Positions 1 through 64,000 of a stretch of 64,000 nt of DNA are shown here, in pieces. Made by a program: the position numbers and the translations under genes. The DNA is taken from the NCBI RefSeq assembly GCF_002812485.1, contig NZ_CP025003.1, forward strand, positions 4,092,001 to 4,156,000. Reading direction: 5' to 3'. Origin of the DNA: Dickeya fangzhongdai (GTDB lineage: Bacteria > Pseudomonadota > Gammaproteobacteria > Enterobacterales > Enterobacteriaceae). The notes beneath the pieces are model-generated. The model saw only the letters and a list, made by a program, of their open reading frames with translations. It did no database searches and was not told where the DNA came from. Position 1 is the first letter of the stretch, and every line of letters begins with the position of its first letter.

Positions 1-61
1 ATTATGGGTGGATCAGATTCGGGGTCAGGGTCAATATTTGGGGTCAGGATCAGTCAGGGTC
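1..61. repeat. Short GGGGTCAGG direct repeats at the island edge
   Basis: Two copies of GGGGTCAGG lie at 21-29 and 40-48, with further GGTCAG/GTCAGG half copies around them. The repeated block stops abruptly where recognisable IS256-family transposase coding sequence starts (about 62). This looks like a junction between two mobile elements or a repeat remnant; the element it came from cannot be named because the window starts here. Confidence 0.35.
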
Positions 62-493
62 AACAGCCTGAAATACGTCTCGTGGAAGGATTACAAGGGC
101 GTCACCAGCGGGCTGAAAACGGTGTATCAGGCCCCAACCGAGGAGGCGGCGTTGATGACGCTGGACAAGTTCTCCGACATCTGGGGTGAGAAATACCCCC
201 AAATCAGCAAAAGCTGGCGTGCGCACTGGGAAAATCTCAATACATTCTTTGGCTACCCGCCGGATATCCGCAAGGCTATCTACACCACCAATGCCATCGA
301 GTCGCTGAACAGTGTGATTCGCCAGGCGATAAAGAAACGCAAAGTATTCCCAACGGATGACTCAGTGCGGAAAGTGATTTATCTGGCGATACAGTCGGCC
401 TCGAAAAAATGGAGTATGCCGACCCAGAACTGGCGGTTGGCGATGAGCCGTTTTATTATCGAGTTCGGTGACCGCCTGAGCGATCACCTTTAA
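62..493 (+). pseudogene. IS256-family transposase, C-terminal fragment
   Basis: This reading frame gives about 143 residues matching the C-terminal third of IS256-family (mutator-type) transposases: NSLKYVSWKDYK at the beginning, then the strongly conserved block YTTNAIESLNSVIRQ and the ending FIIEFGDRLSDHL. A complete enzyme has about 400 residues, so the N-terminal DNA-binding region and the first catalytic aspartates are missing. No start codon with a ribosome site fits; the upstream sequence is unrelated repeat. It is a dead remnant that marks the left edge of the phosphorothioation island and suggests the island, or its insertion, involved IS activity. Confidence 0.85.
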
Positions 494-504
494 TACGGTG
501 GCAA

Positions 505-528
505 TTACACAGAATTATGGACAGGCTC
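505..528. repeat. Probable right terminal inverted repeat of the IS256-type element
   Basis: Just after the transposase stop comes TTACACAGAATTATGGACAG followed by GCTC, which resembles the terminal repeats of enterobacterial IS256-family elements (reverse complement GAGCCTGTCC...). The left partner is not in the window. From here to the first island gene at 738 I see no convincing coding sequence. Confidence 0.5.
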
Positions 529-737
529 CTGTATCTCTTCCTCGTTGCCACCGATGGCAGTACGATGGACTTGCAACCATCTTTGAGCTGTTGTTCTATT
601 GGTTTTCATCGCTCGATGATTGGGCTTACAAGCAAGAGCCCCTACTCTTCGTGAGTAACATAGATGATCTTGCTACGACACATAACAAGAAGAATCCAGA
701 ACACTGCCGCCATCGATGATTCTTATTAGGGAACGAT

Positions 738-2642
738 ATGATCAGCTCATCACCACAAGACGATAACGATAGTGTTCCGCCCGCTAGTGCTTGGATTCGG
801 TTTTTACGTAGTTACGGTCCAACTTCAAGTAATCTCACGTCGTTCGATGAGAATGTTTCAAGTGCTTTGAGCCGGGCAAAAGTCAAGCCAATTTGCTTGT
901 CCACCCCCCTTCTAGATGACATGGTGCGGCACATCGAATCGAAGACCCCAGGGTCTATATTGATTGCCGGAACTGCTGGCGATGGTAAAACATACCACTG
1001 TCGTGCTTTGTGGGAGCACCTGGGTGGGGTTCCTAAGGCTTGGTCAGCCAAGGGTAACGTCAAAGAGCTACCTCTTTCCGATGGGCGTTTGGCGGTCTTC
1101 ATCAAGGACCTTTCTGAGTTCAATGGAGAGGAGAGCGACCTTCCGTTGCAGCGCCTAGAAAGATCGGTACTTGAAGGCGATGACACAGAAGTCGTTATCC
1201 TTGCCGCAAATCATGGCCAGATTCTTGATCGTCTCCGCGATTTGGGCAGACGGCAAGCTCGCTTTCATCCACTTCGTAAACCGCTACAAGCATGCTTCTT
1301 ACAGGCCGGTCCAGCTCCTGCGCGCCTGGCAGTATTCGACCTCAGTCGCTCAATCGGCCGCAAAACACTAGATGAGGTAGCAAGTGTAGTTGCAGGACAT
1401 CCTGAGTGGGAAAACTGTAAGCGCTGCGCTCTCCAAACTGATGGCAAAATCTGTCCCATTGACGAGAATCGTCGCAGGCTTTTGGGGGATTCTGATCATG
1501 GCCTGCTTTCTCGTCGCTTAGGAGATTTGATAGAAATTTCTCGACTCAATGGGGTGCACCTACCCATGCGTGACTTGCTCGCGCTTTGCTCCAACATGGT
1601 TCTCGGTTGCTCAGACTCCAAGCTGGCAAGGGAGAACCTGATGACATGTGAAGATGTTGCGAAGATCCAGGATGCCGGCGATCTCGGCAAAGCTAGCATC
1701 TATGCTAATGCCTTCGGCGCCAATTTACCCAAGCGCAGGGCATCCTACCGTCCTATTTTCAAAGCAATGTCCAGCTTTGGTGTGGGTGATGAGTCCACCA
1801 ATACTACTGATGGGCTGCTGGTTTATGGCAAGGATGACTTGCGCCTTCAACACGACTTCGCTCGCCTCGTTGCGAGCGATCCTATTTACGGGGCTACGCC
1901 CACCTTTGAGGCAGCCCAAGATGCCTATTTAGAGGGCTATGAGGGCAGCCGCTTGGAAGGAGGAGCCGCAGAGTTTCTCTCGAGGCTTGAAGATCAGCGA
2001 CGTAGATTGTTCTTTACACTTCCGGATGGGGAGGTTGGCTATCCAAATTGGTCGATGAGCGCTTTCCGCTTTGCTGGCGATTATTTAGATATCATCGAGG
2101 CACTGAAGGCGAAGAGATCTGTCAGTGAAACAGTTCGTGGACGTATCGCCAAGGGACTTAACAGAGTATTGACAGGGCTTCTTCTTGAAAACGTAGATCG
2201 CCTATTCATAACCAGCTCGGGTGGCTTTACTCAAAGTCGAGTGAGTGTGCTTTGTGACCATGAGACGCTCTCTCGTAGGCAAGGTGGTATCGGTATGGCC
2301 ATTAGGTTTGTCGAAGAAACTGGTCGCCCTCGACTCGATGTTTCGCTCGCTGTTGGCGTGGGTAATTCGGTTGTCTTCGACTTAACTCCTATTCGCCATG
2401 AGTTCCTTTCTCGCGTAGCCGAAGGCGCTTTACCTGCTAGCTTCTCTAACGAATGCCTTGAGGACCTGCTGGCCTTCAAGGCAAGGCTTTTGCGTAAGGC
2501 TGAAGACGTCAGGAAGGATGGTATGGTCGGTGATGATGACGAGATAGTTGATGAGTCCTCTGCACTGACGCTTAATTTTATCGAGATTGAGCTTGGTGGT
2601 AGTGGTTTTTCTCGCACTGTGACAGTGAGGGCCCCGGAATGA
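738..2642 (+). CDS. sspF: SspF-like P-loop NTPase of the phosphorothioate restriction module
   Basis: Protein of 634 aa, first gene of the plus-strand operon; the start is supported by AGGGA five bases upstream of ATG. A Walker A motif GTAGDGKT is at residues 78-85, near the N-terminus. A cysteine cluster (CKRC ... CP) near residues 224-239 could bind metal. The remainder has no motif I can name. Its place as first of three overlapping genes whose third is a very large FtsK/HerA-like ATPase, with sspBCD opposite, matches the SspFGH cassette (a DndFGH analogue) known to act with SspABCD. In that family the F protein is a small ATPase subunit of the effector complex. Identity as SspF rests on size, P-loop and gene order; the label DndF-like is the alternative. 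Confidence 0.7.
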   Translation: MISSSPQDDNDSVPPASAWIRFLRSYGPTSSNLTSFDENVSSALSRAKVKPICLSTPLLDDMVRHIESKTPGSILIAGTAGDGKTYHCRALWEHLGGVPKAWSAKGNVKELPLSDGRLAVFIKDLSEFNGEESDLPLQRLERSVLEGDDTEVVILAANHGQILDRLRDLGRRQARFHPLRKPLQACFLQAGPAPARLAVFDLSRSIGRKTLDEVASVVAGHPEWENCKRCALQTDGKICPIDENRRRLLGDSDHGLLSRRLGDLIEISRLNGVHLPMRDLLALCSNMVLGCSDSKLARENLMTCEDVAKIQDAGDLGKASIYANAFGANLPKRRASYRPIFKAMSSFGVGDESTNTTDGLLVYGKDDLRLQHDFARLVASDPIYGATPTFEAAQDAYLEGYEGSRLEGGAAEFLSRLEDQRRRLFFTLPDGEVGYPNWSMSAFRFAGDYLDIIEALKAKRSVSETVRGRIAKGLNRVLTGLLLENVDRLFITSSGGFTQSRVSVLCDHETLSRRQGGIGMAIRFVEETGRPRLDVSLAVGVGNSVVFDLTPIRHEFLSRVAEGALPASFSNECLEDLLAFKARLLRKAEDVRKDGMVGDDDEIVDESSALTLNFIEIELGGSGFSRTVTVRAPE

Positions 2643-4192
2643 GCACAATCATTAAGAGGCCAGAAATCAAAAGTGTTGATTTTTGCGTCGATGAAAACAT
2701 TTGGGGGCATCGTCTATATGATGAGCAGCTTCCGCACCTGACCGTTCTAGAGTTTCTGGGGGTACTTGGCTCTAACTTGGATCGGCCGCTCAGGCCATAT
2801 CACGAGCAAGGTGGCCCTGTCATGTTTAAGCCGCAGCGGCAAATCCGTTTGCGCGGGCTGTTGTTCAACAATCCCTACGTTGCATCAATTGCGGAAAGTG
2901 CCGTGTCAGACGAGGAGAAGTGGAGGCAGTGGCTAGAGCGCTTCCAACTAGGTGCAACGGGCAATGGCGATGAGGACATGACATACTTGCGCCGGTCGTT
3001 TACCTGCTTTGACGACTTCGCCAAGGCTATCGAACTCCTGCGTTCTTCGTCGTTCGAATCACGCAGCAACAAACGCTGGAGTTCGAAATTCGCCTTCCCC
3101 TTTGGCCCCGATGCCCTATACGAAGATCTGAATATCAATGCTCGTGGAGGAATGAGCAATGATCGCCGTTTCTTTGCACGCACAGGAGAACTGCTCTATC
3201 TCATGCTCTCGCGAGCCAAGCGAGGTGCGGAACTTGGCGACATTCTGGTCAAGGGTTTATTCGATCATGAGGCACCGATGAATCGGCTAGCCAGGGCTCT
3301 GCAAGGTGCGCCGCAGCACGCCGATGAGCCACGGAAATCTGGCTATCTTCCAGAGACCTCGAATGCCCGTTTCGACCAAATCTGCGAGGATTGGCTGTCG
3401 ATCCTAGCTAAAGATATGCCGATCTATGATGCATTGGAGCACTTAATCGCGCTCACAGGCCTGAACATGCTGCTCTACTTCCTGGAGCGGGCTAAGCGGG
3501 TCGCAGGCGATGACGAACCGGTGGAGTTCGTTTGTGAAATTGTATCCAAGGAGCGCACCAAGATTCGAGCACTCTCTGGTGATAGCTATCAAACTAATCA
3601 AGGGTTGTCAGCAAAGGCGGTGAGAGCTCATGTTGAGTCGCTCCGGATGGAAGCTGGTTGGATTGCCGCTGCTGACACAGAGTTCCCCGAATCCGAGCGA
3701 GTGAAGCTCATGCGTGAGCGCTTCCAATGGCCACCGACGGATAGTCGGGACGATGACGACTACACAAACAGCAGCCCGGATGAATTGATTACAAAATTAA
3801 CCAACAACGCCTTGGCTCGCCATGAACAGCATGTCGGCAAGATTCATGCGTCATGGTCTCGCGCGATCGGGCTTAGCTCCCGCAGGCTTTCGAGGCGCAC
3901 TCGCTATGCGCCTAACGACAAGCTGCTCAAGTCGATCGTAGTTGCCATCGTGGATGATCGGATGCAGTTTGACGAGTTCCTTGCTGAAGCCCAGCGCAGG
4001 TATGGCTTAGTGCTTGGAGACACCGAAGGCACTCGCTTGGTCGAAGCAAAATTGGTCGACCAAGAAGAGCTCAGCAGTAACCAAGATAACTTGGAAGCGC
4101 GACTTGTCGGATTAGGCCTGGTCCGTAGGCTCTCCGACTCTTGCTCGTTTGTAGAAAACCCGTTTGCGTTTCAAGGGGAAGTCGCATGCTGA
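2639..4192 (+). CDS. sspG: SspG-like subunit of the phosphorothioate restriction module
   Basis: Protein of 517 aa that overlaps the previous stop in an ATGA arrangement, so translation is probably coupled. I see no nucleotide-binding loop, signal peptide or membrane segment; the protein is charged and mostly helical. The middle gene of Dnd/Ssp FGH cassettes is typically a 400-550 aa protein with no recognisable enzyme motif, which fits. Its function in the complex is not readable from sequence; it probably bridges the small ATPase and the large translocase-like subunit. The name follows from position between the sspF-like and sspH-like genes. Confidence 0.65.
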   Translation: MSTIIKRPEIKSVDFCVDENIWGHRLYDEQLPHLTVLEFLGVLGSNLDRPLRPYHEQGGPVMFKPQRQIRLRGLLFNNPYVASIAESAVSDEEKWRQWLERFQLGATGNGDEDMTYLRRSFTCFDDFAKAIELLRSSSFESRSNKRWSSKFAFPFGPDALYEDLNINARGGMSNDRRFFARTGELLYLMLSRAKRGAELGDILVKGLFDHEAPMNRLARALQGAPQHADEPRKSGYLPETSNARFDQICEDWLSILAKDMPIYDALEHLIALTGLNMLLYFLERAKRVAGDDEPVEFVCEIVSKERTKIRALSGDSYQTNQGLSAKAVRAHVESLRMEAGWIAAADTEFPESERVKLMRERFQWPPTDSRDDDDYTNSSPDELITKLTNNALARHEQHVGKIHASWSRAIGLSSRRLSRRTRYAPNDKLLKSIVVAIVDDRMQFDEFLAEAQRRYGLVLGDTEGTRLVEAKLVDQEELSSNQDNLEARLVGLGLVRRLSDSCSFVENPFAFQGEVAC

Positions 4193-7100
4193 CGAATCGC
4201 ATTATTGGCCGCGTCGGCGCGAACATCCTCGCTCAACGCATATCTAATCATGGTCAGACTGGTGAATTGGCGGCTCTATTCAGGCTCGACAAGCTTTCAG
4301 CAAACCAAATTGCGGCAGTAGCGCAAGCTATCCTTGCTAACCCAGATCTGCGAGCCAAAGTGGATTTGATGATCCCTGAGGCTTTGGTTGAAGGACAAGG
4401 CTTACCCCCAGAAATCCTGATTCCGCATAACGCGGGCTACGTCCGCAATAACCCCACGACAGCTAAGGCAGCGATCCTTACGGCTAATGGCAACGAGCAC
4501 AACCTCGCCGATACTTTAGGTCACGTCATGGCCCTTGGCGCTAAAGAGATGCGTGCTGATCCTGAGTCGTGGGTTGAGGCAACACTCCACTCAGGTGGCA
4601 TTGCTCCAGTGTCTGGCGACAGAGCGGTGTTTCAAGCAGCTCTTGGCGGATTACTCGCCACCTCAGAACTCTCGCTAGTGCAGCTGGGTGAGTTTTGTGC
4701 CGCTATTGTTGAGGCATCTACTCTGCGCGGGCTGCCTATCCGAGATGCTATTGGTTTTGCTTTGCCTTGTGCGGGATTGCCTAGGGACAGCTCCTATTTC
4801 TCGAGTGCCAAGATTTTTGTGGCGTTACGCAAACCATGGCACAAGGCTTTCACCAATCTCTTTGCTCAGCGTGCGCCGCTGCTCAAAAAGCTCCGCCCAA
4901 ACGGCCAGCCTCTCGACTCGGAAGAGATATCTGAGCGTATAGAAGCAAATGCAGCAGAAATTTCGGACGCGGCCCGCCAAGCGCTCGAAGCCTTCGCTGC
5001 CGCTCCTGCTGGAGATCAAGAAGCATCTGATGCTCTCGCCCACTTTGAGTGGGAGAGTGATGGTGTATATCTGGCCTTCGATAAACCCAAGGAAAAGCAA
5101 CTGGGTTTAGCCGTATCGACGATTCACTTCTTCGACCATGAGTGCGACCAAGAGAGCTCGCTCGATGACGAGGGGCGCAAGCTTCTGGAGGAGTTACATA
5201 GCCGTGAGCGACGATCCGAGTTTACTGAAGAAGATGAAGCATTTTTCGTTAAGCAGCGACGGCTATTAGAGCAAGACCCCAAACTTTGCTCGCGTTGGGA
5301 GAAAGCCCTCTACGGTAAGCCCATTGACTGCAATGATTTCTTAGAAGGGTTTACACGGGTAGTTCACAGCCTGCATGCCGGTCTTCGAGACCCTCAAGGA
5401 GAACGAATCCTGCGCTTCACTGTGAACAAGGGGCGAACGGAGTGGCGAGAGCGATTCAATTATGACGCTGGCTGTTTCTTTTCTGCAATGTATCGCGGTT
5501 TGAAAGAGCTTATGGGAGCAAAGGTTGACTGGAAGGTCACTCGCATGACTACGGCAAACCTACCAGACCCCTTGTTTGACTTCGAGCGATACTTCTCGAA
5601 AGAAAAAGAACTCGCCACTAGCCGCAATAAAAAACTCAAGGCTCAAGGCTCGCTTTCCAGAACTGCGATGCAAATAAAGTTTGATGTAGAGCTGCTAGGC
5701 GTTACTGGCGGCATTGAAACAAAACTAGCGAAGACCCAGCTCCTTTGGAGCTATAAACCCACGTATATCGGTTTGTCGATGGTCGCCGATATGAAACGTC
5801 TATTAGAGAAGGGCGCAGTTGGTTGCACGGAGGTACCCCGGCGCCTAGTCAGCAAAAAAGGGGGGGTACAAAGCGTCTCGTTACTTGATACCGGAACTTT
5901 GGAAGCGACATATTCGGCTGATGCAGGCTCGTTAGTTCCGGCGACTAGCAGGCTCCGGAGCTTGTGCCAAGAGATAAAGAATCGGATCAAGGAGCTCGCT
6001 CAGGAAGGCCGACTGACTCAAGACCAGCATAACGAAGTAAAAGCCTCGTGGGATACGTTCGAGCAAGATTACATCAGCGCTATGGAAGGCTTCCTCAAGA
6101 CAGGGTTGCATGGTGATGCCGTTATGCGTCAGGCCGAGTCTTTTGCCTCGCTTCTGAATACCCTGATGGCGCATGCTCGTGGTGACGTTTGTCGTTCACG
6201 ATTGGTGTCCGAAGTACTATCAATAGGCACGGCTCGCATTGTTGGCGACAATCCAGCAATAATTATTCCGCCGTGGCATCCAGAACGCATGAAGGCTCTA
6301 GCGGTGAAGACTCGACGCGTTGCCGGTTTCGCAAGCCATTTGCTATCGAGCAGCAGCATACTTTATGGCGATCGCGAGATCTTTATGCGGGAGCTCTCTG
6401 ATGAGATTGCCCATCCGTTCTATCCGGAGATCGCGGTCCTCAATCGGGATGGTGCTATGATGCTGGTTTCAGCGAGCAGCACGGTTAACGGTTACAGCTT
6501 ATTGGAGTCTCCTACTCATGGAGCTAAGGAAGCTATGACCGATGTCGATCCGACAGCCGCTGCCAAACAAGCGCGAGAGCTTTTGGAGCGTTATGTCGGG
6601 TTGCAACCCCATGAGGCAAACAATCTTAGCGTTGTACTCTACAATGCCGATGCTGCAGAGTTACCTCTCGCCACAGTTCGAGAACTTTCCTCTATTCAAG
6701 AGGATGGCAAGCTTCAATGCAGCGTTTCAGTGCGCCACTCAGATCCAAGTAAGTTACGACGAATTTATGGTGAGCTGGTCAATAAGGCTGGAGACGATCC
6801 TGATCTGCCAGTGGTCAGCGAGACTAGCGACAATTTCATGTCGAAGCTGCGGATTTCAGTAACGCCCCTCTCGGCTACCCCAGGTGAAAGTGCGCAAGGA
6901 TTCAAGGCCTTTGATGTCGCCTTCCTGCATGACGTAGTTGCACGCGCAGCACAGACAGAGTGGCTCCCTGTTCCATGGACAAATGATCGGCCCAACGTAG
7001 AGCATGCTCCTTCGCGCTGGTCATATCGAAGCGCATCGGGCGAGAATGAGCTGAAGTCAACTACATTCCTGGCTTGCCCATGGCAAACAGCAACAGGCTG

Positions 7101-9585
7101 GGCATATGTGTCAGCTGTCGCTGCCGTTTGCCGTCAAACTGACGCTCTGCCGGAGGAGCGATTCCTACCTGCACGCCGTATTTCTCTGCAAAGTCCTGAT
7201 CTAGCGTCAATGATCAAGGATGCACATGAGTTGGCTGAATGGGTGGCCACCTATGATGAGCTTCTCGACAAACGCCAGCTCCAGCACAACAACATTACAG
7301 TGGTGCGCTATCGTCGGGGTTCGACCAACGGCCGCAATATGATTGTCAGCTCCACTTCAGAACTGCGATTGTTGGACGTGCTCGTCCGCAGGCGATTGCA
7401 AGAGTTGAATCTCCAGCTTCAGCCAGCAGAGATCCAATCTGTTGCCGACAAAGCTAAGCGTGATGCGCTTTCAATCTCCGGTGATATCGTGCTTCGTGCC
7501 GCCAAGCGAGGCGTTTCCGCAGGAGAGATGATAGGTTTGGTGCTTAGCCGTTATTTACTTGCGGAAGAGTTCAAAGCAGCAGACGGACGGAGCTTGACCG
7601 CCTATTTCCTGCTCGACGATTATGCAAGCTGGCTATCACAGCCGGAGAGCCGCATAGCGGATATTTTGGCTCTCAACGTCGAGGAATACGATGATACCGT
7701 TCGTGTCGGTATTTCTATCGTTGAGTCTAAATATGTTGGAGTCGACGGACTGGCCAATGCACGCCGTGGTTCCAAAGACCAACTCTTAGCAACATTAGGT
7801 ATATTTCGTGAGGCGCTTTTTGGTGATCCTGGCCGCCTTGATCGGGACGTTTGGTTGGCACGTTTGGCTGATATGCTGATCGATGCTGATGTCCCACCCG
7901 GTATGAGCGGCTTGATGGAGCGAGCCCGTGCCAAGTTACGAGAGGGCAATGTGGAAATCTCTCTACGAGGTTACTCGCACGTCTATATCCACAATTCGGA
8001 TGCTGGTTTGGTCTCGGCGTCTGATCAAGAGCTGTTGGATGACACCGAAGGTGTAAAGGCTTGGCAAGAAGTCTTCGACAGGCCGGATTTGCGAAAACTC
8101 GTCGAAACTTATGCCAAAGGCGTAGGTGCCCACGAAGCCCGGGCAAGTCTTGGTGCTCAACAGCCTTGGAGTGGACACACTTTCAAAAAGCCCGCACCAC
8201 GAGTGCAATGGTTGGCCAAGCTGGATCAGCTAACCTGTGAACAAGCCCAAACCCCTGATGAAGAGTCTTCCGACATTGATGTTGTGGCTACCGATCAGAT
8301 CCACACGGTGGCAACGCCGTCAGTTGTTTTGGTGGAACCGACACAACTCTCTCCAACCGACACCGTGTCGCCCTCTAGGGAGGTTGCAGCAACCGTCACC
8401 AACTTGGGCTCAGCACTATCCAAACTGGTAGCATCTAAGTTTGCAGGTAATGCGCAAGTTGACGCCGAGAGGGATGAGTGGGCCAAAGATGTCACCCAGA
8501 AGCTTAAAGCAGCGCTCAACAGTTATGGGCTGCAGGCCGCTGTCCTTGGCACACGCTTAACTCCCAACGGTTGCCTTGTTCGCCTAGCCGGTTCTGATCG
8601 ACTTCGCGTCGAAGACATCGAGAATAAACGTACACAGCTTTTGACCACCCATGCGATCAGCCTTGTCACTGTTCAACCCAAACCAGGAGAAATTGTGGTG
8701 ACGGTCGCTGGCGCCAAACGGCAAGCGGTGTCACTTTGGGAGCTTTGGTCACGTCGAGAGCCCAATAGAAATATTGCAGGTATCAACACCTCATTTCTTC
8801 TCGGGTTACAAGAGATAAACGGTGCACTGCTCTATCTGAACTTAGGGTCGGAGTTTGGTGGCCTTTCATCGCATGAACCGCACTCCCTAGTGGCGGGAGC
8901 AACGGGTAGTGGTAAGTCAGTGCTTATCCAGGCGCTGCTATTGGATATTGCCGCGACCAACCCGAAGGATCTCGCACAAATCATCTTGATTGACCCGAAG
9001 ATGGGTGTGGATTATGCGCCGTTGGCCGATTTGCCACATATGCGTGATGAGATTGTTACCACCAAGGAGAAGGCCGCCGAGGTGCTAGACGCTCTAGTAG
9101 AAGAGATGGAAGAGCGCTACCGCGCTTTCGCAAGAATCAGAGCGCGGGACTTACCCTCCTACAATTCAAAGGCTTCGGTCGAAGAGCGGCTTCCAATGAT
9201 CTTCTTGGTTCATGACGAGTTTGCCGACTGGATGCTTGACGACGCCTACAAAGCGGCAGTTGGAGCAGCGGTACAACGATTGGGCGTGAAGGCCCGCGCA
9301 GCAGGTATTCACTTAATCTTCGCGGCTCAGCGCCCTGACAAGGATGTAATGCCAATGCAACTTCGTGAAAACTTAGGCAATCGATTGATTTTGAAGGTAT
9401 CCAGCGAGGCGACATCAAAGATAGCGCTCGACAGACCTGGAGCGGAATTACTTCTGGGTCGTGGCCATCTGGCTGCCAAGCTCAACGGTGAACAGGGGCT
9501 GGTCTTCGCGCAAGCGCCATTCCTTTCCGACCTAGACATCGAAGCGGCAGTGGCAGCCATCAGAATAGATAACTCAAATCAGTAA
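4186..9585 (+). CDS. sspH: SspH-like giant FtsK/HerA-family ATPase of the restriction module
   Basis: The best start is ATG 4186, preceded by AAGGGGA at good spacing and overlapping the sspG stop; it gives 1799 aa. The C-terminal 350 residues form an FtsK/HerA-type motor: Walker A GATGSGKS at residues 1571-1578, then Walker B MIFLVHDEFADW and a C-terminal arginine-containing stretch FAAQRPDKD typical of DNA pumps. The 1500-residue N-terminal part has no motif I recognise. DndH and SspH are proteins of this size with this C-terminal motor, and are thought to travel along or scan DNA for the restriction complex. It is followed 15 bp later by sspE in the same operon. Confidence 0.72.
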   Translation: MLTNRIIGRVGANILAQRISNHGQTGELAALFRLDKLSANQIAAVAQAILANPDLRAKVDLMIPEALVEGQGLPPEILIPHNAGYVRNNPTTAKAAILTANGNEHNLADTLGHVMALGAKEMRADPESWVEATLHSGGIAPVSGDRAVFQAALGGLLATSELSLVQLGEFCAAIVEASTLRGLPIRDAIGFALPCAGLPRDSSYFSSAKIFVALRKPWHKAFTNLFAQRAPLLKKLRPNGQPLDSEEISERIEANAAEISDAARQALEAFAAAPAGDQEASDALAHFEWESDGVYLAFDKPKEKQLGLAVSTIHFFDHECDQESSLDDEGRKLLEELHSRERRSEFTEEDEAFFVKQRRLLEQDPKLCSRWEKALYGKPIDCNDFLEGFTRVVHSLHAGLRDPQGERILRFTVNKGRTEWRERFNYDAGCFFSAMYRGLKELMGAKVDWKVTRMTTANLPDPLFDFERYFSKEKELATSRNKKLKAQGSLSRTAMQIKFDVELLGVTGGIETKLAKTQLLWSYKPTYIGLSMVADMKRLLEKGAVGCTEVPRRLVSKKGGVQSVSLLDTGTLEATYSADAGSLVPATSRLRSLCQEIKNRIKELAQEGRLTQDQHNEVKASWDTFEQDYISAMEGFLKTGLHGDAVMRQAESFASLLNTLMAHARGDVCRSRLVSEVLSIGTARIVGDNPAIIIPPWHPERMKALAVKTRRVAGFASHLLSSSSILYGDREIFMRELSDEIAHPFYPEIAVLNRDGAMMLVSASSTVNGYSLLESPTHGAKEAMTDVDPTAAAKQARELLERYVGLQPHEANNLSVVLYNADAAELPLATVRELSSIQEDGKLQCSVSVRHSDPSKLRRIYGELVNKAGDDPDLPVVSETSDNFMSKLRISVTPLSATPGESAQGFKAFDVAFLHDVVARAAQTEWLPVPWTNDRPNVEHAPSRWSYRSASGENELKSTTFLACPWQTATGWAYVSAVAAVCRQTDALPEERFLPARRISLQSPDLASMIKDAHELAEWVATYDELLDKRQLQHNNITVVRYRRGSTNGRNMIVSSTSELRLLDVLVRRRLQELNLQLQPAEIQSVADKAKRDALSISGDIVLRAAKRGVSAGEMIGLVLSRYLLAEEFKAADGRSLTAYFLLDDYASWLSQPESRIADILALNVEEYDDTVRVGISIVESKYVGVDGLANARRGSKDQLLATLGIFREALFGDPGRLDRDVWLARLADMLIDADVPPGMSGLMERARAKLREGNVEISLRGYSHVYIHNSDAGLVSASDQELLDDTEGVKAWQEVFDRPDLRKLVETYAKGVGAHEARASLGAQQPWSGHTFKKPAPRVQWLAKLDQLTCEQAQTPDEESSDIDVVATDQIHTVATPSVVLVEPTQLSPTDTVSPSREVAATVTNLGSALSKLVASKFAGNAQVDAERDEWAKDVTQKLKAALNSYGLQAAVLGTRLTPNGCLVRLAGSDRLRVEDIENKRTQLLTTHAISLVTVQPKPGEIVVTVAGAKRQAVSLWELWSRREPNRNIAGINTSFLLGLQEINGALLYLNLGSEFGGLSSHEPHSLVAGATGSGKSVLIQALLLDIAATNPKDLAQIILIDPKMGVDYAPLADLPHMRDEIVTTKEKAAEVLDALVEEMEERYRAFARIRARDLPSYNSKASVEERLPMIFLVHDEFADWMLDDAYKAAVGAAVQRLGVKARAAGIHLIFAAQRPDKDVMPMQLRENLGNRLILKVSSEATSKIALDRPGAELLLGRGHLAAKLNGEQGLVFAQAPFLSDLDIEAAVAAIRIDNSNQ

Positions 9586-9600
9586 TTTACGGAGATCCTT

Positions 9601-11955
9601 ATGGCTCAGCCATTCAAACACGATGCTGCCAGTCTGCTCGACTTCTTTTCCCAGAGCGGACGCGGTTTCTACGTCCCCTACTACCAGCGCAACTATTCCT
9701 GGGATGAAGAGAACGCAACAAAGCTGATTGAGGATATATTCTCCAGCATCAAGCGCACGCTCACCAAGCCGGAGAACAGTATTTTTCTCGGTACGGTCAT
9801 CCTGCACGACGAGAAGAATGTCCAGACCGGCGTCCACTCGGACACGCCGAACTTATTGACAAAGGTGGCCAATGTCGTCGACGGCCAGCAACGTATCACG
9901 TCGATTGCAATGCTGGCTTGTGCGATCGTCGAGCAGATTAATCAGACAGTGCCAAGGCTCAAGGCATTGGCAGGATCGGCAACCGAGTTCGATGCGTTGG
10001 CGACGGAGTTGACCGACGAACTGCCGAATATCCGCAAGTTCTTTTCGGTCGATATAACTAAGACCGGCGCGCAACCCTCTTTGAAGCCGAAGATCATTCG
10101 GGCTGGTGACGTGTCAGCGAATCCTGTATCGGATCAGTGGACTCTCAACGGAAACATCAATCACTTCTATCGCTCCAACACGTCGAGCGTTCTCTCGCAG
10201 TTCATCGCCGGCATCGCGATTAATACGATCCAAACTGATGAACGAGTGGGCTCAGTTTTGGGTGTGTTCCAGGAGAAGATCAGCGAAGAGCTCAACTCTG
10301 CGAACTCTGAACTTGCAGGAGGGTTGCTTTCGGCGAATGGTGTCGCCGATGGAAGTCTACAAAACTTCATGGCCTATCCGCCTATCTGGACGAACATCGA
10401 GGCCCTCCCGCCGAATGAGCAATCGGTCTACTTCGGCGGCATGTTGCTTCTGGCAGTTTGTTCCTTCTTGAAAAACTCGTGTCACTTTGTGGTGATCGAA
10501 TGCCTGGATTTGGGCCTGGCTTTCGATATGTTCCAGTCGTTGAACGCCACTGGTACGCCATTGACCGCGTTCGAGGTGTTCAAGCCTCAAATCGTCAAGG
10601 CCTGGGGCCATGGCTACTCGACTATGATTAAGCCGCAAGTCGATCGAATCGAGAAGGTGTTTGAAACTGAAAGCAATTCGTCAGATAAGGAGGCGCTCAC
10701 AGATAAGGTGATTGTATCCTCAGCCTTGGTGTTCAATGGCATGGAGCGAAGCCGACGGTTTAGCGAGGAGCGCGACTGGCTGACAGATACTCTTGAAGGC
10801 TCATTGAGCGGTGGCGTGCCGACAGACAAGTCGGCCGATTTCGTCACGACAATTGCCGACCAAGCCGAGTATTTCCTAACCTTTGTGAAGCCACGGAAGT
10901 CACCGAAGAACGCTAACACGTTTGGTCTGTGCACTCACCTTGTTACCTTGGGGTTGACGCCTCAGCAAGCCGATCGCGCAGCGCTGTGTGTCTTCTACCT
11001 CAAGGATGCTGGTCATCAATTTGCTCACGCCGTGTTGAGTGTTTTTTATTCCAAGCTTCTCCGTGTACAAACGGTCGCGGCGAATAGGACTGTCGCTGCG
11101 GCCGAGTTTGTCGCGGTAAGTGAAGCGACTGCAGCCTTCTTCACACTCTACATGGGCGCACAGCAAGGGCGTTTCCCCGATTCAGACTATCGAGCATTGT
11201 TCCAGGCGACCACCGCGAACATTTCCTTTGCAAACGGATCGGCGAATCAGACCGCGACTTTCGTCAAGGCGGCGTTTCGACAAGCGTTGGAAAACCAGAA
11301 TATCTACAACGCAGCCGACGCGATTGCTGCGCGACGAATTTGGGTCGATCTTGCCAAGGAGAACCCGTGGTATTCGCGGAAAGCGGTTTGCCGATTTGCG
11401 CTGTTTGCTTCGGCTCATGACGCTGCGCCGGATCTAACCGCTGGCAACGAAGGACTCTTCACCAACGGAATGGCGAACTCGGCCGACCTGCTGAACTGCC
11501 GCGCATGGTACAAGGATGACTACGAGGTGATTGAGCATGTCGCCACACGAGAACGGCCCTCGTCGATCAAGTTTCCTGCGTACTTCGATTCCACCATCTA
11601 TCCAGGAAACAATTCGGTTGTAGACAAGCTTGGGAACCTGACGCTGCTATCTCGTCCGGTGAACTCGTCGATCTACTCTGAGTGGCCAGACAAAATTTTC
11701 TACTATTGGAATCTCACCATGCCGGGATCGACGGCAGCTGGCCCAAGCGGAGCAACCTTGGCATCTACGTTGGGCATAGGTAGTGTGCCGCCGTCACTCG
11801 CGACATTGGTCGCGGCGTCAAACTATCAATCTCACTTGGCACCACTAGCTTTCCGTGGTCAAGGCGGGCACCATTGGGATGCCGCGTTCATTACAAGGCG
11901 ATCCGAACACTTGTGCCAACGCGTCTTCGACAAGTTGGACTCCTGGCTGCGATAG
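9601..11955 (+). CDS. sspE: SspE-like effector: DUF262 NTPase with C-terminal DUF1524 nickase
   Basis: Protein of 784 aa, with GGAG six bases before ATG and 15 bp after sspH. The N-terminal half is a DUF262 domain: the entry motif YVPYYQRNYSWDE at residues about 24-36 and the signature VVDGQQRITSI near residue 97. The C-terminal part is a DUF1524 (HNH-type) nuclease: IEHVATRE near residue 645, KLGNLTLL near 676-683 and the downstream Asn of RPVNSSIYSEWPDK. SspE is the phosphorothioate-sensing effector that couples NTP hydrolysis by DUF262 to nicking of phage DNA by DUF1524. All motif residues expected for activity are present. GmrSD-type type IV enzymes share both domains and would be the alternative without the sspBCD context. 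Confidence 0.85.
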   Translation: MAQPFKHDAASLLDFFSQSGRGFYVPYYQRNYSWDEENATKLIEDIFSSIKRTLTKPENSIFLGTVILHDEKNVQTGVHSDTPNLLTKVANVVDGQQRITSIAMLACAIVEQINQTVPRLKALAGSATEFDALATELTDELPNIRKFFSVDITKTGAQPSLKPKIIRAGDVSANPVSDQWTLNGNINHFYRSNTSSVLSQFIAGIAINTIQTDERVGSVLGVFQEKISEELNSANSELAGGLLSANGVADGSLQNFMAYPPIWTNIEALPPNEQSVYFGGMLLLAVCSFLKNSCHFVVIECLDLGLAFDMFQSLNATGTPLTAFEVFKPQIVKAWGHGYSTMIKPQVDRIEKVFETESNSSDKEALTDKVIVSSALVFNGMERSRRFSEERDWLTDTLEGSLSGGVPTDKSADFVTTIADQAEYFLTFVKPRKSPKNANTFGLCTHLVTLGLTPQQADRAALCVFYLKDAGHQFAHAVLSVFYSKLLRVQTVAANRTVAAAEFVAVSEATAAFFTLYMGAQQGRFPDSDYRALFQATTANISFANGSANQTATFVKAAFRQALENQNIYNAADAIAARRIWVDLAKENPWYSRKAVCRFALFASAHDAAPDLTAGNEGLFTNGMANSADLLNCRAWYKDDYEVIEHVATRERPSSIKFPAYFDSTIYPGNNSVVDKLGNLTLLSRPVNSSIYSEWPDKIFYYWNLTMPGSTAAGPSGATLASTLGIGSVPPSLATLVAASNYQSHLAPLAFRGQGGHHWDAAFITRRSEHLCQRVFDKLDSWLR

Positions 11956-11957
11956 CA

Positions 11958-11985
11958 GGCAGGGGTTCGTTCGGACCTGTCTTTT
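11958..11985 (+). terminator. Weak intrinsic terminator after sspE
   Basis: A six-base stem GGCAGG / CCTGTC (one G-T wobble) with a 12-base loop is followed by TTTT. It sits immediately after the sspE stop, in the gap where two operons converge. The stem is short, so it may be only partly effective. Confidence 0.4.
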
Positions 11986-12041
11986 GGTGGCTCGAATTAC
12001 GCCTGAGGAGGTCCTTGTCGAGGCGTGATGACTTCAATGTC

Positions 12042-12980
12042 CTACTTCTCGTCATCGTCAACGCGGTAATGGTCTTGGTGAAGAGCGAAATCGCTTTGAC
12101 GATGTAAATCGAGGATGTATTCGAGAGTGCATCTTTCCTTGAAACGGTCGAATTCTTTGCCATATCCCACCATGGAGTTGTAGTCGTACGACTCGAATCC
12201 AGGGCTGAACCAGCGTAGGATGATCTGTATGTATAGAGCCACGACGCGGCACGCGTGCTTGAGCATGAGGACCAATTCCTCGCTGTCCTCATAGCCGCCA
12301 TAGTCCACTGGCGGCGCCAATGGGAAGGCCCCATGCGCGACATGATTTCGAAGGTTGCGTACGAGTTGAAGGGCGAAGGTGGGAAATACTTCTGCACCGA
12401 CCTCTATGCCACCCACTGATGCGTTGTGTTCGGCTTTGTATCGATTGAATAGGTTGATGAAGTTTCTGCAGTGGTGTTCGAAGTCATTTGGGGCGGCCAG
12501 CGCGCCCATTCGTTCGAAAAGATCATCAAGAAGCGCTACGGCCCGCATGCTGCTAGTCCGCTTCAGATCCTTCTTAGCCACGCCCCTAGCTACAGACAGC
12601 GGGGCGTAGAGATGATCGATGAAGCGGTAAGCCTCTTCTAGACCATTGCAGACGAACACGAAGCGCGTAAGCGCCGTAGCATAGTTTGTGTAGTGCTTGG
12701 AATGCGCGTCTATGTTGTCAGCAACCGTGCCGCAGTAAAAGCTCGCATCAGAGGACTCGAACTTCCAAGTGTTAACTTCAACCTTTTCAAGCCGAGCGGC
12801 TAACGCGAACCAATCTCCGATCGTGTTGGTCCGGATAGTTGTCGTGCCATGTTCGCTTTCGTAGATCGACTTGTTCCCAAGAAAGCTTGCAGCAAGGCCT
12901 ACTTCAATCAGATGTTGAGATAACTTTCTAGTAAAAGAACAAACAGGACATGACTGCAAAGGCCTAAGTTGAGGGTCCAT
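12042..12980 (-). CDS. HEPN-like protein with N-terminal CPxC, fourth gene of the sspBCD operon
   Basis: Protein of 312 aa, 29 bp downstream of sspD on the same strand. Near residues 206-215 is RNLRNHVAHG, containing RNHVAH, which fits the Rx4-6H active site of HEPN ribonucleases and toxins. The protein is largely helical around it, as HEPN domains are. Near the N-terminus (residues 11-14) is CPVC. There is no signal peptide. I know of no Ssp subunit of this kind. HEPN proteins in defence islands usually cleave RNA to stop growth of an infected cell, so an RNA-degrading back-up is possible. A non-catalytic HEPN-fold protein (MAE_28990/MAE_18760-like abortive-infection relatives) is the alternative. 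The HEPN call is mine from one motif plus helical context. Confidence 0.5.
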   Translation of the reverse strand: MDPQLRPLQSCPVCSFTRKLSQHLIEVGLAASFLGNKSIYESEHGTTTIRTNTIGDWFALAARLEKVEVNTWKFESSDASFYCGTVADNIDAHSKHYTNYATALTRFVFVCNGLEEAYRFIDHLYAPLSVARGVAKKDLKRTSSMRAVALLDDLFERMGALAAPNDFEHHCRNFINLFNRYKAEHNASVGGIEVGAEVFPTFALQLVRNLRNHVAHGAFPLAPPVDYGGYEDSEELVLMLKHACRVVALYIQIILRWFSPGFESYDYNSMVGYGKEFDRFKERCTLEYILDLHRQSDFALHQDHYRVDDDEK

Positions 12981-13009
12981 TAGTACTCATTTGGTCAAAA
13001 ATAGATTGT

Positions 13010-13852
13010 TTATTTGTGGCAAATAAGACACGAACCACCACCTTCATCTTCCCCGTAGACATCATCGATGTCTACGGGACCGTCTTTCACCGGCCGTAGA
13101 GGATTAACGGGGATTCTTAGGCGAATACGTGCTCGTCGGGCCTCGTATTCCGCTTTGATCTCTGCGATGCGTTCAGGCTTCTCTAACTCCCAGAGTGATT
13201 CGCCTTTTGACCAAGTGAAAGGTGACCCATGCTCCAACGCATCTTTCTCGAGCTCTTTGGCCTTTTCAAAATCCTCGGGATGCTGTTCTTTTAGGCGCAC
13301 CCATTCGATTTTTTGCTGGAAGAAGCAAAAAGTGCAGCCACTGCGCGAGCGCCACTCGTAATATTTGGGATAGCCAACACCGGAAGACTCCAGGATGTCC
13401 ACCACACCAGCTTTGTCGATGCCAGCTTCGCGAAACGGGAATTTCACTATCAAATTTTGAGCTTTCGCAGAATATCCTTCGCGATACTCCTCATCCGCGC
13501 GAATAGCCACGTAGGAAAAGACGGTATCACCGGCAGCCAGCCATGGTTTGACCCATTGTTCGAATGGTGCCAACTTAAGTTGGCGAGTGCACCAGCGCGT
13601 CTGTGGGCTAGGTAGAAAGTGATTATATTCCCGAAGCCAAAAGCGGAAATCTCGACGAGGATTAAGCCTCTCAATGGGCTTACCCAAATAACCTTCAAGT
13701 ATTCCCAAGAACTCATATACCTCTGGAAGCTCTTCACCCGTATCTGTAAAGAAGTAGTCGATATCTAGCTCTGGATGATGATCCCGCATCCACACGGCAA
13801 GGGCGGCGCTGTCTTTTCCTCCAGAGAGGCCCAATACATGTCTCTCAGCCAT
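13010..13852 (-). CDS. sspD: SspD, PAPS-reductase-like ATP pyrophosphatase of the phosphorothioation writer
   Basis: Protein of 280 aa overlapping the end of sspC by 8 bp. The PP-loop SGGKDS at residues 10-15 activates substrate by adenylation in this superfamily. Several cysteines follow that could carry sulfur or an iron-sulfur cluster: CTRQ, SGCTFCFF, and a C-terminal SCLICHK. PAPS-reductase-like proteins with this architecture (DndC, SspD) take persulfide sulfur from a desulfurase and place it in the DNA backbone. Context with a DUF4007 protein and a large ATPase identifies it as the Ssp rather than the Dnd branch. It is not a cysH assimilatory enzyme, because it lacks that gene context and has the Dnd/Ssp-type extra cysteine pair. 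Confidence 0.85.
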   Translation of the reverse strand: MAERHVLGLSGGKDSAALAVWMRDHHPELDIDYFFTDTGEELPEVYEFLGILEGYLGKPIERLNPRRDFRFWLREYNHFLPSPQTRWCTRQLKLAPFEQWVKPWLAAGDTVFSYVAIRADEEYREGYSAKAQNLIVKFPFREAGIDKAGVVDILESSGVGYPKYYEWRSRSGCTFCFFQQKIEWVRLKEQHPEDFEKAKELEKDALEHGSPFTWSKGESLWELEKPERIAEIKAEYEARRARIRLRIPVNPLRPVKDGPVDIDDVYGEDEGGGSCLICHK

Positions 13853-16800
13853 CCACGTGCTCCTTTTCCTTTACCAGCTGCACACTGATTTTGGCAAGAA
13901 TTGCTAGCGATACATCAGTATCAAATCCTTGCTCTTGGAACATTTTAGCTAACTCCATGGCCTTACTATCAACTGTCTGGCGATGACGATCCGAAATCGC
14001 GAATGATCGAGAAATCGTTGTAGTATTCGCACCGGTGCCAATAACTAAAGCCATGGCTTCGCTGCGAGCTTCGCGTCCTTTGACTGCGACGAAAGCCTCT
14101 GCTTCGCGGAATCGGCGAGCAAACTGGACAAGCTCGAGCACGGCCGTATCAATGTGACGATCAACCCAATCGCGTGGCGGCTTTTCTGCCGCCAGACTCA
14201 AAATCCCTTCTAGAGACTGACGACTACCATCGTATGAGGCTAGTCGTGTAGAGAATGCATCGAGCCGGAAATGACCAGAGATACCTGCCACCAATTTTGC
14301 TCTTTCACGCAGAGAAGCTAAGTCGTCAGAAGTCGCATCGAGAGCTTCGAGCATTTTGCTTTCAACATCGGAGAGCATCTTTGGATAGGCAGTCGCGATT
14401 TCTTGTAGTGGATTACGCAAAGCAGCCAAATAGGTTGTCGCGTCGGTTGCGTCCAGTAGTGAAGGCAGATCGACAAACAGGACTTTGTGCGGATCGTTGG
14501 CCTTTAACAACATATCCCGAATTGCTTTAGCCGTCTCACCTAAGTGTTGAGTTCGACGAGCCCATTCGGGCATGTTGAACATCATGGCGACGAGACCACG
14601 TGCTGCCTCTAAAGGATCTGCCACGCCGCCCTTTTCACCGATCTCTTCAAGTAGACTTGCGATTCCTTCGAGAATCTGGCTCTTATCCTTATCAATTGCG
14701 ATCCAGCGGAGCGTAAAGCGGGTCGGGTCTTGCAAACACTCATCTATGTCGGCATCGCTGAGTTTGGGAATGAACATTCCCTCTTTGTATACAGCGATAT
14801 TAGCTTTGCGTGCCAATAGGAACACTGTGAGGTAGACAGGGAGGATGCCCTGCTTCATCCCCATCGCACTCCAACAGTCGTAGACCCTTTTCACACCAAC
14901 GCAGATATTGGCATCAGAAAAAAGCTGTCGGGTAATTGCCCACAACTTGCTGAAGCCGTTAGGGGAGGTAGCGGATGGCTCACAGAAACGCCAAGTCCCC
15001 CCTTCTTTTCTATAAAGATTAGGAGCGACAAGCAGCGTTTCAAAAAGGCCTCTCTCGGCCGGAAACCCTTCGATACCCAACTGCTCTTGGCCTTCAGCGT
15101 TGAGCATTGCATGTAGTAAATCACGCCGAGCTTTGACGCTGTTACTTGAAATGTTGTCGCGGTTGACTAGCTCGCTCCACACCCGAGGACAATGCTGGTA
15201 GCGATTGTCCGCGAGATTTGAGGCTATAGGCGACAGCTTAGCTCCAGGTTCGATAACTTTGTCACTGCCATCGTACCACCTACACAATGAAACAGCGGCT
15301 TGTAAATGATTTTCGAGCATGGAGCGCGTAGCGGTTAAGCGAGCAAAAACCTCTCGACGGGCAACCGGGTCCCCCTCAAGTTCATGGCGTTTTCTTACCT
15401 GTTCCAGAGCAATTAATTCAGCCGAAAGTTCAGCTATGCGAGAATGGTTGTCTGGGATGCCGACCAACACAGGCCAAGGTTGTTCATAAGAACAGGCTTG
15501 AGCTCGCTCTCGAGCCTCGCTAATAGTCATATCGCGATCAGGAAGAGCAAGGATAAACTGGCCGAATTCTCCCCGTTGGGGAGAATAGTTTTTAGCGATT
15601 TTCTCCGCTCGCTCAATGCTACATAAAGAGAGTTCCATCCAGCGCATAGAACCCGTTTCATGGTAATGCCGCTTAGCCACTACTGGATGTAAGCTCATGA
15701 GCTCGGATAACTTTGCGTAGTCAATTCCTGGAGATGCCGCCAGTGTTTTGGTAATAGCGGCATCGATGTCGAAATCACTTCCCTCAAAGACAGACCAGGC
15801 ACCTGTGTAGCTCTTATATAACACAACTTTTAGTGATGAGAGCTTATTAAGAGCCACCTCGATCTGCTCCTGTGGCACATCGTGGAATAGACTCAATACC
15901 ACTCGCAGGTCTGCGGACAACCCAGAACCATTACGAAACAGATCGATGATGGCTATGTTTTTGATGATTGCAACAAGCAGAGGATCACCAGACTTGGCCT
16001 CGGCGCGCTCTACAGCCTCGACAGCCTGGGACCAGCGATGTCCATCGGAAGAGGCTAATATGGCTGGTTCTAGATTCGCGCGTAGATAGTCCCAATAATC
16101 GCTAGGTCGATAGCAAGTCGATTGGCATACGGATGTGGATTGTAGGTAGGCACGGAATCCATAAGGCTCTACCGAGGAGAGAAAACCGAAGGTGCTACGC
16201 TCATTTTGGCCAAATTGCCGCTTCGATATTGGGCCTAACAACGCAGCCATGGTGGGATGGAGCGGCCAGCAACGCTCCAGGGCTGCGGCAAAATTACTGC
16301 CGACTGTGGGGCGCAAAGCTCTGATTGCCTCAGCAACCTTTTTTGACGCATCCCGCATCCATTCCGGACTCTGTTTGGTTTCAATGGCATTGCCAATGAG
16401 CTCAACAACCTCATCGCTTCCAGCGACGAAGGGAAGATCCAAGTAACGACCTTGGACCTTAGTCCAGTCATCACGAGTGTCTATTCCGAGGCGGTTAGCA
16501 TACTGTGCGAATGATTGATGTAGCACTCCAATCACAACCAGGCGGCCTTCGGAACGTGCAGATGCCTCAGCTAGCTCTTGAAAGAAATAGACATCATCGC
16601 CTGTATCCAAGGCTGATGCCTCAAGGAATTTGCCCATTTCATCGATAAAAACCAGTACACCATCATTCGGGCGGGCTTTGGCTTCAGCAAGAAGATCGTT
16701 AATGATGCGCTGCGCATTCGGCTTGTTTCGACCATCAAAACTCTTGCCTTGAGCTGTACGAATAGAATGATCCAGCTCTTTGATGATGCTACCCCGGCGA

Positions 16801-17168
16801 CCTACCACAGGAATAACAAGCCAGCCGTTTTGAACAGGAAAAGCTTTGTCGAAATCAGGCTTCGAGTTTAGGTTGAGGACTGCTCGAGCTTTATTTCGAA
16901 GATCATTTTTAGGGTGTAGGGCGCTCGCTAAGGCCACAGCCAAGGATGACTTACCCCCACCAAATGGTCCGGTCCAAGTGAAACTGCGTTGGTTGGTTGA
17001 CGCAAGCTGTTTACACATACCATCTATCACTGATGATGCAGTGGCGTGAAAGATGTAGCCGTCAAGTGAATCAGCACGACCAATGTCCGCATCAATTCGG
17101 ATGGATCGTTGGTATTGGTGTGAGATTTGGACAATATCCGAGAGCATCTGCTCTTTTGTCTCAGTCAT
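13845..17168 (-). CDS. sspC: SspC, large P-loop ATPase of the phosphorothioation writer
   Basis: About 1107 aa from ATG 17168, which gives the same 8-bp overlap with sspB as sspC has with sspD; an upstream ATG at 17198 would add ten residues and overlap sspB by 38 bp. Walker A GPFGGGKSS lies at residues 67-75 and Walker B VLVFIDEMGKF about 100 residues later, the pattern of an ORC/STAND-like ATPase. The remaining 900 residues have no named motif. In the Ssp pathway SspC is the ATPase that works with SspB (nickase) and SspD (sulfur activation) to install single-strand phosphorothioates. Assignment rests on the P-loop, size and its position between sspB and sspD. Confidence 0.8.
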   Translation of the reverse strand: MTETKEQMLSDIVQISHQYQRSIRIDADIGRADSLDGYIFHATASSVIDGMCKQLASTNQRSFTWTGPFGGGKSSLAVALASALHPKNDLRNKARAVLNLNSKPDFDKAFPVQNGWLVIPVVGRRGSIIKELDHSIRTAQGKSFDGRNKPNAQRIINDLLAEAKARPNDGVLVFIDEMGKFLEASALDTGDDVYFFQELAEASARSEGRLVVIGVLHQSFAQYANRLGIDTRDDWTKVQGRYLDLPFVAGSDEVVELIGNAIETKQSPEWMRDASKKVAEAIRALRPTVGSNFAAALERCWPLHPTMAALLGPISKRQFGQNERSTFGFLSSVEPYGFRAYLQSTSVCQSTCYRPSDYWDYLRANLEPAILASSDGHRWSQAVEAVERAEAKSGDPLLVAIIKNIAIIDLFRNGSGLSADLRVVLSLFHDVPQEQIEVALNKLSSLKVVLYKSYTGAWSVFEGSDFDIDAAITKTLAASPGIDYAKLSELMSLHPVVAKRHYHETGSMRWMELSLCSIERAEKIAKNYSPQRGEFGQFILALPDRDMTISEARERAQACSYEQPWPVLVGIPDNHSRIAELSAELIALEQVRKRHELEGDPVARREVFARLTATRSMLENHLQAAVSLCRWYDGSDKVIEPGAKLSPIASNLADNRYQHCPRVWSELVNRDNISSNSVKARRDLLHAMLNAEGQEQLGIEGFPAERGLFETLLVAPNLYRKEGGTWRFCEPSATSPNGFSKLWAITRQLFSDANICVGVKRVYDCWSAMGMKQGILPVYLTVFLLARKANIAVYKEGMFIPKLSDADIDECLQDPTRFTLRWIAIDKDKSQILEGIASLLEEIGEKGGVADPLEAARGLVAMMFNMPEWARRTQHLGETAKAIRDMLLKANDPHKVLFVDLPSLLDATDATTYLAALRNPLQEIATAYPKMLSDVESKMLEALDATSDDLASLRERAKLVAGISGHFRLDAFSTRLASYDGSRQSLEGILSLAAEKPPRDWVDRHIDTAVLELVQFARRFREAEAFVAVKGREARSEAMALVIGTGANTTTISRSFAISDRHRQTVDSKAMELAKMFQEQGFDTDVSLAILAKISVQLVKEKEHVDG

Positions 17169-18087
17169 AAGCTCGTCTGACCATTTCATTTCGATCATTA
17201 TCGGTGAGTTCTTTTTTGTGTACTTGACGAAGGCCAGCTGAGTCCGACCAGGCGAGTTTGCCCCCTGTAAAGTCGTCCAAAGAAATCAGTCGTTGAGCGA
17301 TCGACTCCTCGTCGAGCTTGAATACTCGGCCGGGGGAGCCTTCGGCATAGGCGATAGTTTCGAAAGCTAGCGTGCTCTGCTTGGGTGCGGTTTTATCCCA
17401 AAAATCAATAAGGGCATAGGTAAAAATGCCGTCATGAAGCGCAGCTTTAGGGCCTCGGCGGAATGCGTATTCGCCCTTGTGAACCTCTTGGATTAACCCT
17501 AATTCGCCCAATAGAGGCTCAGCAAAATCTTCTGGAGAACCATTTGCTGTACGTGGAGCATAACTACGTATGCATGTTTCCAAATCACGCGAAATGGTGG
17601 TAGTTGACAGTCGATGCTTAGGGTCAAGAGTGCGTGCATAGTCAGCCAAAGACCCTTCGAGATCTATTCGTCTAAACGTAGGTGCGGTCACATGATTAAA
17701 CAACCAATACCACGTTGTAGATCGATTACCTTTCCCTGCTAGCTGCCAATGAACAAACCACGCGGTAGAAGGGTTTTCCGCGTAGGGATCAAGCCCTTCT
17801 TTTGATGACAGCGTGTCCATAGCGAAGTCTGTTACGCGGTAAGCATCTCCTTCATCAATCATGACGCCACAGGCCAAGGCCCAATGTCGAATCGATGCAA
17901 CCATATTCTTACCAACACCGAAAACAGCGATAGCGGAATCATCGGTAAAGATAGTTTTGGGGATCAGCCCATCAACGGTCGCTTGGTCAATAGCTTTTTT
18001 GAGCCACATTTGACGCAGAGGGAACGTTTCGTGTCCTGAGAAGTACACTAGCTTCTCACGGTTGAGTTTTGAGATTGTGCTTTTCAT
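17161..18087 (-). CDS. sspB: SspB, DUF4007 DNA-nicking subunit
   Basis: First gene of the minus-strand operon. ATG 18087 gives 308 aa and places the conserved FSGHETFPLRQMWLKKA block at about residue 16, as usual in DUF4007 proteins; an ATG at 18117 is in frame but has GGAGG directly abutting it. A second family block FGVGKNMVASIRHWA follows. DUF4007 is the SspB family, whose members nick DNA during single-strand phosphorothioation. There is no sspA (cysteine desulfurase) upstream: the next 500 bp hold only a small reading frame and an IS remnant. A LexA-like box lies about 60 bp upstream. Confidence 0.85.
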   Translation of the reverse strand: MKSTISKLNREKLVYFSGHETFPLRQMWLKKAIDQATVDGLIPKTIFTDDSAIAVFGVGKNMVASIRHWALACGVMIDEGDAYRVTDFAMDTLSSKEGLDPYAENPSTAWFVHWQLAGKGNRSTTWYWLFNHVTAPTFRRIDLEGSLADYARTLDPKHRLSTTTISRDLETCIRSYAPRTANGSPEDFAEPLLGELGLIQEVHKGEYAFRRGPKAALHDGIFTYALIDFWDKTAPKQSTLAFETIAYAEGSPGRVFKLDEESIAQRLISLDDFTGGKLAWSDSAGLRQVHKKELTDNDRNEMVRRAYD

Positions 18088-18144
18088 GTTGGACAGCTTA
18101 CACCTAACTGGTGACATCCTCCAGTCCGATTAAGACATCCATTT

Positions 18145-18164
18145 TACTGTATGAATATACATTT
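18145..18164. promoter_or_regulatory. LexA-like box upstream of sspB
   Basis: TACTGTATGAATATACATTT closely follows the enterobacterial SOS consensus TACTGTATATATATACAGTA: the left half CTGT is perfect, the spacer is 8 bases, and the right half is ACAT instead of ACAG. It sits in the only promoter space available to the sspBCD operon. The changed base is one LexA normally needs, so binding may be weak. Confidence 0.4.
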
Positions 18165-18279
18165 ACATTGCGCTAATTAGCAAATATTGCAGCGAGAAAA
18201 CCAGCAATTGGGGTTGGGATGTAGCCAAAGAAGGTATCGGGGGGATAACTGTGTGCAGTAACCCATATCCAATGTTGCA

Positions 18280-18501
18280 CTATGAGTTAGATTTTGGTTT
18301 TTCCGCCATGGATTTTGTCAATACGAGCTCTATCGCTTTAAATCGCCCTTGGAATTTTGCTCTCTCCGCCCGACTCACTGCGAACTCATATGAAAATAGG
18401 TGTTTTAGCTCAGGGTGTTCTCTTTCTATCCGAGCATATTCATCACATTCACCCATGTGATTGAATGCAATGCAAAAATACTCTAAGGCTTTCTTGTACA
18501 T
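18280..18501 (-). CDS. Small protein of unknown function
   Basis: Reads 73 aa from ATG 18501 (a TTG four codons upstream is also open): charged, helical, with stretches such as CDEYARIEREHPELKHLF and a lysine-rich end. It has no ribosome site that I find convincing and no family that I recognise. It lies alone between the sspB promoter and an IS630 remnant. It could be a real orphan gene or a chance frame in AT-rich sequence. Confidence 0.35.
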   Translation of the reverse strand: MYKKALEYFCIAFNHMGECDEYARIEREHPELKHLFSYEFAVSRAERAKFQGRFKAIELVLTKSMAEKPKSNS

Positions 18502-18627
18502 CGTTTCATTCAACTGATTGATTTTATTATTCTTTTATGAGTGACTGGCTAATGGCCTGACTCGAAGGGGGAAGCTGCTCTCTATGTACTCGAACGAATA
18601 AAACCGATTGCTAAATAGCTTCTCATA

Positions 18628-19115
18628 TTACCGCTCCACTTTAGCCAGGCCAGGTTGGTTGCCGGGAAACGGTGAAGCTGCATTCATAAACTGCGTTACC
18701 TGTTTCAGTAACTGCCACATGTACCGGCACTGATGGTTTCGCGTTATTGTTTCGTGTAACGATAGCCACAATCGCTCTATCGGATTCAGCCACGGCGAAT
18801 AGGTCGGCAGAAACAGCAGCCGGAACTTCCTGTTCTCCCCCAGCCAGCGCTCCACTTTGCGGCTTTTATGGATGATGTAGTTATCAACCACCAACGTAAT
18901 GGTTTTGGCTCGCCGGTATATGCGTCGTAATGCTTCTAACAGATTGATAAATAAATCAGAACTCTTGCTGTTGCCGCTGACGTAAGAGACTCGCCCCGTA
19001 CCCGAATGCAGTGCGCCGGCCAGATAATGCTTCTGGTTCTGTCCCGGCGTGGCGATACGCTTCTGATGCCCTTTGGGCATCCAGTCCGCGCCGATTTTCG
19101 GGTTCAGGTCAAAGC
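18628..19115 (-). pseudogene. IS630-family transposase, C-terminal DDE fragment
   Basis: About 160 residues of an IS630-type (DDE_3) transposase: LNPKIGADWMPKG at the broken upstream end, TLVVDNYIIHKS (catalytic Asp) and the hallmark LPTYSPWLNPIERLW, whose Glu completes the triad. Full enzymes have about 340 residues; the helix-turn-helix half and the first Asp are missing and the sequence changes abruptly at about 19115. Together with the IS256 piece at the other end it brackets the defence island. Confidence 0.88.
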
Positions 19116-19118
19116 GTC

Positions 19119-19235
19119 ATCAGTGCCGGGGCCAACACTGGCTTCGGCATTATGTACAGGTTCAAGGATGAACCCGGTTACCACAATAAATTCAGAAAAA
19201 AGGACGAGGATATTGCCTATGTCACGTTCATTTGA
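19119..19235 (+). pseudogene. C-terminal remnant of an unidentified protein
   Basis: Directly at the IS630 breakpoint an open frame runs without a start codon for about 38 codons (ISAGANTGFGIMYRFKDE ... IAYVTFI) to a stop that overlaps the start of the next small gene. The composition is protein-like, and the overlap with a plausible following gene suggests that this was once the upstream gene of an operon, cut by the IS. Confidence 0.3.
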
Positions 19236-19416
19236 ATTGCAGAGAATTTCCGAAGCACACCGCCAGGCTATGTTGCAATCCGTCGAACAGGCATCAAACC
19301 GCGCCAGCGCAGCAGGTGTGGCGGCAACAGTCAGAACACTTTCTCAGTCGGACCTGAACGAGCTGATTCATCAGGCTATGAGTCAGGTATTACGTTCCAG
19401 TGACGAACAAGGGTAA
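19219..19416 (+). CDS. Small helical protein, unknown function
   Basis: Encodes 65 aa from ATG 19219, overlapping the end of the truncated upstream frame; the likely ribosome site GGACGAGGA lies 10-15 bases upstream. The product is predicted to be two helices (SFELQRISEAHRQAMLQSV and LSQSDLNELIHQAMSQVL). It loosely recalls RebB-type small helical proteins in size and alanine/glutamine content but lacks their core sequence, so I do not assign it. It is followed 56 bp later by a coiled-coil/membrane gene that may be its partner. Confidence 0.5.
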   Translation: MSRSFELQRISEAHRQAMLQSVEQASNRASAAGVAATVRTLSQSDLNELIHQAMSQVLRSSDEQG

Positions 19417-19472
19417 AATTAACTGCTGCTTGAAAAACCTTTTATGTTAATAAAGGACGTTATTTTAGGGCG

Positions 19473-20163
19473 ATGGAAAGCGATAATTCTTTGGTGATAG
19501 CTAATGAAAAATCATGGGTTTTTCAGTTACTGGTAAAAAGTCCAGAAGACAGTATTGGTTTGATAGCCTACTCGTTCTATAAACTTGAAAAAAACCAATA
19601 CGCTGAAAAACTGCGCGCTAATGGTCAATCCGATCAGGAAATTGATCTTGCCGTAAAGCAATTTCATGAGCAGGTTGTACATACTCAACGACGTTTAGAT
19701 GCTTACCGTGATAATGCCAGAACAATGTTTTCTCGCCTGTTGGAAGACTGGGAAGAGGAAATCAGGAAGGATTATCAGCAGCAACTCGATATTATTGATA
19801 AGAAAAACTCAGAAATAGAAAATTTTAAAATAGAAATAGATAAAAAAAAATCAAACAATAGCTGAGAGCGACATAATAAAAAGTCGGGCCATTGAGAATG
19901 CCAAAGAAGAGGCCATTAAAGAATTTTTTCGAGCCGCATCAAGAAAAGAAAAACAAAAAACACCAATTGCATTACGTGTATTATCCTGGATATGGAGTGG
20001 TTTTTCGGGAATTATCGCCAGCATTATTTTATTTATCTTCCTCTATGGCATGGTGGGATTATTAACTACACCAGAAAGAAAATCACAAATCTGGCAATGG
20101 GGAATAGAATCATTTAAATCCTCATCCCCTTTACCGCCAATAGAAAACAGTAAACCACAATAA
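19473..20163 (+). CDS. Coiled-coil plus membrane-anchor protein, frame broken at an A9 tract
   Basis: Frame one runs from ATG 19473 for 130 codons and stops just after a run of nine adenines at 19842-19850. Removing one A joins it smoothly to a second frame (NQTIAESDIIKSRAIENAK ...) that continues to the stop at 20161-20163, giving 229 aa. The joined product has a helical N-terminal domain, a coiled coil across the junction, a basic patch and one membrane helix (VLSWIWSGFSGIIASIILF) close to the C-terminus. Codon use is continuous on both sides, so the two halves are one gene. It is either a recent frameshift, a read error in the homopolymer, or a gene that uses polymerase slippage to make a soluble and a membrane form. 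I do not recognise the family. Confidence 0.6.
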
Positions 20164-20199
20164 ATACGATCAGCTGTATTATGGCGCTTATTTCCCCTC

Positions 20200-20223
20200 A
20201 ACGCCCTGCTCTTGCAGGGCGTT
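20200..20223. terminator. Perfect hairpin between converging genes
   Basis: AACGCCCTGC, loop TCTT, GCAGGGCGTT: a 10-bp perfect stem located between the stop of the plus-strand coiled-coil gene and the stop of the minus-strand flavin-reductase gene. T-rich tracts on either side are poor, but position and symmetry suit a bidirectional terminator. Confidence 0.65.
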
Positions 20224-20232
20224 AGTTTATGG

Positions 20233-20811
20233 TCACGACTCTTTCGCATCCAGCGCATCGCCGATGGCGTAGTAGTGCCCGCCCGCCACATGATGCAGGC
20301 TGCGCCATTTCGGGTCGGCGGCTTCAAAATGCCAGTGACCGTGGCTGAATACACGCGAATCAGCCCAGGCGCCGATGACCTCGCCGATAAACAGGTCGTA
20401 GGTTTGCTGGTTGTGGGGTTCAGGAATCAGTTTGCACAGTAACCAGGCGGCGCAACCGGCAACCAGCGGAACATCCGATTCGTCGGAGCGAAACAGTTCC
20501 ACCTGGCAGCGCGCCAGCTTATCCGGGTTATCCCGCAGGCTGATGCTGCCGACCTGATTGGTCAGTTCCAGCTGTGCCGCCGTCGGCACCTGAATGGCGA
20601 AATAACCGCTGTTTTCCAGCAGCTCGCGTGTTTTTGTCGCCTTATCCAGCACCACGGTCAGCTTGGGCGGTGCGAAATCCAGCGCACAACACCAGGCCGC
20701 CGCCATCACATCGTCCACACCGTTATGACAAGCCGATACCAGCACCGTCGGCCCGTGGTTAACCAGCCGATAGGCTTTTGCCAGTTCAACCGGTGAAATC
20801 GCGCTATTCAT
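20233..20811 (-). CDS. Flavin reductase-like (FMN-binding split-barrel) protein
   Basis: Encodes 192 aa from ATG 20811, chosen because AGGAG lies five bases before it; longer in-frame starts lack a ribosome site. The fold family is the flavin reductase-like domain: an N-terminal strand pattern PTVLVSACHNGVDDVMAAAW, then LTVVLDKATKTRELLENSGYFAIQVP, which is the usual core where FMN binds, and a C-terminal GHYYAIGDALDA. Such proteins reduce flavin for partner oxygenases or act as small NAD(P)H-FMN oxidoreductases; the natural partner is unknown here. The gene lies 34 bp downstream of a short-chain NAD-binding protein on the same strand, probably as one transcript. Confidence 0.8.
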   Translation of the reverse strand: MNSAISPVELAKAYRLVNHGPTVLVSACHNGVDDVMAAAWCCALDFAPPKLTVVLDKATKTRELLENSGYFAIQVPTAAQLELTNQVGSISLRDNPDKLARCQVELFRSDESDVPLVAGCAAWLLCKLIPEPHNQQTYDLFIGEVIGAWADSRVFSHGHWHFEAADPKWRSLHHVAGGHYYAIGDALDAKES

Positions 20812-20845
20812 ATTGACTCCTGCGTTATGCACTTTGCCCTTCACT

Positions 20846-21475
20846 TTACACCAGATGTTCAGAGGTAATCGCCCGTACACCAGCGGCAGGATTCAGCGCC
20901 GCCGCCAGCAACGCGTCCGCAATCCGTTCGGCCGGATTAATACGCCAGCTTAACGGCAGCAACGGATGTAGTACGCGCAGCGCCTGCTGCGCCACCCATT
21001 CGCCGGGCCGGCGCTCGTCACGCTCGCCGCCTATCAGACCGGGACGCACCAGCGTCAGCGAGGAAAACCCCACCCCGGCCAGATCCCGCTCCAGCTCGCC
21101 TTTCACCCGGTTATAGAAAAAACGTGATGATACATTGGCGCCCGACGCCGAATTCAGCACGTAGGCCGGCGTGCCATGCGCGTGAGCCAGCCGCGCGGCT
21201 GTCAGCGGATAGTCGTGGTCAACCCGATAGAACGCCGCCTGACTGCCCGCCGCCTTGATGGTGGTACCCAGCGTGCAAATTACCGCATCCGCCTGCCACC
21301 AGTCGGCGTCTTCCGGCAATTGATCAAAATTCACCGGCGACGCGATCAGTTTGTCATGAGCCGGTAATGCACGACGCACCGGCGCCACCAGCTGTGTAAT
21401 ACGCGTATCGGCCAGCGCTTTTAATAACACCTGATGACCGACCAGCCCGGTTGCTCCGATCAGTAATAATCTCAT
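20846..21475 (-). CDS. NAD(P)-binding Rossmann protein, atypical SDR (NmrA/YbjT-like)
   Basis: Encodes 209 aa from ATG 21475. The nucleotide-binding motif GATGLVGHQVL comes right at the N-terminus (residues 7-17), then a conserved DAVICTLGTTIKAAGS and YVLNSASGANVSSRFFYNRVKGELE with the Tyr-x-x-x-Lys pair (YNRVK) of the short-chain dehydrogenase fold. This combination is usual in the small single-domain oxidoreductases of Enterobacterales that resemble HTATIP2 and YbjT. The substrate is not deducible. It precedes the flavin-reductase-like gene and is probably co-transcribed with it. Confidence 0.8.
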   Translation of the reverse strand: MRLLLIGATGLVGHQVLLKALADTRITQLVAPVRRALPAHDKLIASPVNFDQLPEDADWWQADAVICTLGTTIKAAGSQAAFYRVDHDYPLTAARLAHAHGTPAYVLNSASGANVSSRFFYNRVKGELERDLAGVGFSSLTLVRPGLIGGERDERRPGEWVAQQALRVLHPLLPLSWRINPAERIADALLAAALNPAAGVRAITSEHLV

Positions 21476-21532
21476 GTTTATTTCTCTGTATTGGGTAATG
21501 ACGCGAAACAGCTTCGAAAAATAGTAGATCAC

Positions 21533-21877
21533 GCTAAGGATACGCAGTCCGAATAGTGCGATCGCATTAATCGCCAGATATCACAAATCACCAATCGGGC
21601 TGAGTCATGTCCGACATAGCATTTAAGCATAATTGCAATCAATGGGCGGTGATGTTGCGGAAATAGAAACGAATGCCCCGTCGGTTGTTTGTGTTTCTAA
21701 AACAGATGAAATTCAAAGAACCGTACAATAACAATAGTTTTTCATTATTTCCCAAGCTGTAACAACGCACCGAAATGAATGAAGTCTAATTATAGAAATG
21801 AGCGGACCGCGCAACTTTTTGCGCAAGTCCGTTCAACCGGCAGATCCGTTCAACTCAAAGGTTGAGCTGCCTCACCA
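21533..21877. other. Gene-free interval with a hairpin
   Basis: I find no credible gene in these 345 bases. A short frame at 21607 ends after about 20 codons. At 21803-21831 an interrupted inverted repeat (CGGAC ... GCGC, T5 in the loop region, GCGC ... GTCCG) lies downstream of the minus-strand gene that ends at 21878 and may serve as its terminator. Confidence 0.4.
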
Positions 21878-22387
21878 TTATGGGTTGCAAACAATTTCCT
21901 TGCCTTCAACCTTCGAAAATTTGACCGTCTTGTCATTGATGCGCCAGGCGTGTTCAACCGTCCTTGGCCATGGTTTTTCCTCCGATGGGATAAACGTAAC
22001 AAACGTATCGAAGGAATTCGAACCATCAACTACACACGAAACGATTTGTGCTTTCGGGTTTTCTTTCGGTGAAGGTGACGATAGGACGTCTTTGACGATT
22101 TCGCGACGCTCGAGTAAGAAATACTCCCGACCGCATATTTGCCATGACATAAGCGACCATGGATCACCATCACTTTCCATGCCGTAAGTCCCCAGATCTT
22201 TTAGATCAATACTCTTGTAACGCTCTTCAATGGCAACAACACGCTCATTTGGCATATGACGCCCGATTAATGCCGAGGGAATATCACTCTTACAGGTTAT
22301 ACCATCGAATGACTTCGCCGCTCCAATAGCGTGGGAAGAGAGTAAAATAAGGGGTAAAAGTAGACTGACAGAACGCCCCAAGGTCAT
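21878..22387 (-). CDS. Secreted small protein of unknown function
   Basis: Encodes 169 aa with a clear Sec signal peptide (SLLLPLILLSSHAIGAAKS, likely cut after AIGA-A). GGAGG lies six bases before the ATG. The mature protein has four cysteines (SFDGITCKSD, SWQICGRE, IVSCVV and the terminal IVCNP), able to form two disulfides in the periplasm. I recognise no domain. It stands alone, transcribed away from the injection-system operon; base composition is lower in GC than the genes to the right. Confidence 0.7.
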   Translation of the reverse strand: MTLGRSVSLLLPLILLSSHAIGAAKSFDGITCKSDIPSALIGRHMPNERVVAIEERYKSIDLKDLGTYGMESDGDPWSLMSWQICGREYFLLERREIVKDVLSSPSPKENPKAQIVSCVVDGSNSFDTFVTFIPSEEKPWPRTVEHAWRINDKTVKFSKVEGKEIVCNP

Positions 22388-22771
22388 GTATAGCCTCCGA
22401 ATAGCTAATATAGAGATAATAAAATCATCAAGAAAAAAGATAAGAAAAACCTCAAATACGGGTTTAAAATCCTGACAATCGGCAGGGTCAAACCCAATAA
22501 TTGCGTAACAATACCATAAGAATCAAGCACAAAAAAGCGCCAAATAGATTTAACAAAAGCAGGTAAAAAACATCACATCAAAAACAGAAGCAATAAAAAA
22601 GACAATAGAAATGAATAAATCATTTCAAACACCAGTAAAAATCATGATTAATTCAGTCAGAAATCCGAATGCTCTTTTCAGCATGAATGTCATCAGCAAT
22701 ACTTGCTGTACGACTTACAGCCACCTCATTTATAGCGAGTTCTAAAGAGGATAATTAATAAAGGAAAACCC
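22388..22771. promoter_or_regulatory. AT-rich control region in front of the injection-system operon
   Basis: About 380 bases, strongly A-rich, with no gene, dividing the secreted-protein gene from the first injection-system gene. It must contain both divergent promoters. I see no single clear sigma-70 promoter and no ops (RfaH) element. AT-rich leaders in front of GC-rich acquired operons are usual targets of H-NS silencing; that is inference here. The first gene is preceded by AAGGA. Confidence 0.5.
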
Positions 22772-23359
22772 ATGATTCACGCCTCTCTCAATTATCTCGC
22801 AAGACAACTGAATCAATACCTGAAAAACATCCTGAATCGGCATGACGATGTCGTAGTGATAGCTAACCCGGCCGATGACGATGGCAAGATGTTTCCGCTG
22901 GCGAAAAATAAGCTGGTGGTATTTCTGTCGAATATTGAAAGGGAAACGCTGACGCACCGGGGCAATGCCGCCAATCCCGGTAACCGCTTCGCAGTCGCCA
23001 CGCCGCCGTTATACGTTCGGGTTTCCATGGTGGTGGCGGCGAATTTTACCGGCGCGCAATACGCGGAGGGATTACAGGTAATTGCGCATGCGATGGCGTT
23101 CCTTCATAAGAACGCCCAGCTTAACCGTTATAACGCCCCAGATATGGACGAGGCAATTGAGCAAATATTATTGGAAATGGACAGCCTGCCGCGCCATGAG
23201 CTTGGAAATATGTGGAACATGCTGGGAATCCGCTATTTGCCGTCCGCCGTGTATCGCCTGCGGGTGAGAATCGCCGACAGTCAGGCGATTCAGTCTCAGT
23301 CGGAAGGCGTCGGGCAGTTGCATACTGTCGTGACAAAGGATTACGTGACAAAGGATTAA
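22772..23359 (+). CDS. eCIS tail terminator/cap protein (DUF4255, Afp16/Pvc16-like)
   Basis: Protein of 195 aa opening the injection-system operon. It matches the DUF4255/Pvc16 N-terminal family throughout: start MIHASLNYLARQLNQYL, the core NKLVVFLSNIERETLTHR and the later PPLYVRVSMVVAANF. In Afp and PVC particles this protein caps the end of tube and sheath and fixes their length. Finding it as the first gene, directly before the sheath, is common in eCIS loci. The extreme C-terminus (VVTKDYVTKD) holds a short sequence duplication: ten bases repeated (gtgacaaaggatta), which lengthens the tail by four residues. Confidence 0.85.
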   Translation: MIHASLNYLARQLNQYLKNILNRHDDVVVIANPADDDGKMFPLAKNKLVVFLSNIERETLTHRGNAANPGNRFAVATPPLYVRVSMVVAANFTGAQYAEGLQVIAHAMAFLHKNAQLNRYNAPDMDEAIEQILLEMDSLPRHELGNMWNMLGIRYLPSAVYRLRVRIADSQAIQSQSEGVGQLHTVVTKDYVTKD

Positions 23360-23364
23360 TCACC

Positions 23365-24162
23365 ATGAGCGATTACGGCCTGCTGTTTCAGCTGCGTATT
23401 GAGCACGAATTCTTTGCCGGCTGCGCCAGCCTGCCGTTTTATGGCGAACTGGCGCCGTCCAGCCAGCACGCCGCGAAACAAGCTGGACTGTTGTTTAAAC
23501 CATTGGCCGACGGGCTGATGGTGCTGGCGGATCGGGCGCAGAACGCCCTGCTCATAACGGAAGCGTTATCGCTGCAGTGGTGGTTTTGCAGTCGGGACGC
23601 CGGGTTTTTCAGCTATACCGCGATACCTGGGCTGGCGGAGCGGGATACGCCGCACTTTCGCTACACGCTTGGCGAGTCGGAACCCGGCGAGGTGCGTTTG
23701 CAGGCGGCCAACGACACGGCACCGGCGGGAACAGCCAGTCTGCGCGCCCGGCCGGCGAGCCTGGCCTGGCTGGTTGATATTGAGATAAGCGCCGCCGCTA
23801 TCGCTGCCTTTATCGATCATCAGGCGGCGCCATTATTGATTGTGCCGTTTCTCAGCCAACGGCGGCGCTGGAAATATCTGTTCACCGCGCCGTATGTGAA
23901 TGCGCAATCGCGTATTCAGGATAGCCGTCAGGACAATCAGTTTGATTATCTGGGAACGGAAACCCTGGCTAATGGAAAAAGTGCGCAGGCGTTTATTTCC
24001 CGGGAGCCGTTAAAAATGCAGCAAAGGTCCGATTACCATTTTCAGCTTTATCAGGAAAACAAATTATTAATTGACCCATTACCCGTGGCGACACCGCTTA
24101 GTCAATGTCGATTAAAAATTGAAAAGACATCAGAAGTCGTTTCGGAAATCATTGTTAACTGA
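23365..24162 (+). CDS. Unknown eCIS-locus protein
   Basis: Encodes 265 aa from ATG 23365, which follows the cap gene by five bases and so is surely in the operon. There is no signal peptide, membrane segment or motif I can name; the profile is beta-rich with many aromatic residues (LQWWFCSRDAGFFSY) and a conserved-looking end QAFISREPLKMQQRSDYHFQL. Genes between cap and sheath occur in several eCIS groups and are mostly uncharacterised. It could be a small structural or assembly protein that acts with the cap. Confidence 0.7.
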   Translation: MSDYGLLFQLRIEHEFFAGCASLPFYGELAPSSQHAAKQAGLLFKPLADGLMVLADRAQNALLITEALSLQWWFCSRDAGFFSYTAIPGLAERDTPHFRYTLGESEPGEVRLQAANDTAPAGTASLRARPASLAWLVDIEISAAAIAAFIDHQAAPLLIVPFLSQRRRWKYLFTAPYVNAQSRIQDSRQDNQFDYLGTETLANGKSAQAFISREPLKMQQRSDYHFQLYQENKLLIDPLPVATPLSQCRLKIEKTSEVVSEIIVN

Positions 24163-24308
24163 CATACCGATTAAAAAGGGCAATAAAAAACAAAAAATAA
24201 AATATCAGCAATCAGCACATTACTCACTGGAGCAGGCACCATCCTTTATTATACGCGCCGTAATGCGGGGGGTGGATATATATACCTCAAATCAGAAGGA
24301 ATCAAATT

Positions 24309-25862
24309 ATGGGTGTAATGAAAACCCCAGGCGTTTATATTGTTGAGAAAAATGCCTTCCCCAATTCAGTGGTGGAAGTCGCCACTGCGGTGCCGGCATT
24401 TATCGGTTATACCGAAAAAGCGGAAAATGGCGGCGTATCGCTACGCAATAAAGCATGGCGTATTACTTCCATGTCGGATTTTCGCCATTATTTCGGCGGC
24501 GCGCCGCTGCATAAATTCGATATCGTCGAAAAAACCGACACGGTATTAGGCGACGCCGCGTTCAGTCAGGCCGGCAAAACCTATGCCCTCACCCAGGCCA
24601 ATACCCGCTACCTGCTGTATTACAGCATGCTGTTCTTTTTCCAGAACGGCGGCGGCCCCTGCCACATCGTTTCGGTGGGCGGCTATCAGGACGCAATCGA
24701 CGCCGATACTCTGAAAAACGGCATCACGCCGCTGCTCAAGGAGCCGGAACCGACGATGGTGCTGACGCCTGAAGCGGTATGCCTGAAGGAAGACGACTGC
24801 ATCAATGTGCAGCAGGCGGTGCTGGCTCACTGCGGCGGCACAATGAAAAACCGCGTCGCCATTCTCGACGTCTGGGAAGGCTATAAAGACAGGCAGGACC
24901 CCAGCGGCGATTGCATCGCTACCTTTCGTTCCAAGCTGGGCATCAACTACCTGGACTACGCCACCGCGTACTACCCGTGGCTGAACACCTCGATCATTCA
25001 GGACAGCGACATCAGCTTCGCCAATATCAATAACCCGGACATCCTGACCACGGTGCTGAACGCCGAGATCGCCGGGGCGTTCAAAGATCTGGACGGGCTG
25101 AGCGCCGAGCAGTTGAACAGCGGCGGCAACAAGCTGAAGGCGGCCAAAAAGCAGCAGATGCTGGACGAAGTCGCCAAACTGACGGTAGATCAGAGCGAAG
25201 CGGAAAAAACGCTGCTGCACAAGATCCTGTTCTCCATCAGCCCCATCTACAAAAGCGTGCTGGAAAACATCCGGCGCCAGCAGAACCTGCTGCCGCCCGC
25301 CGCGTCGATGGCGGGCATCTACACCATGGTCGATAACGCCCGCGGCGTGTGGAAAGCCCCGGCCAACGTCAGCCTGAACGCGGTAGTTTCCCCCAGCGTC
25401 AACATCAGCGCCGACGAGCAGGAAGACCTGAACGTCACCACCCAGGGCAAATCCATCAACGCGCTGCGCACCTTCACCGGCGAAGGCACGCTGGTGTGGG
25501 GCGCCCGCACGCTGGACGGCAACAGCCTCGACTGGCGCTACGTCAACGTGCGCCGGACCATGATCATGCTGGAAGAATCCATCAAACAGGCCGCCAAAGC
25601 CTACGTGTTCGAACCCAACACCGCCAATACCTGGGTATCGATGGAAAGCATGATCGAAAACTTTCTGTTCGGGATCTGGAAACGCGGCGGGCTGGCGGGC
25701 GCGTCGCCGGAAGACGCCTACAGCGTGGACGTCGGGCTCGGCAAGACCATGACGCCACAGGACATTCTGGAAGGGATCCTGCGCATTACGGTGCTGGTGG
25801 CGATCAGCCGCCCGGCCGAATTTATCGAAATTACCTTCCAGCAGCAGATGCAGAAATCCTGA
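24309..25862 (+). CDS. eCIS contractile sheath protein
   Basis: Protein of 517 aa with the typical sheath opening MKTPGVYIVEKNAFPNSV and VATAVPAFIGYTEKA near the N-terminus, and the conserved C-terminal domain around LVWGARTLDGNSLDWRYVNV and the final ISRPAEFIEITFQQQM. These are the hallmarks of the phage tail sheath family used in Afp/PVC. AAGGA precedes the ATG. It has the full length for the family. Afp and PVC loci carry three sheath paralogues, here there is only one. A 146-bp non-coding gap before it, ending in an AT-rich stretch, may hold an extra promoter. Confidence 0.92.
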   Translation: MGVMKTPGVYIVEKNAFPNSVVEVATAVPAFIGYTEKAENGGVSLRNKAWRITSMSDFRHYFGGAPLHKFDIVEKTDTVLGDAAFSQAGKTYALTQANTRYLLYYSMLFFFQNGGGPCHIVSVGGYQDAIDADTLKNGITPLLKEPEPTMVLTPEAVCLKEDDCINVQQAVLAHCGGTMKNRVAILDVWEGYKDRQDPSGDCIATFRSKLGINYLDYATAYYPWLNTSIIQDSDISFANINNPDILTTVLNAEIAGAFKDLDGLSAEQLNSGGNKLKAAKKQQMLDEVAKLTVDQSEAEKTLLHKILFSISPIYKSVLENIRRQQNLLPPAASMAGIYTMVDNARGVWKAPANVSLNAVVSPSVNISADEQEDLNVTTQGKSINALRTFTGEGTLVWGARTLDGNSLDWRYVNVRRTMIMLEESIKQAAKAYVFEPNTANTWVSMESMIENFLFGIWKRGGLAGASPEDAYSVDVGLGKTMTPQDILEGILRITVLVAISRPAEFIEITFQQQMQKS

Positions 25863-25913
25863 TTCTGACCGCTGACGATCTGATGTTTTATCACCTCTTC
25901 AAGGAGAACACCC

Positions 25914-26384
25914 ATGGCAGATGACGGTTCCGCTCAGTCAAGCACCGTATGGCCGATGCCCAAATTTCACTTTGAAGTGAAATGGGACGGCGGCGCGGGC
26001 GCCAGCATGGTGGCGTCGTTTCAGGAAATTACCGGCCTGGATATCGAAGCCCAGATTATTGAATACCGCGCCGGCAACAGCCCGGTATTTTCCACCATCA
26101 AGATGCCCGGCATTATCAAATCCGGCAACGTGACCCTGAAAAAAGGCATTTTCGTCAAAGACAATAACTTCTACGACTGGTTCTCGAAAATAAAGATGAA
26201 CACCATCGCCCGCACCGCCGTCACCATCAATTTGCTGGATGAAAGCGGCAGCCCGGCTATGACGTGGAAGCTGAAAAATGCCTGGCCGACCAAAGTCAGC
26301 GGCACGGATTTGAAATCAGACGGCAATGAAGTGGCGATTGAAACCATCGAGCTGGCGCACGAAGGGCTGGAAGTCGCGGTATAA
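25914..26384 (+). CDS. eCIS inner tube protein 1 (gp19/Afp1-like)
   Basis: Protein of 156 aa with the signature of the T4 gp19-like tube family: PKFHFEVKWDGG, ASFQEITGLDIEAQIIEYR, GNVTLKKGIF, and the final EVAIETIELAHEGL. AAGGAG stands seven bases before the ATG. This is the main tube subunit through which cargo is pushed. It follows the sheath after 51 bp, as in Afp/PVC. A strong hairpin follows the stop (26393-26421). Confidence 0.92.
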   Translation: MADDGSAQSSTVWPMPKFHFEVKWDGGAGASMVASFQEITGLDIEAQIIEYRAGNSPVFSTIKMPGIIKSGNVTLKKGIFVKDNNFYDWFSKIKMNTIARTAVTINLLDESGSPAMTWKLKNAWPTKVSGTDLKSDGNEVAIETIELAHEGLEVAV

Positions 26385-26392
26385 CCGCACCC

Positions 26393-26421
26393 GGTTAACG
26401 CGGCGGGCAGCCGCGTTAACC
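26393..26421 (+). terminator. 12-bp perfect hairpin between the two tube genes
   Basis: GGTTAACGCGGC, loop GGGCA, GCCGCGTTAACC: a perfect 12-bp stem 9 bases after the stop of the first tube gene. No T tract follows (CACACGAAAA), so it should be leaky or act to protect the 3' end of the upstream mRNA. It divides the highly needed sheath and tube from the low-copy baseplate genes. Confidence 0.65.
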
Positions 26422-26445
26422 ACACGAAAATGACACGACCCGGTA

Positions 26446-26910
26446 ATGCCGATGCAAAAAAAATCGCCCGGCGGCGAATGGCCGCTACCCGCGTTTTATT
26501 TCAGCGTGAATATCGACAACAGCGGCGACGACCAGGCTTTTCAGGAAGTGTCCGGCATCGAATCGCGCATTGAAACCGAACCGTTCACCGAAGGCGGCAA
26601 TAACAGCGTTTATTATCTGCCGACCGCGGTGAAACAGGGGCCGTTGACGCTGCGCCGCGGCCTCAGCCCTGCCGACTCGCCGCTGGTGCGCTGGTGCAAA
26701 AGCTGTTTCGAAGGACAGCTTAACCGCCCGATCGTCACCAAAGAGGTGAGCGTCAGTTTGCTGGATGAACAGGGCGACCCCTTGCGGATCTGGCTGTTTT
26801 ATAACGCCTATCCGATCAGTTGGAGAATCGATCGCTTCCACGCCGCCCGTAATGACGTGGCGATTGAAGAGATCGTCCTGTGTTTCAGTCGTTCCAAACG
26901 CAAACAGTGA
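26446..26910 (+). CDS. eCIS tube protein 2 (gp19-like, Afp5-like adaptor)
   Basis: Encodes 154 aa, homologous to the first tube protein: PAFYFSVNIDNSGDDQAF, EVSGIESRIETEPFTEGG, GPLTLRRGLSP and NDVAIEEIVLCFSR at the end. In Afp/PVC a second, diverged tube paralogue forms the first ring on the spike hub and adapts its symmetry to the main tube. Divergence and low predicted copy number (after the hairpin) fit this role. The ribosome site is weak; ATG 26446 or 26452 could both start it. Confidence 0.88.
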   Translation: MPMQKKSPGGEWPLPAFYFSVNIDNSGDDQAFQEVSGIESRIETEPFTEGGNNSVYYLPTAVKQGPLTLRRGLSPADSPLVRWCKSCFEGQLNRPIVTKEVSVSLLDEQGDPLRIWLFYNAYPISWRIDRFHAARNDVAIEEIVLCFSRSKRKQ

Positions 26911-26923
26911 CCCAGAAGGAAAC

Positions 26924-27112
26924 ATGATCATGGCGATAGAAGTGCGACAACTGACGATTTATTCCCGGGTCATCCAGCCGAATGAGCCGGACTCGCCCCA
27001 TCAGGCGGAAAGCGACGCGGAAAACCGCGACGCCGGGCCGTCGGCCAACCCGCCCGCCACGCCGGGAGCGATCTCATTTCATCACCTGCAAACCGAGCCG
27101 CGGGAACGTTAA
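26924..27112 (+). CDS. DUF5908 small eCIS protein (Afp6/Pvc6-like)
   Basis: Encodes 62 aa from ATG 26924 (or 60 from ATG 26930, which gives the family-like start MAIEVRQLTIYSRV; AGAAGGA serves either). DUF5908 proteins are 50-60 aa, start with M-P-I-E-I-R-E-L-like sequence, and lie between tube and LysM genes in almost every eCIS. Their role is unknown. The C-terminal half is proline- and acid-rich and probably disordered. Confidence 0.8.
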   Translation: MIMAIEVRQLTIYSRVIQPNEPDSPHQAESDAENRDAGPSANPPATPGAISFHHLQTEPRER

Positions 27113-27127
27113 CCGGAGCCGTTCATC

Positions 27128-27775
27128 ATGCAGAAGCTGACTATCCGCACCCTCGACAAAAAACAGCAATTTGACGTGATGCTCAACCCCGCCGGCATCC
27201 GCCATGAACACGGCATCAATTACACCAACCGGTCAGCCGCGGGCAATCGCGCGCTCGGCAGCCTGGCGCCGCGGCTCGGTTTCGCCAGCTATCAGAGCGA
27301 AACGCTCAGCTTCGAAATGATGATTGACGGCACCGGGGTGGTGGAGCAGCCGCAAAAAGCGGACGTCGCCGGTCAAATCACCCAGCTTAAAAACGTGGTG
27401 TACCGCTATGTCGGCGACAAGCACGAACCCAGCGTGGTGGTGCTGACCTGGGGCACGCTGTCGTTCAAAGGGCGGCTGACCCGCCTCGCCATCCGCTATT
27501 CGCTGTTCGACGCCGCCGGCGCGCCGCTGCGCGCCACCGTCGAGCTGCGTTTTGACAACTATCTGGACAGCAACGAGCAGGCGTTGCGCGCCAACCGCTC
27601 TTCGCCCGACCTCACCCACAGCGTGGTGGTGAAACAGGGCGATACCCTGCCGCAGCTGTGCCAGGCGATCTATCAGGACAGCGCCTATTACGTGGCGGTG
27701 GCCCGTTACAACAATCTGACCAGCGTGCGTCACATTGTGCCGGGCACTCGCCTCTACTTTCCCCCACTGGCCTAA
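27128..27775 (+). CDS. eCIS LysM-containing hub protein (Afp7/Pvc7-like, gp53-like)
   Basis: Protein of 215 aa. The N-terminal 150 residues match the CIS tube-initiator family (FDVMLNPAGIRHEHGINYT, SYQSETLSFEMMIDGTGV, VVLTWGTLSFKGRLT). The C-terminal 50 are a LysM domain (VKQGDTLPQLCQAIYQDSAYY ... PGTRLYFPP). In PVC/Afp this protein wraps the tube base between spike and tube; the LysM domain holds it in the baseplate and is not necessarily for murein. Spacing to neighbours is short (15 and 12 bp). Confidence 0.88.
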   Translation: MQKLTIRTLDKKQQFDVMLNPAGIRHEHGINYTNRSAAGNRALGSLAPRLGFASYQSETLSFEMMIDGTGVVEQPQKADVAGQITQLKNVVYRYVGDKHEPSVVVLTWGTLSFKGRLTRLAIRYSLFDAAGAPLRATVELRFDNYLDSNEQALRANRSSPDLTHSVVVKQGDTLPQLCQAIYQDSAYYVAVARYNNLTSVRHIVPGTRLYFPPLA

Positions 27776-27787
27776 CGGAAGGACGAT

Positions 27788-29578
27788 ATGGCGGACTCCC
27801 CGGCAACACACAGTGACGGCGTGGTGACCTGCACCATCAAGAGCAACGGCGCCGAAATCGGCAACGATATCCAGCTGTTATCCATTCACGTCTGTAAACG
27901 GGTGAACCATATCGCCCGCGCGGAGCTGGTGATTCAGGACGGCGACATGCCGCAAAACCGCTTTCCGCTCAGCAGCGGCGACCTGTTCAAGCCGGGCAAC
28001 AGCCTGACCATCGCGGCCGGCTACGCCAGTCAGGAACAGCTGCTGTTCGACGGGATCATCATTCGCCACGGCATCAGCATCAGCGGCGCCGGTCATTCAC
28101 GGCTGGTGATCGAATGCCGGGACAAGGCGATCGCCATGACGGTAGCCCGCCGCAACGACAACTATCTCAAGCAGAAAGACAGCGACATTTTAAGCCGCCT
28201 GATTAACCGCTGCGCCGGACTCAGCGCGCGCGTCGACACCACCCATACCCAGCACGACGAACTGGTGCAGTTCAACTGCAGCGACTGGGATTTTCTGCTC
28301 ACCCGGGCGGAAGCCAACGGGCTGGTGGTGTGCAACGACGACGGCGCCGTCGCTGTCGCCGCCCCTTGTCTGAGCGCCTCGCCGGTGCTGACCGTCACCT
28401 ACGGCGACGACCTGATTTCACTCACCGCCGACATTGACGCCCGCCACCAATTTACCTCGGTGACCGGCGTTGGCTGGGATATCAAAAACCAGCAGCCGCT
28501 ACAGGAAAAGGCCGCCGCCCAGTCCGTCAGCCGGCAGGGCAACCTGAGCGCCGACGAGCTGGCCCGCGTGCTGGGACTGACGGAATACCGGCTGCAAAGC
28601 GCCACGCCGCTGGCTAACAGCGCGCTGCGGGACTGGGCCCGCGGCCAGCAGGTCAAATCCGCCCTTTCTCGCCTGCGCGGCACCCTGACCTGCCAGGGCT
28701 GCGCTCGCGCGCGCATCAACACGCTGATCGAACTGGCCGGGGTCGGCGCGCGCTTTAACGGTCACCTCTACGTCAGCGGCGTCCGCCATCACATTCAGGA
28801 CGGCCAGTGGCTGACCCACATCGACTTCGGCATGCCGCCGGCGTGGTCGGCCGAACACCGCGATCTGACGCCGCCGCCCGCCGCCGGTCTGCTGCCCGGC
28901 GTGGACGGATTACAGATAGGCATCGTCAAAAAACTGGATGGCGACCCGGAACAGCAGCATCGCATTCAGGTATCGGTGCCGGTGATGCAGGCGGAAAACG
29001 ACGGTATCTGGGCGCGGCTGGCCAGTTACTACGCCTCAACCGGCATCGGGGCGCAATTCATGCCGGAGGTGGGTGACGAGGTGGTGTTGGGCTACTTCAA
29101 CAATAACCCGTCGGACCCGGTGATCCTCGGCAGTCTGTACAGCAGCAAAAACCCGCCGCCGATCACGCCGGACGCCAAAAACACCATCAAAACGCTGGTG
29201 ACCCGCAGCCAGTTAACGCTGCAGTTCAACGAAGAGGACAAGGTGATCACCATTACCACCCCCGGCGGTAATCAGGCGGTGCTGAGCGACAAGGACAAAA
29301 CGGTGACGCTGCTGGACCAGAACGGCAACAGCGTAACGCTGGATTCCTCCGGCATCACGCTGGACAGCCCGAAGAACATCACCCTCAACGCCAAAGGAAA
29401 AATCGAACTGACCGCCGCCAGCGCCATCAATATCAGCGCCAAAGCCAACGTCACCGCCGAAGGAATGAACGTCAGTCTGTCAGCCAAAACCGGCCTGACC
29501 GCCAAAGGCAACGCCACCGCCGAACTGTCGGCCTCCGGCCAGACGGTGGTGAAGGGCGGCATCGTGATGATCAACTAA
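27788..29578 (+). CDS. eCIS central spike protein (VgrG/gp27-gp5-like, Afp8/Pvc8-like)
   Basis: Protein of 596 aa. The N-terminal 350 residues are gp27-like (phage late control D type), and around residue 380 the OB-fold gp5 region begins: GIVKKLDGDPEQQHRIQVS and PEVGDEVVLGYFNNNPSDPVILG, the hallmark of VgrG-type spikes. The C-terminus is the repeating beta-helix needle (ITLDSPKNITLNAKGKIEL ...). As a trimer it sits at the tip of the tube and is topped by the PAAR protein encoded next. No C-terminal effector extension is visible. It is preceded by GGAAGGACG. Confidence 0.92.
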   Translation: MADSPATHSDGVVTCTIKSNGAEIGNDIQLLSIHVCKRVNHIARAELVIQDGDMPQNRFPLSSGDLFKPGNSLTIAAGYASQEQLLFDGIIIRHGISISGAGHSRLVIECRDKAIAMTVARRNDNYLKQKDSDILSRLINRCAGLSARVDTTHTQHDELVQFNCSDWDFLLTRAEANGLVVCNDDGAVAVAAPCLSASPVLTVTYGDDLISLTADIDARHQFTSVTGVGWDIKNQQPLQEKAAAQSVSRQGNLSADELARVLGLTEYRLQSATPLANSALRDWARGQQVKSALSRLRGTLTCQGCARARINTLIELAGVGARFNGHLYVSGVRHHIQDGQWLTHIDFGMPPAWSAEHRDLTPPPAAGLLPGVDGLQIGIVKKLDGDPEQQHRIQVSVPVMQAENDGIWARLASYYASTGIGAQFMPEVGDEVVLGYFNNNPSDPVILGSLYSSKNPPPITPDAKNTIKTLVTRSQLTLQFNEEDKVITITTPGGNQAVLSDKDKTVTLLDQNGNSVTLDSSGITLDSPKNITLNAKGKIELTAASAINISAKANVTAEGMNVSLSAKTGLTAKGNATAELSASGQTVVKGGIVMIN

Positions 29579-29966
29579 TACTGATTTAGGTTTGAACATG
29601 ATAAGCAACACAGATGCAGAAATAGCATGGTCTTTCTGGCGTCAAAACTGTGCTGAGGCGGGCGACTTCGCCGGGTGAGCCGCATGGACGCGGCGAAAGC
29701 CCGTGCCGCGTCTGGAACGCGTCACGGGCGGCCCGAACAGCGAAGGCGAACGCCGAAGGGACCGCGGTAGCGGCACAGTTTAGCCTCCCAGCCAGTGGTC
29801 AAGGAGAGGCGGCGTTTGAGCCTCTCCTTGTCGTGCGTGCGACAACGTTGCAAGGAAAAACAGTGCTTATCCGGCACGAAACTGCACCAGGCTCTGCCAT
29901 AAACCAATGAATTATCAATGCAATCCGGCTGCTTGCCGCAGCCTTAAAAAATGAAGGGAAATATTG
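29579..29966 (+). other. Highly structured non-coding insert between spike and PAAR genes
   Basis: This 388-bp stretch breaks an otherwise tightly packed operon. It carries several strong inverted repeats: hairpin 1 at 29687-29712 (GACGCGGC / GCCGCGTC), hairpin 2 at 29699-29729 (GCCCGTG-C-CGCGT / ACGCG-T-CACGGGC, 12 pairs, 5-base loop), a small one at 29745-29754 (GGCG AA CGCC), and hairpin 3 at 29801-29829 (AAGGAGAGGC / GCCTCTCCTT). Hairpins 1 and 2 share bases and cannot form together. A 26-codon frame at 29599-29679 with AGG seven bases before ATG ends just before hairpin 1. The GTG-started frame from 29650 looks like the by-product of GC-rich repeats. It may be an attenuator, a structured RNA or a palindromic repeat element. 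Confidence 0.55.
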
Positions 29967-30266
29967 ATGCCGCCAGCTGCCCGCCTGACCGATTTACACG
30001 CCTGCCCGATGGTGACGCCGGGGCTGCCGCCGATCCCCCATGTCGGCGGTCCGGTCATCGGTCCCGGCGTGCCGACCGTATTGATCGGCAAACTGCCGGC
30101 GGCGGTGATGGGCGACAACTGTATGTGCGTCGGGCCGCCGGACGTCATCGTTAAAGGCTCCGCCACCGTGCTGATCGGCGGTAAACCGGCCGCCCGTATC
30201 GGCGATACCACCGCTCACGGCGGCAACATCGCGCTCGGCGAATTCACCGTATTGATAGGAGGATAA
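29967..30266 (+). CDS. PAAR-domain spike tip protein
   Basis: Encodes 99 aa from ATG 29967, with AAGGGA eight bases before it. The whole sequence is a PAAR domain: AARLTDLHACPM at the start, GPGVPTVLIGKLPAAVMGD, VLIGGKPAARIGD and GGNIALGEFTVLIGG at the end. The His and Cys residues (H12, C14, C51, C53 region) are those that bind the zinc of the tip. It sharpens the spike encoded before it. There is no fused effector domain. Confidence 0.9.
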   Translation: MPPAARLTDLHACPMVTPGLPPIPHVGGPVIGPGVPTVLIGKLPAAVMGDNCMCVGPPDVIVKGSATVLIGGKPAARIGDTTAHGGNIALGEFTVLIGG

Positions 30267-30267
30267 C

Positions 30268-30687
30268 GTGGATAACGATAATGCGTTTCTCGGCACCGGC
30301 TGGGGGTTCCCGCCGCAGTTTGACGCCACCGCGCAAAGCATCGGCATGGTAAGCGGCGACGAAGACGTCCGACAAAGTCTGGCGCTGCTGCTCTCCACCC
30401 GCCCCGGCGAGCGCATCATGGCGCCGGAGTACGGTTGCGATATTCAGGGCATGGTGTTTGAAGACCTCACCCTCTCCACCCTCACCGACATGAAAGCCCG
30501 CATCGAACAAGCCATCCTGTTCTTCGAGCCGCGCATCCGGCTACAGGCGATCGTCATCGACAACCAGCAGGCCATCGACGGCAAACTGTTGATTCATCTC
30601 GACTATACCCTGATCGCCACCAATACCCGCAGCAACATGGTGTACCCGTTCTATCTGCGCGAAGGCACGCTGGTGACGACGCCGTGA
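30268..30687 (+). CDS. eCIS baseplate wedge protein (gp25-like, Afp9/Pvc9-like)
   Basis: Encodes 139 aa from GTG 30268, strongly supported by AGGAGG five bases before. The gp25/GPW family signature is complete: GTGWGFPPQF, DEDVRQSLALLLSTRPGERIMAPEYGCDI (the EPR-type core appears here as PGERIMAPEYG) and YPFYLREGTLV. The protein joins sheath to baseplate in all contractile machines. It starts one base after the PAAR stop. Confidence 0.92.
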   Translation: MDNDNAFLGTGWGFPPQFDATAQSIGMVSGDEDVRQSLALLLSTRPGERIMAPEYGCDIQGMVFEDLTLSTLTDMKARIEQAILFFEPRIRLQAIVIDNQQAIDGKLLIHLDYTLIATNTRSNMVYPFYLREGTLVTTP

Positions 30688-30757
30688 CGCGCGCCGCCAC
30701 GCCAAACCACCGGTTTTCATCCATCACTGACAACCATTAACCGAGGCCTGCCGCCCC

Positions 30758-33700
30758 ATGACCATAACCTGGAATCCCCCGCTGCCGCCGCCGGCCACTT
30801 CGCAGCAACAGCGCCTGCCGCCGGCACTGGAAGACGGCGCGTTCCTGACGGATGAGATGTCGTTTGAAACGCTGCTGGTGCTGGCCAGCGACATCGCCGC
30901 GCAGTTGTCATTTGACCGCGGCGACACCACACAGCCGGGCAACTGGCAGGCGCTGTTCGCCAAAAGCGAAGTCACCGGTATGGCGATCATCCTGTCGTTC
31001 GACGCCGCGCTGGAACAAAACCGTTTTCGGCAGGCGCAGTCGCGCGGCATGGATCAGACGCTGACGTACCTGATCGCCCTCTACGCGAATCTGGATCGGT
31101 GGTACCGCGCCTTTATTCCCGTCCAGACCACCAGTGCCGACCACATCAAACTGACCATCCAGACGGTACTGAAAGCGCAGTTGGTGCGGCCGTTCCAGTA
31201 CGTGGTGATTCTGGCGCAGGCGCTGGACGGCTACCGCCCGTCGCTGCTGGCGGACCCAGCGTTGAAAACCCTCGATCCGCTATGGGGAATTCGCTACGAC
31301 AACGGCCGATTTATCGCCAGCGAACAGCAACAGCTGCTGCAACAGCAGTTGCCGGGCATTCAGGTGCTGGAAGAGCAGTTACAGCTCTGTTTTTCCGCCG
31401 CCGTCAACGCCGTCAGCCAGCTACAGACCGACGGCCGTCGCCGGATGCAACAGGCGCTGTCCCACGCCGATCACGCGCCGGAAGTCGCGCTGTACCTGAC
31501 CTTCCTGCAGTTATTCGCCCGAGCGCAGGCCCGACTTAACCGTTTTACCGAACGACACCTCGACTTTTACTACCGCCAGGTACTCCGGCAGCAACCGCAG
31601 CCGCTCACGGCTGATGCCGTCTTCCTGAAACTGACGCCGGACAACGGGCTGACCACGCCGCTGTCGCTTGAGCGCGGCGTAGTCTTCAGCGCCGGGCAAG
31701 ACGCCCGCTTGCGTGACATCCTCTATCGCAGCGAACAACCGCTACAGGTTAGCGACGCCGAGGTCAAACAGGTGCATTCGCTGCTGCTCAAGCGCGACCC
31801 GTTGATGTCGCCGGAACGGGAGCTGGATTTCGTCACCGCCATTCATAGCGACAGCCTGTGGCCGTGGCGCAGCGACCAGCCCCGCTCCCGCACGCTGCTG
31901 ACGCTGTTTGGCGAAACCCCGGCCTTGCAGCGCCATCCTTCGCCGTCGGCGCCGGGTATCGCTATTATCGACCCGGTGCTCTACCTGCCGGAAGGGCGGC
32001 GGCGGGTCAGCCTGACCGTCAATCTGCACGAGGCGGAGCGGCCGCATCTGGCGCAGCAACTGTACCTGCTCAGGGATGCCCCTTACCCGGCGGTATTGCG
32101 CAACCGGCTGACCACCCTGCTGCTGACGCTGGCGAAGACGCTGACGCCGCTGCTGCCCGACGACGACGCCCCCGCCGTCATCGGCGCGCTGGTCGACGCG
32201 CTGACGCCCCGCCAGCTACAGGCGTTGCAGCGCAGCCGTGACGATGAGGCTATCGGCCTGCTGTACAAGTATTTCCTGCTTGGCGTACTGCGTCAGACCC
32301 GCGATCCGGCGTGCGCTTGTCGTGTGCTGGGGCACCTGTTCAGCCGCCAGACCCTGAGCCGCGCCGACTGGCTGAATGACGATGAACAACGGTTGGTGCT
32401 GGAAAAAAGCCGCCAGTTGCTGCCCGACGACAGCCAGCCGCCGCTGGCGGAACTGCTGAACGGCAATCGGCAGGTTAATTTTTACCGCCTCTACAGCGAG
32501 CTGTTTACGCTGCGTCTCAGCACCGAAAGCGGCTGGCAAACCATCGCCTCTTACCGTATCCACCCGTTGAGCGCGGACGACGACGGCCCGTACGGCTTCC
32601 GGCTCACCTTTACCCTGTCGCCCGGCTTCGGGGCGGTAATTCCCTGCGATCCGGCCATTCATGGCGACCTCTGGCATTACCGCGCGCCGGCGCTGCAACT
32701 GGAAATGAAGCCGGAAACGCCGTTTTTTCCCTACTCGGTGTTCCGCGATTTCGTGCTTGGCCCGTTGCTCCTCGCCACGCGGGTATCCGGCGTGCAGACG
32801 TTACAGATAGACACCTGCGACGGGCAGGTCGACATCGGCAAAACCTTTTATCCGTTCGGTGCGCAGCCAACCGGGCAGCCAGCGCTGACCCTCGCCAGTT
32901 ACGAACTGGCCCAAAAGTCGGTGCAGGACATTACGCTGACGATCGACTGGGCGAACCTACCGGGCGGCAGCGACGGTTTTCGCCAGCATTATCAGGGTTA
33001 CCCCGGCGACTACGCTAACCGCCGTTTTCAGGCGCAGTTGGCCGTGTTGCGCGAAGGCGAGTGGAAGGCGGTCGGCGGCCCGCTTGCGCTGTTCGCCAGC
33101 GAACCGGGCAGCGATCGGCTGCGCTCCGACATACAGATTCAGGGCGATCTGAAGCAGGATTTTCAGCCCGTCCGCCCCGCGGCCGACGCTGACGCGTTCC
33201 GCGTCGATCACGCCAGCCGCAACGGGTTGATCCGCCTGTCGCTGTGCGAGCCGGAACAGGGCTTCGGCCATCATCAGTACGGCACGCTGCTCAGTCAGAC
33301 GCTGATGCACAACGCCCGACGCCGAAAACCGCTGCCGCTGCCCAATCCGCCCTATACCCCGGCGATCAACCGGCTGACGCTCAGCTATCGGGCCTGCGCC
33401 CGAATTCATCCGGGCCACTCCGGCCACGAACCGGCGCCGGACAGCCACCTCCTGCATCTGCACCCGTTCGGTCATGAAATGCTGTACCCGGCGGCCGAAA
33501 GCGGCGGAGATACCCGTCCCGTCGCCTTTTTCCCGCGCTATGACGACGACGGCAACCTGTTCATCGGGTTACAGGCGTCGTCGCTCGGCGGCGCGCTGAA
33601 CCTGTTTTTCCAGCTCGACGATCGGGCCGCCCCCACGGCCATCCGCCACCGGCAAGCATTCCAGTGGCGTTATCTGGTCGACAACGACTGGCGCGTGCTG

Positions 33701-34843
33701 CCGCCGCATCAGGTGATCGCCGACACCACCCACGGCTTTATCACCTCCGGCATCGTCACGCTGGATATCCCGCCGGCGATCAACGACCGGCACACCGTGA
33801 TGCCGGACCGGCTCTACTGGCTGCGGGTCAGCACCCGGCAGGGCATCGGCGAGTACGCCAGTTGCCTGCACGTCGCCGCCCACGTGGTGCGGGCCGTGCG
33901 CCAGTGGCCCGACGGGCAGGAACCGGACGACGAGCCGACGCCGCCTGCCGCGGCGTCAGGCTGGCGAGCGCTCAACCCGCCGGCCGGGCTGGGCGCCATC
34001 AGCCTGATGATGCCGTCGACCGGCGGCGCGCCGCGGGAATCCCCGCGACAATTCCGGCAACGGTTAAGCGAACAACTGCGCCACAAAGGGCGAGCGTTAA
34101 CCGGCTGGGACTACGAGCGGCTGGTGTTGCAACACTTTCCCGAGATCGAACAGGCACGCTGTTTTCCGCATACCCGTTTCGGCGTGCCGGGCCGCCATCC
34201 GGGACAGGTACTGCTGCTGGTGCGCCAGCGCCACCCCGCCTGCCGGCACCAGCCGTGCGAACCTTTGCACGCCAGCGCCGCGCTGCTGCACCGGATACAA
34301 ACCTGGCTGCAGACGATCGCGCCGCCGGGCGCCGTCGTTACGGTTCGCTCGCCGGTGTACGAAAGGGTTCAGGTGCGCTGTAGCGTCGCCTTTCAGCCGG
34401 GGCATCACCCGGGGCAGGCGCTGCGCCGGTTGAACCGGGATATCTCCGCCTACCTCTGTCCGTGGCGTGAAGAAAGCCCCAATCAGGGGTTTGGCGCCGG
34501 AATGGCGCTGCGGCAAATCGAAGCCTTTATCGCGCATCTGGATTATGTGCGTTTTGTGACCGGCTTTTCGCTGATCACCCTCCGTCAGGCCGGCCTCGGC
34601 CAGAGCGACGGGCAAACACAGCGCTGGCGACTGACCGACAGCGCCGCGCCGCACGACCAAACCGGCGATCCCGCCGGAAACAACCCGAGTCTGACCGGGC
34701 TAACTCCACGCTATCCCTGGAATATTATCCTGCCGGTTGAGCAGCATGACCTGCGGCTCAGTCCGGACCTCAGGCTGCGAGCGCCGGAAAAAATCGGTAT
34801 CGGCGACCTGATTATCGGCGACAGCTTCATCACCGTCCGTTAG
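30758..34843 (+). CDS. eCIS large baseplate protein (gp47/J-like, Afp11/Pvc11-like)
   Basis: Protein of 1361 aa, by size and place between gp25 and Afp12-like genes the Pvc11-type baseplate wedge component. The C-terminal third has the baseplate J pattern: PRESPRQFRQRLSEQLRHKG, ALTGWDYERLVLQHFPEI and VYERVQVRCSVAFQPG. No signal peptide or membrane part. The ribosome site is weak. A 14-base leader CATCACTGACAACC at 30722-30735, 22 bases before the ATG, recurs at the same distance before the last gene of the operon. Confidence 0.85.
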   Translation: MTITWNPPLPPPATSQQQRLPPALEDGAFLTDEMSFETLLVLASDIAAQLSFDRGDTTQPGNWQALFAKSEVTGMAIILSFDAALEQNRFRQAQSRGMDQTLTYLIALYANLDRWYRAFIPVQTTSADHIKLTIQTVLKAQLVRPFQYVVILAQALDGYRPSLLADPALKTLDPLWGIRYDNGRFIASEQQQLLQQQLPGIQVLEEQLQLCFSAAVNAVSQLQTDGRRRMQQALSHADHAPEVALYLTFLQLFARAQARLNRFTERHLDFYYRQVLRQQPQPLTADAVFLKLTPDNGLTTPLSLERGVVFSAGQDARLRDILYRSEQPLQVSDAEVKQVHSLLLKRDPLMSPERELDFVTAIHSDSLWPWRSDQPRSRTLLTLFGETPALQRHPSPSAPGIAIIDPVLYLPEGRRRVSLTVNLHEAERPHLAQQLYLLRDAPYPAVLRNRLTTLLLTLAKTLTPLLPDDDAPAVIGALVDALTPRQLQALQRSRDDEAIGLLYKYFLLGVLRQTRDPACACRVLGHLFSRQTLSRADWLNDDEQRLVLEKSRQLLPDDSQPPLAELLNGNRQVNFYRLYSELFTLRLSTESGWQTIASYRIHPLSADDDGPYGFRLTFTLSPGFGAVIPCDPAIHGDLWHYRAPALQLEMKPETPFFPYSVFRDFVLGPLLLATRVSGVQTLQIDTCDGQVDIGKTFYPFGAQPTGQPALTLASYELAQKSVQDITLTIDWANLPGGSDGFRQHYQGYPGDYANRRFQAQLAVLREGEWKAVGGPLALFASEPGSDRLRSDIQIQGDLKQDFQPVRPAADADAFRVDHASRNGLIRLSLCEPEQGFGHHQYGTLLSQTLMHNARRRKPLPLPNPPYTPAINRLTLSYRACARIHPGHSGHEPAPDSHLLHLHPFGHEMLYPAAESGGDTRPVAFFPRYDDDGNLFIGLQASSLGGALNLFFQLDDRAAPTAIRHRQAFQWRYLVDNDWRVLPPHQVIADTTHGFITSGIVTLDIPPAINDRHTVMPDRLYWLRVSTRQGIGEYASCLHVAAHVVRAVRQWPDGQEPDDEPTPPAAASGWRALNPPAGLGAISLMMPSTGGAPRESPRQFRQRLSEQLRHKGRALTGWDYERLVLQHFPEIEQARCFPHTRFGVPGRHPGQVLLLVRQRHPACRHQPCEPLHASAALLHRIQTWLQTIAPPGAVVTVRSPVYERVQVRCSVAFQPGHHPGQALRRLNRDISAYLCPWREESPNQGFGAGMALRQIEAFIAHLDYVRFVTGFSLITLRQAGLGQSDGQTQRWRLTDSAAPHDQTGDPAGNNPSLTGLTPRYPWNIILPVEQHDLRLSPDLRLRAPEKIGIGDLIIGDSFITVR

Positions 34844-34866
34844 CCCATCGCGGAAACACGCCGGCT

Positions 34867-34936
34867 CGGCGACATGGGCATAACGGCGAGATGAGAATGA
34901 CGGTGAGATGGAGAATAACGGCGACATGGGGAGTAT
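34867..34936 (+). repeat. Four imperfect 17-18 bp tandem repeats
   Basis: Units start at 34867 (CGGCGACATGGGCATAA), 34884, 34901 and 34919 and share CGG(C/T)GA(C/G)ATG. They fill the gap between the Pvc11-like gene and the next start; the last unit provides the ribosome site GGGGAG for the downstream gene. Confidence 0.75.
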
Positions 34937-34940
34937 GTGA

Positions 34941-35768
34941 GTGGCAAAACGAAATCGCGGCACCTTGAAAAACTATTTTCGTCAGGGCGCCATGCCGTCC
35001 GCCGAACATTTTTCCGACCTGATCGATTCGTCAGTCAACAAAATCGAGGAAGGGTTCGATAAAACGCCGGAACAGGGGTTGAAGATCGCCGCACTCGATA
35101 CCCACGCCAGACTGATGACGTTTTACCGCGACAGCGACCCCACCCGGGCGTTGTGGTCGGTCAGCCTGCAACCGGACAGCGACCTGCTGCGGGTCAACCG
35201 CCACGCCGGCGACGGGCAGGACGCCATCGCCGACGCCGACCCCTTGCTGACGTTCACCCCCGACGGTCGGGCCGGCATCAACACCACCACGCCGCGCCAC
35301 GCGCTGGATGTCAACGGGGTGATCGGCGCACAAGGGCGCGCCGGCGCGCAATGGGCGGACCGCCTGCCCGCCGACGGCGAATGGCACGACCTCACGCCGA
35401 AACTGGAAGGGTGCCAGGCCTTCGAGGTGGTGGCGGGTGTCGGTATCCGTCACTCCGGGCGCTACGCGCTGATCCACGCCATCGCGCTGAACACCTGCGC
35501 GCCGAGCGGTTTTTTCTTCAATTTTTTCAACCGCAAAAACCGCATCAGCGCCCGCCACGCCTATTACCATTCGCGCGCCGACAAGCTGACGCTGCGCTGG
35601 TTGCGCGACGACACGCCCGCCGGCGGCCACGACGGCATCCGCCCCTACCGGTTGCAGATCCGCACCCACACCAGCTATGGCGACGGCATCGTTATTCGTT
35701 ACCACCTCACCCGGCTGTGGCATGACGCCTACATGCACAACAGCCTGCTGCCGGCGGACGAGGAGTAA
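34941..35768 (+). CDS. eCIS-associated protein, possible fibre adaptor
   Basis: Encodes 275 aa from GTG 34941 (GGGGAG seven bases upstream). The N-terminus, RGTLKNYFRQGAMPSAEHF followed by SDLIDSSVNK, is a motif I associate with tail-fibre and surface proteins of eCIS loci, where it probably docks the protein on the baseplate. The middle has a fibre-like segment (LTFTPDGRAGINTTTPRHAL) that resembles the pre-peptidase collar of phage fibres. The C-terminal half is a compact beta-rich domain. No other fibre (Pvc13-like) gene is in the locus, so this may be the receptor-binding element. The role is inferred from position and the N-terminal motif. Confidence 0.55.
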   Translation: MAKRNRGTLKNYFRQGAMPSAEHFSDLIDSSVNKIEEGFDKTPEQGLKIAALDTHARLMTFYRDSDPTRALWSVSLQPDSDLLRVNRHAGDGQDAIADADPLLTFTPDGRAGINTTTPRHALDVNGVIGAQGRAGAQWADRLPADGEWHDLTPKLEGCQAFEVVAGVGIRHSGRYALIHAIALNTCAPSGFFFNFFNRKNRISARHAYYHSRADKLTLRWLRDDTPAGGHDGIRPYRLQIRTHTSYGDGIVIRYHLTRLWHDAYMHNSLLPADEE

Positions 35769-35771
35769 GGC

Positions 35772-38309
35772 ATGGCGCAACCGTCATTTATTCCCAGACA
35801 GGCGCCCCATGACGACCCTGACAGCGTCGCCAGCCTGCTGCGCGCAGGGCTGGAGCAGGTCCAACGGCTCAGCGGCAACCGCTGGACCGACTACAACCTC
35901 CACGACCCCGGCGTCACGCTGCTGGAACTGTTGTGTTTCGCCCTCACCGACCTGATTTACCGCACCGACTTTGAGGTAGAGGATTACCTGACGCAGCCGG
36001 ACGGTCGCCTCGACTTCGCCGCGCAGGGGCTGATGCTGCCGGAACAGATTTTCCCGCCCCGCCCCTGCACCCGGCAGGATTATCAGCAGGCGGTGCTGGA
36101 CACGATGGACGAGGTGGAACAGGCGTGGGTCACGCCGGACGGTCAGGGTCGCTACCACATCGATCTGCTGCTGACCGAGGCGGCGCGTCAGCGTTGCGAC
36201 CACCATCCGGCGCTGCGCGACGACATTGTCGATGCGGCCTCGCATCTCTACCACCGCGCCCGTAATCTGGGCGAAGACCTCGCCGGCGTCCGCATCATCG
36301 ACAGTCGCGGGCTGCGGCTACACGCCGATATCGAGCTGCACTATTACGATAACACCAACTACGATAACACCAACAATCTGCACGATAACGCCGACAACCT
36401 GGCGGCTGAAATCTATTTTCAGGCCGAACAGTGGCTCCGGGGCGACGAGGCCGACAGCCACACCGCTAGCCATGCTGATAACTATGCTGACAGCTACCCT
36501 GATAACTATGCCGATAGCTATGCCTATAACTACACCGACCACCACGGCGCACCGGGCAACGAGCGTGTTGCCGCCGTCAGGCCGCTATCGGCGCTCTATA
36601 CCCGGTTGATCAACATCGACGGCGTCGGCCACATCCGGCAGTTGCAGCTGATCCCGCAACCCTGTCGGGACGGCCATCCCGACAATGCGCAGGACCACTT
36701 TAGCCCCGGCGACTGGATCCTGCTGCCGAAAAAGCACGACGACATCGACCTCAACCTGACCCATCAGGGCCACCCGCTGTCGATTGATTTCAGCGCCATG
36801 AGCATCCGGCTGGTGCGGCGTAAGGCGCAAAACGGCACGCTGCACGAGCAAATTCGCCGCCAGACCGCCGCCCTCATCCCGCCGCCGCACGGCATCTGGC
36901 GCGAGCTGGCGGATTACCGGTCGATCCAGTCGCTGTTCCCCGGCGTCTACCGGCTGGACGCGCCGCGCGTCCCGACGGCGCTGAACCGGCAGGAACAGGC
37001 GCAGATCCAGCAATTTCGCGGCTATCTGCTGCTGTTTGAACAGCTGATGGCCAACTTTTGCGCCAACCTGGCTAACCTGCGCGACCTGTTTTCCCCCGCC
37101 ACCGACGCCGGGCGCAGTTACGCCTTCAACCTGCTGGATGATGAGCAGTTCCGCGGGGTGGATCTCCTGTATCCCGACGATGCGGCGGCGCGTTTTCATC
37201 ACCTGCTGGCCGAGGTCGACCACTACCCGGACCGCAAAGGACGGCTGCTCGACTATCTGCTGGCGTTATACGGCGAAACGCTGGACGCCCGACTGTGGCG
37301 TCAGCCGGGCGAGGCGTCGGATCAGCGCGTGCAGAGCCGTCAGCAGCTTGAGTACCAGCGCCGGTTTATTCAGGCCATCGACCGCCTGACCCGCGATCGC
37401 GGCGCCGGTTTCAACACGCGCCGGCCGATGACCGAACGGGAAAACCGGGGCGGGTTCGCCGACCGGGTGGCGCTGCTGCTCGGGATGGACGACGCCGACG
37501 CGTGGCCCTATAGCCAGACGCTGGCCCGGCAGGGGTGGCAGTTGATGGCCGATGACGCCTTCCTGCACAGCGCGGCGGGTCAGTCGCATCTGCAATGGCT
37601 GGATCAGTCGGCCCTCGACAGTTTGCTGGATGTGCCGCTGAGCGACGCGGCGCCGGGCAGCGCCGATGCGGCGGCGGCGCGCGATGTTTTGGCGCTGCGC
37701 CTGCGGCCATTGCCGGTCGACCTGCTGCAACGCGGCGTGATGCTGGCGCATTACCGCATTCTGCCGCCCGACGCCGGCGGCTTTTATCAGGCGCTGTTCC
37801 GGCTGTCGGCGGCGCCCGGCTCGCAAAACGGCTTATGGCTATACCTGGGCGCCAGCAGCCAACCGGCGCACCTGGTGCGCGTCATCAACCAGCTGCGCCG
37901 CGAACTCATCCGCCTTAATCAGCGGTGCGAAGGGGTGTACGTGGTGGAGCACCTGTTGCTGCGCCCGGCGCACGGCGGTGATGACGCCCGCGCCGACAGC
38001 GACCCGTTTCCCGGCCAGATCAGTCTGATTCTGCCCGGTTACACCGCCCGCGGCGGCAACCCGGTGTTCCGGGCGCAGGCCGAGGCCCTGATCGCCCGAC
38101 AGTGCCCGGCGCATCTGCTGCCGCGCTGTCACTGGCTCGATATTCACGCCACGGTCGAGTTTGAAACCGCCTGGCTGGCATGGCTCGACGCCAGACGGGA
38201 AGCTCCCGGCCAGCCATCGTGCGACAACGCGGCCGCCCGGCTGACGGCATTGTTGCAATCGTTGCACGCCCAATCCCCCACTTCTCAACCATCAGGACAG
38301 GACGCATGA
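35772..38309 (+). CDS. eCIS large baseplate protein 2 (Afp12/Pvc12-like)
   Basis: Protein of 845 aa, with GAGGAGTAAGG before the ATG. The characteristic N-terminus is present: DNW-like entry NRWTDYNLHDPGVTLLELL followed by CFALTDLIYRT, as in Afp12-type baseplate proteins. It forms the wedge with the Pvc11-like protein. An odd low-complexity insert of about 70 residues (near 190-260), rich in Asn, Asp, Tyr, Ala, interrupts it; see the repeat entry at 36352-36545. The rest, with an arginine-rich C-terminus, is normal. The stop overlaps the next start (ATGA). Confidence 0.85.
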   Translation: MAQPSFIPRQAPHDDPDSVASLLRAGLEQVQRLSGNRWTDYNLHDPGVTLLELLCFALTDLIYRTDFEVEDYLTQPDGRLDFAAQGLMLPEQIFPPRPCTRQDYQQAVLDTMDEVEQAWVTPDGQGRYHIDLLLTEAARQRCDHHPALRDDIVDAASHLYHRARNLGEDLAGVRIIDSRGLRLHADIELHYYDNTNYDNTNNLHDNADNLAAEIYFQAEQWLRGDEADSHTASHADNYADSYPDNYADSYAYNYTDHHGAPGNERVAAVRPLSALYTRLINIDGVGHIRQLQLIPQPCRDGHPDNAQDHFSPGDWILLPKKHDDIDLNLTHQGHPLSIDFSAMSIRLVRRKAQNGTLHEQIRRQTAALIPPPHGIWRELADYRSIQSLFPGVYRLDAPRVPTALNRQEQAQIQQFRGYLLLFEQLMANFCANLANLRDLFSPATDAGRSYAFNLLDDEQFRGVDLLYPDDAAARFHHLLAEVDHYPDRKGRLLDYLLALYGETLDARLWRQPGEASDQRVQSRQQLEYQRRFIQAIDRLTRDRGAGFNTRRPMTERENRGGFADRVALLLGMDDADAWPYSQTLARQGWQLMADDAFLHSAAGQSHLQWLDQSALDSLLDVPLSDAAPGSADAAAARDVLALRLRPLPVDLLQRGVMLAHYRILPPDAGGFYQALFRLSAAPGSQNGLWLYLGASSQPAHLVRVINQLRRELIRLNQRCEGVYVVEHLLLRPAHGGDDARADSDPFPGQISLILPGYTARGGNPVFRAQAEALIARQCPAHLLPRCHWLDIHATVEFETAWLAWLDARREAPGQPSCDNAAARLTALLQSLHAQSPTSQPSGQDA
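36352..36545 (+). repeat. Degenerate in-frame repeats within the Afp12-like gene
   Basis: The codons for YDNTN/NYDNT and then NYADSYPDNYADSYAYNY are repeated with few changes (GATAACTATGC(T/C)GA(C/T)AGCTA). All units are multiples of three bases, so the frame survives. This is typical of slippage-grown coding repeats; the encoded loop is probably exposed. Confidence 0.8.
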
Positions 38310-41300
38310 CGCAGCTACACCGGATTCACACCGCCAGCCTGACGCTCGACTTTCGCCATTCGTCCGAGGCGGAGCGGTTCGAGCGCGACGCCCCGCGCTG
38401 GGTGCAGCAACAGCTGTTGCCGTTGATCGACGCGCTGTTCGACCAGTTTTCGCCGCCCCATCAACTGTGGGTGATCGACCACCTGCGGCTCGATCTGGGC
38501 GCGCTGCCGGCGTCGGATTTGGAGTCGGCGCTGCTGGCGGCGCTAAAGCAGCAACTGACGGAGGCGCTGCGCGCGCAGCAACCGTCCGACCCGGCCCAGC
38601 CACATCAACGCCACGACGCCGATGCCGCGGAAATACAGGTGCTGGATGGTCCGGCGGCGCAGTGGCGTCAGTTGCAGTTTTTCCTGCAACACGGCGTGAT
38701 GCCCTGGCATTACCCCGGTCGGCAAGGCTGGCGGCAGGTAGACCGCCACCGCCACTGGCTGGCCGACGCCGTGCGCCAACACCGCGCCGGACTGAACCGG
38801 TTACTGAACGCCAGCGCTCGCCCGGCCAGCCTGATCGCCCGGCTGGTTTCTCAGTTGCCGGCTACCGCGCTAAACGGCTGGCTGGAACAGCTGACGCCCG
38901 CGCATCAGGATATCGCGCTGCGTTGTCTGGCGGCCCAGCCGGAAGCGGATGCGCTGCCAGCCGCGCTAAAGGCGCGGTTGCACCGCCACTGGCATCAGCG
39001 CATCCATCAGGCGCTGCGCCAGCGCCGTCTGCGACAGGAGTTGCTGCCGGTCTGGGCTACGCTGCTCGGCGACCAGCGTGGCCGGTTTCTGCTGGCGCTT
39101 TACGCCTGCGGGCAACAGCCCGAGGTGGTGCGCGGCATGGCGCAGGCGGTGGATGACCACGCCTTCGACGATCTGCTGGGGTTGCTGGCGCCGCAGGCGC
39201 AACCGTTCATCCAACAGGTGCTCAGGCATCCGGCGTGGTTCCATCATCCCGACGACGCGGCGCCCACAGACCCGAGCGCCCCGTTGGATCAGCTGCTGCG
39301 TGAATTCACCCTGCATTATCTGCTGGTGCAGCGCGGCAGCCAGTTCAACAAACAGCGCTACATGGCCGGGCTGATTGGCCGCATGGCGGCGCACCACAAT
39401 ATGGAACGGACCGACCTGCTGCAAACGCTGTACCTGCGGCTGGCGGCGTGGCCGGGCGAGCACGCGCTGAAACAACCGTTGCTGTCGCTGCTGACCACAT
39501 TATGGGGAGAAATGGCGCCGCTCGCCCGCGCGCTGCCGGTCATGAGGTCGGGCGCTCAACCGGTGCGACGCGGGCCGGTTAGCGGCGAATCAATAAGACA
39601 TCGGGAAGCGGCCGCGGCAGAACCCGCCGTCAACACGCTACGGCAACAGTGGGCTGACGCGCTGCAACAGGCGGATGAAGCGGCGCTGAATCGGGTGTGG
39701 CGCCAGTGCACGCCGGCGATGCTGCTGACGTTACGCCCGGCGCTGATCGCCTGCGGCCAGCAGAGTCAGGTACGCCAGCGTTGGGTGGTGCGTTTTTCCG
39801 CGGCGACGCAATATCGGCTGCTGACCCTGCTGGAACCGGCGGACGCGCCGTTTATCCGCGAGCTGATGGAAGAAGTGCGCGCCAGCCAGCCGGCTATCGC
39901 CGACCATTCCGCCCACGCCCCCGGCGAGCCGCTGTTGACGCACAGCCTGTGGAGCCTCACGTTCAGCTACCTGCTGGCGGAGCGCGGCAGCGAATTCAAC
40001 CGGCAAAGCTATCTGGACGCGCTGCTGCGGCAACTGGCGGCGCACCATAACCTGTCGCGTCAGGCGCTGATCGACGCCTTGCTGCAACGCCTGCGCCACG
40101 CCCCGGCCGATACCGCGGTGCGCCGGGCGCTGCTGACGCTGCTTACCCGGCTGCGCGAAAGCTCGCCTCCCGCGCCGCCGCCGTCACCGCAGCCTGAGCC
40201 GCAACCTCACTCTCAACCTCAACCGCAAGCCGCGGCGCCGTGTCACATCGACGCTGACCTTCCGCCGCCGGAGCAGCCGTTGCTTGACGCCGCCTGTTAC
40301 CACTACCTGTACGACGTGTTAGTCCACGGCGACCCGACGCGCCGCTTTACGCCGCCGGATCAGGCGCGCACCGTTTGGCGCGCTGCGTCCTCGTATGCCG
40401 GTAATGACCTGCAGCGCTGCCTGCAACGGTTGCTGACCCATAACCCGTTGCTGCTCCAGCGCTGGCTGGCGGTATCCACACACCACCCCGCCAGTTGGCT
40501 GCGGCTGTGTGCCGCTCTGCGCCCATCGCAGGCCGCCCAGTTGCTTGCCCAGCTAATCGCGCTGCGTCAGCCATCGGCCAACCTACGCAGCCTGTCGGCC
40601 ACGCTCGACAACGTCACCCGCCGCCTGACCGTTGCACAGCGGCAGGCGTTTTACGGGCAGATGATCGACGCGCTGGCCGCCAACCGCACGCCGGACTGGC
40701 TGGCTCTGCGCGATGCGGTCAGCCAGTCCGCCCCGCCGTCAGTGGATGCCCCGCGCCAGCCTGTCGGCGCCACGACGCCTGATGCCCCAATGCCATCAGC
40801 GATGGATGACGACGCCGCGCTGGCGCTGCTGAACCGGATCGCCGGGCACGCTGCAGCGACGCTCGCCGCCGATGACATCGCCGGGCTATCCGCCGCGCTG
40901 GCGCGCATGCTGCCCTCGCAGCCGGAAGCGGTACGCCGGTTGCTGCTGCCCGCGCTGCGTTCGCCCGCTCTGAGCGAATGGTTGGCGGACACGCTATCCG
41001 ACAGGCTGCACACCGCCTTACTGCTGCTGTTGCGCCGCACCGACTTTCTGGCGCTATACCCTTACGGCCGCTTTATCGCCAACCTCTGTCATCGTCACCC
41101 GGCGTACCGCGGCGCGGCGCAGCAGCTGGAAAATCTGCTGTGGCGCGCGCTGTATCACCGTCTGTTCGCCGCCGGTTCGCCAGCGGATATCGCCGCCTTT
41201 ATCAGCCATTATCTGGGCAGACAGGCCGCCGACTGGCAACAGCGCAGCCATCAGCCGTCGCCGTCTGCGTTCTACCGCTTTCTGCTGGAACAGGCGCAGG

Positions 41301-42070
41301 CCGAGCGCTTCCCCTCGACCCGCACGCTGGCCGAACGCCTGCAACGGCTGATCACCGCCGCCGGGCTGCATCAGGACACGCCGCCGGTCGTCGCCGTCAC
41401 GGATGTCGGGCAACCGCCTGAACGCGACATCGCCGCCGCGTCGCCCCCTGAACAGCCGGACCTCGCTGATGCCGTAGCCGATACCGATGCACCGCAACCT
41501 GCGGCCGTGCCGGATATGGCGGCTCCGGCGGTTATCGACTGGCGGGGCGACGAGACGCTGGGCACCGATGAGCCGCTGCCGGTCGCCAATGCCGGGCTGG
41601 TGCTGGCCGCGCCCTGGCTCCCTCGCCTGCTGACAAAGCTGGCGCTGGTGCAGGACGGCGCCTTCCCGCAGCCGGACGCCCGCCATCAGGCTATCCATTG
41701 CCTGCAATATCTGGTCGATCGGGGACAAAACTGCGCCGAATACCAGCTGGCGCTGAACAAGCTGCTGTGCGGCCTGCCGCTCAACGCCCCGCTTCCGTTA
41801 ACGCTACCGCCTGACGCCGCCGCCCGCGACACGCTGGATGCGCTTCTGGACGCCCTCCTTCAGCACTGGAATGCGCTGGGCCACACCTCGGTTGACGGAT
41901 TGCGCCAGACCTTCCTGCAACGCGAAGGCACGCTGTGGCGACAGGCGGACAGCTGGAAACTGGAGGTGGTTCCCGGCCCGTTCGACATGCTGCTCGACCG
42001 GTTGCCGTGGGGATATTCGACCATCAAATACCCCTGGATGGACCGGCCGCTGCACGTGGTCTGGCGCTGA
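38306..42070 (+). CDS. eCIS tape measure protein (Afp14/Pvc14-like)
   Basis: Encodes 1254 aa from ATG 38306, overlapping the previous stop in ATGA. The N-terminus LTLDFRHSSEAERFERDAP and DLRLDLG-type sequence (IDHLRLDLGALP) identify the CIS tape-measure family. Internal repeats recur: a block near residues 330-385 (LHYLLVQRGSQFNKQRYM ... AAHHN) and again near 545-600 (FSYLLAERGSEFNRQSYL ... AAHHN), a family feature. The protein sets the length of the tube, so particle length should be somewhat below that of PVC/Afp (whose proteins are longer). Confidence 0.88.
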   Translation: MTQLHRIHTASLTLDFRHSSEAERFERDAPRWVQQQLLPLIDALFDQFSPPHQLWVIDHLRLDLGALPASDLESALLAALKQQLTEALRAQQPSDPAQPHQRHDADAAEIQVLDGPAAQWRQLQFFLQHGVMPWHYPGRQGWRQVDRHRHWLADAVRQHRAGLNRLLNASARPASLIARLVSQLPATALNGWLEQLTPAHQDIALRCLAAQPEADALPAALKARLHRHWHQRIHQALRQRRLRQELLPVWATLLGDQRGRFLLALYACGQQPEVVRGMAQAVDDHAFDDLLGLLAPQAQPFIQQVLRHPAWFHHPDDAAPTDPSAPLDQLLREFTLHYLLVQRGSQFNKQRYMAGLIGRMAAHHNMERTDLLQTLYLRLAAWPGEHALKQPLLSLLTTLWGEMAPLARALPVMRSGAQPVRRGPVSGESIRHREAAAAEPAVNTLRQQWADALQQADEAALNRVWRQCTPAMLLTLRPALIACGQQSQVRQRWVVRFSAATQYRLLTLLEPADAPFIRELMEEVRASQPAIADHSAHAPGEPLLTHSLWSLTFSYLLAERGSEFNRQSYLDALLRQLAAHHNLSRQALIDALLQRLRHAPADTAVRRALLTLLTRLRESSPPAPPPSPQPEPQPHSQPQPQAAAPCHIDADLPPPEQPLLDAACYHYLYDVLVHGDPTRRFTPPDQARTVWRAASSYAGNDLQRCLQRLLTHNPLLLQRWLAVSTHHPASWLRLCAALRPSQAAQLLAQLIALRQPSANLRSLSATLDNVTRRLTVAQRQAFYGQMIDALAANRTPDWLALRDAVSQSAPPSVDAPRQPVGATTPDAPMPSAMDDDAALALLNRIAGHAAATLAADDIAGLSAALARMLPSQPEAVRRLLLPALRSPALSEWLADTLSDRLHTALLLLLRRTDFLALYPYGRFIANLCHRHPAYRGAAQQLENLLWRALYHRLFAAGSPADIAAFISHYLGRQAADWQQRSHQPSPSAFYRFLLEQAQAERFPSTRTLAERLQRLITAAGLHQDTPPVVAVTDVGQPPERDIAAASPPEQPDLADAVADTDAPQPAAVPDMAAPAVIDWRGDETLGTDEPLPVANAGLVLAAPWLPRLLTKLALVQDGAFPQPDARHQAIHCLQYLVDRGQNCAEYQLALNKLLCGLPLNAPLPLTLPPDAAARDTLDALLDALLQHWNALGHTSVDGLRQTFLQREGTLWRQADSWKLEVVPGPFDMLLDRLPWGYSTIKYPWMDRPLHVVWR

Positions 42071-42129
42071 ACGCCGATTGCCGGACAGCCTGCGCATCAC
42101 TGACAACCGTAAGGGAGAGAGCCATCGCC

Positions 42130-44577
42130 ATGAGGATTCACCGTTTCACCGGGCGTAACGCAACGCTGGCGCGGCTGCTGGCCTTGTTGCTGCCATTGGC
42201 ATTACTGCTCCCACCGGCGGCCTATACCGCACTGCCGGAACCCGCGCTCATGCCATCCGCCGTACCCGACGCCCCGACTTACGCCCAATGCCTCCAGGCG
42301 CTGGAACGGATGGACAGCCGACGCTTTACCCGCATCACGCAGGATAAACTGGCGATTATCTATCACGACGACCCGGCGTATCAGGCGGATTACCGCCAGC
42401 CGGGCGACTACCTCGCCGACGGGCTGTTCGGCCCCAAGACGCGCAAATGGCTGGCGACGTTTTGCGGCGAATTCGGCATCACGCCGCCGCCCAACCGCAA
42501 TACCTTCGCCGAAGCGCTGCTGGTGTCGCTGGCTAAAGTATCGGAGCTCGATCAGCTCTTCCCTTACTGGCGCAGCCGCATGGGCGCGCCGGAGCTGTTG
42601 CAGTGGCCGGCGCAGAAAACCATCGAATTTCTCACCGCGCAGGCGGACGCCGCCGCCGTCCCGCCGCCGCCGGAAGTGACGTCGCCGCAGTACTACGCCC
42701 TGACGGAGGATGACCTGCGCAAGCTGGCGGAACGCAACGCTATCCAGAGCCAACTGGACGGCATGATAGGCCACCAGTTCGCCAGTCCGGTGGAACTGAA
42801 CAACGCGGTGCGACCGTTGATCCGCCAGTTGCGCGGCAATGAGGAGCAGATCCTGCAACAGATTGTGGACGCCGTACCGGTCAGCAACGGCAACCCCAGC
42901 CGCACCCAGACCACGACGCAGAGCGACAGTTCTTCGCAGAACGATAATGCGCACCCCGACAATCAGCTACGTACTGAAATCGCCGACACCCGGCAGAGCA
43001 GCGACGCCAGCACCGCCACGCCGATCACCGTCTATTCGCTTAATCAGAATGCGCTGGAGCTGGCTTATCTGGATCTCAATCTGGTATCCGTAGACAAAGA
43101 CGCGCTAGCGCGGCTGGCAACGCTGAAAGATACCCCGTTCGCCGACCGCTACCAGCTGGCGGTGGCGATGAAAATGGCCGGGCTTGACCGCCTCAGCCAC
43201 CAGAGCCGGCAACGCATTCTGGACATCGCCCGCAAAGACGGCGCGCCCCCGTCAACCACCCCGCCGATGGTCTGGCGCGCGCCCGCCGACTGCGGCTGTG
43301 AAGACAGCACCCCGAACGTTAACGGCGCCGACGCCACCTTCTACGGTTTTTACCCTTACTGGCAGCCGCTGGCCGACGGGCAGACCCTCAACTTTCGTCA
43401 ACTGGACCGTATCGGCTATTTCTCCGCCGCGGTTTTGCCGGGCGCGCGCGACCCGCAACTGGTGCTGCCGCCCAACTGGCGGAAAACCCGCCCCTACGCC
43501 GATTTCATCCGGCTGGCGCACCGCTACCGCACCCATGTCGATCTGGTGGTGTCCACGCCGAGAAAACTGCCGTCGCCGGCGCTGGTCAGCCTGTTCACCT
43601 CGTCGCTGGTCGCCCGTCTCGGCGCCAACATTCAGACCCCGCTTGACGATGACTGGATCAATCGGGCCACACCCTGGCTGACCTTCGGTTTGAGTCCGTC
43701 GGATACCCTGGCCGACGGAGTGACGCTGGACTTCGACCTGACCCGGCTCACCACCCGCGCCGGTCAGCAGACGTTTATTCGCTTTGTGCAGGCGCTGCGC
43801 AAAACCCTCACGCCCGCCGGACACGCGCCCGATTCACCGCCCCGCTACGCCGTCAACCTGATGGTGCCGGTGGAGTCGCTGCTCAAAGGACAAGGGTTCT
43901 ACACGCTGGATAACCTGCGGGAACTGCTGCCGTATGTGGATCGGTTTATTTTGCAGCCGGAGCCCCCTGACGGGGTGGTCAAACCGCGCCGGACGCTCGA
44001 TCAGTTGAGCGACCTGCGCCATTTTTTAAGCCAGCAGCCGCAGGCCGCGGTTCCCGAGCTGTATCGCAAACTGGTGCCTGTCCTGATTACCGACGCCAAC
44101 CGCCATCAAACGACCGAGCTGGCGGAACTGGTGCGTTACAGCAGTTGGAGTTTTCTCGGCGCCGCCTACTGGCCGCTGCCGCTCGACGAAGCCAGCCAGC
44201 AGCTCATCAGCCAGACCTACTACCCCGCCGCCGATCTACCCGCGCCGCTGGCGCGCATCGCCTCGGCCGTCAATGCGTTTATCGACGTGATCTGCCCCAA
44301 CCGCTGGGTGCTACGGCTGATGCTGTTTATCACCTTCTGGGGGATTGTCGTCACCGGCGTCGCCAGCCTGTGGCTGTTCCCGGTGCGCAAGGTCACCGAT
44401 TCGCTGTGGTTCGCCGGTTTTGTGGTGCTGTTCGCCGCGGCATTGATGCTGGCGCTGGTGGCGGACCCGTACTGGCAGCAATATCAGACGTTAATCCTGC
44501 TGCTGTTCGCCGCCGTGGTGGTCGCCATCGCCGTGCTGCAACGCATCAGAAAAAACCGGCGGGAGCGGAATCCGTGA
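42130..44577 (+). CDS. Membrane protein with peptidoglycan-binding motif and degenerate GH18 domain
   Basis: Encodes 815 aa from ATG 42130 (GGGAGAG upstream). In order: a Sec signal or signal anchor (ARLLALLLPLALLLPPAA), a peptidoglycan-binding-1-like motif YLADGLFGPKTRKWLATF near residues 94-111, a proline/Q-rich linker, a GH18-like TIM barrel beginning ATFYGFYPYWQPLADG near 400, and three hydrophobic helices near 726-806. The GH18 catalytic line DGxDxDxE reads DGVTLDFDL (residues 529-537): the acid Glu is Asp and the second Asp is Thr, so chitinase activity is doubtful. It closes the injection-system operon. It may span the envelope to anchor or release the particle. As an effector it would be unusual, because of the membrane helices. 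Confidence 0.7.
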   Translation: MRIHRFTGRNATLARLLALLLPLALLLPPAAYTALPEPALMPSAVPDAPTYAQCLQALERMDSRRFTRITQDKLAIIYHDDPAYQADYRQPGDYLADGLFGPKTRKWLATFCGEFGITPPPNRNTFAEALLVSLAKVSELDQLFPYWRSRMGAPELLQWPAQKTIEFLTAQADAAAVPPPPEVTSPQYYALTEDDLRKLAERNAIQSQLDGMIGHQFASPVELNNAVRPLIRQLRGNEEQILQQIVDAVPVSNGNPSRTQTTTQSDSSSQNDNAHPDNQLRTEIADTRQSSDASTATPITVYSLNQNALELAYLDLNLVSVDKDALARLATLKDTPFADRYQLAVAMKMAGLDRLSHQSRQRILDIARKDGAPPSTTPPMVWRAPADCGCEDSTPNVNGADATFYGFYPYWQPLADGQTLNFRQLDRIGYFSAAVLPGARDPQLVLPPNWRKTRPYADFIRLAHRYRTHVDLVVSTPRKLPSPALVSLFTSSLVARLGANIQTPLDDDWINRATPWLTFGLSPSDTLADGVTLDFDLTRLTTRAGQQTFIRFVQALRKTLTPAGHAPDSPPRYAVNLMVPVESLLKGQGFYTLDNLRELLPYVDRFILQPEPPDGVVKPRRTLDQLSDLRHFLSQQPQAAVPELYRKLVPVLITDANRHQTTELAELVRYSSWSFLGAAYWPLPLDEASQQLISQTYYPAADLPAPLARIASAVNAFIDVICPNRWVLRLMLFITFWGIVVTGVASLWLFPVRKVTDSLWFAGFVVLFAAALMLALVADPYWQQYQTLILLLFAAVVVAIAVLQRIRKNRRERNP

Positions 44578-44582
44578 GCACT

Positions 44583-44605
44583 GGCGGCAGCGCTTCAGCG
44601 CCGCC
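44583..44605 (+). terminator. Hairpin after the injection-system operon
   Basis: GGCGGC-A-GC ... GC-GCCGCC, 8 pairs around a bulge, starts six bases after the last stop. No T tract follows; it may be rho-assisted. The following 100 bases to 44710 would contain the promoter of the ATPase gene. Confidence 0.4.
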
Positions 44606-44710
44606 GACGAATACGCTTTGGCTGCCGTCGGGTTACTTGTTACATTACCTGCCGAAGTAGCGGGTATTTGATATACGTAGGCAGGCCATGACGAGGCTGG
44701 CTCAGGGGGA

Positions 44711-45820
44711 ATGATGACAACGACTGTGGATAAACTGACGATCAAAGGGTTTAAATCAATCCGATCACTGGTCGATTTCGAACTGGGTCACCTCAATGTC
44801 ATCGTGGGCGGCAATGGCGCGGGCAAAAGCAACCTGATCGCGTTTTTCAAAATGCTGCGGGCGTTGATCGACGGCAATCTAAATCGTTACGTTCGTGACA
44901 GCGGCGGTGCGGGAGATTTGCTGTTCAACGGCAGGAAAATCACGCAGAAAATGGAGTTCGAAACCCACTTTGGGTCGCGCGGTTTTCGCTTCAAGCTGGT
45001 TCCCACCCCGGCCAACAGTTGCGCAATTGAAGACGAGGCGCGTTACTATGAGGGCGGCAAAACGGGCTGGTGGCTGCTGGGCGACAGCCACGACGGCACC
45101 TCGCTGATGGTCGCCGAGGTCAAAGATCAAAAACTCGATGCCCGCTTTTCCCAGCCGGTGTACGACGCCATCGCGTCCTGGCAGATTTACCACTTTCACG
45201 ATACCGGTTCCACCGCCGGTATGCGTAACTATGAAATCGTACAAGATAACCGGGTATTGCGTACCGATGCCGCCAATATCGGTCCCTTTTTACTGAAGCT
45301 GAAACAGTTCCACCCGGCTGAATACCGCGCGATTGTGAACGCTATCCGACTGGTGACGCCGTTTTTTGACGATTTTCTGCTGGAACCGCGCCAGAGCGGC
45401 GATCGTGAAGAAGTCAACATTAGCTGGACGCAGAAAGGCTCAGACTATCCGATGCAGCCTTACCATCTGTCTGACGGCTCTATCCGCTTTATTTGTCTGG
45501 CGACGGCCCTGCTGCAACCGGTGTTGCCGTCTACCATCATCATTGACGAACCGGAGCTCGGGTTGCACCCGGCCGCTATCGTTATTTTGGCCGAACTGAT
45601 ACAACAGGCCGCCCAGCGCACCCAGGTGCTCATCGCTACCCAATCGCCCGCGCTGATCGACCAGTTCAGCATCAACGATATCATCGTGGTGAACCGTAAA
45701 GACGGCGCCTCGTCGTTCGAGCGACTCGACGAAGCTGACTTTGCCGTGTGGCTGGAAAATTACTCGGTGGGCGAACTCTGGACCAAGAACGTCATTACCG
45801 GGGGACCGGTATATGAGTAA
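44711..45820 (+). CDS. AAA-family ATPase of a two-gene defence-like module
   Basis: Protein of 369 aa (two adjacent ATGs, 44711 and 44714; AGGGGGA just before). The N-terminus KLTIKGFKSIRSLVDFE and Walker A GGNGAGKSN at residues 33-41 are of the SMC/RecF-like AAA type; Walker B and signature are STIIIDEPELGLHP, preceded by the Q/D-rich LSDGSIRF. The C-terminal IATQSPALIDQF is the usual sensor. Such ATPases pair with a TOPRIM-like nuclease or other effector: here the DUF4276 gene that overlaps the stop. It is probably an abortive-infection or OLD-related system, placed beside the injection locus rather than part of it. Confidence 0.8.
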   Translation: MMTTTVDKLTIKGFKSIRSLVDFELGHLNVIVGGNGAGKSNLIAFFKMLRALIDGNLNRYVRDSGGAGDLLFNGRKITQKMEFETHFGSRGFRFKLVPTPANSCAIEDEARYYEGGKTGWWLLGDSHDGTSLMVAEVKDQKLDARFSQPVYDAIASWQIYHFHDTGSTAGMRNYEIVQDNRVLRTDAANIGPFLLKLKQFHPAEYRAIVNAIRLVTPFFDDFLLEPRQSGDREEVNISWTQKGSDYPMQPYHLSDGSIRFICLATALLQPVLPSTIIIDEPELGLHPAAIVILAELIQQAAQRTQVLIATQSPALIDQFSINDIIVVNRKDGASSFERLDEADFAVWLENYSVGELWTKNVITGGPVYE

Positions 45821-46493
45821 CTACATAGAAGTGATTGCCATCGTTGAAGGCAAAACCGAACAGGTGTTTATTGCTTCGGTCCTCGCCCCTTACCTTGCCG
45901 AACGCAACGTTTACCTGAATGCAACGCAGGTCAGCAAGCCCGGACAGAAAGGTGGTGATGTCCGCTTTGATCGTACCCTTGCGGATATCGGCCTGCACCT
46001 GAAGCAGCGCCCGGATACGTATATCACCACCATGGTAGACTATTACGGCCTCACATCATGGCCGGGGCGGGAACAACTCTCCCCCACCGCAACCCCCGCC
46101 CAGATTGCGGATGCGCTTAACCGCGCCGCGTACGACAGCGTCGTGGAAAAATTCGCGTCGCAACAGGCGGAAAGGCGATTTATTCCCTTCATGGTGGTGC
46201 ATGAATTCGAAGCGCTGTTATTCAGCAACAGCGAAATACTGGCCGGTGAGTTAGGCATCCGGCAGGCTGATATCGATCGGGTAATTGCACACAGCGGTGG
46301 GCCGGAAGGCATTAATAACAGCCCGCATACCGCGCCGTCGAAACGGCTGGACGGCTGGTCGGCGCACGGCAAATTCGCCAAAACCACCGTGGGCATAACC
46401 CTTGCCGGCCGCATCGGCATTCCCCGGATCCGGCAACAGTGCCCATTATTTGATCGCTGGCTCAGTCAGATGGAAGCGTTAGTGGGCGCTTAG
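45813..46493 (+). CDS. DUF4276 (TOPRIM-like) partner protein
   Basis: Encodes 226 aa from ATG 45813, overlapping the ATPase gene by 8 bp. DUF4276 marks are all present: VEGKTEQVF (residues 11-19, catalytic-type Glu), the acidic TTMVDYYGL, and PFMVVHEFEALLFS. The fold is related to TOPRIM/OLD nucleases that cut or bind nucleic acid. ATPase plus DUF4276 pairs recur in defence islands (AbiL-like: AbiLi ATPase with AbiLii). Assignment to AbiL specifically would need a search; the ATPase/TOPRIM-like pair is firmer. Confidence 0.78.
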   Translation: MSNYIEVIAIVEGKTEQVFIASVLAPYLAERNVYLNATQVSKPGQKGGDVRFDRTLADIGLHLKQRPDTYITTMVDYYGLTSWPGREQLSPTATPAQIADALNRAAYDSVVEKFASQQAERRFIPFMVVHEFEALLFSNSEILAGELGIRQADIDRVIAHSGGPEGINNSPHTAPSKRLDGWSAHGKFAKTTVGITLAGRIGIPRIRQQCPLFDRWLSQMEALVGA

Positions 46494-46514
46494 CGCCCAT
46501 CCCACACGTTCCCA

Positions 46515-47591
46515 CTACAGGATTGAATCGTTCCCGACCGCTTTTGAAACAACCGGCGGCGTAATCCCCCGCACCGAATCCCTTATCCGCAACTGCCCGG
46601 CCAGTTCGATACGCTGGGCGACGCCGAGCGACTGGGTCGGCAACAGTTGCTGGGTGAGCAGCTGCAACGCCGCGCGCGCCATCTCTTCAAACGGCAGGTG
46701 CACGGTGGTGAGCGCCAGCGGCAGCATATCCAGCGGCAGAATATCGTCCATCCCCATCACCGACATGTCGTCCGGCACCCGCAGGCCGTGCTGGTTGAGC
46801 GCCTCCGCCACGCCAATGGCCTGATTGTCGGCGGCGCAGAAGATGGCGGTGACGCCGAGCCGGTCCGGGTGGCGCGCCAGCCAGCCGAGCAGCGCGTCGC
46901 GGGCGGTCAGCGGCTGGAAATCCGGCAGCGACAGAATCAACCGTTCGTCCAGCGGGATACCGGCTTCAGCCAGCGCGTCGCGGTAGCCGCGCTCACGCTC
47001 GCGGATGGTCAGTCGGGAATGCCAGGTCAGATGCAGAATGCGCCGATGCCCTTGCGCAATCAGGTAACGCACCGCCGCCGCGGCCGAGTAGTGGTTGGCG
47101 GGCATCACAGTGTTAAGCCGCATGGTCGGGTCTTCGCCGTTGATCAGCACCGCCGGCACTCCACTTTCCGCCACCGCGTTGAGCAACGTGGGGTGGTCGT
47201 CGTTGACAATCAGAATGCCGCTTTCCCGCCCGCCGCGCAGCGCCTGCAACAGTTGCTGTTCGTTGATGCTGTCCGGCTCGCCGACAAACGGACTGAGCTG
47301 GATGTTGCGCTGCTGACACAGGGTTTTCAGCCGGTTGATCAGCGTCAGCGACACCAGATTGAGGTCGCTTTCCAGCATCAGGTTGCGCGGCGTCGCCAGC
47401 ATGATGTGGCGCAGCGGCTCCGGGTTGTCCGCCGTTTTGCTCGCCTTATGCAGCGGATACCCCTGCTCGGTGGCGATCGCCATAATCTGCTGGCGCACTT
47501 TGGCGCTGATGGGCGCGGTGCCGTTCAGCACCCGGGATACCGTGCTGATCGACACCCCCGCGCGGTCGGCAATATCCTTGAGCGTCGCCAT
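46515..47591 (-). CDS. LacI-family transcriptional regulator
   Basis: Protein of 358 aa. N-terminal helix-turn-helix: ATLKDIADRAGVSISTVSRVLNG, then a hinge and periplasmic-binding-protein-like sugar sensor (GILIVNDDHP, AIFCAADNQAIGVAEAL, MSVMGMDDILPL). It is the last gene of the minus-strand sugar operon, with its ATG one base after the stop of the permease gene, so it is under its own control. Its likely operators are the two palindromes ATGCAAATTTGCAT and ATGCAAAATTTGCAT between the divergent operons, 7 kb away. The ligand is probably an oligosaccharide that the neighbouring transporter imports. Confidence 0.9.
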   Translation of the reverse strand: MATLKDIADRAGVSISTVSRVLNGTAPISAKVRQQIMAIATEQGYPLHKASKTADNPEPLRHIMLATPRNLMLESDLNLVSLTLINRLKTLCQQRNIQLSPFVGEPDSINEQQLLQALRGGRESGILIVNDDHPTLLNAVAESGVPAVLINGEDPTMRLNTVMPANHYSAAAAVRYLIAQGHRRILHLTWHSRLTIRERERGYRDALAEAGIPLDERLILSLPDFQPLTARDALLGWLARHPDRLGVTAIFCAADNQAIGVAEALNQHGLRVPDDMSVMGMDDILPLDMLPLALTTVHLPFEEMARAALQLLTQQLLPTQSLGVAQRIELAGQLRIRDSVRGITPPVVSKAVGNDSIL

Positions 47592-48644
47592 TTATTTCAT
47601 TCCCGTGTTGGCAATGCCGGTGGTGATGTATTTTTGCAGGAACACAAACACCGCCGTCACCGGCAGCAACGACAGCATGGTCATCGCCAGAATGTAGTGC
47701 CACTGCACCGAGAATTGCCCCTGAAACGCATTCAGGCCGATCTGCAACGTGAAGTTGTCCTGACTGGACAGCACGATCAGCGGCCACAGGAAGTCGTTCC
47801 AGCGCCAGATCACCGAGAAGATCGCCAGCACCGCCAGAGCCGGCGCGGTAAGCGGCAGGATGATTTTCCAGTAGATGCGAAACTCGCTGGCGGCGTCGAT
47901 ACGCGCGGCTTCGATCAGCTCATCCGGGATGGTCAGCATGTACTGGCGCAGCAGGAACACCCCGGTGGGCGTGGCGATGGTGGGGATAATCACCCCCCAC
48001 AGGTTGTCGCCCATGCGCAGGCCGATCACCACCAGAAAGGTCGGCACCATCACCACCGACAGCGGGATCATCATGGTGGACAGAAATAGCGTCAGCACCG
48101 TGCCGCGGCCGCGAAACTCGTATTTCGCCAGCGCGAATGCCGCCATTGAACTCAGCAACAGCGTCAGCAACGTCGCCATCACCGTCACGAATACGGTGTT
48201 TTTCAGGTAGGTGGCGAAATGGAATTTCGACATCGGCGTGGTGTAGTTGTCGGTTTCCAGATGCAGGGTTTTCTGCGGCGTCAGGTTCTGCACCGGCACC
48301 CGCACTACCTCCTGCGGCGCTTGCGGGTCTACCATCTGCGCCAGCAGGCCAATGCGCCGCACCATCGCCAGCGTCTTGCTGCTGCCGTCGTCCTGCTTCG
48401 CCTGCCACAGCTCCAGCGGTTTCGGGTAGTCGGGCAGCGTGACGGTGCTGGCGGCCTCCGGCAGAAAACTGGGCGGAAAGCGGTTGATCTCCGCCGGGGT
48501 TTTCAGCGACGACATCGCCGCCCACATCACCGGGATCAACACCAGCAGCGTGCCCACCACCAGCCAGACCCAGCTCAGGATGTCGGTGACGTGAATCCGC
48601 CCCGGATAACGGGTGCGGGTAAGAAACGCGATTATCTTCATCAT
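47592..48644 (-). CDS. Sugar ABC transporter permease 2 (MalG-type)
   Basis: Protein of 350 aa, with GGGAG five bases before the ATG. Membrane segments and the EAA loop typical of MalG partners (IDAASEFRIYWKIILPLTAP) are present. A periplasmic domain of about 120 residues between the first and second segments (residues 30-150) is longer than usual in MalG. It forms the membrane channel with the upstream permease. It also precedes the LacI gene without a gap. Confidence 0.9.
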   Translation of the reverse strand: MMKIIAFLTRTRYPGRIHVTDILSWVWLVVGTLLVLIPVMWAAMSSLKTPAEINRFPPSFLPEAASTVTLPDYPKPLELWQAKQDDGSSKTLAMVRRIGLLAQMVDPQAPQEVVRVPVQNLTPQKTLHLETDNYTTPMSKFHFATYLKNTVFVTVMATLLTLLLSSMAAFALAKYEFRGRGTVLTLFLSTMMIPLSVVMVPTFLVVIGLRMGDNLWGVIIPTIATPTGVFLLRQYMLTIPDELIEAARIDAASEFRIYWKIILPLTAPALAVLAIFSVIWRWNDFLWPLIVLSSQDNFTLQIGLNAFQGQFSVQWHYILAMTMLSLLPVTAVFVFLQKYITTGIANTGMK

Positions 48645-48656
48645 GCCGGCTCCCGG

Positions 48657-49658
48657 TTATTTTTTGCCTTCCAGACGGCGGGTCAGCAGGAACTGCAACG
48701 CCGTCAGGATCATCAGCACCACCCCCATCAGCACCGACGCCGCCGAGGCCAGCCCGTACAGCGACGCGTTGGAGGAAAACGCGGTCTGATAGATGTACTG
48801 CACAATAAAGTTGTTGGCGGTGCCCGGCCCGCCGCCGTTGGTCAGCACCCAGGCTTCATCGAAAATCTGCACGCTGTTGATGGTCAACAGGATCACCACC
48901 ACCAGAATGTTGGGCGCCAGCAACGGCAGCGTCAGGCGATAGAAACCGCGCCAGCGCGAGGTGCCGTCCACCGCCGCCGCCTCGTAGATATCACGCGGGA
49001 TCGCCTGCAACCCGGCCAATAAAATCAGGGTATAAAAACCGACGTGAAACCACACCGACACGAACACCACCCAGAAGCGCGCCAGCGACGGCTCCAGCAA
49101 AAACGTAATCGGCTGGCCGCCCAGCGACGACAGCACCAGATTCAGCAACCCGTTACGGTTGAGGAACCACTGCCACACCAGCCCGACCACCACCGGCGAC
49201 AGCAGCACCGGGTAGAAGAAGATGGCGCGGAAAAAGCCGCGGGCGATGATCTTGCGGTTGAGGATCAGCGCGGTAACCAGCGCCACGCCGAGCGTGCACG
49301 TCACATTAAAAAAGGTGAACGAGACGGTGTTGTAAACGCCGGTCCAGAACAGGTCCTGCTCGCAGGTGGCCGGCACGGTGTACTGTTCGCAACTCAGCAG
49401 GGTGGCGAAATTCTGCAACCCAACGTATGGCCGGTCCCACAGCAGGATGTTGGTGCCGCCGGTGAAGGCGTAGCACACCGCCAGCAGGATCGGAATAAAC
49501 ACGAACACGGCGAACAGCAGCATGTTCGGCGCGATGAAAAACCACGGCATCACCCGGCGGCCGCCGAATTTTTGCAGCAGGTTGACCGATTTCTCCACCG
49601 GCGTCACCAGCGTATCCACCAGCGACGCGCCGGGCTGAATCAACGATTTTCGGTTCAT
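48657..49658 (-). CDS. Sugar ABC transporter permease 1 (MalF/UgpA-type)
   Basis: Encodes 333 aa from ATG 49658, supported by AGGAG six bases upstream; a start five codons before has no ribosome site. About six membrane segments; the EAA motif is YEAAAVDGTSRWRGFYRLTLP. The N-terminal cytoplasmic 40 residues precede segment one (WFFIAPNMLLFAVFVF). With the second permease it makes the channel. The 12 bp between them shows an operon. Confidence 0.9.
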   Translation of the reverse strand: MNRKSLIQPGASLVDTLVTPVEKSVNLLQKFGGRRVMPWFFIAPNMLLFAVFVFIPILLAVCYAFTGGTNILLWDRPYVGLQNFATLLSCEQYTVPATCEQDLFWTGVYNTVSFTFFNVTCTLGVALVTALILNRKIIARGFFRAIFFYPVLLSPVVVGLVWQWFLNRNGLLNLVLSSLGGQPITFLLEPSLARFWVVFVSVWFHVGFYTLILLAGLQAIPRDIYEAAAVDGTSRWRGFYRLTLPLLAPNILVVVILLTINSVQIFDEAWVLTNGGGPGTANNFIVQYIYQTAFSSNASLYGLASAASVLMGVVLMILTALQFLLTRRLEGKK

Positions 49659-49673
49659 GCTTGTCTCCTGCAA

Positions 49674-50774
49674 TCAGGCATGCTGTTCCGTCAGACGCGG
49701 CAACGTCTGGCCGCTGTCGGTGTCAAACAGGTGGCAATAGTCTTGCGGGAAGCGGACAAACACCAGCTCGCCGGCGCGAAATTCATGATGCCCCGGCAGG
49801 TGCACGATCAGCTCGTCGTCGATACCGCCGCAGCGGCCATAGATAAAGGTTTCATGCCCCATCATTTCGCAGCGGTCGATGCACAGCGACACGCCGTCGT
49901 CGTGCTCGCCCACCAGTTGACAGTGCGACGGACGAATACCCAGCTCCACCGTTTTACCCTCTTCGCCGCGAAACGGCAGGCGCAACAGGTTGCCGGACGG
50001 ACAGCGCACTTCCACCCCGTCATCCGACGCGCTGCTGATGGTGGCGTGGAACATGTTCATGCGCGGCGAACCGATAAAGCCGGCTACAAACTTGTTTTTC
50101 GGCCGGTTGAACAGCTCCAGCGGCGTCCCCACCTGTTCGATGCGCCCGCCGTTGAGCACCACGATGCGCTGGGCCATGGTCATCGCCTCCACCTGATCGT
50201 GGGTGACGTAAATCATGGTGGTGCGCAGTTTCTGGTGCAGCCGGGTCAGCTCGCCGCGGGTCTGCACCCGCAGTTTGGCGTCAAGGTTGGACAGCGGCTC
50301 GTCAAACAGGAACAGATCCGGGTCGCGCACGATGGCGCGGCCGATGGCGACGCGCTGCTGCTGCCCGCCGGACAACGCCCGCGGTTTGCGATCCAGATAC
50401 GGCTCCAGCCCCAGCATGCGCGCGGCTTCCGCGATGCGCCGTTCAATTTCGTCTTTGGGGAAATGCAGGTTTTCCAGCCCGAACGCCAGGTTCTTGCGCA
50501 CCGACAGATGCGGATACAGCGCATAAGACTGGAACACCATGGCGATTTTGCGCTCCGCCGGGCCAAGATCGTTGACCTTGCGATCGCCGATCCACAGCTC
50601 GCCGTCGGTGATCGGCTCCAGGCCGGCGATCATCCGCAGCAGCGTGGATTTACCGCAGCCCGACGGCCCGACGAACACCATGAACTCCCCGTCGCGGATC
50701 GTCAGATCCACGCCTTTGATAATCTGTATCGACCCATAGCTTTTATGGACGTTTTTCAGTTCCAGACTCGCCAT
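49674..50774 (-). CDS. Sugar ABC transporter ATPase (MalK/UgpC/MsmK-type)
   Basis: Encodes 366 aa from ATG 50774 (AGGA seven bases upstream). Walker [10 protein letters not shown] at residues 36-44, signature [14 protein letters not shown], Walker [14 protein letters not shown]; the C-terminal 130 residues are the OB-fold regulatory domain of MalK-type proteins. It energises the import of the oligosaccharide delivered by the solute-binding protein encoded on the other strand at 55071. Between it and the GH105 gene lie three 19-bp repeats. Confidence 0.93.
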
Positions 50775-50789
50775 CACCGTTTCCTCAAA

Positions 50790-50846
50790 CCCGTTTCTGT
50801 TTTTCAAACCTGGTTCTGTTTTTCAAACCCGTTTCTGTTTTTCAAA
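50790..50846. repeat. Three 19-bp tandem repeats between GH105 and ABC ATPase genes
   Basis: Units CCCGTTTCTGTTTTTCAAA (50790-50808), CCTGGTTCTGTTTTTCAAA (50809-50827) and CCCGTTTCTGTTTTTCAAA (50828-50846). The third reaches into the stop codon of the GH105 gene (50842). The first ends 16 bp before the ATPase start, so repeat number sets the spacer length. Confidence 0.9.
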
Positions 50847-51963
50847 CAGAATGCCGCTGCGCCAGCAGCATCAGCATGACCAGCGCCTGCCCGTACGGCA
50901 CGGCGACATTGGGGATATCGTGATAAAACTGCAGGTCGTGCCCCATCGCGGTGCCGTCAGACACTCCTTGCACCACGCCCTGTTCATCAATCTGCGCCAT
51001 CACCGCCGCCAGCCCTTTATCCAGCACCGCCTGCGGGAAATCCGCCAGCATGCCGAGCTGGCGGGCGGTGAGAATGCCGGCGATGAAACCGGCGCTGGCG
51101 GAGGTTTCCAGCGGCGAATCCGGGTCGTTGAGCAGGGTGTGCCACAACCCGGAATCATGCTGACAGGCAGCCAGCGCGCGGGTCTGCTGAGTGAGAATCG
51201 CCTCCAGCGTGCGGCGTACCGGCACCGAGAGCGGCGCGTCCGCCAGACAACAGATTTCCGGCAGCACCAGCGTCACCCAGGCGTTGCCGCGCCCCCAGAA
51301 CGCCCCGGCGTAATGGTGGCGGCCCAGGAAAGTCCAGCCGTGATACCACAGCCCGGTGGCGGCGTCCGCCAGATAGCGCGCGTGGGTCAGCAACTGGTAT
51401 TCGGCTTCGTCCAGCAGTTCGCGGCGTTTGAGCACTCCGGCGCTGACCACCAGAAACAGCCCGGCCATAAACAGCGTGTCGTCCCACAGCTGCCCGGTGT
51501 TGGGGCGCTCCTTGACCGTATGCTGGAAGCCGCCGTCTTCGGTTTTCGGCAGCGAATGCAACAGCCAGTCCGCCCATTCCGCCACCGCCGCCAGCCAGTG
51601 CGGGCGCGGGTTGTCGCGGCACAGCAGCGCCAGCACCAGCATCGGCGCGGTGGAGTTGATTTGCCGCGGCGGCAGCCCGGCCTGCAATTTCTGTTCGTAC
51701 CACTGTTCCAGCGCCGCCAGCATGGCGTGATCCTGCCGCTGTCGCGCCAGTTTCCAGAAGCCGTACAGGCCGACGCCCACTTCCCAGTCCCACTCTTCGA
51801 ACTGGATGGTCAGCGTGTCGCTGGCCTGCGCGTCATCGGTCACGCTGTTGATGGCCTTCAGGCGGCAGAACGCCAGCGCCACCTTGTCCAGCAGCGCATC
51901 AATCTGCTCGCGGTCGGATGGCCCGATCGCGGATAAAGGCGCATTCATGGATTGAGTCGTCAT
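50842..51963 (-). CDS. GH105 (unsaturated rhamnogalacturonyl hydrolase-like)
   Basis: Protein of 373 aa with the GH88/GH105 (alpha/alpha)6 barrel marks: VGLYGFWKLARQ, LWDDTLFMAG with the catalytic WDD at residues 160-162, YHGWTFLGRHHYAGAFWGRGNAWV and SGLWHTLLNDPDSPLETSAS. The enzymes remove the unsaturated uronic residue from the non-reducing end of oligosaccharides released by lyases. There is no signal peptide, so it acts in the cytoplasm after import. GGAGG lies nine bases upstream and inside the end of the preceding gene. Pectic (rhamnogalacturonan) fragments are the likely food for a soft-rot bacterium; other uronic oligosaccharides remain possible. Confidence 0.85.
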   Translation of the reverse strand: MTTQSMNAPLSAIGPSDREQIDALLDKVALAFCRLKAINSVTDDAQASDTLTIQFEEWDWEVGVGLYGFWKLARQRQDHAMLAALEQWYEQKLQAGLPPRQINSTAPMLVLALLCRDNPRPHWLAAVAEWADWLLHSLPKTEDGGFQHTVKERPNTGQLWDDTLFMAGLFLVVSAGVLKRRELLDEAEYQLLTHARYLADAATGLWYHGWTFLGRHHYAGAFWGRGNAWVTLVLPEICCLADAPLSVPVRRTLEAILTQQTRALAACQHDSGLWHTLLNDPDSPLETSASAGFIAGILTARQLGMLADFPQAVLDKGLAAVMAQIDEQGVVQGVSDGTAMGHDLQFYHDIPNVAVPYGQALVMLMLLAQRHSV

Positions 51964-51964
51964 G

Positions 51965-54430
51965 TTACCGATCCTCCTCGGTACGCTCAGGCATCACCGA
52001 CACCGTGTCGGGAAACGCAAAGGGATGATGATTGACAGAAAAACCGCTCGCCGGCTGCCAGGCCATCAGGCCGTAGTCCGGGTCGTCAAACTGCGCCGCG
52101 CCGTCGTCCGACCGTTGCGCCTGGCGGTGGCGGAAGCGTGCGATAAACGCCGGGAAACCCGCCGCGCCCTGCCCGCTGTCCACCGCGATGTACCAGACGT
52201 TATGCTCGCCGAAGGCGCGCAATTCGCTGTCCGGCTGCCCGCCGTCCGGCGTATGCAGTTGCAGCCCCGCCGGGTTGTGCAGCGCGGCATAACCGTTGCC
52301 GCCGCGCACAAAACACCAGCACGCGTCCACCACCACCTCGTCCAGCGCGGCGCGCGGCAGGTAAAGATGGGTCCAGCGGCGCAGGTCGTGCTGCAAATCG
52401 AAAATCATCCAGGCGCGGTTGCGATGCTGCATCACGTGCGGCAGGCGGCCGTTGCCTGCCCAATAAGATGGGCGATGTACGCCGTCCGGGCGATCTTCGC
52501 CGGGATGGTTGACCCACAGCCGGGCGGCGTAATGCCGGCCAAGACGGATATCCAGCACATGCTGCTGGTGCCCCGGCTGGCCGGGGTGATGATCGAAGAC
52601 CGAGGAAAACGCCACGTCCTGCTGCTTCCAGGCAATCACGCGGGCGCTGCGGTTCAGCCCCTGCACCCAGCGCGCCTGCGCGCCCTGCGGCGACGGCCAG
52701 TGGGCGATAGCGAGCGTCTCGTCAGGCGGTTGATACTGGCTCAGGCACAGGAGCGGCAGCGCCGCGCAATGCGGAATCAACCAGCCTTCGCCCCACACCA
52801 GCGCACACAGGCCTGACAGTTCGGTCAACATGCCGGAGCGCAGTTCCTTATCGTAGGCGCGGCCCATGGTGCCGACCGCCACGCCGTTCTGATGCACCCA
52901 GGCGGTCATCAGCAGGATACGGTCGATAACGGTGCGGGCGCGTTCACGCAGGCTTGCATCGCTGGCCAGCTCGGCTAGCGCCACCAGCCCGATCAGATCG
53001 ATAGGGTAGTAAGCGGCGGAGTTCCACTCCACCAGCCCATGTTCCAGAATGGCGTCAAACCAGCGATCCAGCCGCTGACGGGCGATGGCCTGCTGCTCGC
53101 GGCCCCGACGGCCGCTGCACACAAATACCGCATCGGGAAAGTTTTGTCCGGCCAGATACTGCGCGACGTGGAAACAGAGGCAATGGTTCTCGCTCCAGAA
53201 CCACATGGTGTCGTTGCCCGGCTCGTCGATCCAGTAACGAAAACCGAGGATTACGCTGCGCACGCGCCGCCAGTCATGCGCCGTCAGCCGCTGGCCCTGA
53301 TAGCGCTGCCACAGCCAGATGAGCGGCACCAGTTGAAAGTCGGCGCAGTCTTCCCGACGGCTGATCTTGTGCAGCGCCTGATTGAGGGCAGGCATGATAT
53401 CCGCCGTCCCTTCGCCGGTGGCGAAGGCAGCCAACACCCGGCCAATCCGTTCGAAGCCGTGCAGCGCGGTGTGGCGCAGCAGGTAGTCGCGCCGGGCGGC
53501 CAGCGTCGGCAGCGACGGCATGGTCTGCGTCGGCAGGCGGCCGAAGCTGATACTGCGATTCAGCGTGATGCCGTCGCACACCGCGCTGCATACCAGATCG
53601 TAATAGCCCACCAGCCCTGTCGGCAGCGTCACCTGCCAGCCGGCGTTGCCCGCCGCCAGCGATTGCTGTTGCCGCCAGGCCGGCGCCGATTCGTTGACGT
53701 TGCATAGCAGCCGATGACTGACGCTGGCCGCTTCCGGCAACGGCGCGGCGGCCCGCAGCGTCAGGGTATCGCGGTCGGTCAGGTTATCGACCAGCGACAG
53801 GTTGTTGAGCCAGCGGTCCAGCGCCTGTATACGTTCGCTGCAGGCGGCGTCCGGCGTGGCCTGCCAGCGCAGCGGCGGCTCATCAAGATAGCGCAGGCTG
53901 AACAGGTAGTCGGTATCACGCTCGCACAGCTCCTCGGCGTGCACCACCAGCGTATTCAGCCCCAGTTGCAGCGGTAGCGTCAGTTCACAGTGTTGTTCGG
54001 TGTTGCGGCTAAACGGGGTAAACCGGCAGATCTGACGGCCGTTAAGCCAGACGGTCACGCCGCCGCAGGTAGACAGCCGGAAACGCGCCGGTTGCAGGCT
54101 ATCGCTGTGCAGGTAGCAGCGGGCAAAACGCTGCACATGGGTGGGGCAAGGCCAGAAATCGCTGAAATTGACCGACTGGCCGTCATCGCCGCCGCTCCAC
54201 AGCGTATGAAAACGGAGATGCTCCGGTAGGCTGACGGCGCGCGGCGCGGTTTCTTTCAGGAACCGCACCCGACAAGGCAATACGCCGACATCCACAAAGC
54301 CGTTAATAAAGCGGTAATTAACATTATCCGGCAGGGTGTCCGCTTCGGCAGGATAATATTTTTCCTCCAGTTCGGTAATCATAAACCGGTTAATCACGCT
54401 ATTTTTCTTTAACACCCAACCGATATTCAT
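51965..54430 (-). CDS. Large protein of an uncharacterised toroid-fold family, first gene of the sugar operon
   Basis: Protein of 821 aa without a signal peptide; AAGGA precedes the ATG. Residues 60-220 look like a beta-rich, jelly-roll domain that may bind sugar (CGGVTVWLNGRQICRFTPF). The middle 350-600 is helical with WFWSENHCLCFHVAQYLAG near 408-426 and LVEWNSAAYYPIDLIGL later, in the style of (alpha/alpha) toroid polysaccharide lyases and hydrolases; the ENH and NSAAYY stretches are good candidates for the active site. The C-terminal 200 are beta-rich. I recognise this arrangement from unnamed proteins but no named CAZy family. Its partnership with GH105 and an importer implies a cytoplasmic enzyme for uronic oligosaccharides. 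Confidence 0.6.
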   Translation of the reverse strand: MNIGWVLKKNSVINRFMITELEEKYYPAEADTLPDNVNYRFINGFVDVGVLPCRVRFLKETAPRAVSLPEHLRFHTLWSGGDDGQSVNFSDFWPCPTHVQRFARCYLHSDSLQPARFRLSTCGGVTVWLNGRQICRFTPFSRNTEQHCELTLPLQLGLNTLVVHAEELCERDTDYLFSLRYLDEPPLRWQATPDAACSERIQALDRWLNNLSLVDNLTDRDTLTLRAAAPLPEAASVSHRLLCNVNESAPAWRQQQSLAAGNAGWQVTLPTGLVGYYDLVCSAVCDGITLNRSISFGRLPTQTMPSLPTLAARRDYLLRHTALHGFERIGRVLAAFATGEGTADIMPALNQALHKISRREDCADFQLVPLIWLWQRYQGQRLTAHDWRRVRSVILGFRYWIDEPGNDTMWFWSENHCLCFHVAQYLAGQNFPDAVFVCSGRRGREQQAIARQRLDRWFDAILEHGLVEWNSAAYYPIDLIGLVALAELASDASLRERARTVIDRILLMTAWVHQNGVAVGTMGRAYDKELRSGMLTELSGLCALVWGEGWLIPHCAALPLLCLSQYQPPDETLAIAHWPSPQGAQARWVQGLNRSARVIAWKQQDVAFSSVFDHHPGQPGHQQHVLDIRLGRHYAARLWVNHPGEDRPDGVHRPSYWAGNGRLPHVMQHRNRAWMIFDLQHDLRRWTHLYLPRAALDEVVVDACWCFVRGGNGYAALHNPAGLQLHTPDGGQPDSELRAFGEHNVWYIAVDSGQGAAGFPAFIARFRHRQAQRSDDGAAQFDDPDYGLMAWQPASGFSVNHHPFAFPDTVSVMPERTEEDR

Positions 54431-54521
54431 GGCGAATCCTTGTTACCGCGCGAGCGAATAAATGAAATATCGAAAACGCATTGCCAAATAAAAAACGCTA
54501 ATGAATAAGAAATACCTTATG

Positions 54522-54554
54522 GCATTTATTTGCACCATTGCATTTATTTGCACC
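54522..54554. repeat. Direct repeat GCATTTATTTGCACC in the divergent promoter region
   Basis: The 15-mer GCATTTATTTGCACC occurs at 54522-54536 and again at 54540-54554, spaced 18 bp. Each holds TTTGCA, the half site of the two palindromes further right, so it may be an auxiliary regulator site. Confidence 0.7.
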
Positions 54555-54629
54555 GTTATTGTGCGCTCGCCGCCTTTATTTGGCGCAATGCAACTTTTCA
54601 GTGCCCAACCCGGAAATCAACGGCAATTA

Positions 54630-54644
54630 ATGCAAAATTTGCAT
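54630..54644. promoter_or_regulatory. Operator candidate 1, ATGCAAAATTTGCAT
   Basis: A 15-base palindrome with one central base, located 200 bp upstream of the minus-strand operon. It is almost identical to the site at 54824. Probable binding site of the LacI-type regulator encoded at 46515-47591. Confidence 0.6.
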
Positions 54645-54823
54645 ACATTGGTAATTTGCACTTAACATCGTATTTTTGCATTATAGAGTAAATTATCGCG
54701 TGAACAATATGCGATTCTTATCACAAAAAGACGTTGACTCAGCCATGAGTCGAAATATATTTAATATGCTTCACAAAAAAGAACGCTATTTTTGTTCATG
54801 ATTAGTCACTGAATAGGCTATTC

Positions 54824-54837
54824 ATGCAAATTTGCAT
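54824..54837. promoter_or_regulatory. Operator candidate 2, ATGCAAATTTGCAT
   Basis: A perfect 14-base palindrome in the divergent region, 234 bases before the solute-binding protein gene. Two such sites 194 bp apart would suit looping by a tetrameric LacI-family protein. Confidence 0.6.
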
Positions 54838-54868
54838 AACGCATCAGGGCTGTCGAATATACCCGGAG

Positions 54869-54919
54869 TAATAAAGCCAACGCGCCTGCAACTTCCAGCA
54901 ACTTGAAGTATGACGGGGC
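54869..54919. repeat. Partial ERIC right end
   Basis: GCCAACGCGCCTGCAACTT and CAACTTGAAGTATGACGGG match the terminal 45 bases of the full ERIC that follows immediately. It is a second, truncated copy in the same orientation. Confidence 0.75.
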
Positions 54920-55044
54920 TACCCAAAATAATTCGAGTTGCTGGAAGGCGGCAACCGAGTGAATCCCCAGGAGCTTACATAAGTAAGTGACTGGGGTGAG
55001 TGAGGGAAGCCAACGCACCGGCAACTTGAAGTATGACGGGTATA
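54920..55044 (+). repeat. ERIC element (enterobacterial repetitive intergenic consensus)
   Basis: The 125-bp sequence runs from TACCCAAAATAATTCGAG to GACGGGTATA and contains the central palindromic core GTGAATCCCCAGGAGCTTAC ... AAGTAAGTGACTGGGGTGAG, the canonical ERIC core. It ends 13 bp before the ribosome site of the solute-binding protein gene, so it must be transcribed as part of the 5' untranslated region or lie over the promoter. ERIC elements are restricted to Enterobacterales and close relatives. Confidence 0.93.
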
Positions 55045-55070
55045 TATATCCATATGGGTGGGAGAGTATG

Positions 55071-56378
55071 ATGAATCGCTATCAGCACGCGCTGTTATTT
55101 TCCTTTATGACGCTGGGCGCTTTTGCCAGCAGCAATGCCATTGCCGCCAAAACGCAAATCACCTTTTTATACAGCGACGACGATCCGGAGCTGGTCCATT
55201 TCATGGAGCAGAAGGTTAAGACGTTTTCACAAAGCAACGATCACATCGACGTGAATTTCGTCAGCACCGGCTACAACGCGCTGCAAACCCAGTTGCCGAT
55301 GCAACTGGCCGCCGGTCTGGGGCCGGATATCGCCAAAACCACCCAGATGGGCCTGCTCTCCTACACGCTCGACCTGCGCCCTTATCTGGCCGACCCGGTC
55401 GGTTTTGAAAAACGCTACGGCGCCAGTATTGAAAAAATCATGCGCATCAAAGGGGTACACAAGGATAACGCCCTGCCCGGCTTCGTCGCCTCCTGGACCG
55501 CCGACCTGCCGTTCGTCAACGTGACCCTGTTCCAGCAGGCCGGCGTGCCGCTGCCGCAACCGGGTTACACCCTGGAACAGCTGATGCAGGCGTCGAAACA
55601 GGTGGCGGAAAAAACCGGCGTCGCCATTCCCTTCACCATTGATCGCAGTGGTTTTCGCTTCTCCGGCCCGGCCTACTCCTACGGCACGCGCTACGACAAA
55701 GACGGCCTGATCAACTTCCCGGACGCCGCTGCGCAGGCGTGGATCAAGGATCTGAAGCGCTGGTCGGACGAAGGCATCTTCCCGCGTGAAATGTGGGGCG
55801 CCGCCGGCGGCGGTCAGTACAAGAGCATGGCGGACGATTTTGTGAACGGCAACATCGTCACCTACTTCTCCGGCAACTGGCAGTTGAACCAGTTCAGCAA
55901 GCAGATCGGCAACGGCTTCGACTGGAAAATGCTGCCCGCTCCCTGTAAGGAAAAATGTATCTCGATGGGCGGCGCCACCTTCATCATGCCGTTCAAGACC
56001 ACCAAGCATCCGAAAGAAGTGGCGGAATTCATGGAATGGCTGGGCAGCGACGCCAACCAGCGAGACATTGCCGAGCACTTTAATATCATCGTCGGCGCCG
56101 ACATTCCGGATCTGCATTACCAGACCAAGGATCAGCACGTGATCGACGGGCTGAACACCGCCCGCGCCGAGATCGCCAACATCCCGGCCTACGTGTTCGA
56201 CTGGGAGAAAATGGAAAGTCTGGGCGGCAACGAGCTGTACCCGATTATCCTGACCCGTTTTACCCAGTACCTAAACAATCAGGTGTCCTATGACGAGTAT
56301 CTGCGCCTGACGGAAAACGACGTGAAACGGCTCAATCAGACCATCGCCGCCAACCGTCAGCAGCAGAAAGCTCAGTAA
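55071..56378 (+). CDS. Sugar ABC transporter solute-binding protein (family 1)
   Basis: Encodes 435 aa from ATG 55071 (GGAG six bases upstream; ATG 55068 is directly in front). A signal peptide (ALLFSFMTLGAFASSNAIAA) is followed by a family-1 extracellular binding protein: KTQITFLYSDDDPE, AGLGPDIAKTTQMGLL, RYDKDGLINFPDAAAQAW, MPFKTTKHPKEVAEFMEWL. It would catch oligosaccharides in the periplasm and deliver them to the two permeases encoded in the opposite operon. Being divergent, its amount can be set separately, through the region with the two palindromes and the ERIC. Confidence 0.92.
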   Translation: MNRYQHALLFSFMTLGAFASSNAIAAKTQITFLYSDDDPELVHFMEQKVKTFSQSNDHIDVNFVSTGYNALQTQLPMQLAAGLGPDIAKTTQMGLLSYTLDLRPYLADPVGFEKRYGASIEKIMRIKGVHKDNALPGFVASWTADLPFVNVTLFQQAGVPLPQPGYTLEQLMQASKQVAEKTGVAIPFTIDRSGFRFSGPAYSYGTRYDKDGLINFPDAAAQAWIKDLKRWSDEGIFPREMWGAAGGGQYKSMADDFVNGNIVTYFSGNWQLNQFSKQIGNGFDWKMLPAPCKEKCISMGGATFIMPFKTTKHPKEVAEFMEWLGSDANQRDIAEHFNIIVGADIPDLHYQTKDQHVIDGLNTARAEIANIPAYVFDWEKMESLGGNELYPIILTRFTQYLNNQVSYDEYLRLTENDVKRLNQTIAANRQQQKAQ

Positions 56379-56387
56379 CGGAGGGGT

Positions 56388-56936
56388 ATGAAACGCCAGC
56401 TGATTCACCTGCCCATCGATGGCGACACGCCGTTTGACTGGCAGACGGAAAACGACCTCTGCCAGCAACGGTGGCCGGATGAAGACCGTTTTTTGGTGGT
56501 GACCGGCACCTTCACCCGGCTGCTGTGCTGGCGGCAAGGTCGGCTGCAACGCTACGGCGGCAGCCTGTTTCCGGTGGGCGACCCGGCCAGTCAGGCGCGG
56601 CTCGGGCTGTGGGGCGTGCAGGCGATGCTGCAGGCGGTGGAAGGTATGACGCCGCTCACGCCGCTGGCCGGCACGCTGTTTGCCCGTTTCGACAACCACA
56701 TCGAACAGGTGGTGGATTGGTCGAAGCAGGCGCAGGCCGGTGATTACGCCGCGCTGGCGGCCGATATTCTCGCGCAGCCGGACGACCCGCTGGCGGTGCC
56801 GCTGCTAAAACGCAGTGCCCGTGAACTGGCGGCGTTGCTGCGTATGTCTGAGGCACGCCAGCCGGAGCAGGTCTGCTTTAGCGGCGCGCTGGCGGCGGCC
56901 TGTCTTCCTTATTTCACGCAGGAGGCTCGCTCATGA
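56388..56936 (+). CDS. Standalone kinase C-lobe paralogue (BadF/GlcNAc-kinase-like)
   Basis: Protein of 182 aa. Its residues 35-74 align with 129-168 of the next protein: both read VV..GT...L.W.Q.....YGG..FP..D..S.ARLGL, and the alignment continues to DW..QA..GDYA and near the end (FSGALAAACLPYF versus LMGSIGLHIRPWL). The whole N-lobe with the phosphate-binding DGGGT is missing. It is therefore a C-terminal-lobe-only member of the ASKHA kinase family, neither a fragment of the neighbour nor a full kinase. It starts ten bases after the binding-protein gene and overlaps the next gene (ATGA), so it is a real operon member, perhaps a non-catalytic partner subunit. Confidence 0.7.
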   Translation: MKRQLIHLPIDGDTPFDWQTENDLCQQRWPDEDRFLVVTGTFTRLLCWRQGRLQRYGGSLFPVGDPASQARLGLWGVQAMLQAVEGMTPLTPLAGTLFARFDNHIEQVVDWSKQAQAGDYAALAADILAQPDDPLAVPLLKRSARELAALLRMSEARQPEQVCFSGALAAACLPYFTQEARS

Positions 56937-57844
56937 CCGCCGCGCCTTATGCCACTGACATACCCTATGCTGGAGAAACGCTTTATGCCGGCGTTGACGG
57001 CGGCGGCACCGGCTGTCGGGCACGGATTTACCGGGCCGACGGCACGCCGCTCGGTCAGGGCGGCGGCGGTCGCGCCAATCTGCTGCTGGGCGTGGAAACG
57101 GTACGTCAGGCGGTGGACGACGCGCTGATGCAGGCGCTGAAACACAGCGGATTGGGCGAGCAGGACAGCTCGCGTCTGCACGTCGGGCTGGCGCTGGCCG
57201 GCGCCGAACACCGCAGCGCTTATCAGGCGTTTCTGGCTTTGCCGCATTCCTATGCCGCGCAGGTGTTGAATACCGATGCGCTGGGCGCCTGTCTGGCGGT
57301 AAATCAGGGAGCAGACGCCGGGGTGGTGATCGCCGGCACCGGCTCGTGCGGGCTGGCGTGGCATCAACGCGCCATCACCGCTTACGGCGGCCACGAATTT
57401 CCGATTTCCGATCAGGGCAGCGGCGCGCGTCTCGGGCTGGCGGCGCTGCAATATCTCTGGGGGGTCAAACAGGGTTGGGCAGCGCCGTCGGCATTAAGCC
57501 GCCAGCAGGCGCTGCCGTTTGACGGCGACGCGCAAGCGACGGACTGGCTGAATCAGGCCAAGCCGGGCGATTACGCCCGTTTCGCCCGACCGGTGTTTGA
57601 CTGCGCCCGTCAGGGCGATGCGCTGGCGACCCGCCTGCTGCAACAGACGGCCCGTGAAATTGAAGGGCTGCTCACTGCGGTGGCGAAACATGAACCGCCC
57701 CGCCTGTCGCTGATGGGCAGCATCGGTTTGCATATCCGGCCCTGGCTGGCCGAAGCATGGCAACAGCGGCTGTCGCCGCCCGCCGGCGACGCGCTGGACG
57801 GCGCGCGGCTGATCGCCGTCAACCGTTACGCGCTCTACGCCTGA
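56933..57844 (+). CDS. BadF/BadG-type ATPase, N-acetylglucosamine-kinase-like sugar kinase
   Basis: Protein of 303 aa. ASKHA kinase fold: phosphate-1 motif YAGVDGGGTGCRARIY (DGGGT residues 22-26), LAGAEHRS, the second phosphate/adenosine site VVIAGTGSCGLAW, and GSGARLGL. The family includes N-acetylglucosamine and glucosamine kinases and BadF-type subunits. In this operon it probably phosphorylates the monosaccharide freed in the cytoplasm by the toroid protein and GH105. An amino sugar is possible, but the substrate is not read from sequence. It ends 19 bp before a minus-strand gene. Confidence 0.8.
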   Translation: MTAAPYATDIPYAGETLYAGVDGGGTGCRARIYRADGTPLGQGGGGRANLLLGVETVRQAVDDALMQALKHSGLGEQDSSRLHVGLALAGAEHRSAYQAFLALPHSYAAQVLNTDALGACLAVNQGADAGVVIAGTGSCGLAWHQRAITAYGGHEFPISDQGSGARLGLAALQYLWGVKQGWAAPSALSRQQALPFDGDAQATDWLNQAKPGDYARFARPVFDCARQGDALATRLLQQTAREIEGLLTAVAKHEPPRLSLMGSIGLHIRPWLAEAWQQRLSPPAGDALDGARLIAVNRYALYA

Positions 57845-57863
57845 CGTTCACACCGCTGATACC

Positions 57864-58616
57864 TCACGCACGCGCCTGCCGGCGCGTCGCCCAGCGCAGG
57901 CAGAGCAACGGCAGCGGCAACGTCATCGCCAGCAGCAGCCACACCAGCGCGTACACCGCGTCCACGCCGTCATTTTGCAGGTTGATATACAGCTTCACCG
58001 GGATGCCTTGCGGAAAATAGGCGAAAATCATCACGATGCCGAATTCGCCCATCGCCCGCACCCAGGCGATGGCGACAGCCGCCGCCAGCCCGGAAGCGGC
58101 CTGCGGCAAGGTCAGGTAGAGCAGGCGTTGCCAGGCGGTGGCCCCCAGAATGCGTCCGGCCTCGTCCACCGCCGCCGGAATACCGGCGAAAGCGGAGCGC
58201 GCCGCGGTGATGAAATAAGGCAAAGCCCCGTATACCTGCGCCGTCACGAACGCCGCCGGGTTATTCACCAGCGCCAACCCGACGCGGGATAACAGGCCGC
58301 CGATCGGGCTGTACGGTCCGTACACCGACACCAGCAGGATGCCCATCGCCAGCGGCGGCGTCAGCAGCGGGATCATCACCAGCAGTTCCACCAGCCAGCG
58401 GCGGCGAGAGCTATTCGCGCGCGCCAGCCTGAGCGCCACCGGCAACCCCAGCAGTATCACCAGCGCGATCGACAGCAGGCCGAGGCAGACGGAAACGGCG
58501 ATAGCGTCGCCGTCGCCCCACGCCAGTTGGAAATGATGCCACGGCGTAATGCCCAGCAGCGTGACAAACGGCACCGCCAACAGCAGCAGTGCCGGTATCG
58601 CCAGCCAAAACGCCAT
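57864..58616 (-). CDS. Oxyanion ABC permease (WtpB/ModB-like)
   Basis: Protein of 250 aa with six membrane segments and the ModB/CysT-type EAA loop (DEAGRILGATAWQRLLYLTLP). The next-upstream gene on the same strand encodes a WtpA-like binding protein; they form one transport system for tungstate, molybdate or a related anion. No ATP-binding gene follows: the next feature downstream belongs to another operon on the opposite strand. An ATPase must come from elsewhere in the genome. Confidence 0.85.
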   Translation of the reverse strand: MAFWLAIPALLLLAVPFVTLLGITPWHHFQLAWGDGDAIAVSVCLGLLSIALVILLGLPVALRLARANSSRRRWLVELLVMIPLLTPPLAMGILLVSVYGPYSPIGGLLSRVGLALVNNPAAFVTAQVYGALPYFITAARSAFAGIPAAVDEAGRILGATAWQRLLYLTLPQAASGLAAAVAIAWVRAMGEFGIVMIFAYFPQGIPVKLYINLQNDGVDAVYALVWLLLAMTLPLPLLCLRWATRRQARA

Positions 58617-58624
58617 CGCGGCGG

Positions 58625-59560
58625 TTACTTCGCGGCGTAGAGCGCGGTTCCTTTCGGAACGTCGTAGCCGTTCTGGCGGAACAGCGCCTGCCCTTCCGGG
58701 CTGAGCATAAAGTCGACGAACTTACGGGCCTGCGCCGCATCGGGCGCGTTTTTCAGCACCGCGGCGTAAAACACCAGCGGCTGGGTGTGCAGCACCTGAT
58801 CTTTGCCCGCGCTGTCTTTGATGGTGAAGCTAACGGTGTCATACCACTGTTTCGACATCGCCGGGTTGCTGAGGTTAATCTCATCCGGCAGCGACACATA
58901 CGGCAGTTTGGCGGAGCGTACCGCGCTTTCGTAACCGGAGGTGGCGTCGATCTGGCCGGATTCCAGCCGGGTCAGCAGCCCGCCTTCCATGAACACCTGC
59001 GCCGGGTTCTGCACCTCGCCCAGCGCCTTTTTGGCGGCATCCGGCTGATGGTAGTACTTCTCGGCCAGCAGCATGGTGAAGACGATATTCTGTCCCTGCG
59101 GGTCGTTATACGGATCGGTGCGGCCGAATTTCAGCGATTTGTCCTGCAACACGCTCAGCCAATCACTGTTTTTCGCTTTATCGGACGCCGCCAGTCTGGC
59201 GGCAAACGGGCTTTTCGGGTTGTAGGCGATGACCATACGGGTACTGGCGACCGGGATGGCGTCGTCGATCAGTCCGGCGTCTTTCAGAATCTGCATCGGC
59301 CCCGGCGTGATCGACACGAATACGTCCGCCACCACCTTCTTGCTGGCCAGCAGGCGCGCCATACCGTACGCACCTTGCCCCTGCCCCTGATAGGTCAGGT
59401 TCTCTTTTTTGGCGAACGTCGGCCCCAACGCCTTGTCCATCACCACGCCCATCGACCCGGCGTAGGTTAACTGAATTTTATCCTGCGCCTGCGCGACGCT
59501 GCCCCCAAATAGCGCGGCCGCCAATACGGCAGCCAGTTGATACCTAACCCGAATGTTCAC
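58625..59560 (-). CDS. Periplasmic oxyanion-binding protein (WtpA/ModA-like)
   Basis: Encodes 311 aa from GTG 59560, chosen because GGAG lies six bases before it; an ATG four codons upstream has no ribosome site. A signal peptide (LAAVLAAALFGGSVAQAQD) precedes a type-2 binding-protein fold with anion-site stretches TYAGSMGVVMDKALG, ADVFVSITPG and TSGYESA. This pattern is that of WtpA/ModA-type tungstate or molybdate receptors. It is divergent from the zinc operon; the shared 270-bp gap includes the Zur-like site, which is far nearer to the zinc genes. Confidence 0.82.
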   Translation of the reverse strand: MNIRVRYQLAAVLAAALFGGSVAQAQDKIQLTYAGSMGVVMDKALGPTFAKKENLTYQGQGQGAYGMARLLASKKVVADVFVSITPGPMQILKDAGLIDDAIPVASTRMVIAYNPKSPFAARLAASDKAKNSDWLSVLQDKSLKFGRTDPYNDPQGQNIVFTMLLAEKYYHQPDAAKKALGEVQNPAQVFMEGGLLTRLESGQIDATSGYESAVRSAKLPYVSLPDEINLSNPAMSKQWYDTVSFTIKDSAGKDQVLHTQPLVFYAAVLKNAPDAAQARKFVDFMLSPEGQALFRQNGYDVPKGTALYAAK

Positions 59561-59803
59561 TCTCGACTCCATCCGTTATATACAAAAAGAAACAACGAGG
59601 TTCCTCCTGAATGCGGGCAAATTCAAAAAATAAAATGCGACAAAATATGTGATCTCGATCGTGCCGTAAGGCGTTACAGGGCCGGGCAGCGACGTCAATA
59701 CATTGAAATTCCTCGATAACGCCTTTCGCCACGACGTTTTCTTCGTCGGCTTGCCGCCTTACGATTCAGACACATTTTTTTACCTCTCGTCGGCTGGCGC
59801 AAA

Positions 59804-59827
59804 ATCGTTATGTTATATTATAACGAT
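59804..59827. promoter_or_regulatory. Zur-like operator
   Basis: ATCGTTAT ... ATAACGAT is a perfect 8-base inverted repeat surrounding GTTATATT, and inside it GTTATA-T-TATAAC makes a second palindrome; the E. coli Zur consensus centres on GTTATA-TATAAC. It ends two bases before the first ATG (59829) of the small leader gene and covers the promoter of the zinc operon. Confidence 0.7.
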
Positions 59828-59843
59828 AATGATGGAGGATACT

Positions 59844-59948
59844 GTGACCAGTCTTTACGCTTTTTCCGCTTTTGCCCGGCTGGGTATCGCCGGTGTTGTG
59901 CTGGCGCTGTTATGGGGTCTGATTTCCTGGGCGGTGACGCTGGCATGA
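59844..59948 (+). CDS. Tiny membrane protein leading the zinc transporter operon
   Basis: Encodes 34 aa from GTG 59844: GGAGG is exactly five bases before it, while ATG 59829/59832 in the same frame lack a ribosome site. The product is one membrane helix (LGIAGVVLALLWGLISWAV). Its stop overlaps the ABC ATPase start in ATGA, so it is translationally coupled. Small one-helix proteins often stabilise or regulate transporters, which may be the case here. Too short for automatic callers in many settings. Confidence 0.6.
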   Translation: MTSLYAFSAFARLGIAGVVLALLWGLISWAVTLA

Positions 59949-60697
59949 TTGCACCACACTCGATAACACTACATACACTGATGTTCGGCTATACCGGCCA
60001 GCCCCCGCTGGGCACGCTGGACGGTTGTTTTGACAGCGGTTCGCTGACCGCGATCGTCGGCGCCAACGGCACCGGTAAATCCACCCTGCTTAAAACTCTG
60101 GCCGGTTTGTTGCCGCCGCTTGGCGGTCATTTCTGCATGGCTCCGCAGGCGCGCCGCCAACTGGGCTACCTGCCGCAACTGACCGAGTTCGACCGCCAGT
60201 TTCCGCTCAGCGTCAACGATCTGGTGCTGATGGGGTGCGTACCGCACTGCGGCATGTTCGGGCGCATTTCCGGCGCATGGCGCAACAACGCGCTCAATGC
60301 GCTGGATACCGTCGGCATGGCGGAATTCGCGCAGGCGCACATCGGCACGCTTTCCGGCGGCCAGTTGCAGCGCGTCCTGTTTGCCCGGCTGCTGGTGATG
60401 CAGTCGCCGGTAATCCTGCTGGATGAACCCTTCACCGGCATTGATGCCCAGACCACCCGCGCGCTGCTGATGGTGATCCGGCAATTGCATCAGGAAGGCC
60501 GCACCATTCTGGCGGTGCTGCACGACCTGGAACAGGTGGAAGCCCACTTCCCCCGCGTGCTGATGCTCCACCCGGAAGGCCACCGCTGGGGCGACTGCGG
60601 CGAGGTGCTGTCGTCCACAGCCGGCGTAACCACGCCTTTGCAAGCAACAACATCTTTGCAAACAGCTATGCCGCCGCAACTGAGGCTGGTGCCATGA
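59945..60697 (+). CDS. Zinc (Mn/Zn-type) ABC transporter ATPase
   Basis: Protein of 250 aa: Walker A VGANGTGKSTLL, signature LSGGQLQRVLFARLL, Walker B PVILLDEPFTGIDA, all of the ZnuC/MntB-type. Translationally coupled to the small leader gene and to the permease (ATGA at 60694). With the permease and HHHD-type receptor behind it, it forms a complete metal importer. The Zur-like site upstream suggests induction when zinc is scarce. Confidence 0.9.
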   Translation: MIAPHSITLHTLMFGYTGQPPLGTLDGCFDSGSLTAIVGANGTGKSTLLKTLAGLLPPLGGHFCMAPQARRQLGYLPQLTEFDRQFPLSVNDLVLMGCVPHCGMFGRISGAWRNNALNALDTVGMAEFAQAHIGTLSGGQLQRVLFARLLVMQSPVILLDEPFTGIDAQTTRALLMVIRQLHQEGRTILAVLHDLEQVEAHFPRVLMLHPEGHRWGDCGEVLSSTAGVTTPLQATTSLQTAMPPQLRLVP

Positions 60698-61548
60698 TGC
60701 TGATTCATTTATTGACCGAACCGTTCGGCGATTTTGGTTTCATGCGCCGGGCGCTGGTGGGCTGTCTGGCGCTGACCCTGAGCGCGGCGCCGCTCGGCTG
60801 TTTTCTGTTACTGCGCCGCATGAGTCTGATCGGCGATGCGCTGTCTCACGCGGTGCTGCCCGGCGTGGCGATCGGCTACCTGATTTCCGGCATGTCGCTG
60901 GTGGCGATGGGCGTGGGCGGGTTTATCGCCGGGCTGGCGGTGGCGATGCTGTCCGGCGTGGTCAGCCGCCACACCGAACTGAAGGAAGACGCCAGTTTCG
61001 CCGGGTTTTATCTCGGCTCACTGGCGCTGGGGGTGACACTGGTATCGCTGCGCGGTTCCAGCGTCGACCTGCTGCATGTGCTGTTCGGATCGATTCTGGC
61101 CATCGACGCCGACGCGCTGATCACCATTGGCGTCATCAGTTCCTGCTCGGTGCTGGTGCTGGCGTTGATCTACCGGGCGCTGGTGATCGAATCGTTTGAC
61201 GTCACCTTCCTGAAGATCCTGTCGCGCCGCTCGCGCGCCTTGATCCACGGTCTGTTTCTGTCGCTGGTGGTGCTGAATCTGGTAGCGGGCTTCCAGTTGC
61301 TCGGCACGCTGATGGCGGTCGGCATGATGATGCTGCCCGCCGCCTGCGCCCGCTTCTGGAGCCAGCGCCTGCCGGTCATGCTGCTGGTGGCGGTGGGCAT
61401 CGGCGCCTGCGCCAGTCTGGTGGGGCTAACCTGGTCTTATTACGCCGACCTGCCGGCCGGCCCGGCGGTGATCCTCACTACCACGCTGTTGTTCTGTTTT
61501 TCGGTACTGTTTGGCTCGAATGGCGGCATGTTGCGTACGCGCCGCTGA
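60694..61548 (+). CDS. Zinc ABC transporter permease (ZnuB/TroC-type)
   Basis: Protein of 284 aa with eight or nine membrane helices of the ABC-3 family: LLRRMSLIGDALSHAVLPG (conserved with the metal-family permeases) near residues 34-52 and VGMMMLPAACARFWSQRLP in the C-terminal third. The start overlaps the ATPase stop. Followed by three 18-bp repeats and then the receptor gene. Confidence 0.9.
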   Translation: MMLIHLLTEPFGDFGFMRRALVGCLALTLSAAPLGCFLLLRRMSLIGDALSHAVLPGVAIGYLISGMSLVAMGVGGFIAGLAVAMLSGVVSRHTELKEDASFAGFYLGSLALGVTLVSLRGSSVDLLHVLFGSILAIDADALITIGVISSCSVLVLALIYRALVIESFDVTFLKILSRRSRALIHGLFLSLVVLNLVAGFQLLGTLMAVGMMMLPAACARFWSQRLPVMLLVAVGIGACASLVGLTWSYYADLPAGPAVILTTTLLFCFSVLFGSNGGMLRTRR

Positions 61549-61574
61549 TATTTGATGGTTTTTGCATGACACGC

Positions 61575-61628
61575 TGTCTGTCACAAGCACACTGCCTGTC
61601 ACAAATACATTGTCCGTCACAAATACAC
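61575..61628 (+). repeat. Three 18-bp tandem repeats before the zinc receptor gene
   Basis: TGTCTGTCACAAGCACAC, TGCCTGTCACAAATACAT and TGTCCGTCACAAATACAC follow each other at 61575, 61593 and 61611. They fill most of the 93-bp gap; the ribosome site GAGAGGGA of the receptor gene follows right behind. Confidence 0.9.
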
Positions 61629-61641
61629 TGAGAGGGAAAAG

Positions 61642-62520
61642 ATGAAACGTTCTGTTTTGGTTATGGCGCTGTCCAGCCTGTTGTTGAGCCCGCTGGCGAT
61701 GGCGAAAGATCTGAATGTGGTGGCGAGTTTTTCGGTACTGGGCGACATGGTCAGCCAGATTGGCGGCCAGCACGTGCACGTGACCGACCTGGTGCAGCCG
61801 AACGGCGACCCGCATGAGTTCGAACCGTCGCCGAAAGACAGCAAAACCCTGTCGCAGGCCGACGTGGTGTTCGTCAGCGGCCTCGGGTTGGAAGGCTGGC
61901 TGGACCGTCTGATCAAAGCCTCCGGCTACAAAGGCGACGTCATCACCGCGTCCAAAGGCATCAAAACCCTGAAAATGGAAGAAGACGGTAAAACCGTCAC
62001 CGACCCGCACGCCTGGAACAGCATGAAAAACGGCATCACCTACGCCCACAATATCGTCGATGCGCTGGTCAAAGCCGACCCGGAACACGCCGATGATTAC
62101 CGCAAACAGGGCGACAGCTACATTCAGCAGCTACAACAACTGGATGACTACGCCACCCAAACGTTTTCCGCTATTCCGAAGGAAAAGCGCAAGGTGCTGA
62201 CCAGCCATGACGCCTTCGGCTATTTCGCCGCCGCCTACGGCGTACGCTTCCTGTCGCCGATCGGTTACTCCACCGAGTCCGAAGCCAGCAGCAAAACCGT
62301 CGCCAAACTGATCAATCAGATCAAGAAAGAGCACGTGAAACTGTACTTCATCGAGAATCAGACCGATCCGCGTCTGGTGAAACAGATCGCCGACGCCAGC
62401 GGCGCGCAGCCGGGCGGCGAACTCTATCCGGAAGCGCTGACCGACAGCAACGGCCCGGCCGCTACCTACACCGCCGCGTTTAAACACAACGTCGACACCA
62501 TTGCGGCAGGCATGAAGTAA
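61642..62520 (+). CDS. Zinc-binding periplasmic receptor (cluster A-I)
   Basis: Encodes 292 aa with a signal peptide (VMALSSLLLSPLAMA). It belongs to the TroA/ZnuA family: metal ligands are readable as His58 (GDPHEFEP), His123 (TDPHAWNS), His189 (TSHDAFGYF) and Asp268 (ALTDSNGP). A third His rather than Glu speaks for zinc, not manganese. There is no long His-rich loop as in ZnuA of E. coli, so it is an additional or alternative zinc receptor (AztC/AdcA-like). The Zur-like site at the operon front agrees with this. Confidence 0.88.
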   Translation: MKRSVLVMALSSLLLSPLAMAKDLNVVASFSVLGDMVSQIGGQHVHVTDLVQPNGDPHEFEPSPKDSKTLSQADVVFVSGLGLEGWLDRLIKASGYKGDVITASKGIKTLKMEEDGKTVTDPHAWNSMKNGITYAHNIVDALVKADPEHADDYRKQGDSYIQQLQQLDDYATQTFSAIPKEKRKVLTSHDAFGYFAAAYGVRFLSPIGYSTESEASSKTVAKLINQIKKEHVKLYFIENQTDPRLVKQIADASGAQPGGELYPEALTDSNGPAATYTAAFKHNVDTIAAGMK

Positions 62521-62555
62521 TCGGGATAAAACCGGCCACGGCTATTTTCTTATTT

Positions 62556-62577
62556 CGCCCGGCGGCAGCGTCGGGCG
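62556..62577 (+). terminator. Possible terminator of the zinc operon
   Basis: CGCCCG ... CGGGCG, six pairs with a 10-base loop, begins 36 bases after the receptor stop and is followed by an A-rich stretch rather than T. A weak or rho-assisted terminator. From here to 62849 the sequence is AT-rich and has no credible gene. Confidence 0.4.
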
Positions 62578-62849
62578 ACGCAATAAAAACCCTTCAAATT
62601 ATATCAACCAAATAAAAAACCCCACGCGATAAAAATATAATAAAAGCATTTATTAGAAATTAATTTAAATATTAATTTATTCAAATCCCTCTATTACCCG
62701 AAAAAAGCAACCGTTTGCATTCCGAATAAAAAAGCGTAGTATGCCTTTCGTTACAATAAGGCAACATTGCATCACCCATATATTTAACCAGCACCCTGAA
62801 ACACGCCGCCATGTCGGATATTTCCAGACATGATGGATTATTGGCGTTT

Positions 62850-62930
62850 TATACCTGACTAATTCACGTTGCGGGGCAACACGCCTGCGTGTTGAACAAC
62901 GCACCAGCAACCTGAAGCGTGACGGGTATA
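62850..62930. repeat. Short ERIC-like miniature element
   Basis: It begins TATACC...AATTCACGTTGC and ends GCAACCTGAAGCGTGACGGG-TATA, resembling the two ends of ERIC (compare 54920-55044), but the central core is replaced by the hairpin CAACACGC-CT-GCGTGTTG (62877-62894). Ends TATACC and GGGTATA are complementary. It is an internally deleted ERIC relative, 81 bp long. Confidence 0.65.
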
Positions 62931-63026
62931 TCGATTGATGAAAGAGACAATTATTCATTGTTGAAGGCAGGGACAATTCTCGTCCCTATTCACGGTTTTA
63001 CCGAAACGGAATTTAACAGAGGATTT

Positions 63027-64000
63027 ATGTCTGATTATCTACAGAGGATGCAAAAACCCCGGAATGTTTATGTTAATGGCGAACCGGTCAGTCATCTCTC
63101 CCGACATCCCATGTTCTGCGGCGCTATTCGGTTTATCAATCGCTATTATGAATTACAGCAGCAGGACCCGGCCGTACATCTGGTTAATCACGAGTACGCC
63201 GCCAGCCTGCTGATCCCCCGCTCCATTGAAGACCTGAGACAAAAAGGCCGCTCCTACAAAGCGGTGGCGGACACCTCCTACGGCATGCTGGGCAGAACGC
63301 CGGACTTCATCAACAGCGCGATTGCGGCCATCGCCAGTCATGCGGAAGCGCTGGGACGCGACCAGTATTGCGATTACGCGCATAACGCCCGCCGTTATTA
63401 CGACTACTGCCGGGAGAATAACCTGTATGTCTCGCATGCGGCCATCAATCCGCAGGTGGACCGCAGCCGCGCGCTGTCCGAACTGCGCAGCCCATCCGCC
63501 GGCGTCAGGGTAACCCACTACGACAGCAACGGCATTACCGTCAGCGGCGCCAAGATGATCGCCACGCTGACGCCGGTTTCCGACGAAGTGCTGATCTTTA
63601 ACATGCCCGGCCTGACCGAGAACGACAAAGACTTCGCCATCGCCTTTACCCTTGATGTCACCGACCCCAATCTCAGGATGCTGTGCCGCAAAACCCTGAC
63701 CTATCCGGAACACTCGCCGCTCGACCATCCCATCGCCAATCTGTTTGATGAAATCGACTGCCTGCTGCTGCTGGATAACGTTCAGGTGCCCTGGGAACGG
63801 GTGCTGATTTTCCGCGACGTGGAGAAATCCAACGCGTTCTACGACAGAACCAAGGCCCGCAACCATACCGGCCATCAGGGCATCATCCGGGGGCAAGCCA
63901 AAGCCGAATTGCTGACCGGCGTCGCCACCCGCATTGCGCAAACGCTGGGGCTGGACCGGTTTCTGCACGTGCAGGAGAAGTTGGGGCGTATGACCACCAG
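63027..64000 (+). CDS. HpaB-family flavin-dependent phenol hydroxylase, N-terminal part (runs off the window)
   Basis: Starts at ATG 63027 with AGAGGA just upstream and is open to the right edge (324 codons). The sequence follows 4-hydroxyphenylacetate 3-monooxygenase (HpaB) family enzymes: NVYVNGEPV near residue 13, YKAVADTSYGMLGRTPDF near 75-92, HAAINPQVDRS, and GAKMIATLTPVSDEVLIF, then a helical C-terminal part (GHQGIIRGQAKAELLTGVA). These enzymes use FADH2 from a partner reductase to hydroxylate phenols. The exact substrate (hydroxyphenylacetate, halophenol, a tyrosine-derived metabolite) is open, because the following genes are not seen. Confidence 0.85.
   Translation, partial: MSDYLQRMQKPRNVYVNGEPVSHLSRHPMFCGAIRFINRYYELQQQDPAVHLVNHEYAASLLIPRSIEDLRQKGRSYKAVADTSYGMLGRTPDFINSAIAAIASHAEALGRDQYCDYAHNARRYYDYCRENNLYVSHAAINPQVDRSRALSELRSPSAGVRVTHYDSNGITVSGAKMIATLTPVSDEVLIFNMPGLTENDKDFAIAFTLDVTDPNLRMLCRKTLTYPEHSPLDHPIANLFDEIDCLLLLDNVQVPWERVLIFRDVEKSNAFYDRTKARNHTGHQGIIRGQAKAELLTGVATRIAQTLGLDRFLHVQEKLGRMTT

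What the first reader, a model, noticed from the sequence alone, without database searches (positions are those of the whole stretch)
42130..44577. Injection-system operon ends in an envelope protein with inactive-looking GH18 domain
One protein joins a signal sequence, a peptidoglycan-binding motif, a GH18-like barrel with DGVTLDFDL instead of DGxDxDxE, and three C-terminal membrane helices. This is not a usual eCIS part. It could anchor the particle in the envelope of the producer (turning a released device into a cell-attached one), open the wall for release, or recognise a glycan.
Basis: partly seen in the sequence, partly recalled or inferred. Interest (0 to 1): 0.75.

Follow-up and report, generated by a model that had tools for sequence, protein, structure and literature searches.

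The report
Dead-chitinase membrane protein of injection system
The last gene of a phage-tail-like injection machine in a Dickeya bacterium makes an inner-membrane protein with a broken chitinase-type domain outside the membrane; its relatives sit beside the same kind of machine wherever that was checked, so it is probably a fixed part that ties the device to its maker's own envelope rather than a toxin, although a relative's structure is already deposited and a probable Dickeya counterpart is already in print.

Summary

It is no odd add-on. The tape measure lies upstream in 38 of 40 named loci (the other two are cut by a contig edge). In the genus the gene is in exactly the 7 of 9 genomes with CIS_TMP. 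The second eCIS of this genome lacks it. Its distances track those of structural genes. Nor is it new: PDB 9r9a_B (unnamed) is a full-length relative, apparently from the SalCIS series, and Dickeya "EAT3, Chitinase?" (Geller 2021) is very probably its orthologue, read there as a toxin.

Best reading: a constant producer-side inner-membrane adaptor of SalCIS-type systems (confidence 0.5). Particle contact and murein binding are inferred, not shown.

The parts
42130..44577 (+). 815-aa envelope protein: signal, helical N-domain, pseudo-GH18 barrel, three C-terminal TM helices; last gene of eCIS1
   Evidence: operon edge
42130..42234 (+). hydrophobic N-terminal export signal (residues 1-35)
   Evidence: hydropathy peak at residues 13-31
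42271..42657 (+). helical N-domain with DGLFGPKTRKWL motif resembling PG_binding_1 (residues 48-176)
   Evidence: models; PG_binding_1 below cut-off in 4 of 37 aligned rows
42883..43029 (+). disordered linker (residues 252-300), fastest evolving segment
   Evidence: pLDDT under 50 at 252-296; lowest identity of the segments in all four pairs
43291..43299 (+). CGC before the barrel; both Cys (388, 390) present in 37 of 37 aligned rows
43327..44232 (+). GH18-type TIM barrel (residues 400-701)
43714..43740 (+). degenerate catalytic strand DGVTLDFDL (residues 529-537)
44302..44364 (+). TM helix 1 (residues 725-745)
44404..44463 (+). TM helix 2 (residues 759-778); the TM1-2 loop is net positive in 37 of 37 rows
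44485..44568 (+). TM helix 3 (model helix 786-813), running into a basic tail that ends in an invariant Pro
38180..42070 (+). tape measure protein (CIS_TMP, PF19268), 59 bp upstream of the target
35772..38309 (+). Afp12-like baseplate protein (relative of SalCis12, 9rce_B)
34941..35768 (+). 275-aa conserved gene between the Afp11- and Afp12-like genes; fibre-like by eye only
   Evidence: no solved relative at E<=0.05
30758..34843 (+). Afp11-like baseplate J protein (relative of 9rce_A)
30268..30687 (+). gp25-like baseplate wedge protein
27788..29578 (+). VgrG/gpD-like spike hub
27128..27775 (+). CIS_tube with LysM-like end (Afp7-like)
25914..26384 (+). inner tube protein 1
26446..26910 (+). 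inner tube protein 2
24309..25862 (+). single sheath protein, close relative of 9r9h_T (884 bits over 517 aa)
23212..24162 (+). cap-like ORF (weak relative of SalCis16b cap, 9r9n_C, E 0.0027); true start probably further in
22772..23359 (+). Pvc16_N cap protein, first recognised eCIS1 gene

Best explanation
This is the producer-side envelope adaptor of a SalCIS-type contractile injection system. Predicted from sequence: the protein is exported, its ~690-residue body (N-domain plus dead GH18 barrel) stands in the periplasm, and three C-terminal helices hold it in the inner membrane with a basic TM1-2 loop and a basic tail in the cytoplasm. Inferred: the cytoplasmic face catches particles assembled in the cytoplasm and docks or triggers their baseplate at the membrane; the periplasmic domains hold murein or another glycan like lectins, because the barrel keeps the fold but has lost the catalytic acids. 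The particle would then act from, or on, its maker's own envelope (cell-attached firing or stress-triggered rupture, in the manner discussed for tCIS and Streptomyces CIS) rather than only as a released device.
For: Fixed part of the machine: 38 of 40 genome-contig loci have the tape measure upstream on the same strand; the other two (L020, L025) are cut by a contig end. In the genus, target and CIS_TMP occur in the same 7 of 9 genomes. In the class sample all 6 target genomes of 303 have CIS_TMP. In the phylum sample 5 of the 6 hits among 398 do, and the sixth is a false match. Co-inheritance, 29 of 40 loci: target distances correlate with Afp12 at r=0.94 and with TMP at 0.78, against 0.88 for Afp12-TMP. 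Purifying selection: dN/dS 0.17-0.24 over residues 51-815 in four same-genus pairs. Topology: three C-terminal peaks in 36 of 37 rows; net positive TM1-2 loop in 37 of 37 and post-TM3 segment in 36 of 37, against pre-TM1 in 2 of 37 and TM2-3 loop in 9 of 37. Dead active site: motif position 4 is T/S/N in 37 of 37, Glu at position 8 in 2 of 37, while the GH18 fold is kept. Precedent: the Streptomyces membrane protein CisA is needed for contraction and function (PMC12237407, abstract and passages). Inside this genome the second eCIS, with an AAA+ ATPase and an eCIS_core protein, has no such gene.
Against: No contact with any particle part is shown, and the cytoplasmic surface in Dickeya is small (one loop and a short tail), so docking would need oligomers or another face. 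Murein binding is weakly supported. The probable orthologue EAT3 killed E. coli and yeast when expressed (PMC8213781), which its authors read as effector toxicity. Particle localisation in Dickeya is unknown to me. CIS_TMP occurs without the target in other genomes (2 of 8 in the class sample, 5 of 10 in the phylum sample), so many eCIS do without it. Co-inheritance also reflects species relatedness.
Confidence: 0.5

Rival explanations
1. Release factor: the protein weakens the producer's envelope (holin-like membrane action or wall gripping) so that particles escape.
For: Last gene of the operon; membrane helices plus wall-facing domains; killing of E. coli and yeast by the probable orthologue EAT3 would fit membrane damage.
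Against: Catalytic acids missing and no lytic enzyme family recognised; a large conserved ectodomain under purifying selection is more than a holin needs; CisA, a putative membrane adaptor, is also toxic when expressed in E. coli, so toxicity does not single out lysis.
Confidence: 0.2
2. Injected effector, as EAT3 was classed: a chitinase-like toxin carried by the particle.
For: Table 1 of PMC8213781 lists Dd1591_0669 (Dickeya) as toxic to E. coli and yeast, 'Chitinase?'; position at the 3' end of the operon.
Against: Hydrophobic Sec-type start, whereas loaded effectors are described with hydrophilic N-termini and were expected to lack a canonical signal (PMC11297309, passages); no eCIS_core match; one family across the loci, tracking structural genes, where effectors usually vary (recalled); dead motif.
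Confidence: 0.15
3. Self-protection or another envelope role: the protein shields the producer's membrane against its own particles, or senses envelope stress and times firing.
For: Predicted envelope location, an invariant Pro on the cytoplasmic side and an invariant Cys pair on the periplasmic side, which would suit a sensor; present in each genus genome that has CIS_TMP.
Against: No direct evidence; no regulatory domain recognised.
Confidence: 0.15

Closest known systems
PDB 9r9a chain B (864 aa, 'Uncharacterized protein'; two chains of this sequence in one entry)
   Same: Full-length sequence relative: profile E 5.4e-161 over profile positions 47-808; the Cedecea homologue L013 matches it at 1289 bits, residues 17-891 to 1-864.
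   Different: Identity to the window protein not computed; the closely matching L013 is 36% identical to it. I could not see the entry's title or paper; its link to SalCIS rests on neighbouring accession codes and the shared family only.
SalCIS (PDB 9r9h, 9r9i, 9r9n, 9rce)
   Same: Closest solved particle for sheath (884 bits), Afp11-like (781 bits), Afp12-like (391 bits), Afp7-like (217 bits) and, weakly, cap.
   Different: Paper not found in the library; mode of action unknown to me; that 'Sal' means Salmonella is my guess. The window tape measure and 275-aa gene matched none of its chains.
EAT3, Dd1591_0669 of Dickeya Ech1591 (PMC8213781)
   Same: Dickeya, eCIS-associated, 'Chitinase?', and its gene id is three away from the gene listed under tail fibre, the same spacing as target to the 275-aa gene here.
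CisA of Streptomyces coelicolor (PMC12237407)
   Same: Membrane protein encoded in the CIS cluster, not part of the purified particle; needed for contraction and function; toxic in E. coli.
   Different: Bitopic with a cytoplasmic N-terminus; 'glycos' and 'TIM barrel' occur nowhere in its text; different phylum; homology not tested.
GH18 chitinase-like lectins (CHI3L1/BRP39, SPC-40, Ym1, SI-CLP, plant XAIP/haementhin)
   Different: Soluble eukaryotic proteins; not part of injection systems.

Membership tests
Family of PDB 9r9a_B (eCIS envelope protein) | Full-length sequence homology including the TM region | tested here: met
   Profile E 5.4e-161, positions 47-808
Family of PDB 9r9a_B (eCIS envelope protein) | Genomic position after the tape measure, directly or with an AAA+ gene between | tested here: met
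   38 of 40 loci with TMP upstream, the other two cut by a contig end; an ORF with a Walker A motif, read by eye, between them in 13 of the 18 loci printed. The locus of 9r9a itself was not seen.
SalCIS-type contractile injection system (the operon) | Sheath, Afp11-, Afp12- and Afp7-like proteins closest to the SalCIS entries | tested here: met
Catalytic GH18 chitinase | GH18 TIM-barrel fold | tested here: met
Catalytic GH18 chitinase | DxxDxDxE catalytic motif (recalled definition) | tested here: not met
   Window DGVTLDFDL; position 4 Asp in 0 of 37 rows, position 8 Glu in 2 of 37
PG_binding_1 (PF01471) | Score above Pfam's cut-off | tested here: not met
   Window protein no hit; 4 of 37 rows hit, best 19.2 bits against 23
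PG_binding_1 (PF01471) | Same fold | tested here: inconclusive
eCIS-associated toxin loaded in the particle (EAT) | Hydrophilic, disordered N-terminal loading leader | tested here: not met
   Strongly hydrophobic residues 13-31, against the description in PMC11297309
eCIS-associated toxin loaded in the particle (EAT) | Presence inside purified particles | not testable with these tools
   needs mass spectrometry
CisA-like CIS membrane adaptor | CIS-encoded integral membrane protein | tested here: met
   Predicted TM helices and positive-inside pattern, operon membership
CisA-like CIS membrane adaptor | Required for contraction in situ and interaction with the particle | not testable with these tools
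   needs deletion and cryo-ET

The most novel reading that the evidence does not exclude
A class of so-called extracellular injection systems is not purely extracellular. SalCIS-type particles are captured by a murein- or glycan-gripping dead chitinase in the maker's inner membrane and act from, or on, the producer's envelope. The published Dickeya toxin EAT3 would then be this adaptor, its toxicity a consequence of forcing a membrane protein into E. coli and yeast, and this Dickeya would carry one cell-bound and one conventional cargo-bearing eCIS side by side.
Probability: 0.4. Interest if true: 0.75.

Novelty: new member of a known kind. Interest (0 to 1): 0.5.

Why it matters
If the adaptor reading holds, it adds a Gram-negative counterpart to CisA and to the tCIS anchor, and gives one marker gene that may separate cell-bound from released eCIS. 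It would also re-label a published eCIS toxin as a machine part. The clean presence/absence pattern makes the question testable by one deletion. The value is tempered by the fact that a full-length relative has already been solved by others.

Tried and rejected
Catalytic chitinase or lysozyme: rejected on the motif. Phage or plasmid origin of the gene: no match at E<=0.001 in 50,697 phage or 72,556 plasmid records. Defence gene: no PADLOC match for the target at E<=0.01. eCIS-free homologue in G845: the phylum search gave E 1.4e-4, but the match covers about 54 profile positions of membrane helix in an unrelated 830-aa frame, and none of my other 14 query proteins matched that contig at E<=0.01. 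Afp15-like ATPase in the window: none at E<=1 by tblastn with two query ATPases; in the genus it occurs near-identical (96-100%) only in the three genomes with a second eCIS, the other matches being partial and 28-39% identical. PHROGs on the N-domain: two unnamed families, one member each. The fold libraries did not show 9r9a among the 50 rows listed in either search, so its title stayed unseen. The N-domain fold search without a clear match is not evidence of a new fold.

Biases and dropped rows. The 40 named loci were recruited with the peptides YGFYPYW and ADPYWQQ, so the invariance of YGFYPYW in 37 of 37 rows is partly by construction; 5 of 10 further homologues found by profile lack YPYW. 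The 37-row alignment holds the window and 36 of the 40 loci; four were dropped: L019 and L048 (interrupted frames), L033 (runs off the contig), L035 (near-copy of L034). Rows are not independent: L012/L016, L028/L031, L036/L038 and L044/L045 are close pairs. The distance test used 29 of 40 loci: L018, L019, L029 and L048 were barred as broken or truncated, and the other seven lacked a hit to one of the three genes in the DNA held. Within the genus one homologue (G008) lacks about 95 residues of the middle region. In the closest relative (L002, G007) similarity runs about 92 bp past the stop and no further match lies in the remaining 1.4 kb held; L007 ends at the stop with no further match held.

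Full report

Is the barrel dead? GH18 catalysis uses DxxDxDxE (recalled). In 37 aligned rows the first Asp is kept in 35; the second position is Thr in 34, Ser in 2 and Asn in 1; the third is Asp in 12 and Tyr in 21; the Glu position is Asp 20, Pro 8, Gln 4, Arg 2, Glu 2, Ser 1. The family has given up the catalytic set while keeping the fold. Selection on the barrel is purifying (dN/dS 0.16-0.27 in four same-genus pairs). A lectin-like or structural role fits better than an enzyme.

Topology. The positive-inside pattern is strong: the TM1-2 loop is net positive in 37 of 37 rows and the segment after TM3 in 36 of 37, while the stretch before TM1 is in 2 of 37 and the TM2-3 loop in 9 of 37. Together with the export signal this puts the body in the periplasm and the TM1-2 loop and tail in the cytoplasm. 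This is prediction, not measurement.

Place in the operon. Upstream lie cap, single sheath, two tubes, Afp7-like, spike, gp25, Afp11-like, a 275-aa gene, Afp12-like and tape measure. The target starts 59 bp after the tape measure. In four other genomes of the genus (L003; L004, the same contig as L010; L005; L006) homology ends at the target's stop and resumes 1.98 kb further on in the window, in the LacI-type flank gene. In L003 and L004/L010 only about 57 bp separate the two; in L005 and L006 about 1 kb of unrelated DNA does. The two genes in the gap of this window are an insertion (HEC-01-like). So the target is the last gene of the island. On the left, homology to relatives breaks and shifts around 21.5-22.8 kb. 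I recognised no cargo gene among the ORFs scanned in eCIS1 and no Afp15-like ATPase in the window.

How constant is it? Of 40 named loci that encode a relative, 38 have the tape measure upstream in the same orientation; in the other two, L020 and L025, the contig starts at or inside the gene. In the genus the gene is in the same 7 of 9 genomes as CIS_TMP. In the class sample, 6 of 303 genomes have it and all six have CIS_TMP; in the phylum sample, 6 of 398 hit and five have CIS_TMP, the sixth being a false match. The samples share some genomes. The converse is not true: 2 of 8 and 5 of 10 CIS_TMP genomes lack it. The window's own genome shows this too: its second eCIS, at 2.306-2.333 Mb, has a tape measure, an AAA+ ATPase and an eCIS_core protein but no relative of the target. 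In 13 of the 18 loci whose gap I printed, an ORF with a Walker A motif (by eye) lies between tape measure and target; in the enterobacterial loci L010 and L012-L017 there is no room for one. Over 29 loci, distances of the target track those of Afp12 (r 0.94) about as closely as Afp12 and tape measure track each other (0.88); target against tape measure is looser (0.78). A freely swapped effector would not be expected to do this, though shared species history contributes.

What is already known. PDB 9r9a_B is a full-length relative, very close to the Cedecea protein L013 (1289 bits). The solved particle nearest to this operon is SalCIS (9r9h, 9r9i, 9r9n, 9rce), whose accession codes lie next to 9r9a. 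I did not see its paper; five searches of the library did not find it. Geller et al. 2021 (PMC8213781; section 12 and passages seen) report EAT3, Dd1591_0669 of Dickeya, 'Chitinase?', toxic to E. coli and yeast on expression; its gene-id spacing to the gene listed under tail fibre equals target to 275-aa gene here. I take EAT3 to be the orthologue (about 0.85), unproven. Danov et al. 2024 (PMC11297309, passages) describe loaded effectors as hydrophilic at the N-terminus and hypothesised that they lack a canonical signal; the target has the opposite.

How it probably works. The nearest functional precedents are CisA in Streptomyces (PMC12237407, abstract and passages), a CIS-encoded membrane protein absent from the purified particle but needed for contraction and toxic in E. 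coli, and the tCIS of Anabaena, anchored in thylakoids by baseplate and fibre extensions (PMC8894136, passages). I infer that the target is the inner-membrane adaptor of SalCIS-type particles: cytoplasmic loop and tail towards the particle, wall-facing domains holding the site. Shown: conservation, co-occurrence, operon edge. Predicted: topology, fold, loss of catalysis. Inferred: contact, docking, trigger, glycan grip.

An unexplained detail. A proline stands after TM3 in 37 of 37 rows; in 23 it is the last residue before the stop, written with all four Pro codons and all three stops, and in 14 (12 Oxalobacteraceae, 2 Nitrosomonas) a tail follows it. Ten of ten further homologues also end in Pro, two of them repeats of aligned loci. 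Among frames of 300 residues or more in these loci, 37 of 373 end in Pro, the targets themselves included. The feature was not used to recruit the loci and sits on the predicted cytoplasmic face, where a docking contact would lie.

Verdict. The finding is a constant part of a known eCIS subtype, with a relative already solved and a probable orthologue already reported under another reading. The adaptor hypothesis is the best supported and cheaply testable; interest 0.5.

Noticed in passing
44711-46493 (+): An AAA_21 ATPase and a DUF4276 gene matching the PADLOC candidate defence pair HEC-01A/B are inserted between the last eCIS1 gene and the chromosomal flank; four other genomes of the genus lack the insertion.
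   Followed up: partly
42130-44577, residue 815: Invariant Pro after the third TM helix, in 23 of 37 rows the very last residue before the stop, with all four Pro codons and all three stops in use.
   Followed up: partly
L062/L063 (own chromosome, about 2.306-2.333 Mb): A second, different eCIS in the same genome with an AAA+ ATPase and a 1355-aa eCIS_core protein; its sheath is 43% identical to that of eCIS1.
   Followed up: partly
targets of L032, L034, L036-L039, L041-L045, L049: Oxalobacteraceae versions carry an extra tail of roughly 140 residues after TM3, predicted cytoplasmic, a possible larger docking module.
   Followed up: no
L022:6734-7303, L026:7303-7857: Short proteins that look like DUF4157/eCIS_core (by eye) lie between tape measure and ATPase in two Nitrospirota loci.
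   Followed up: no
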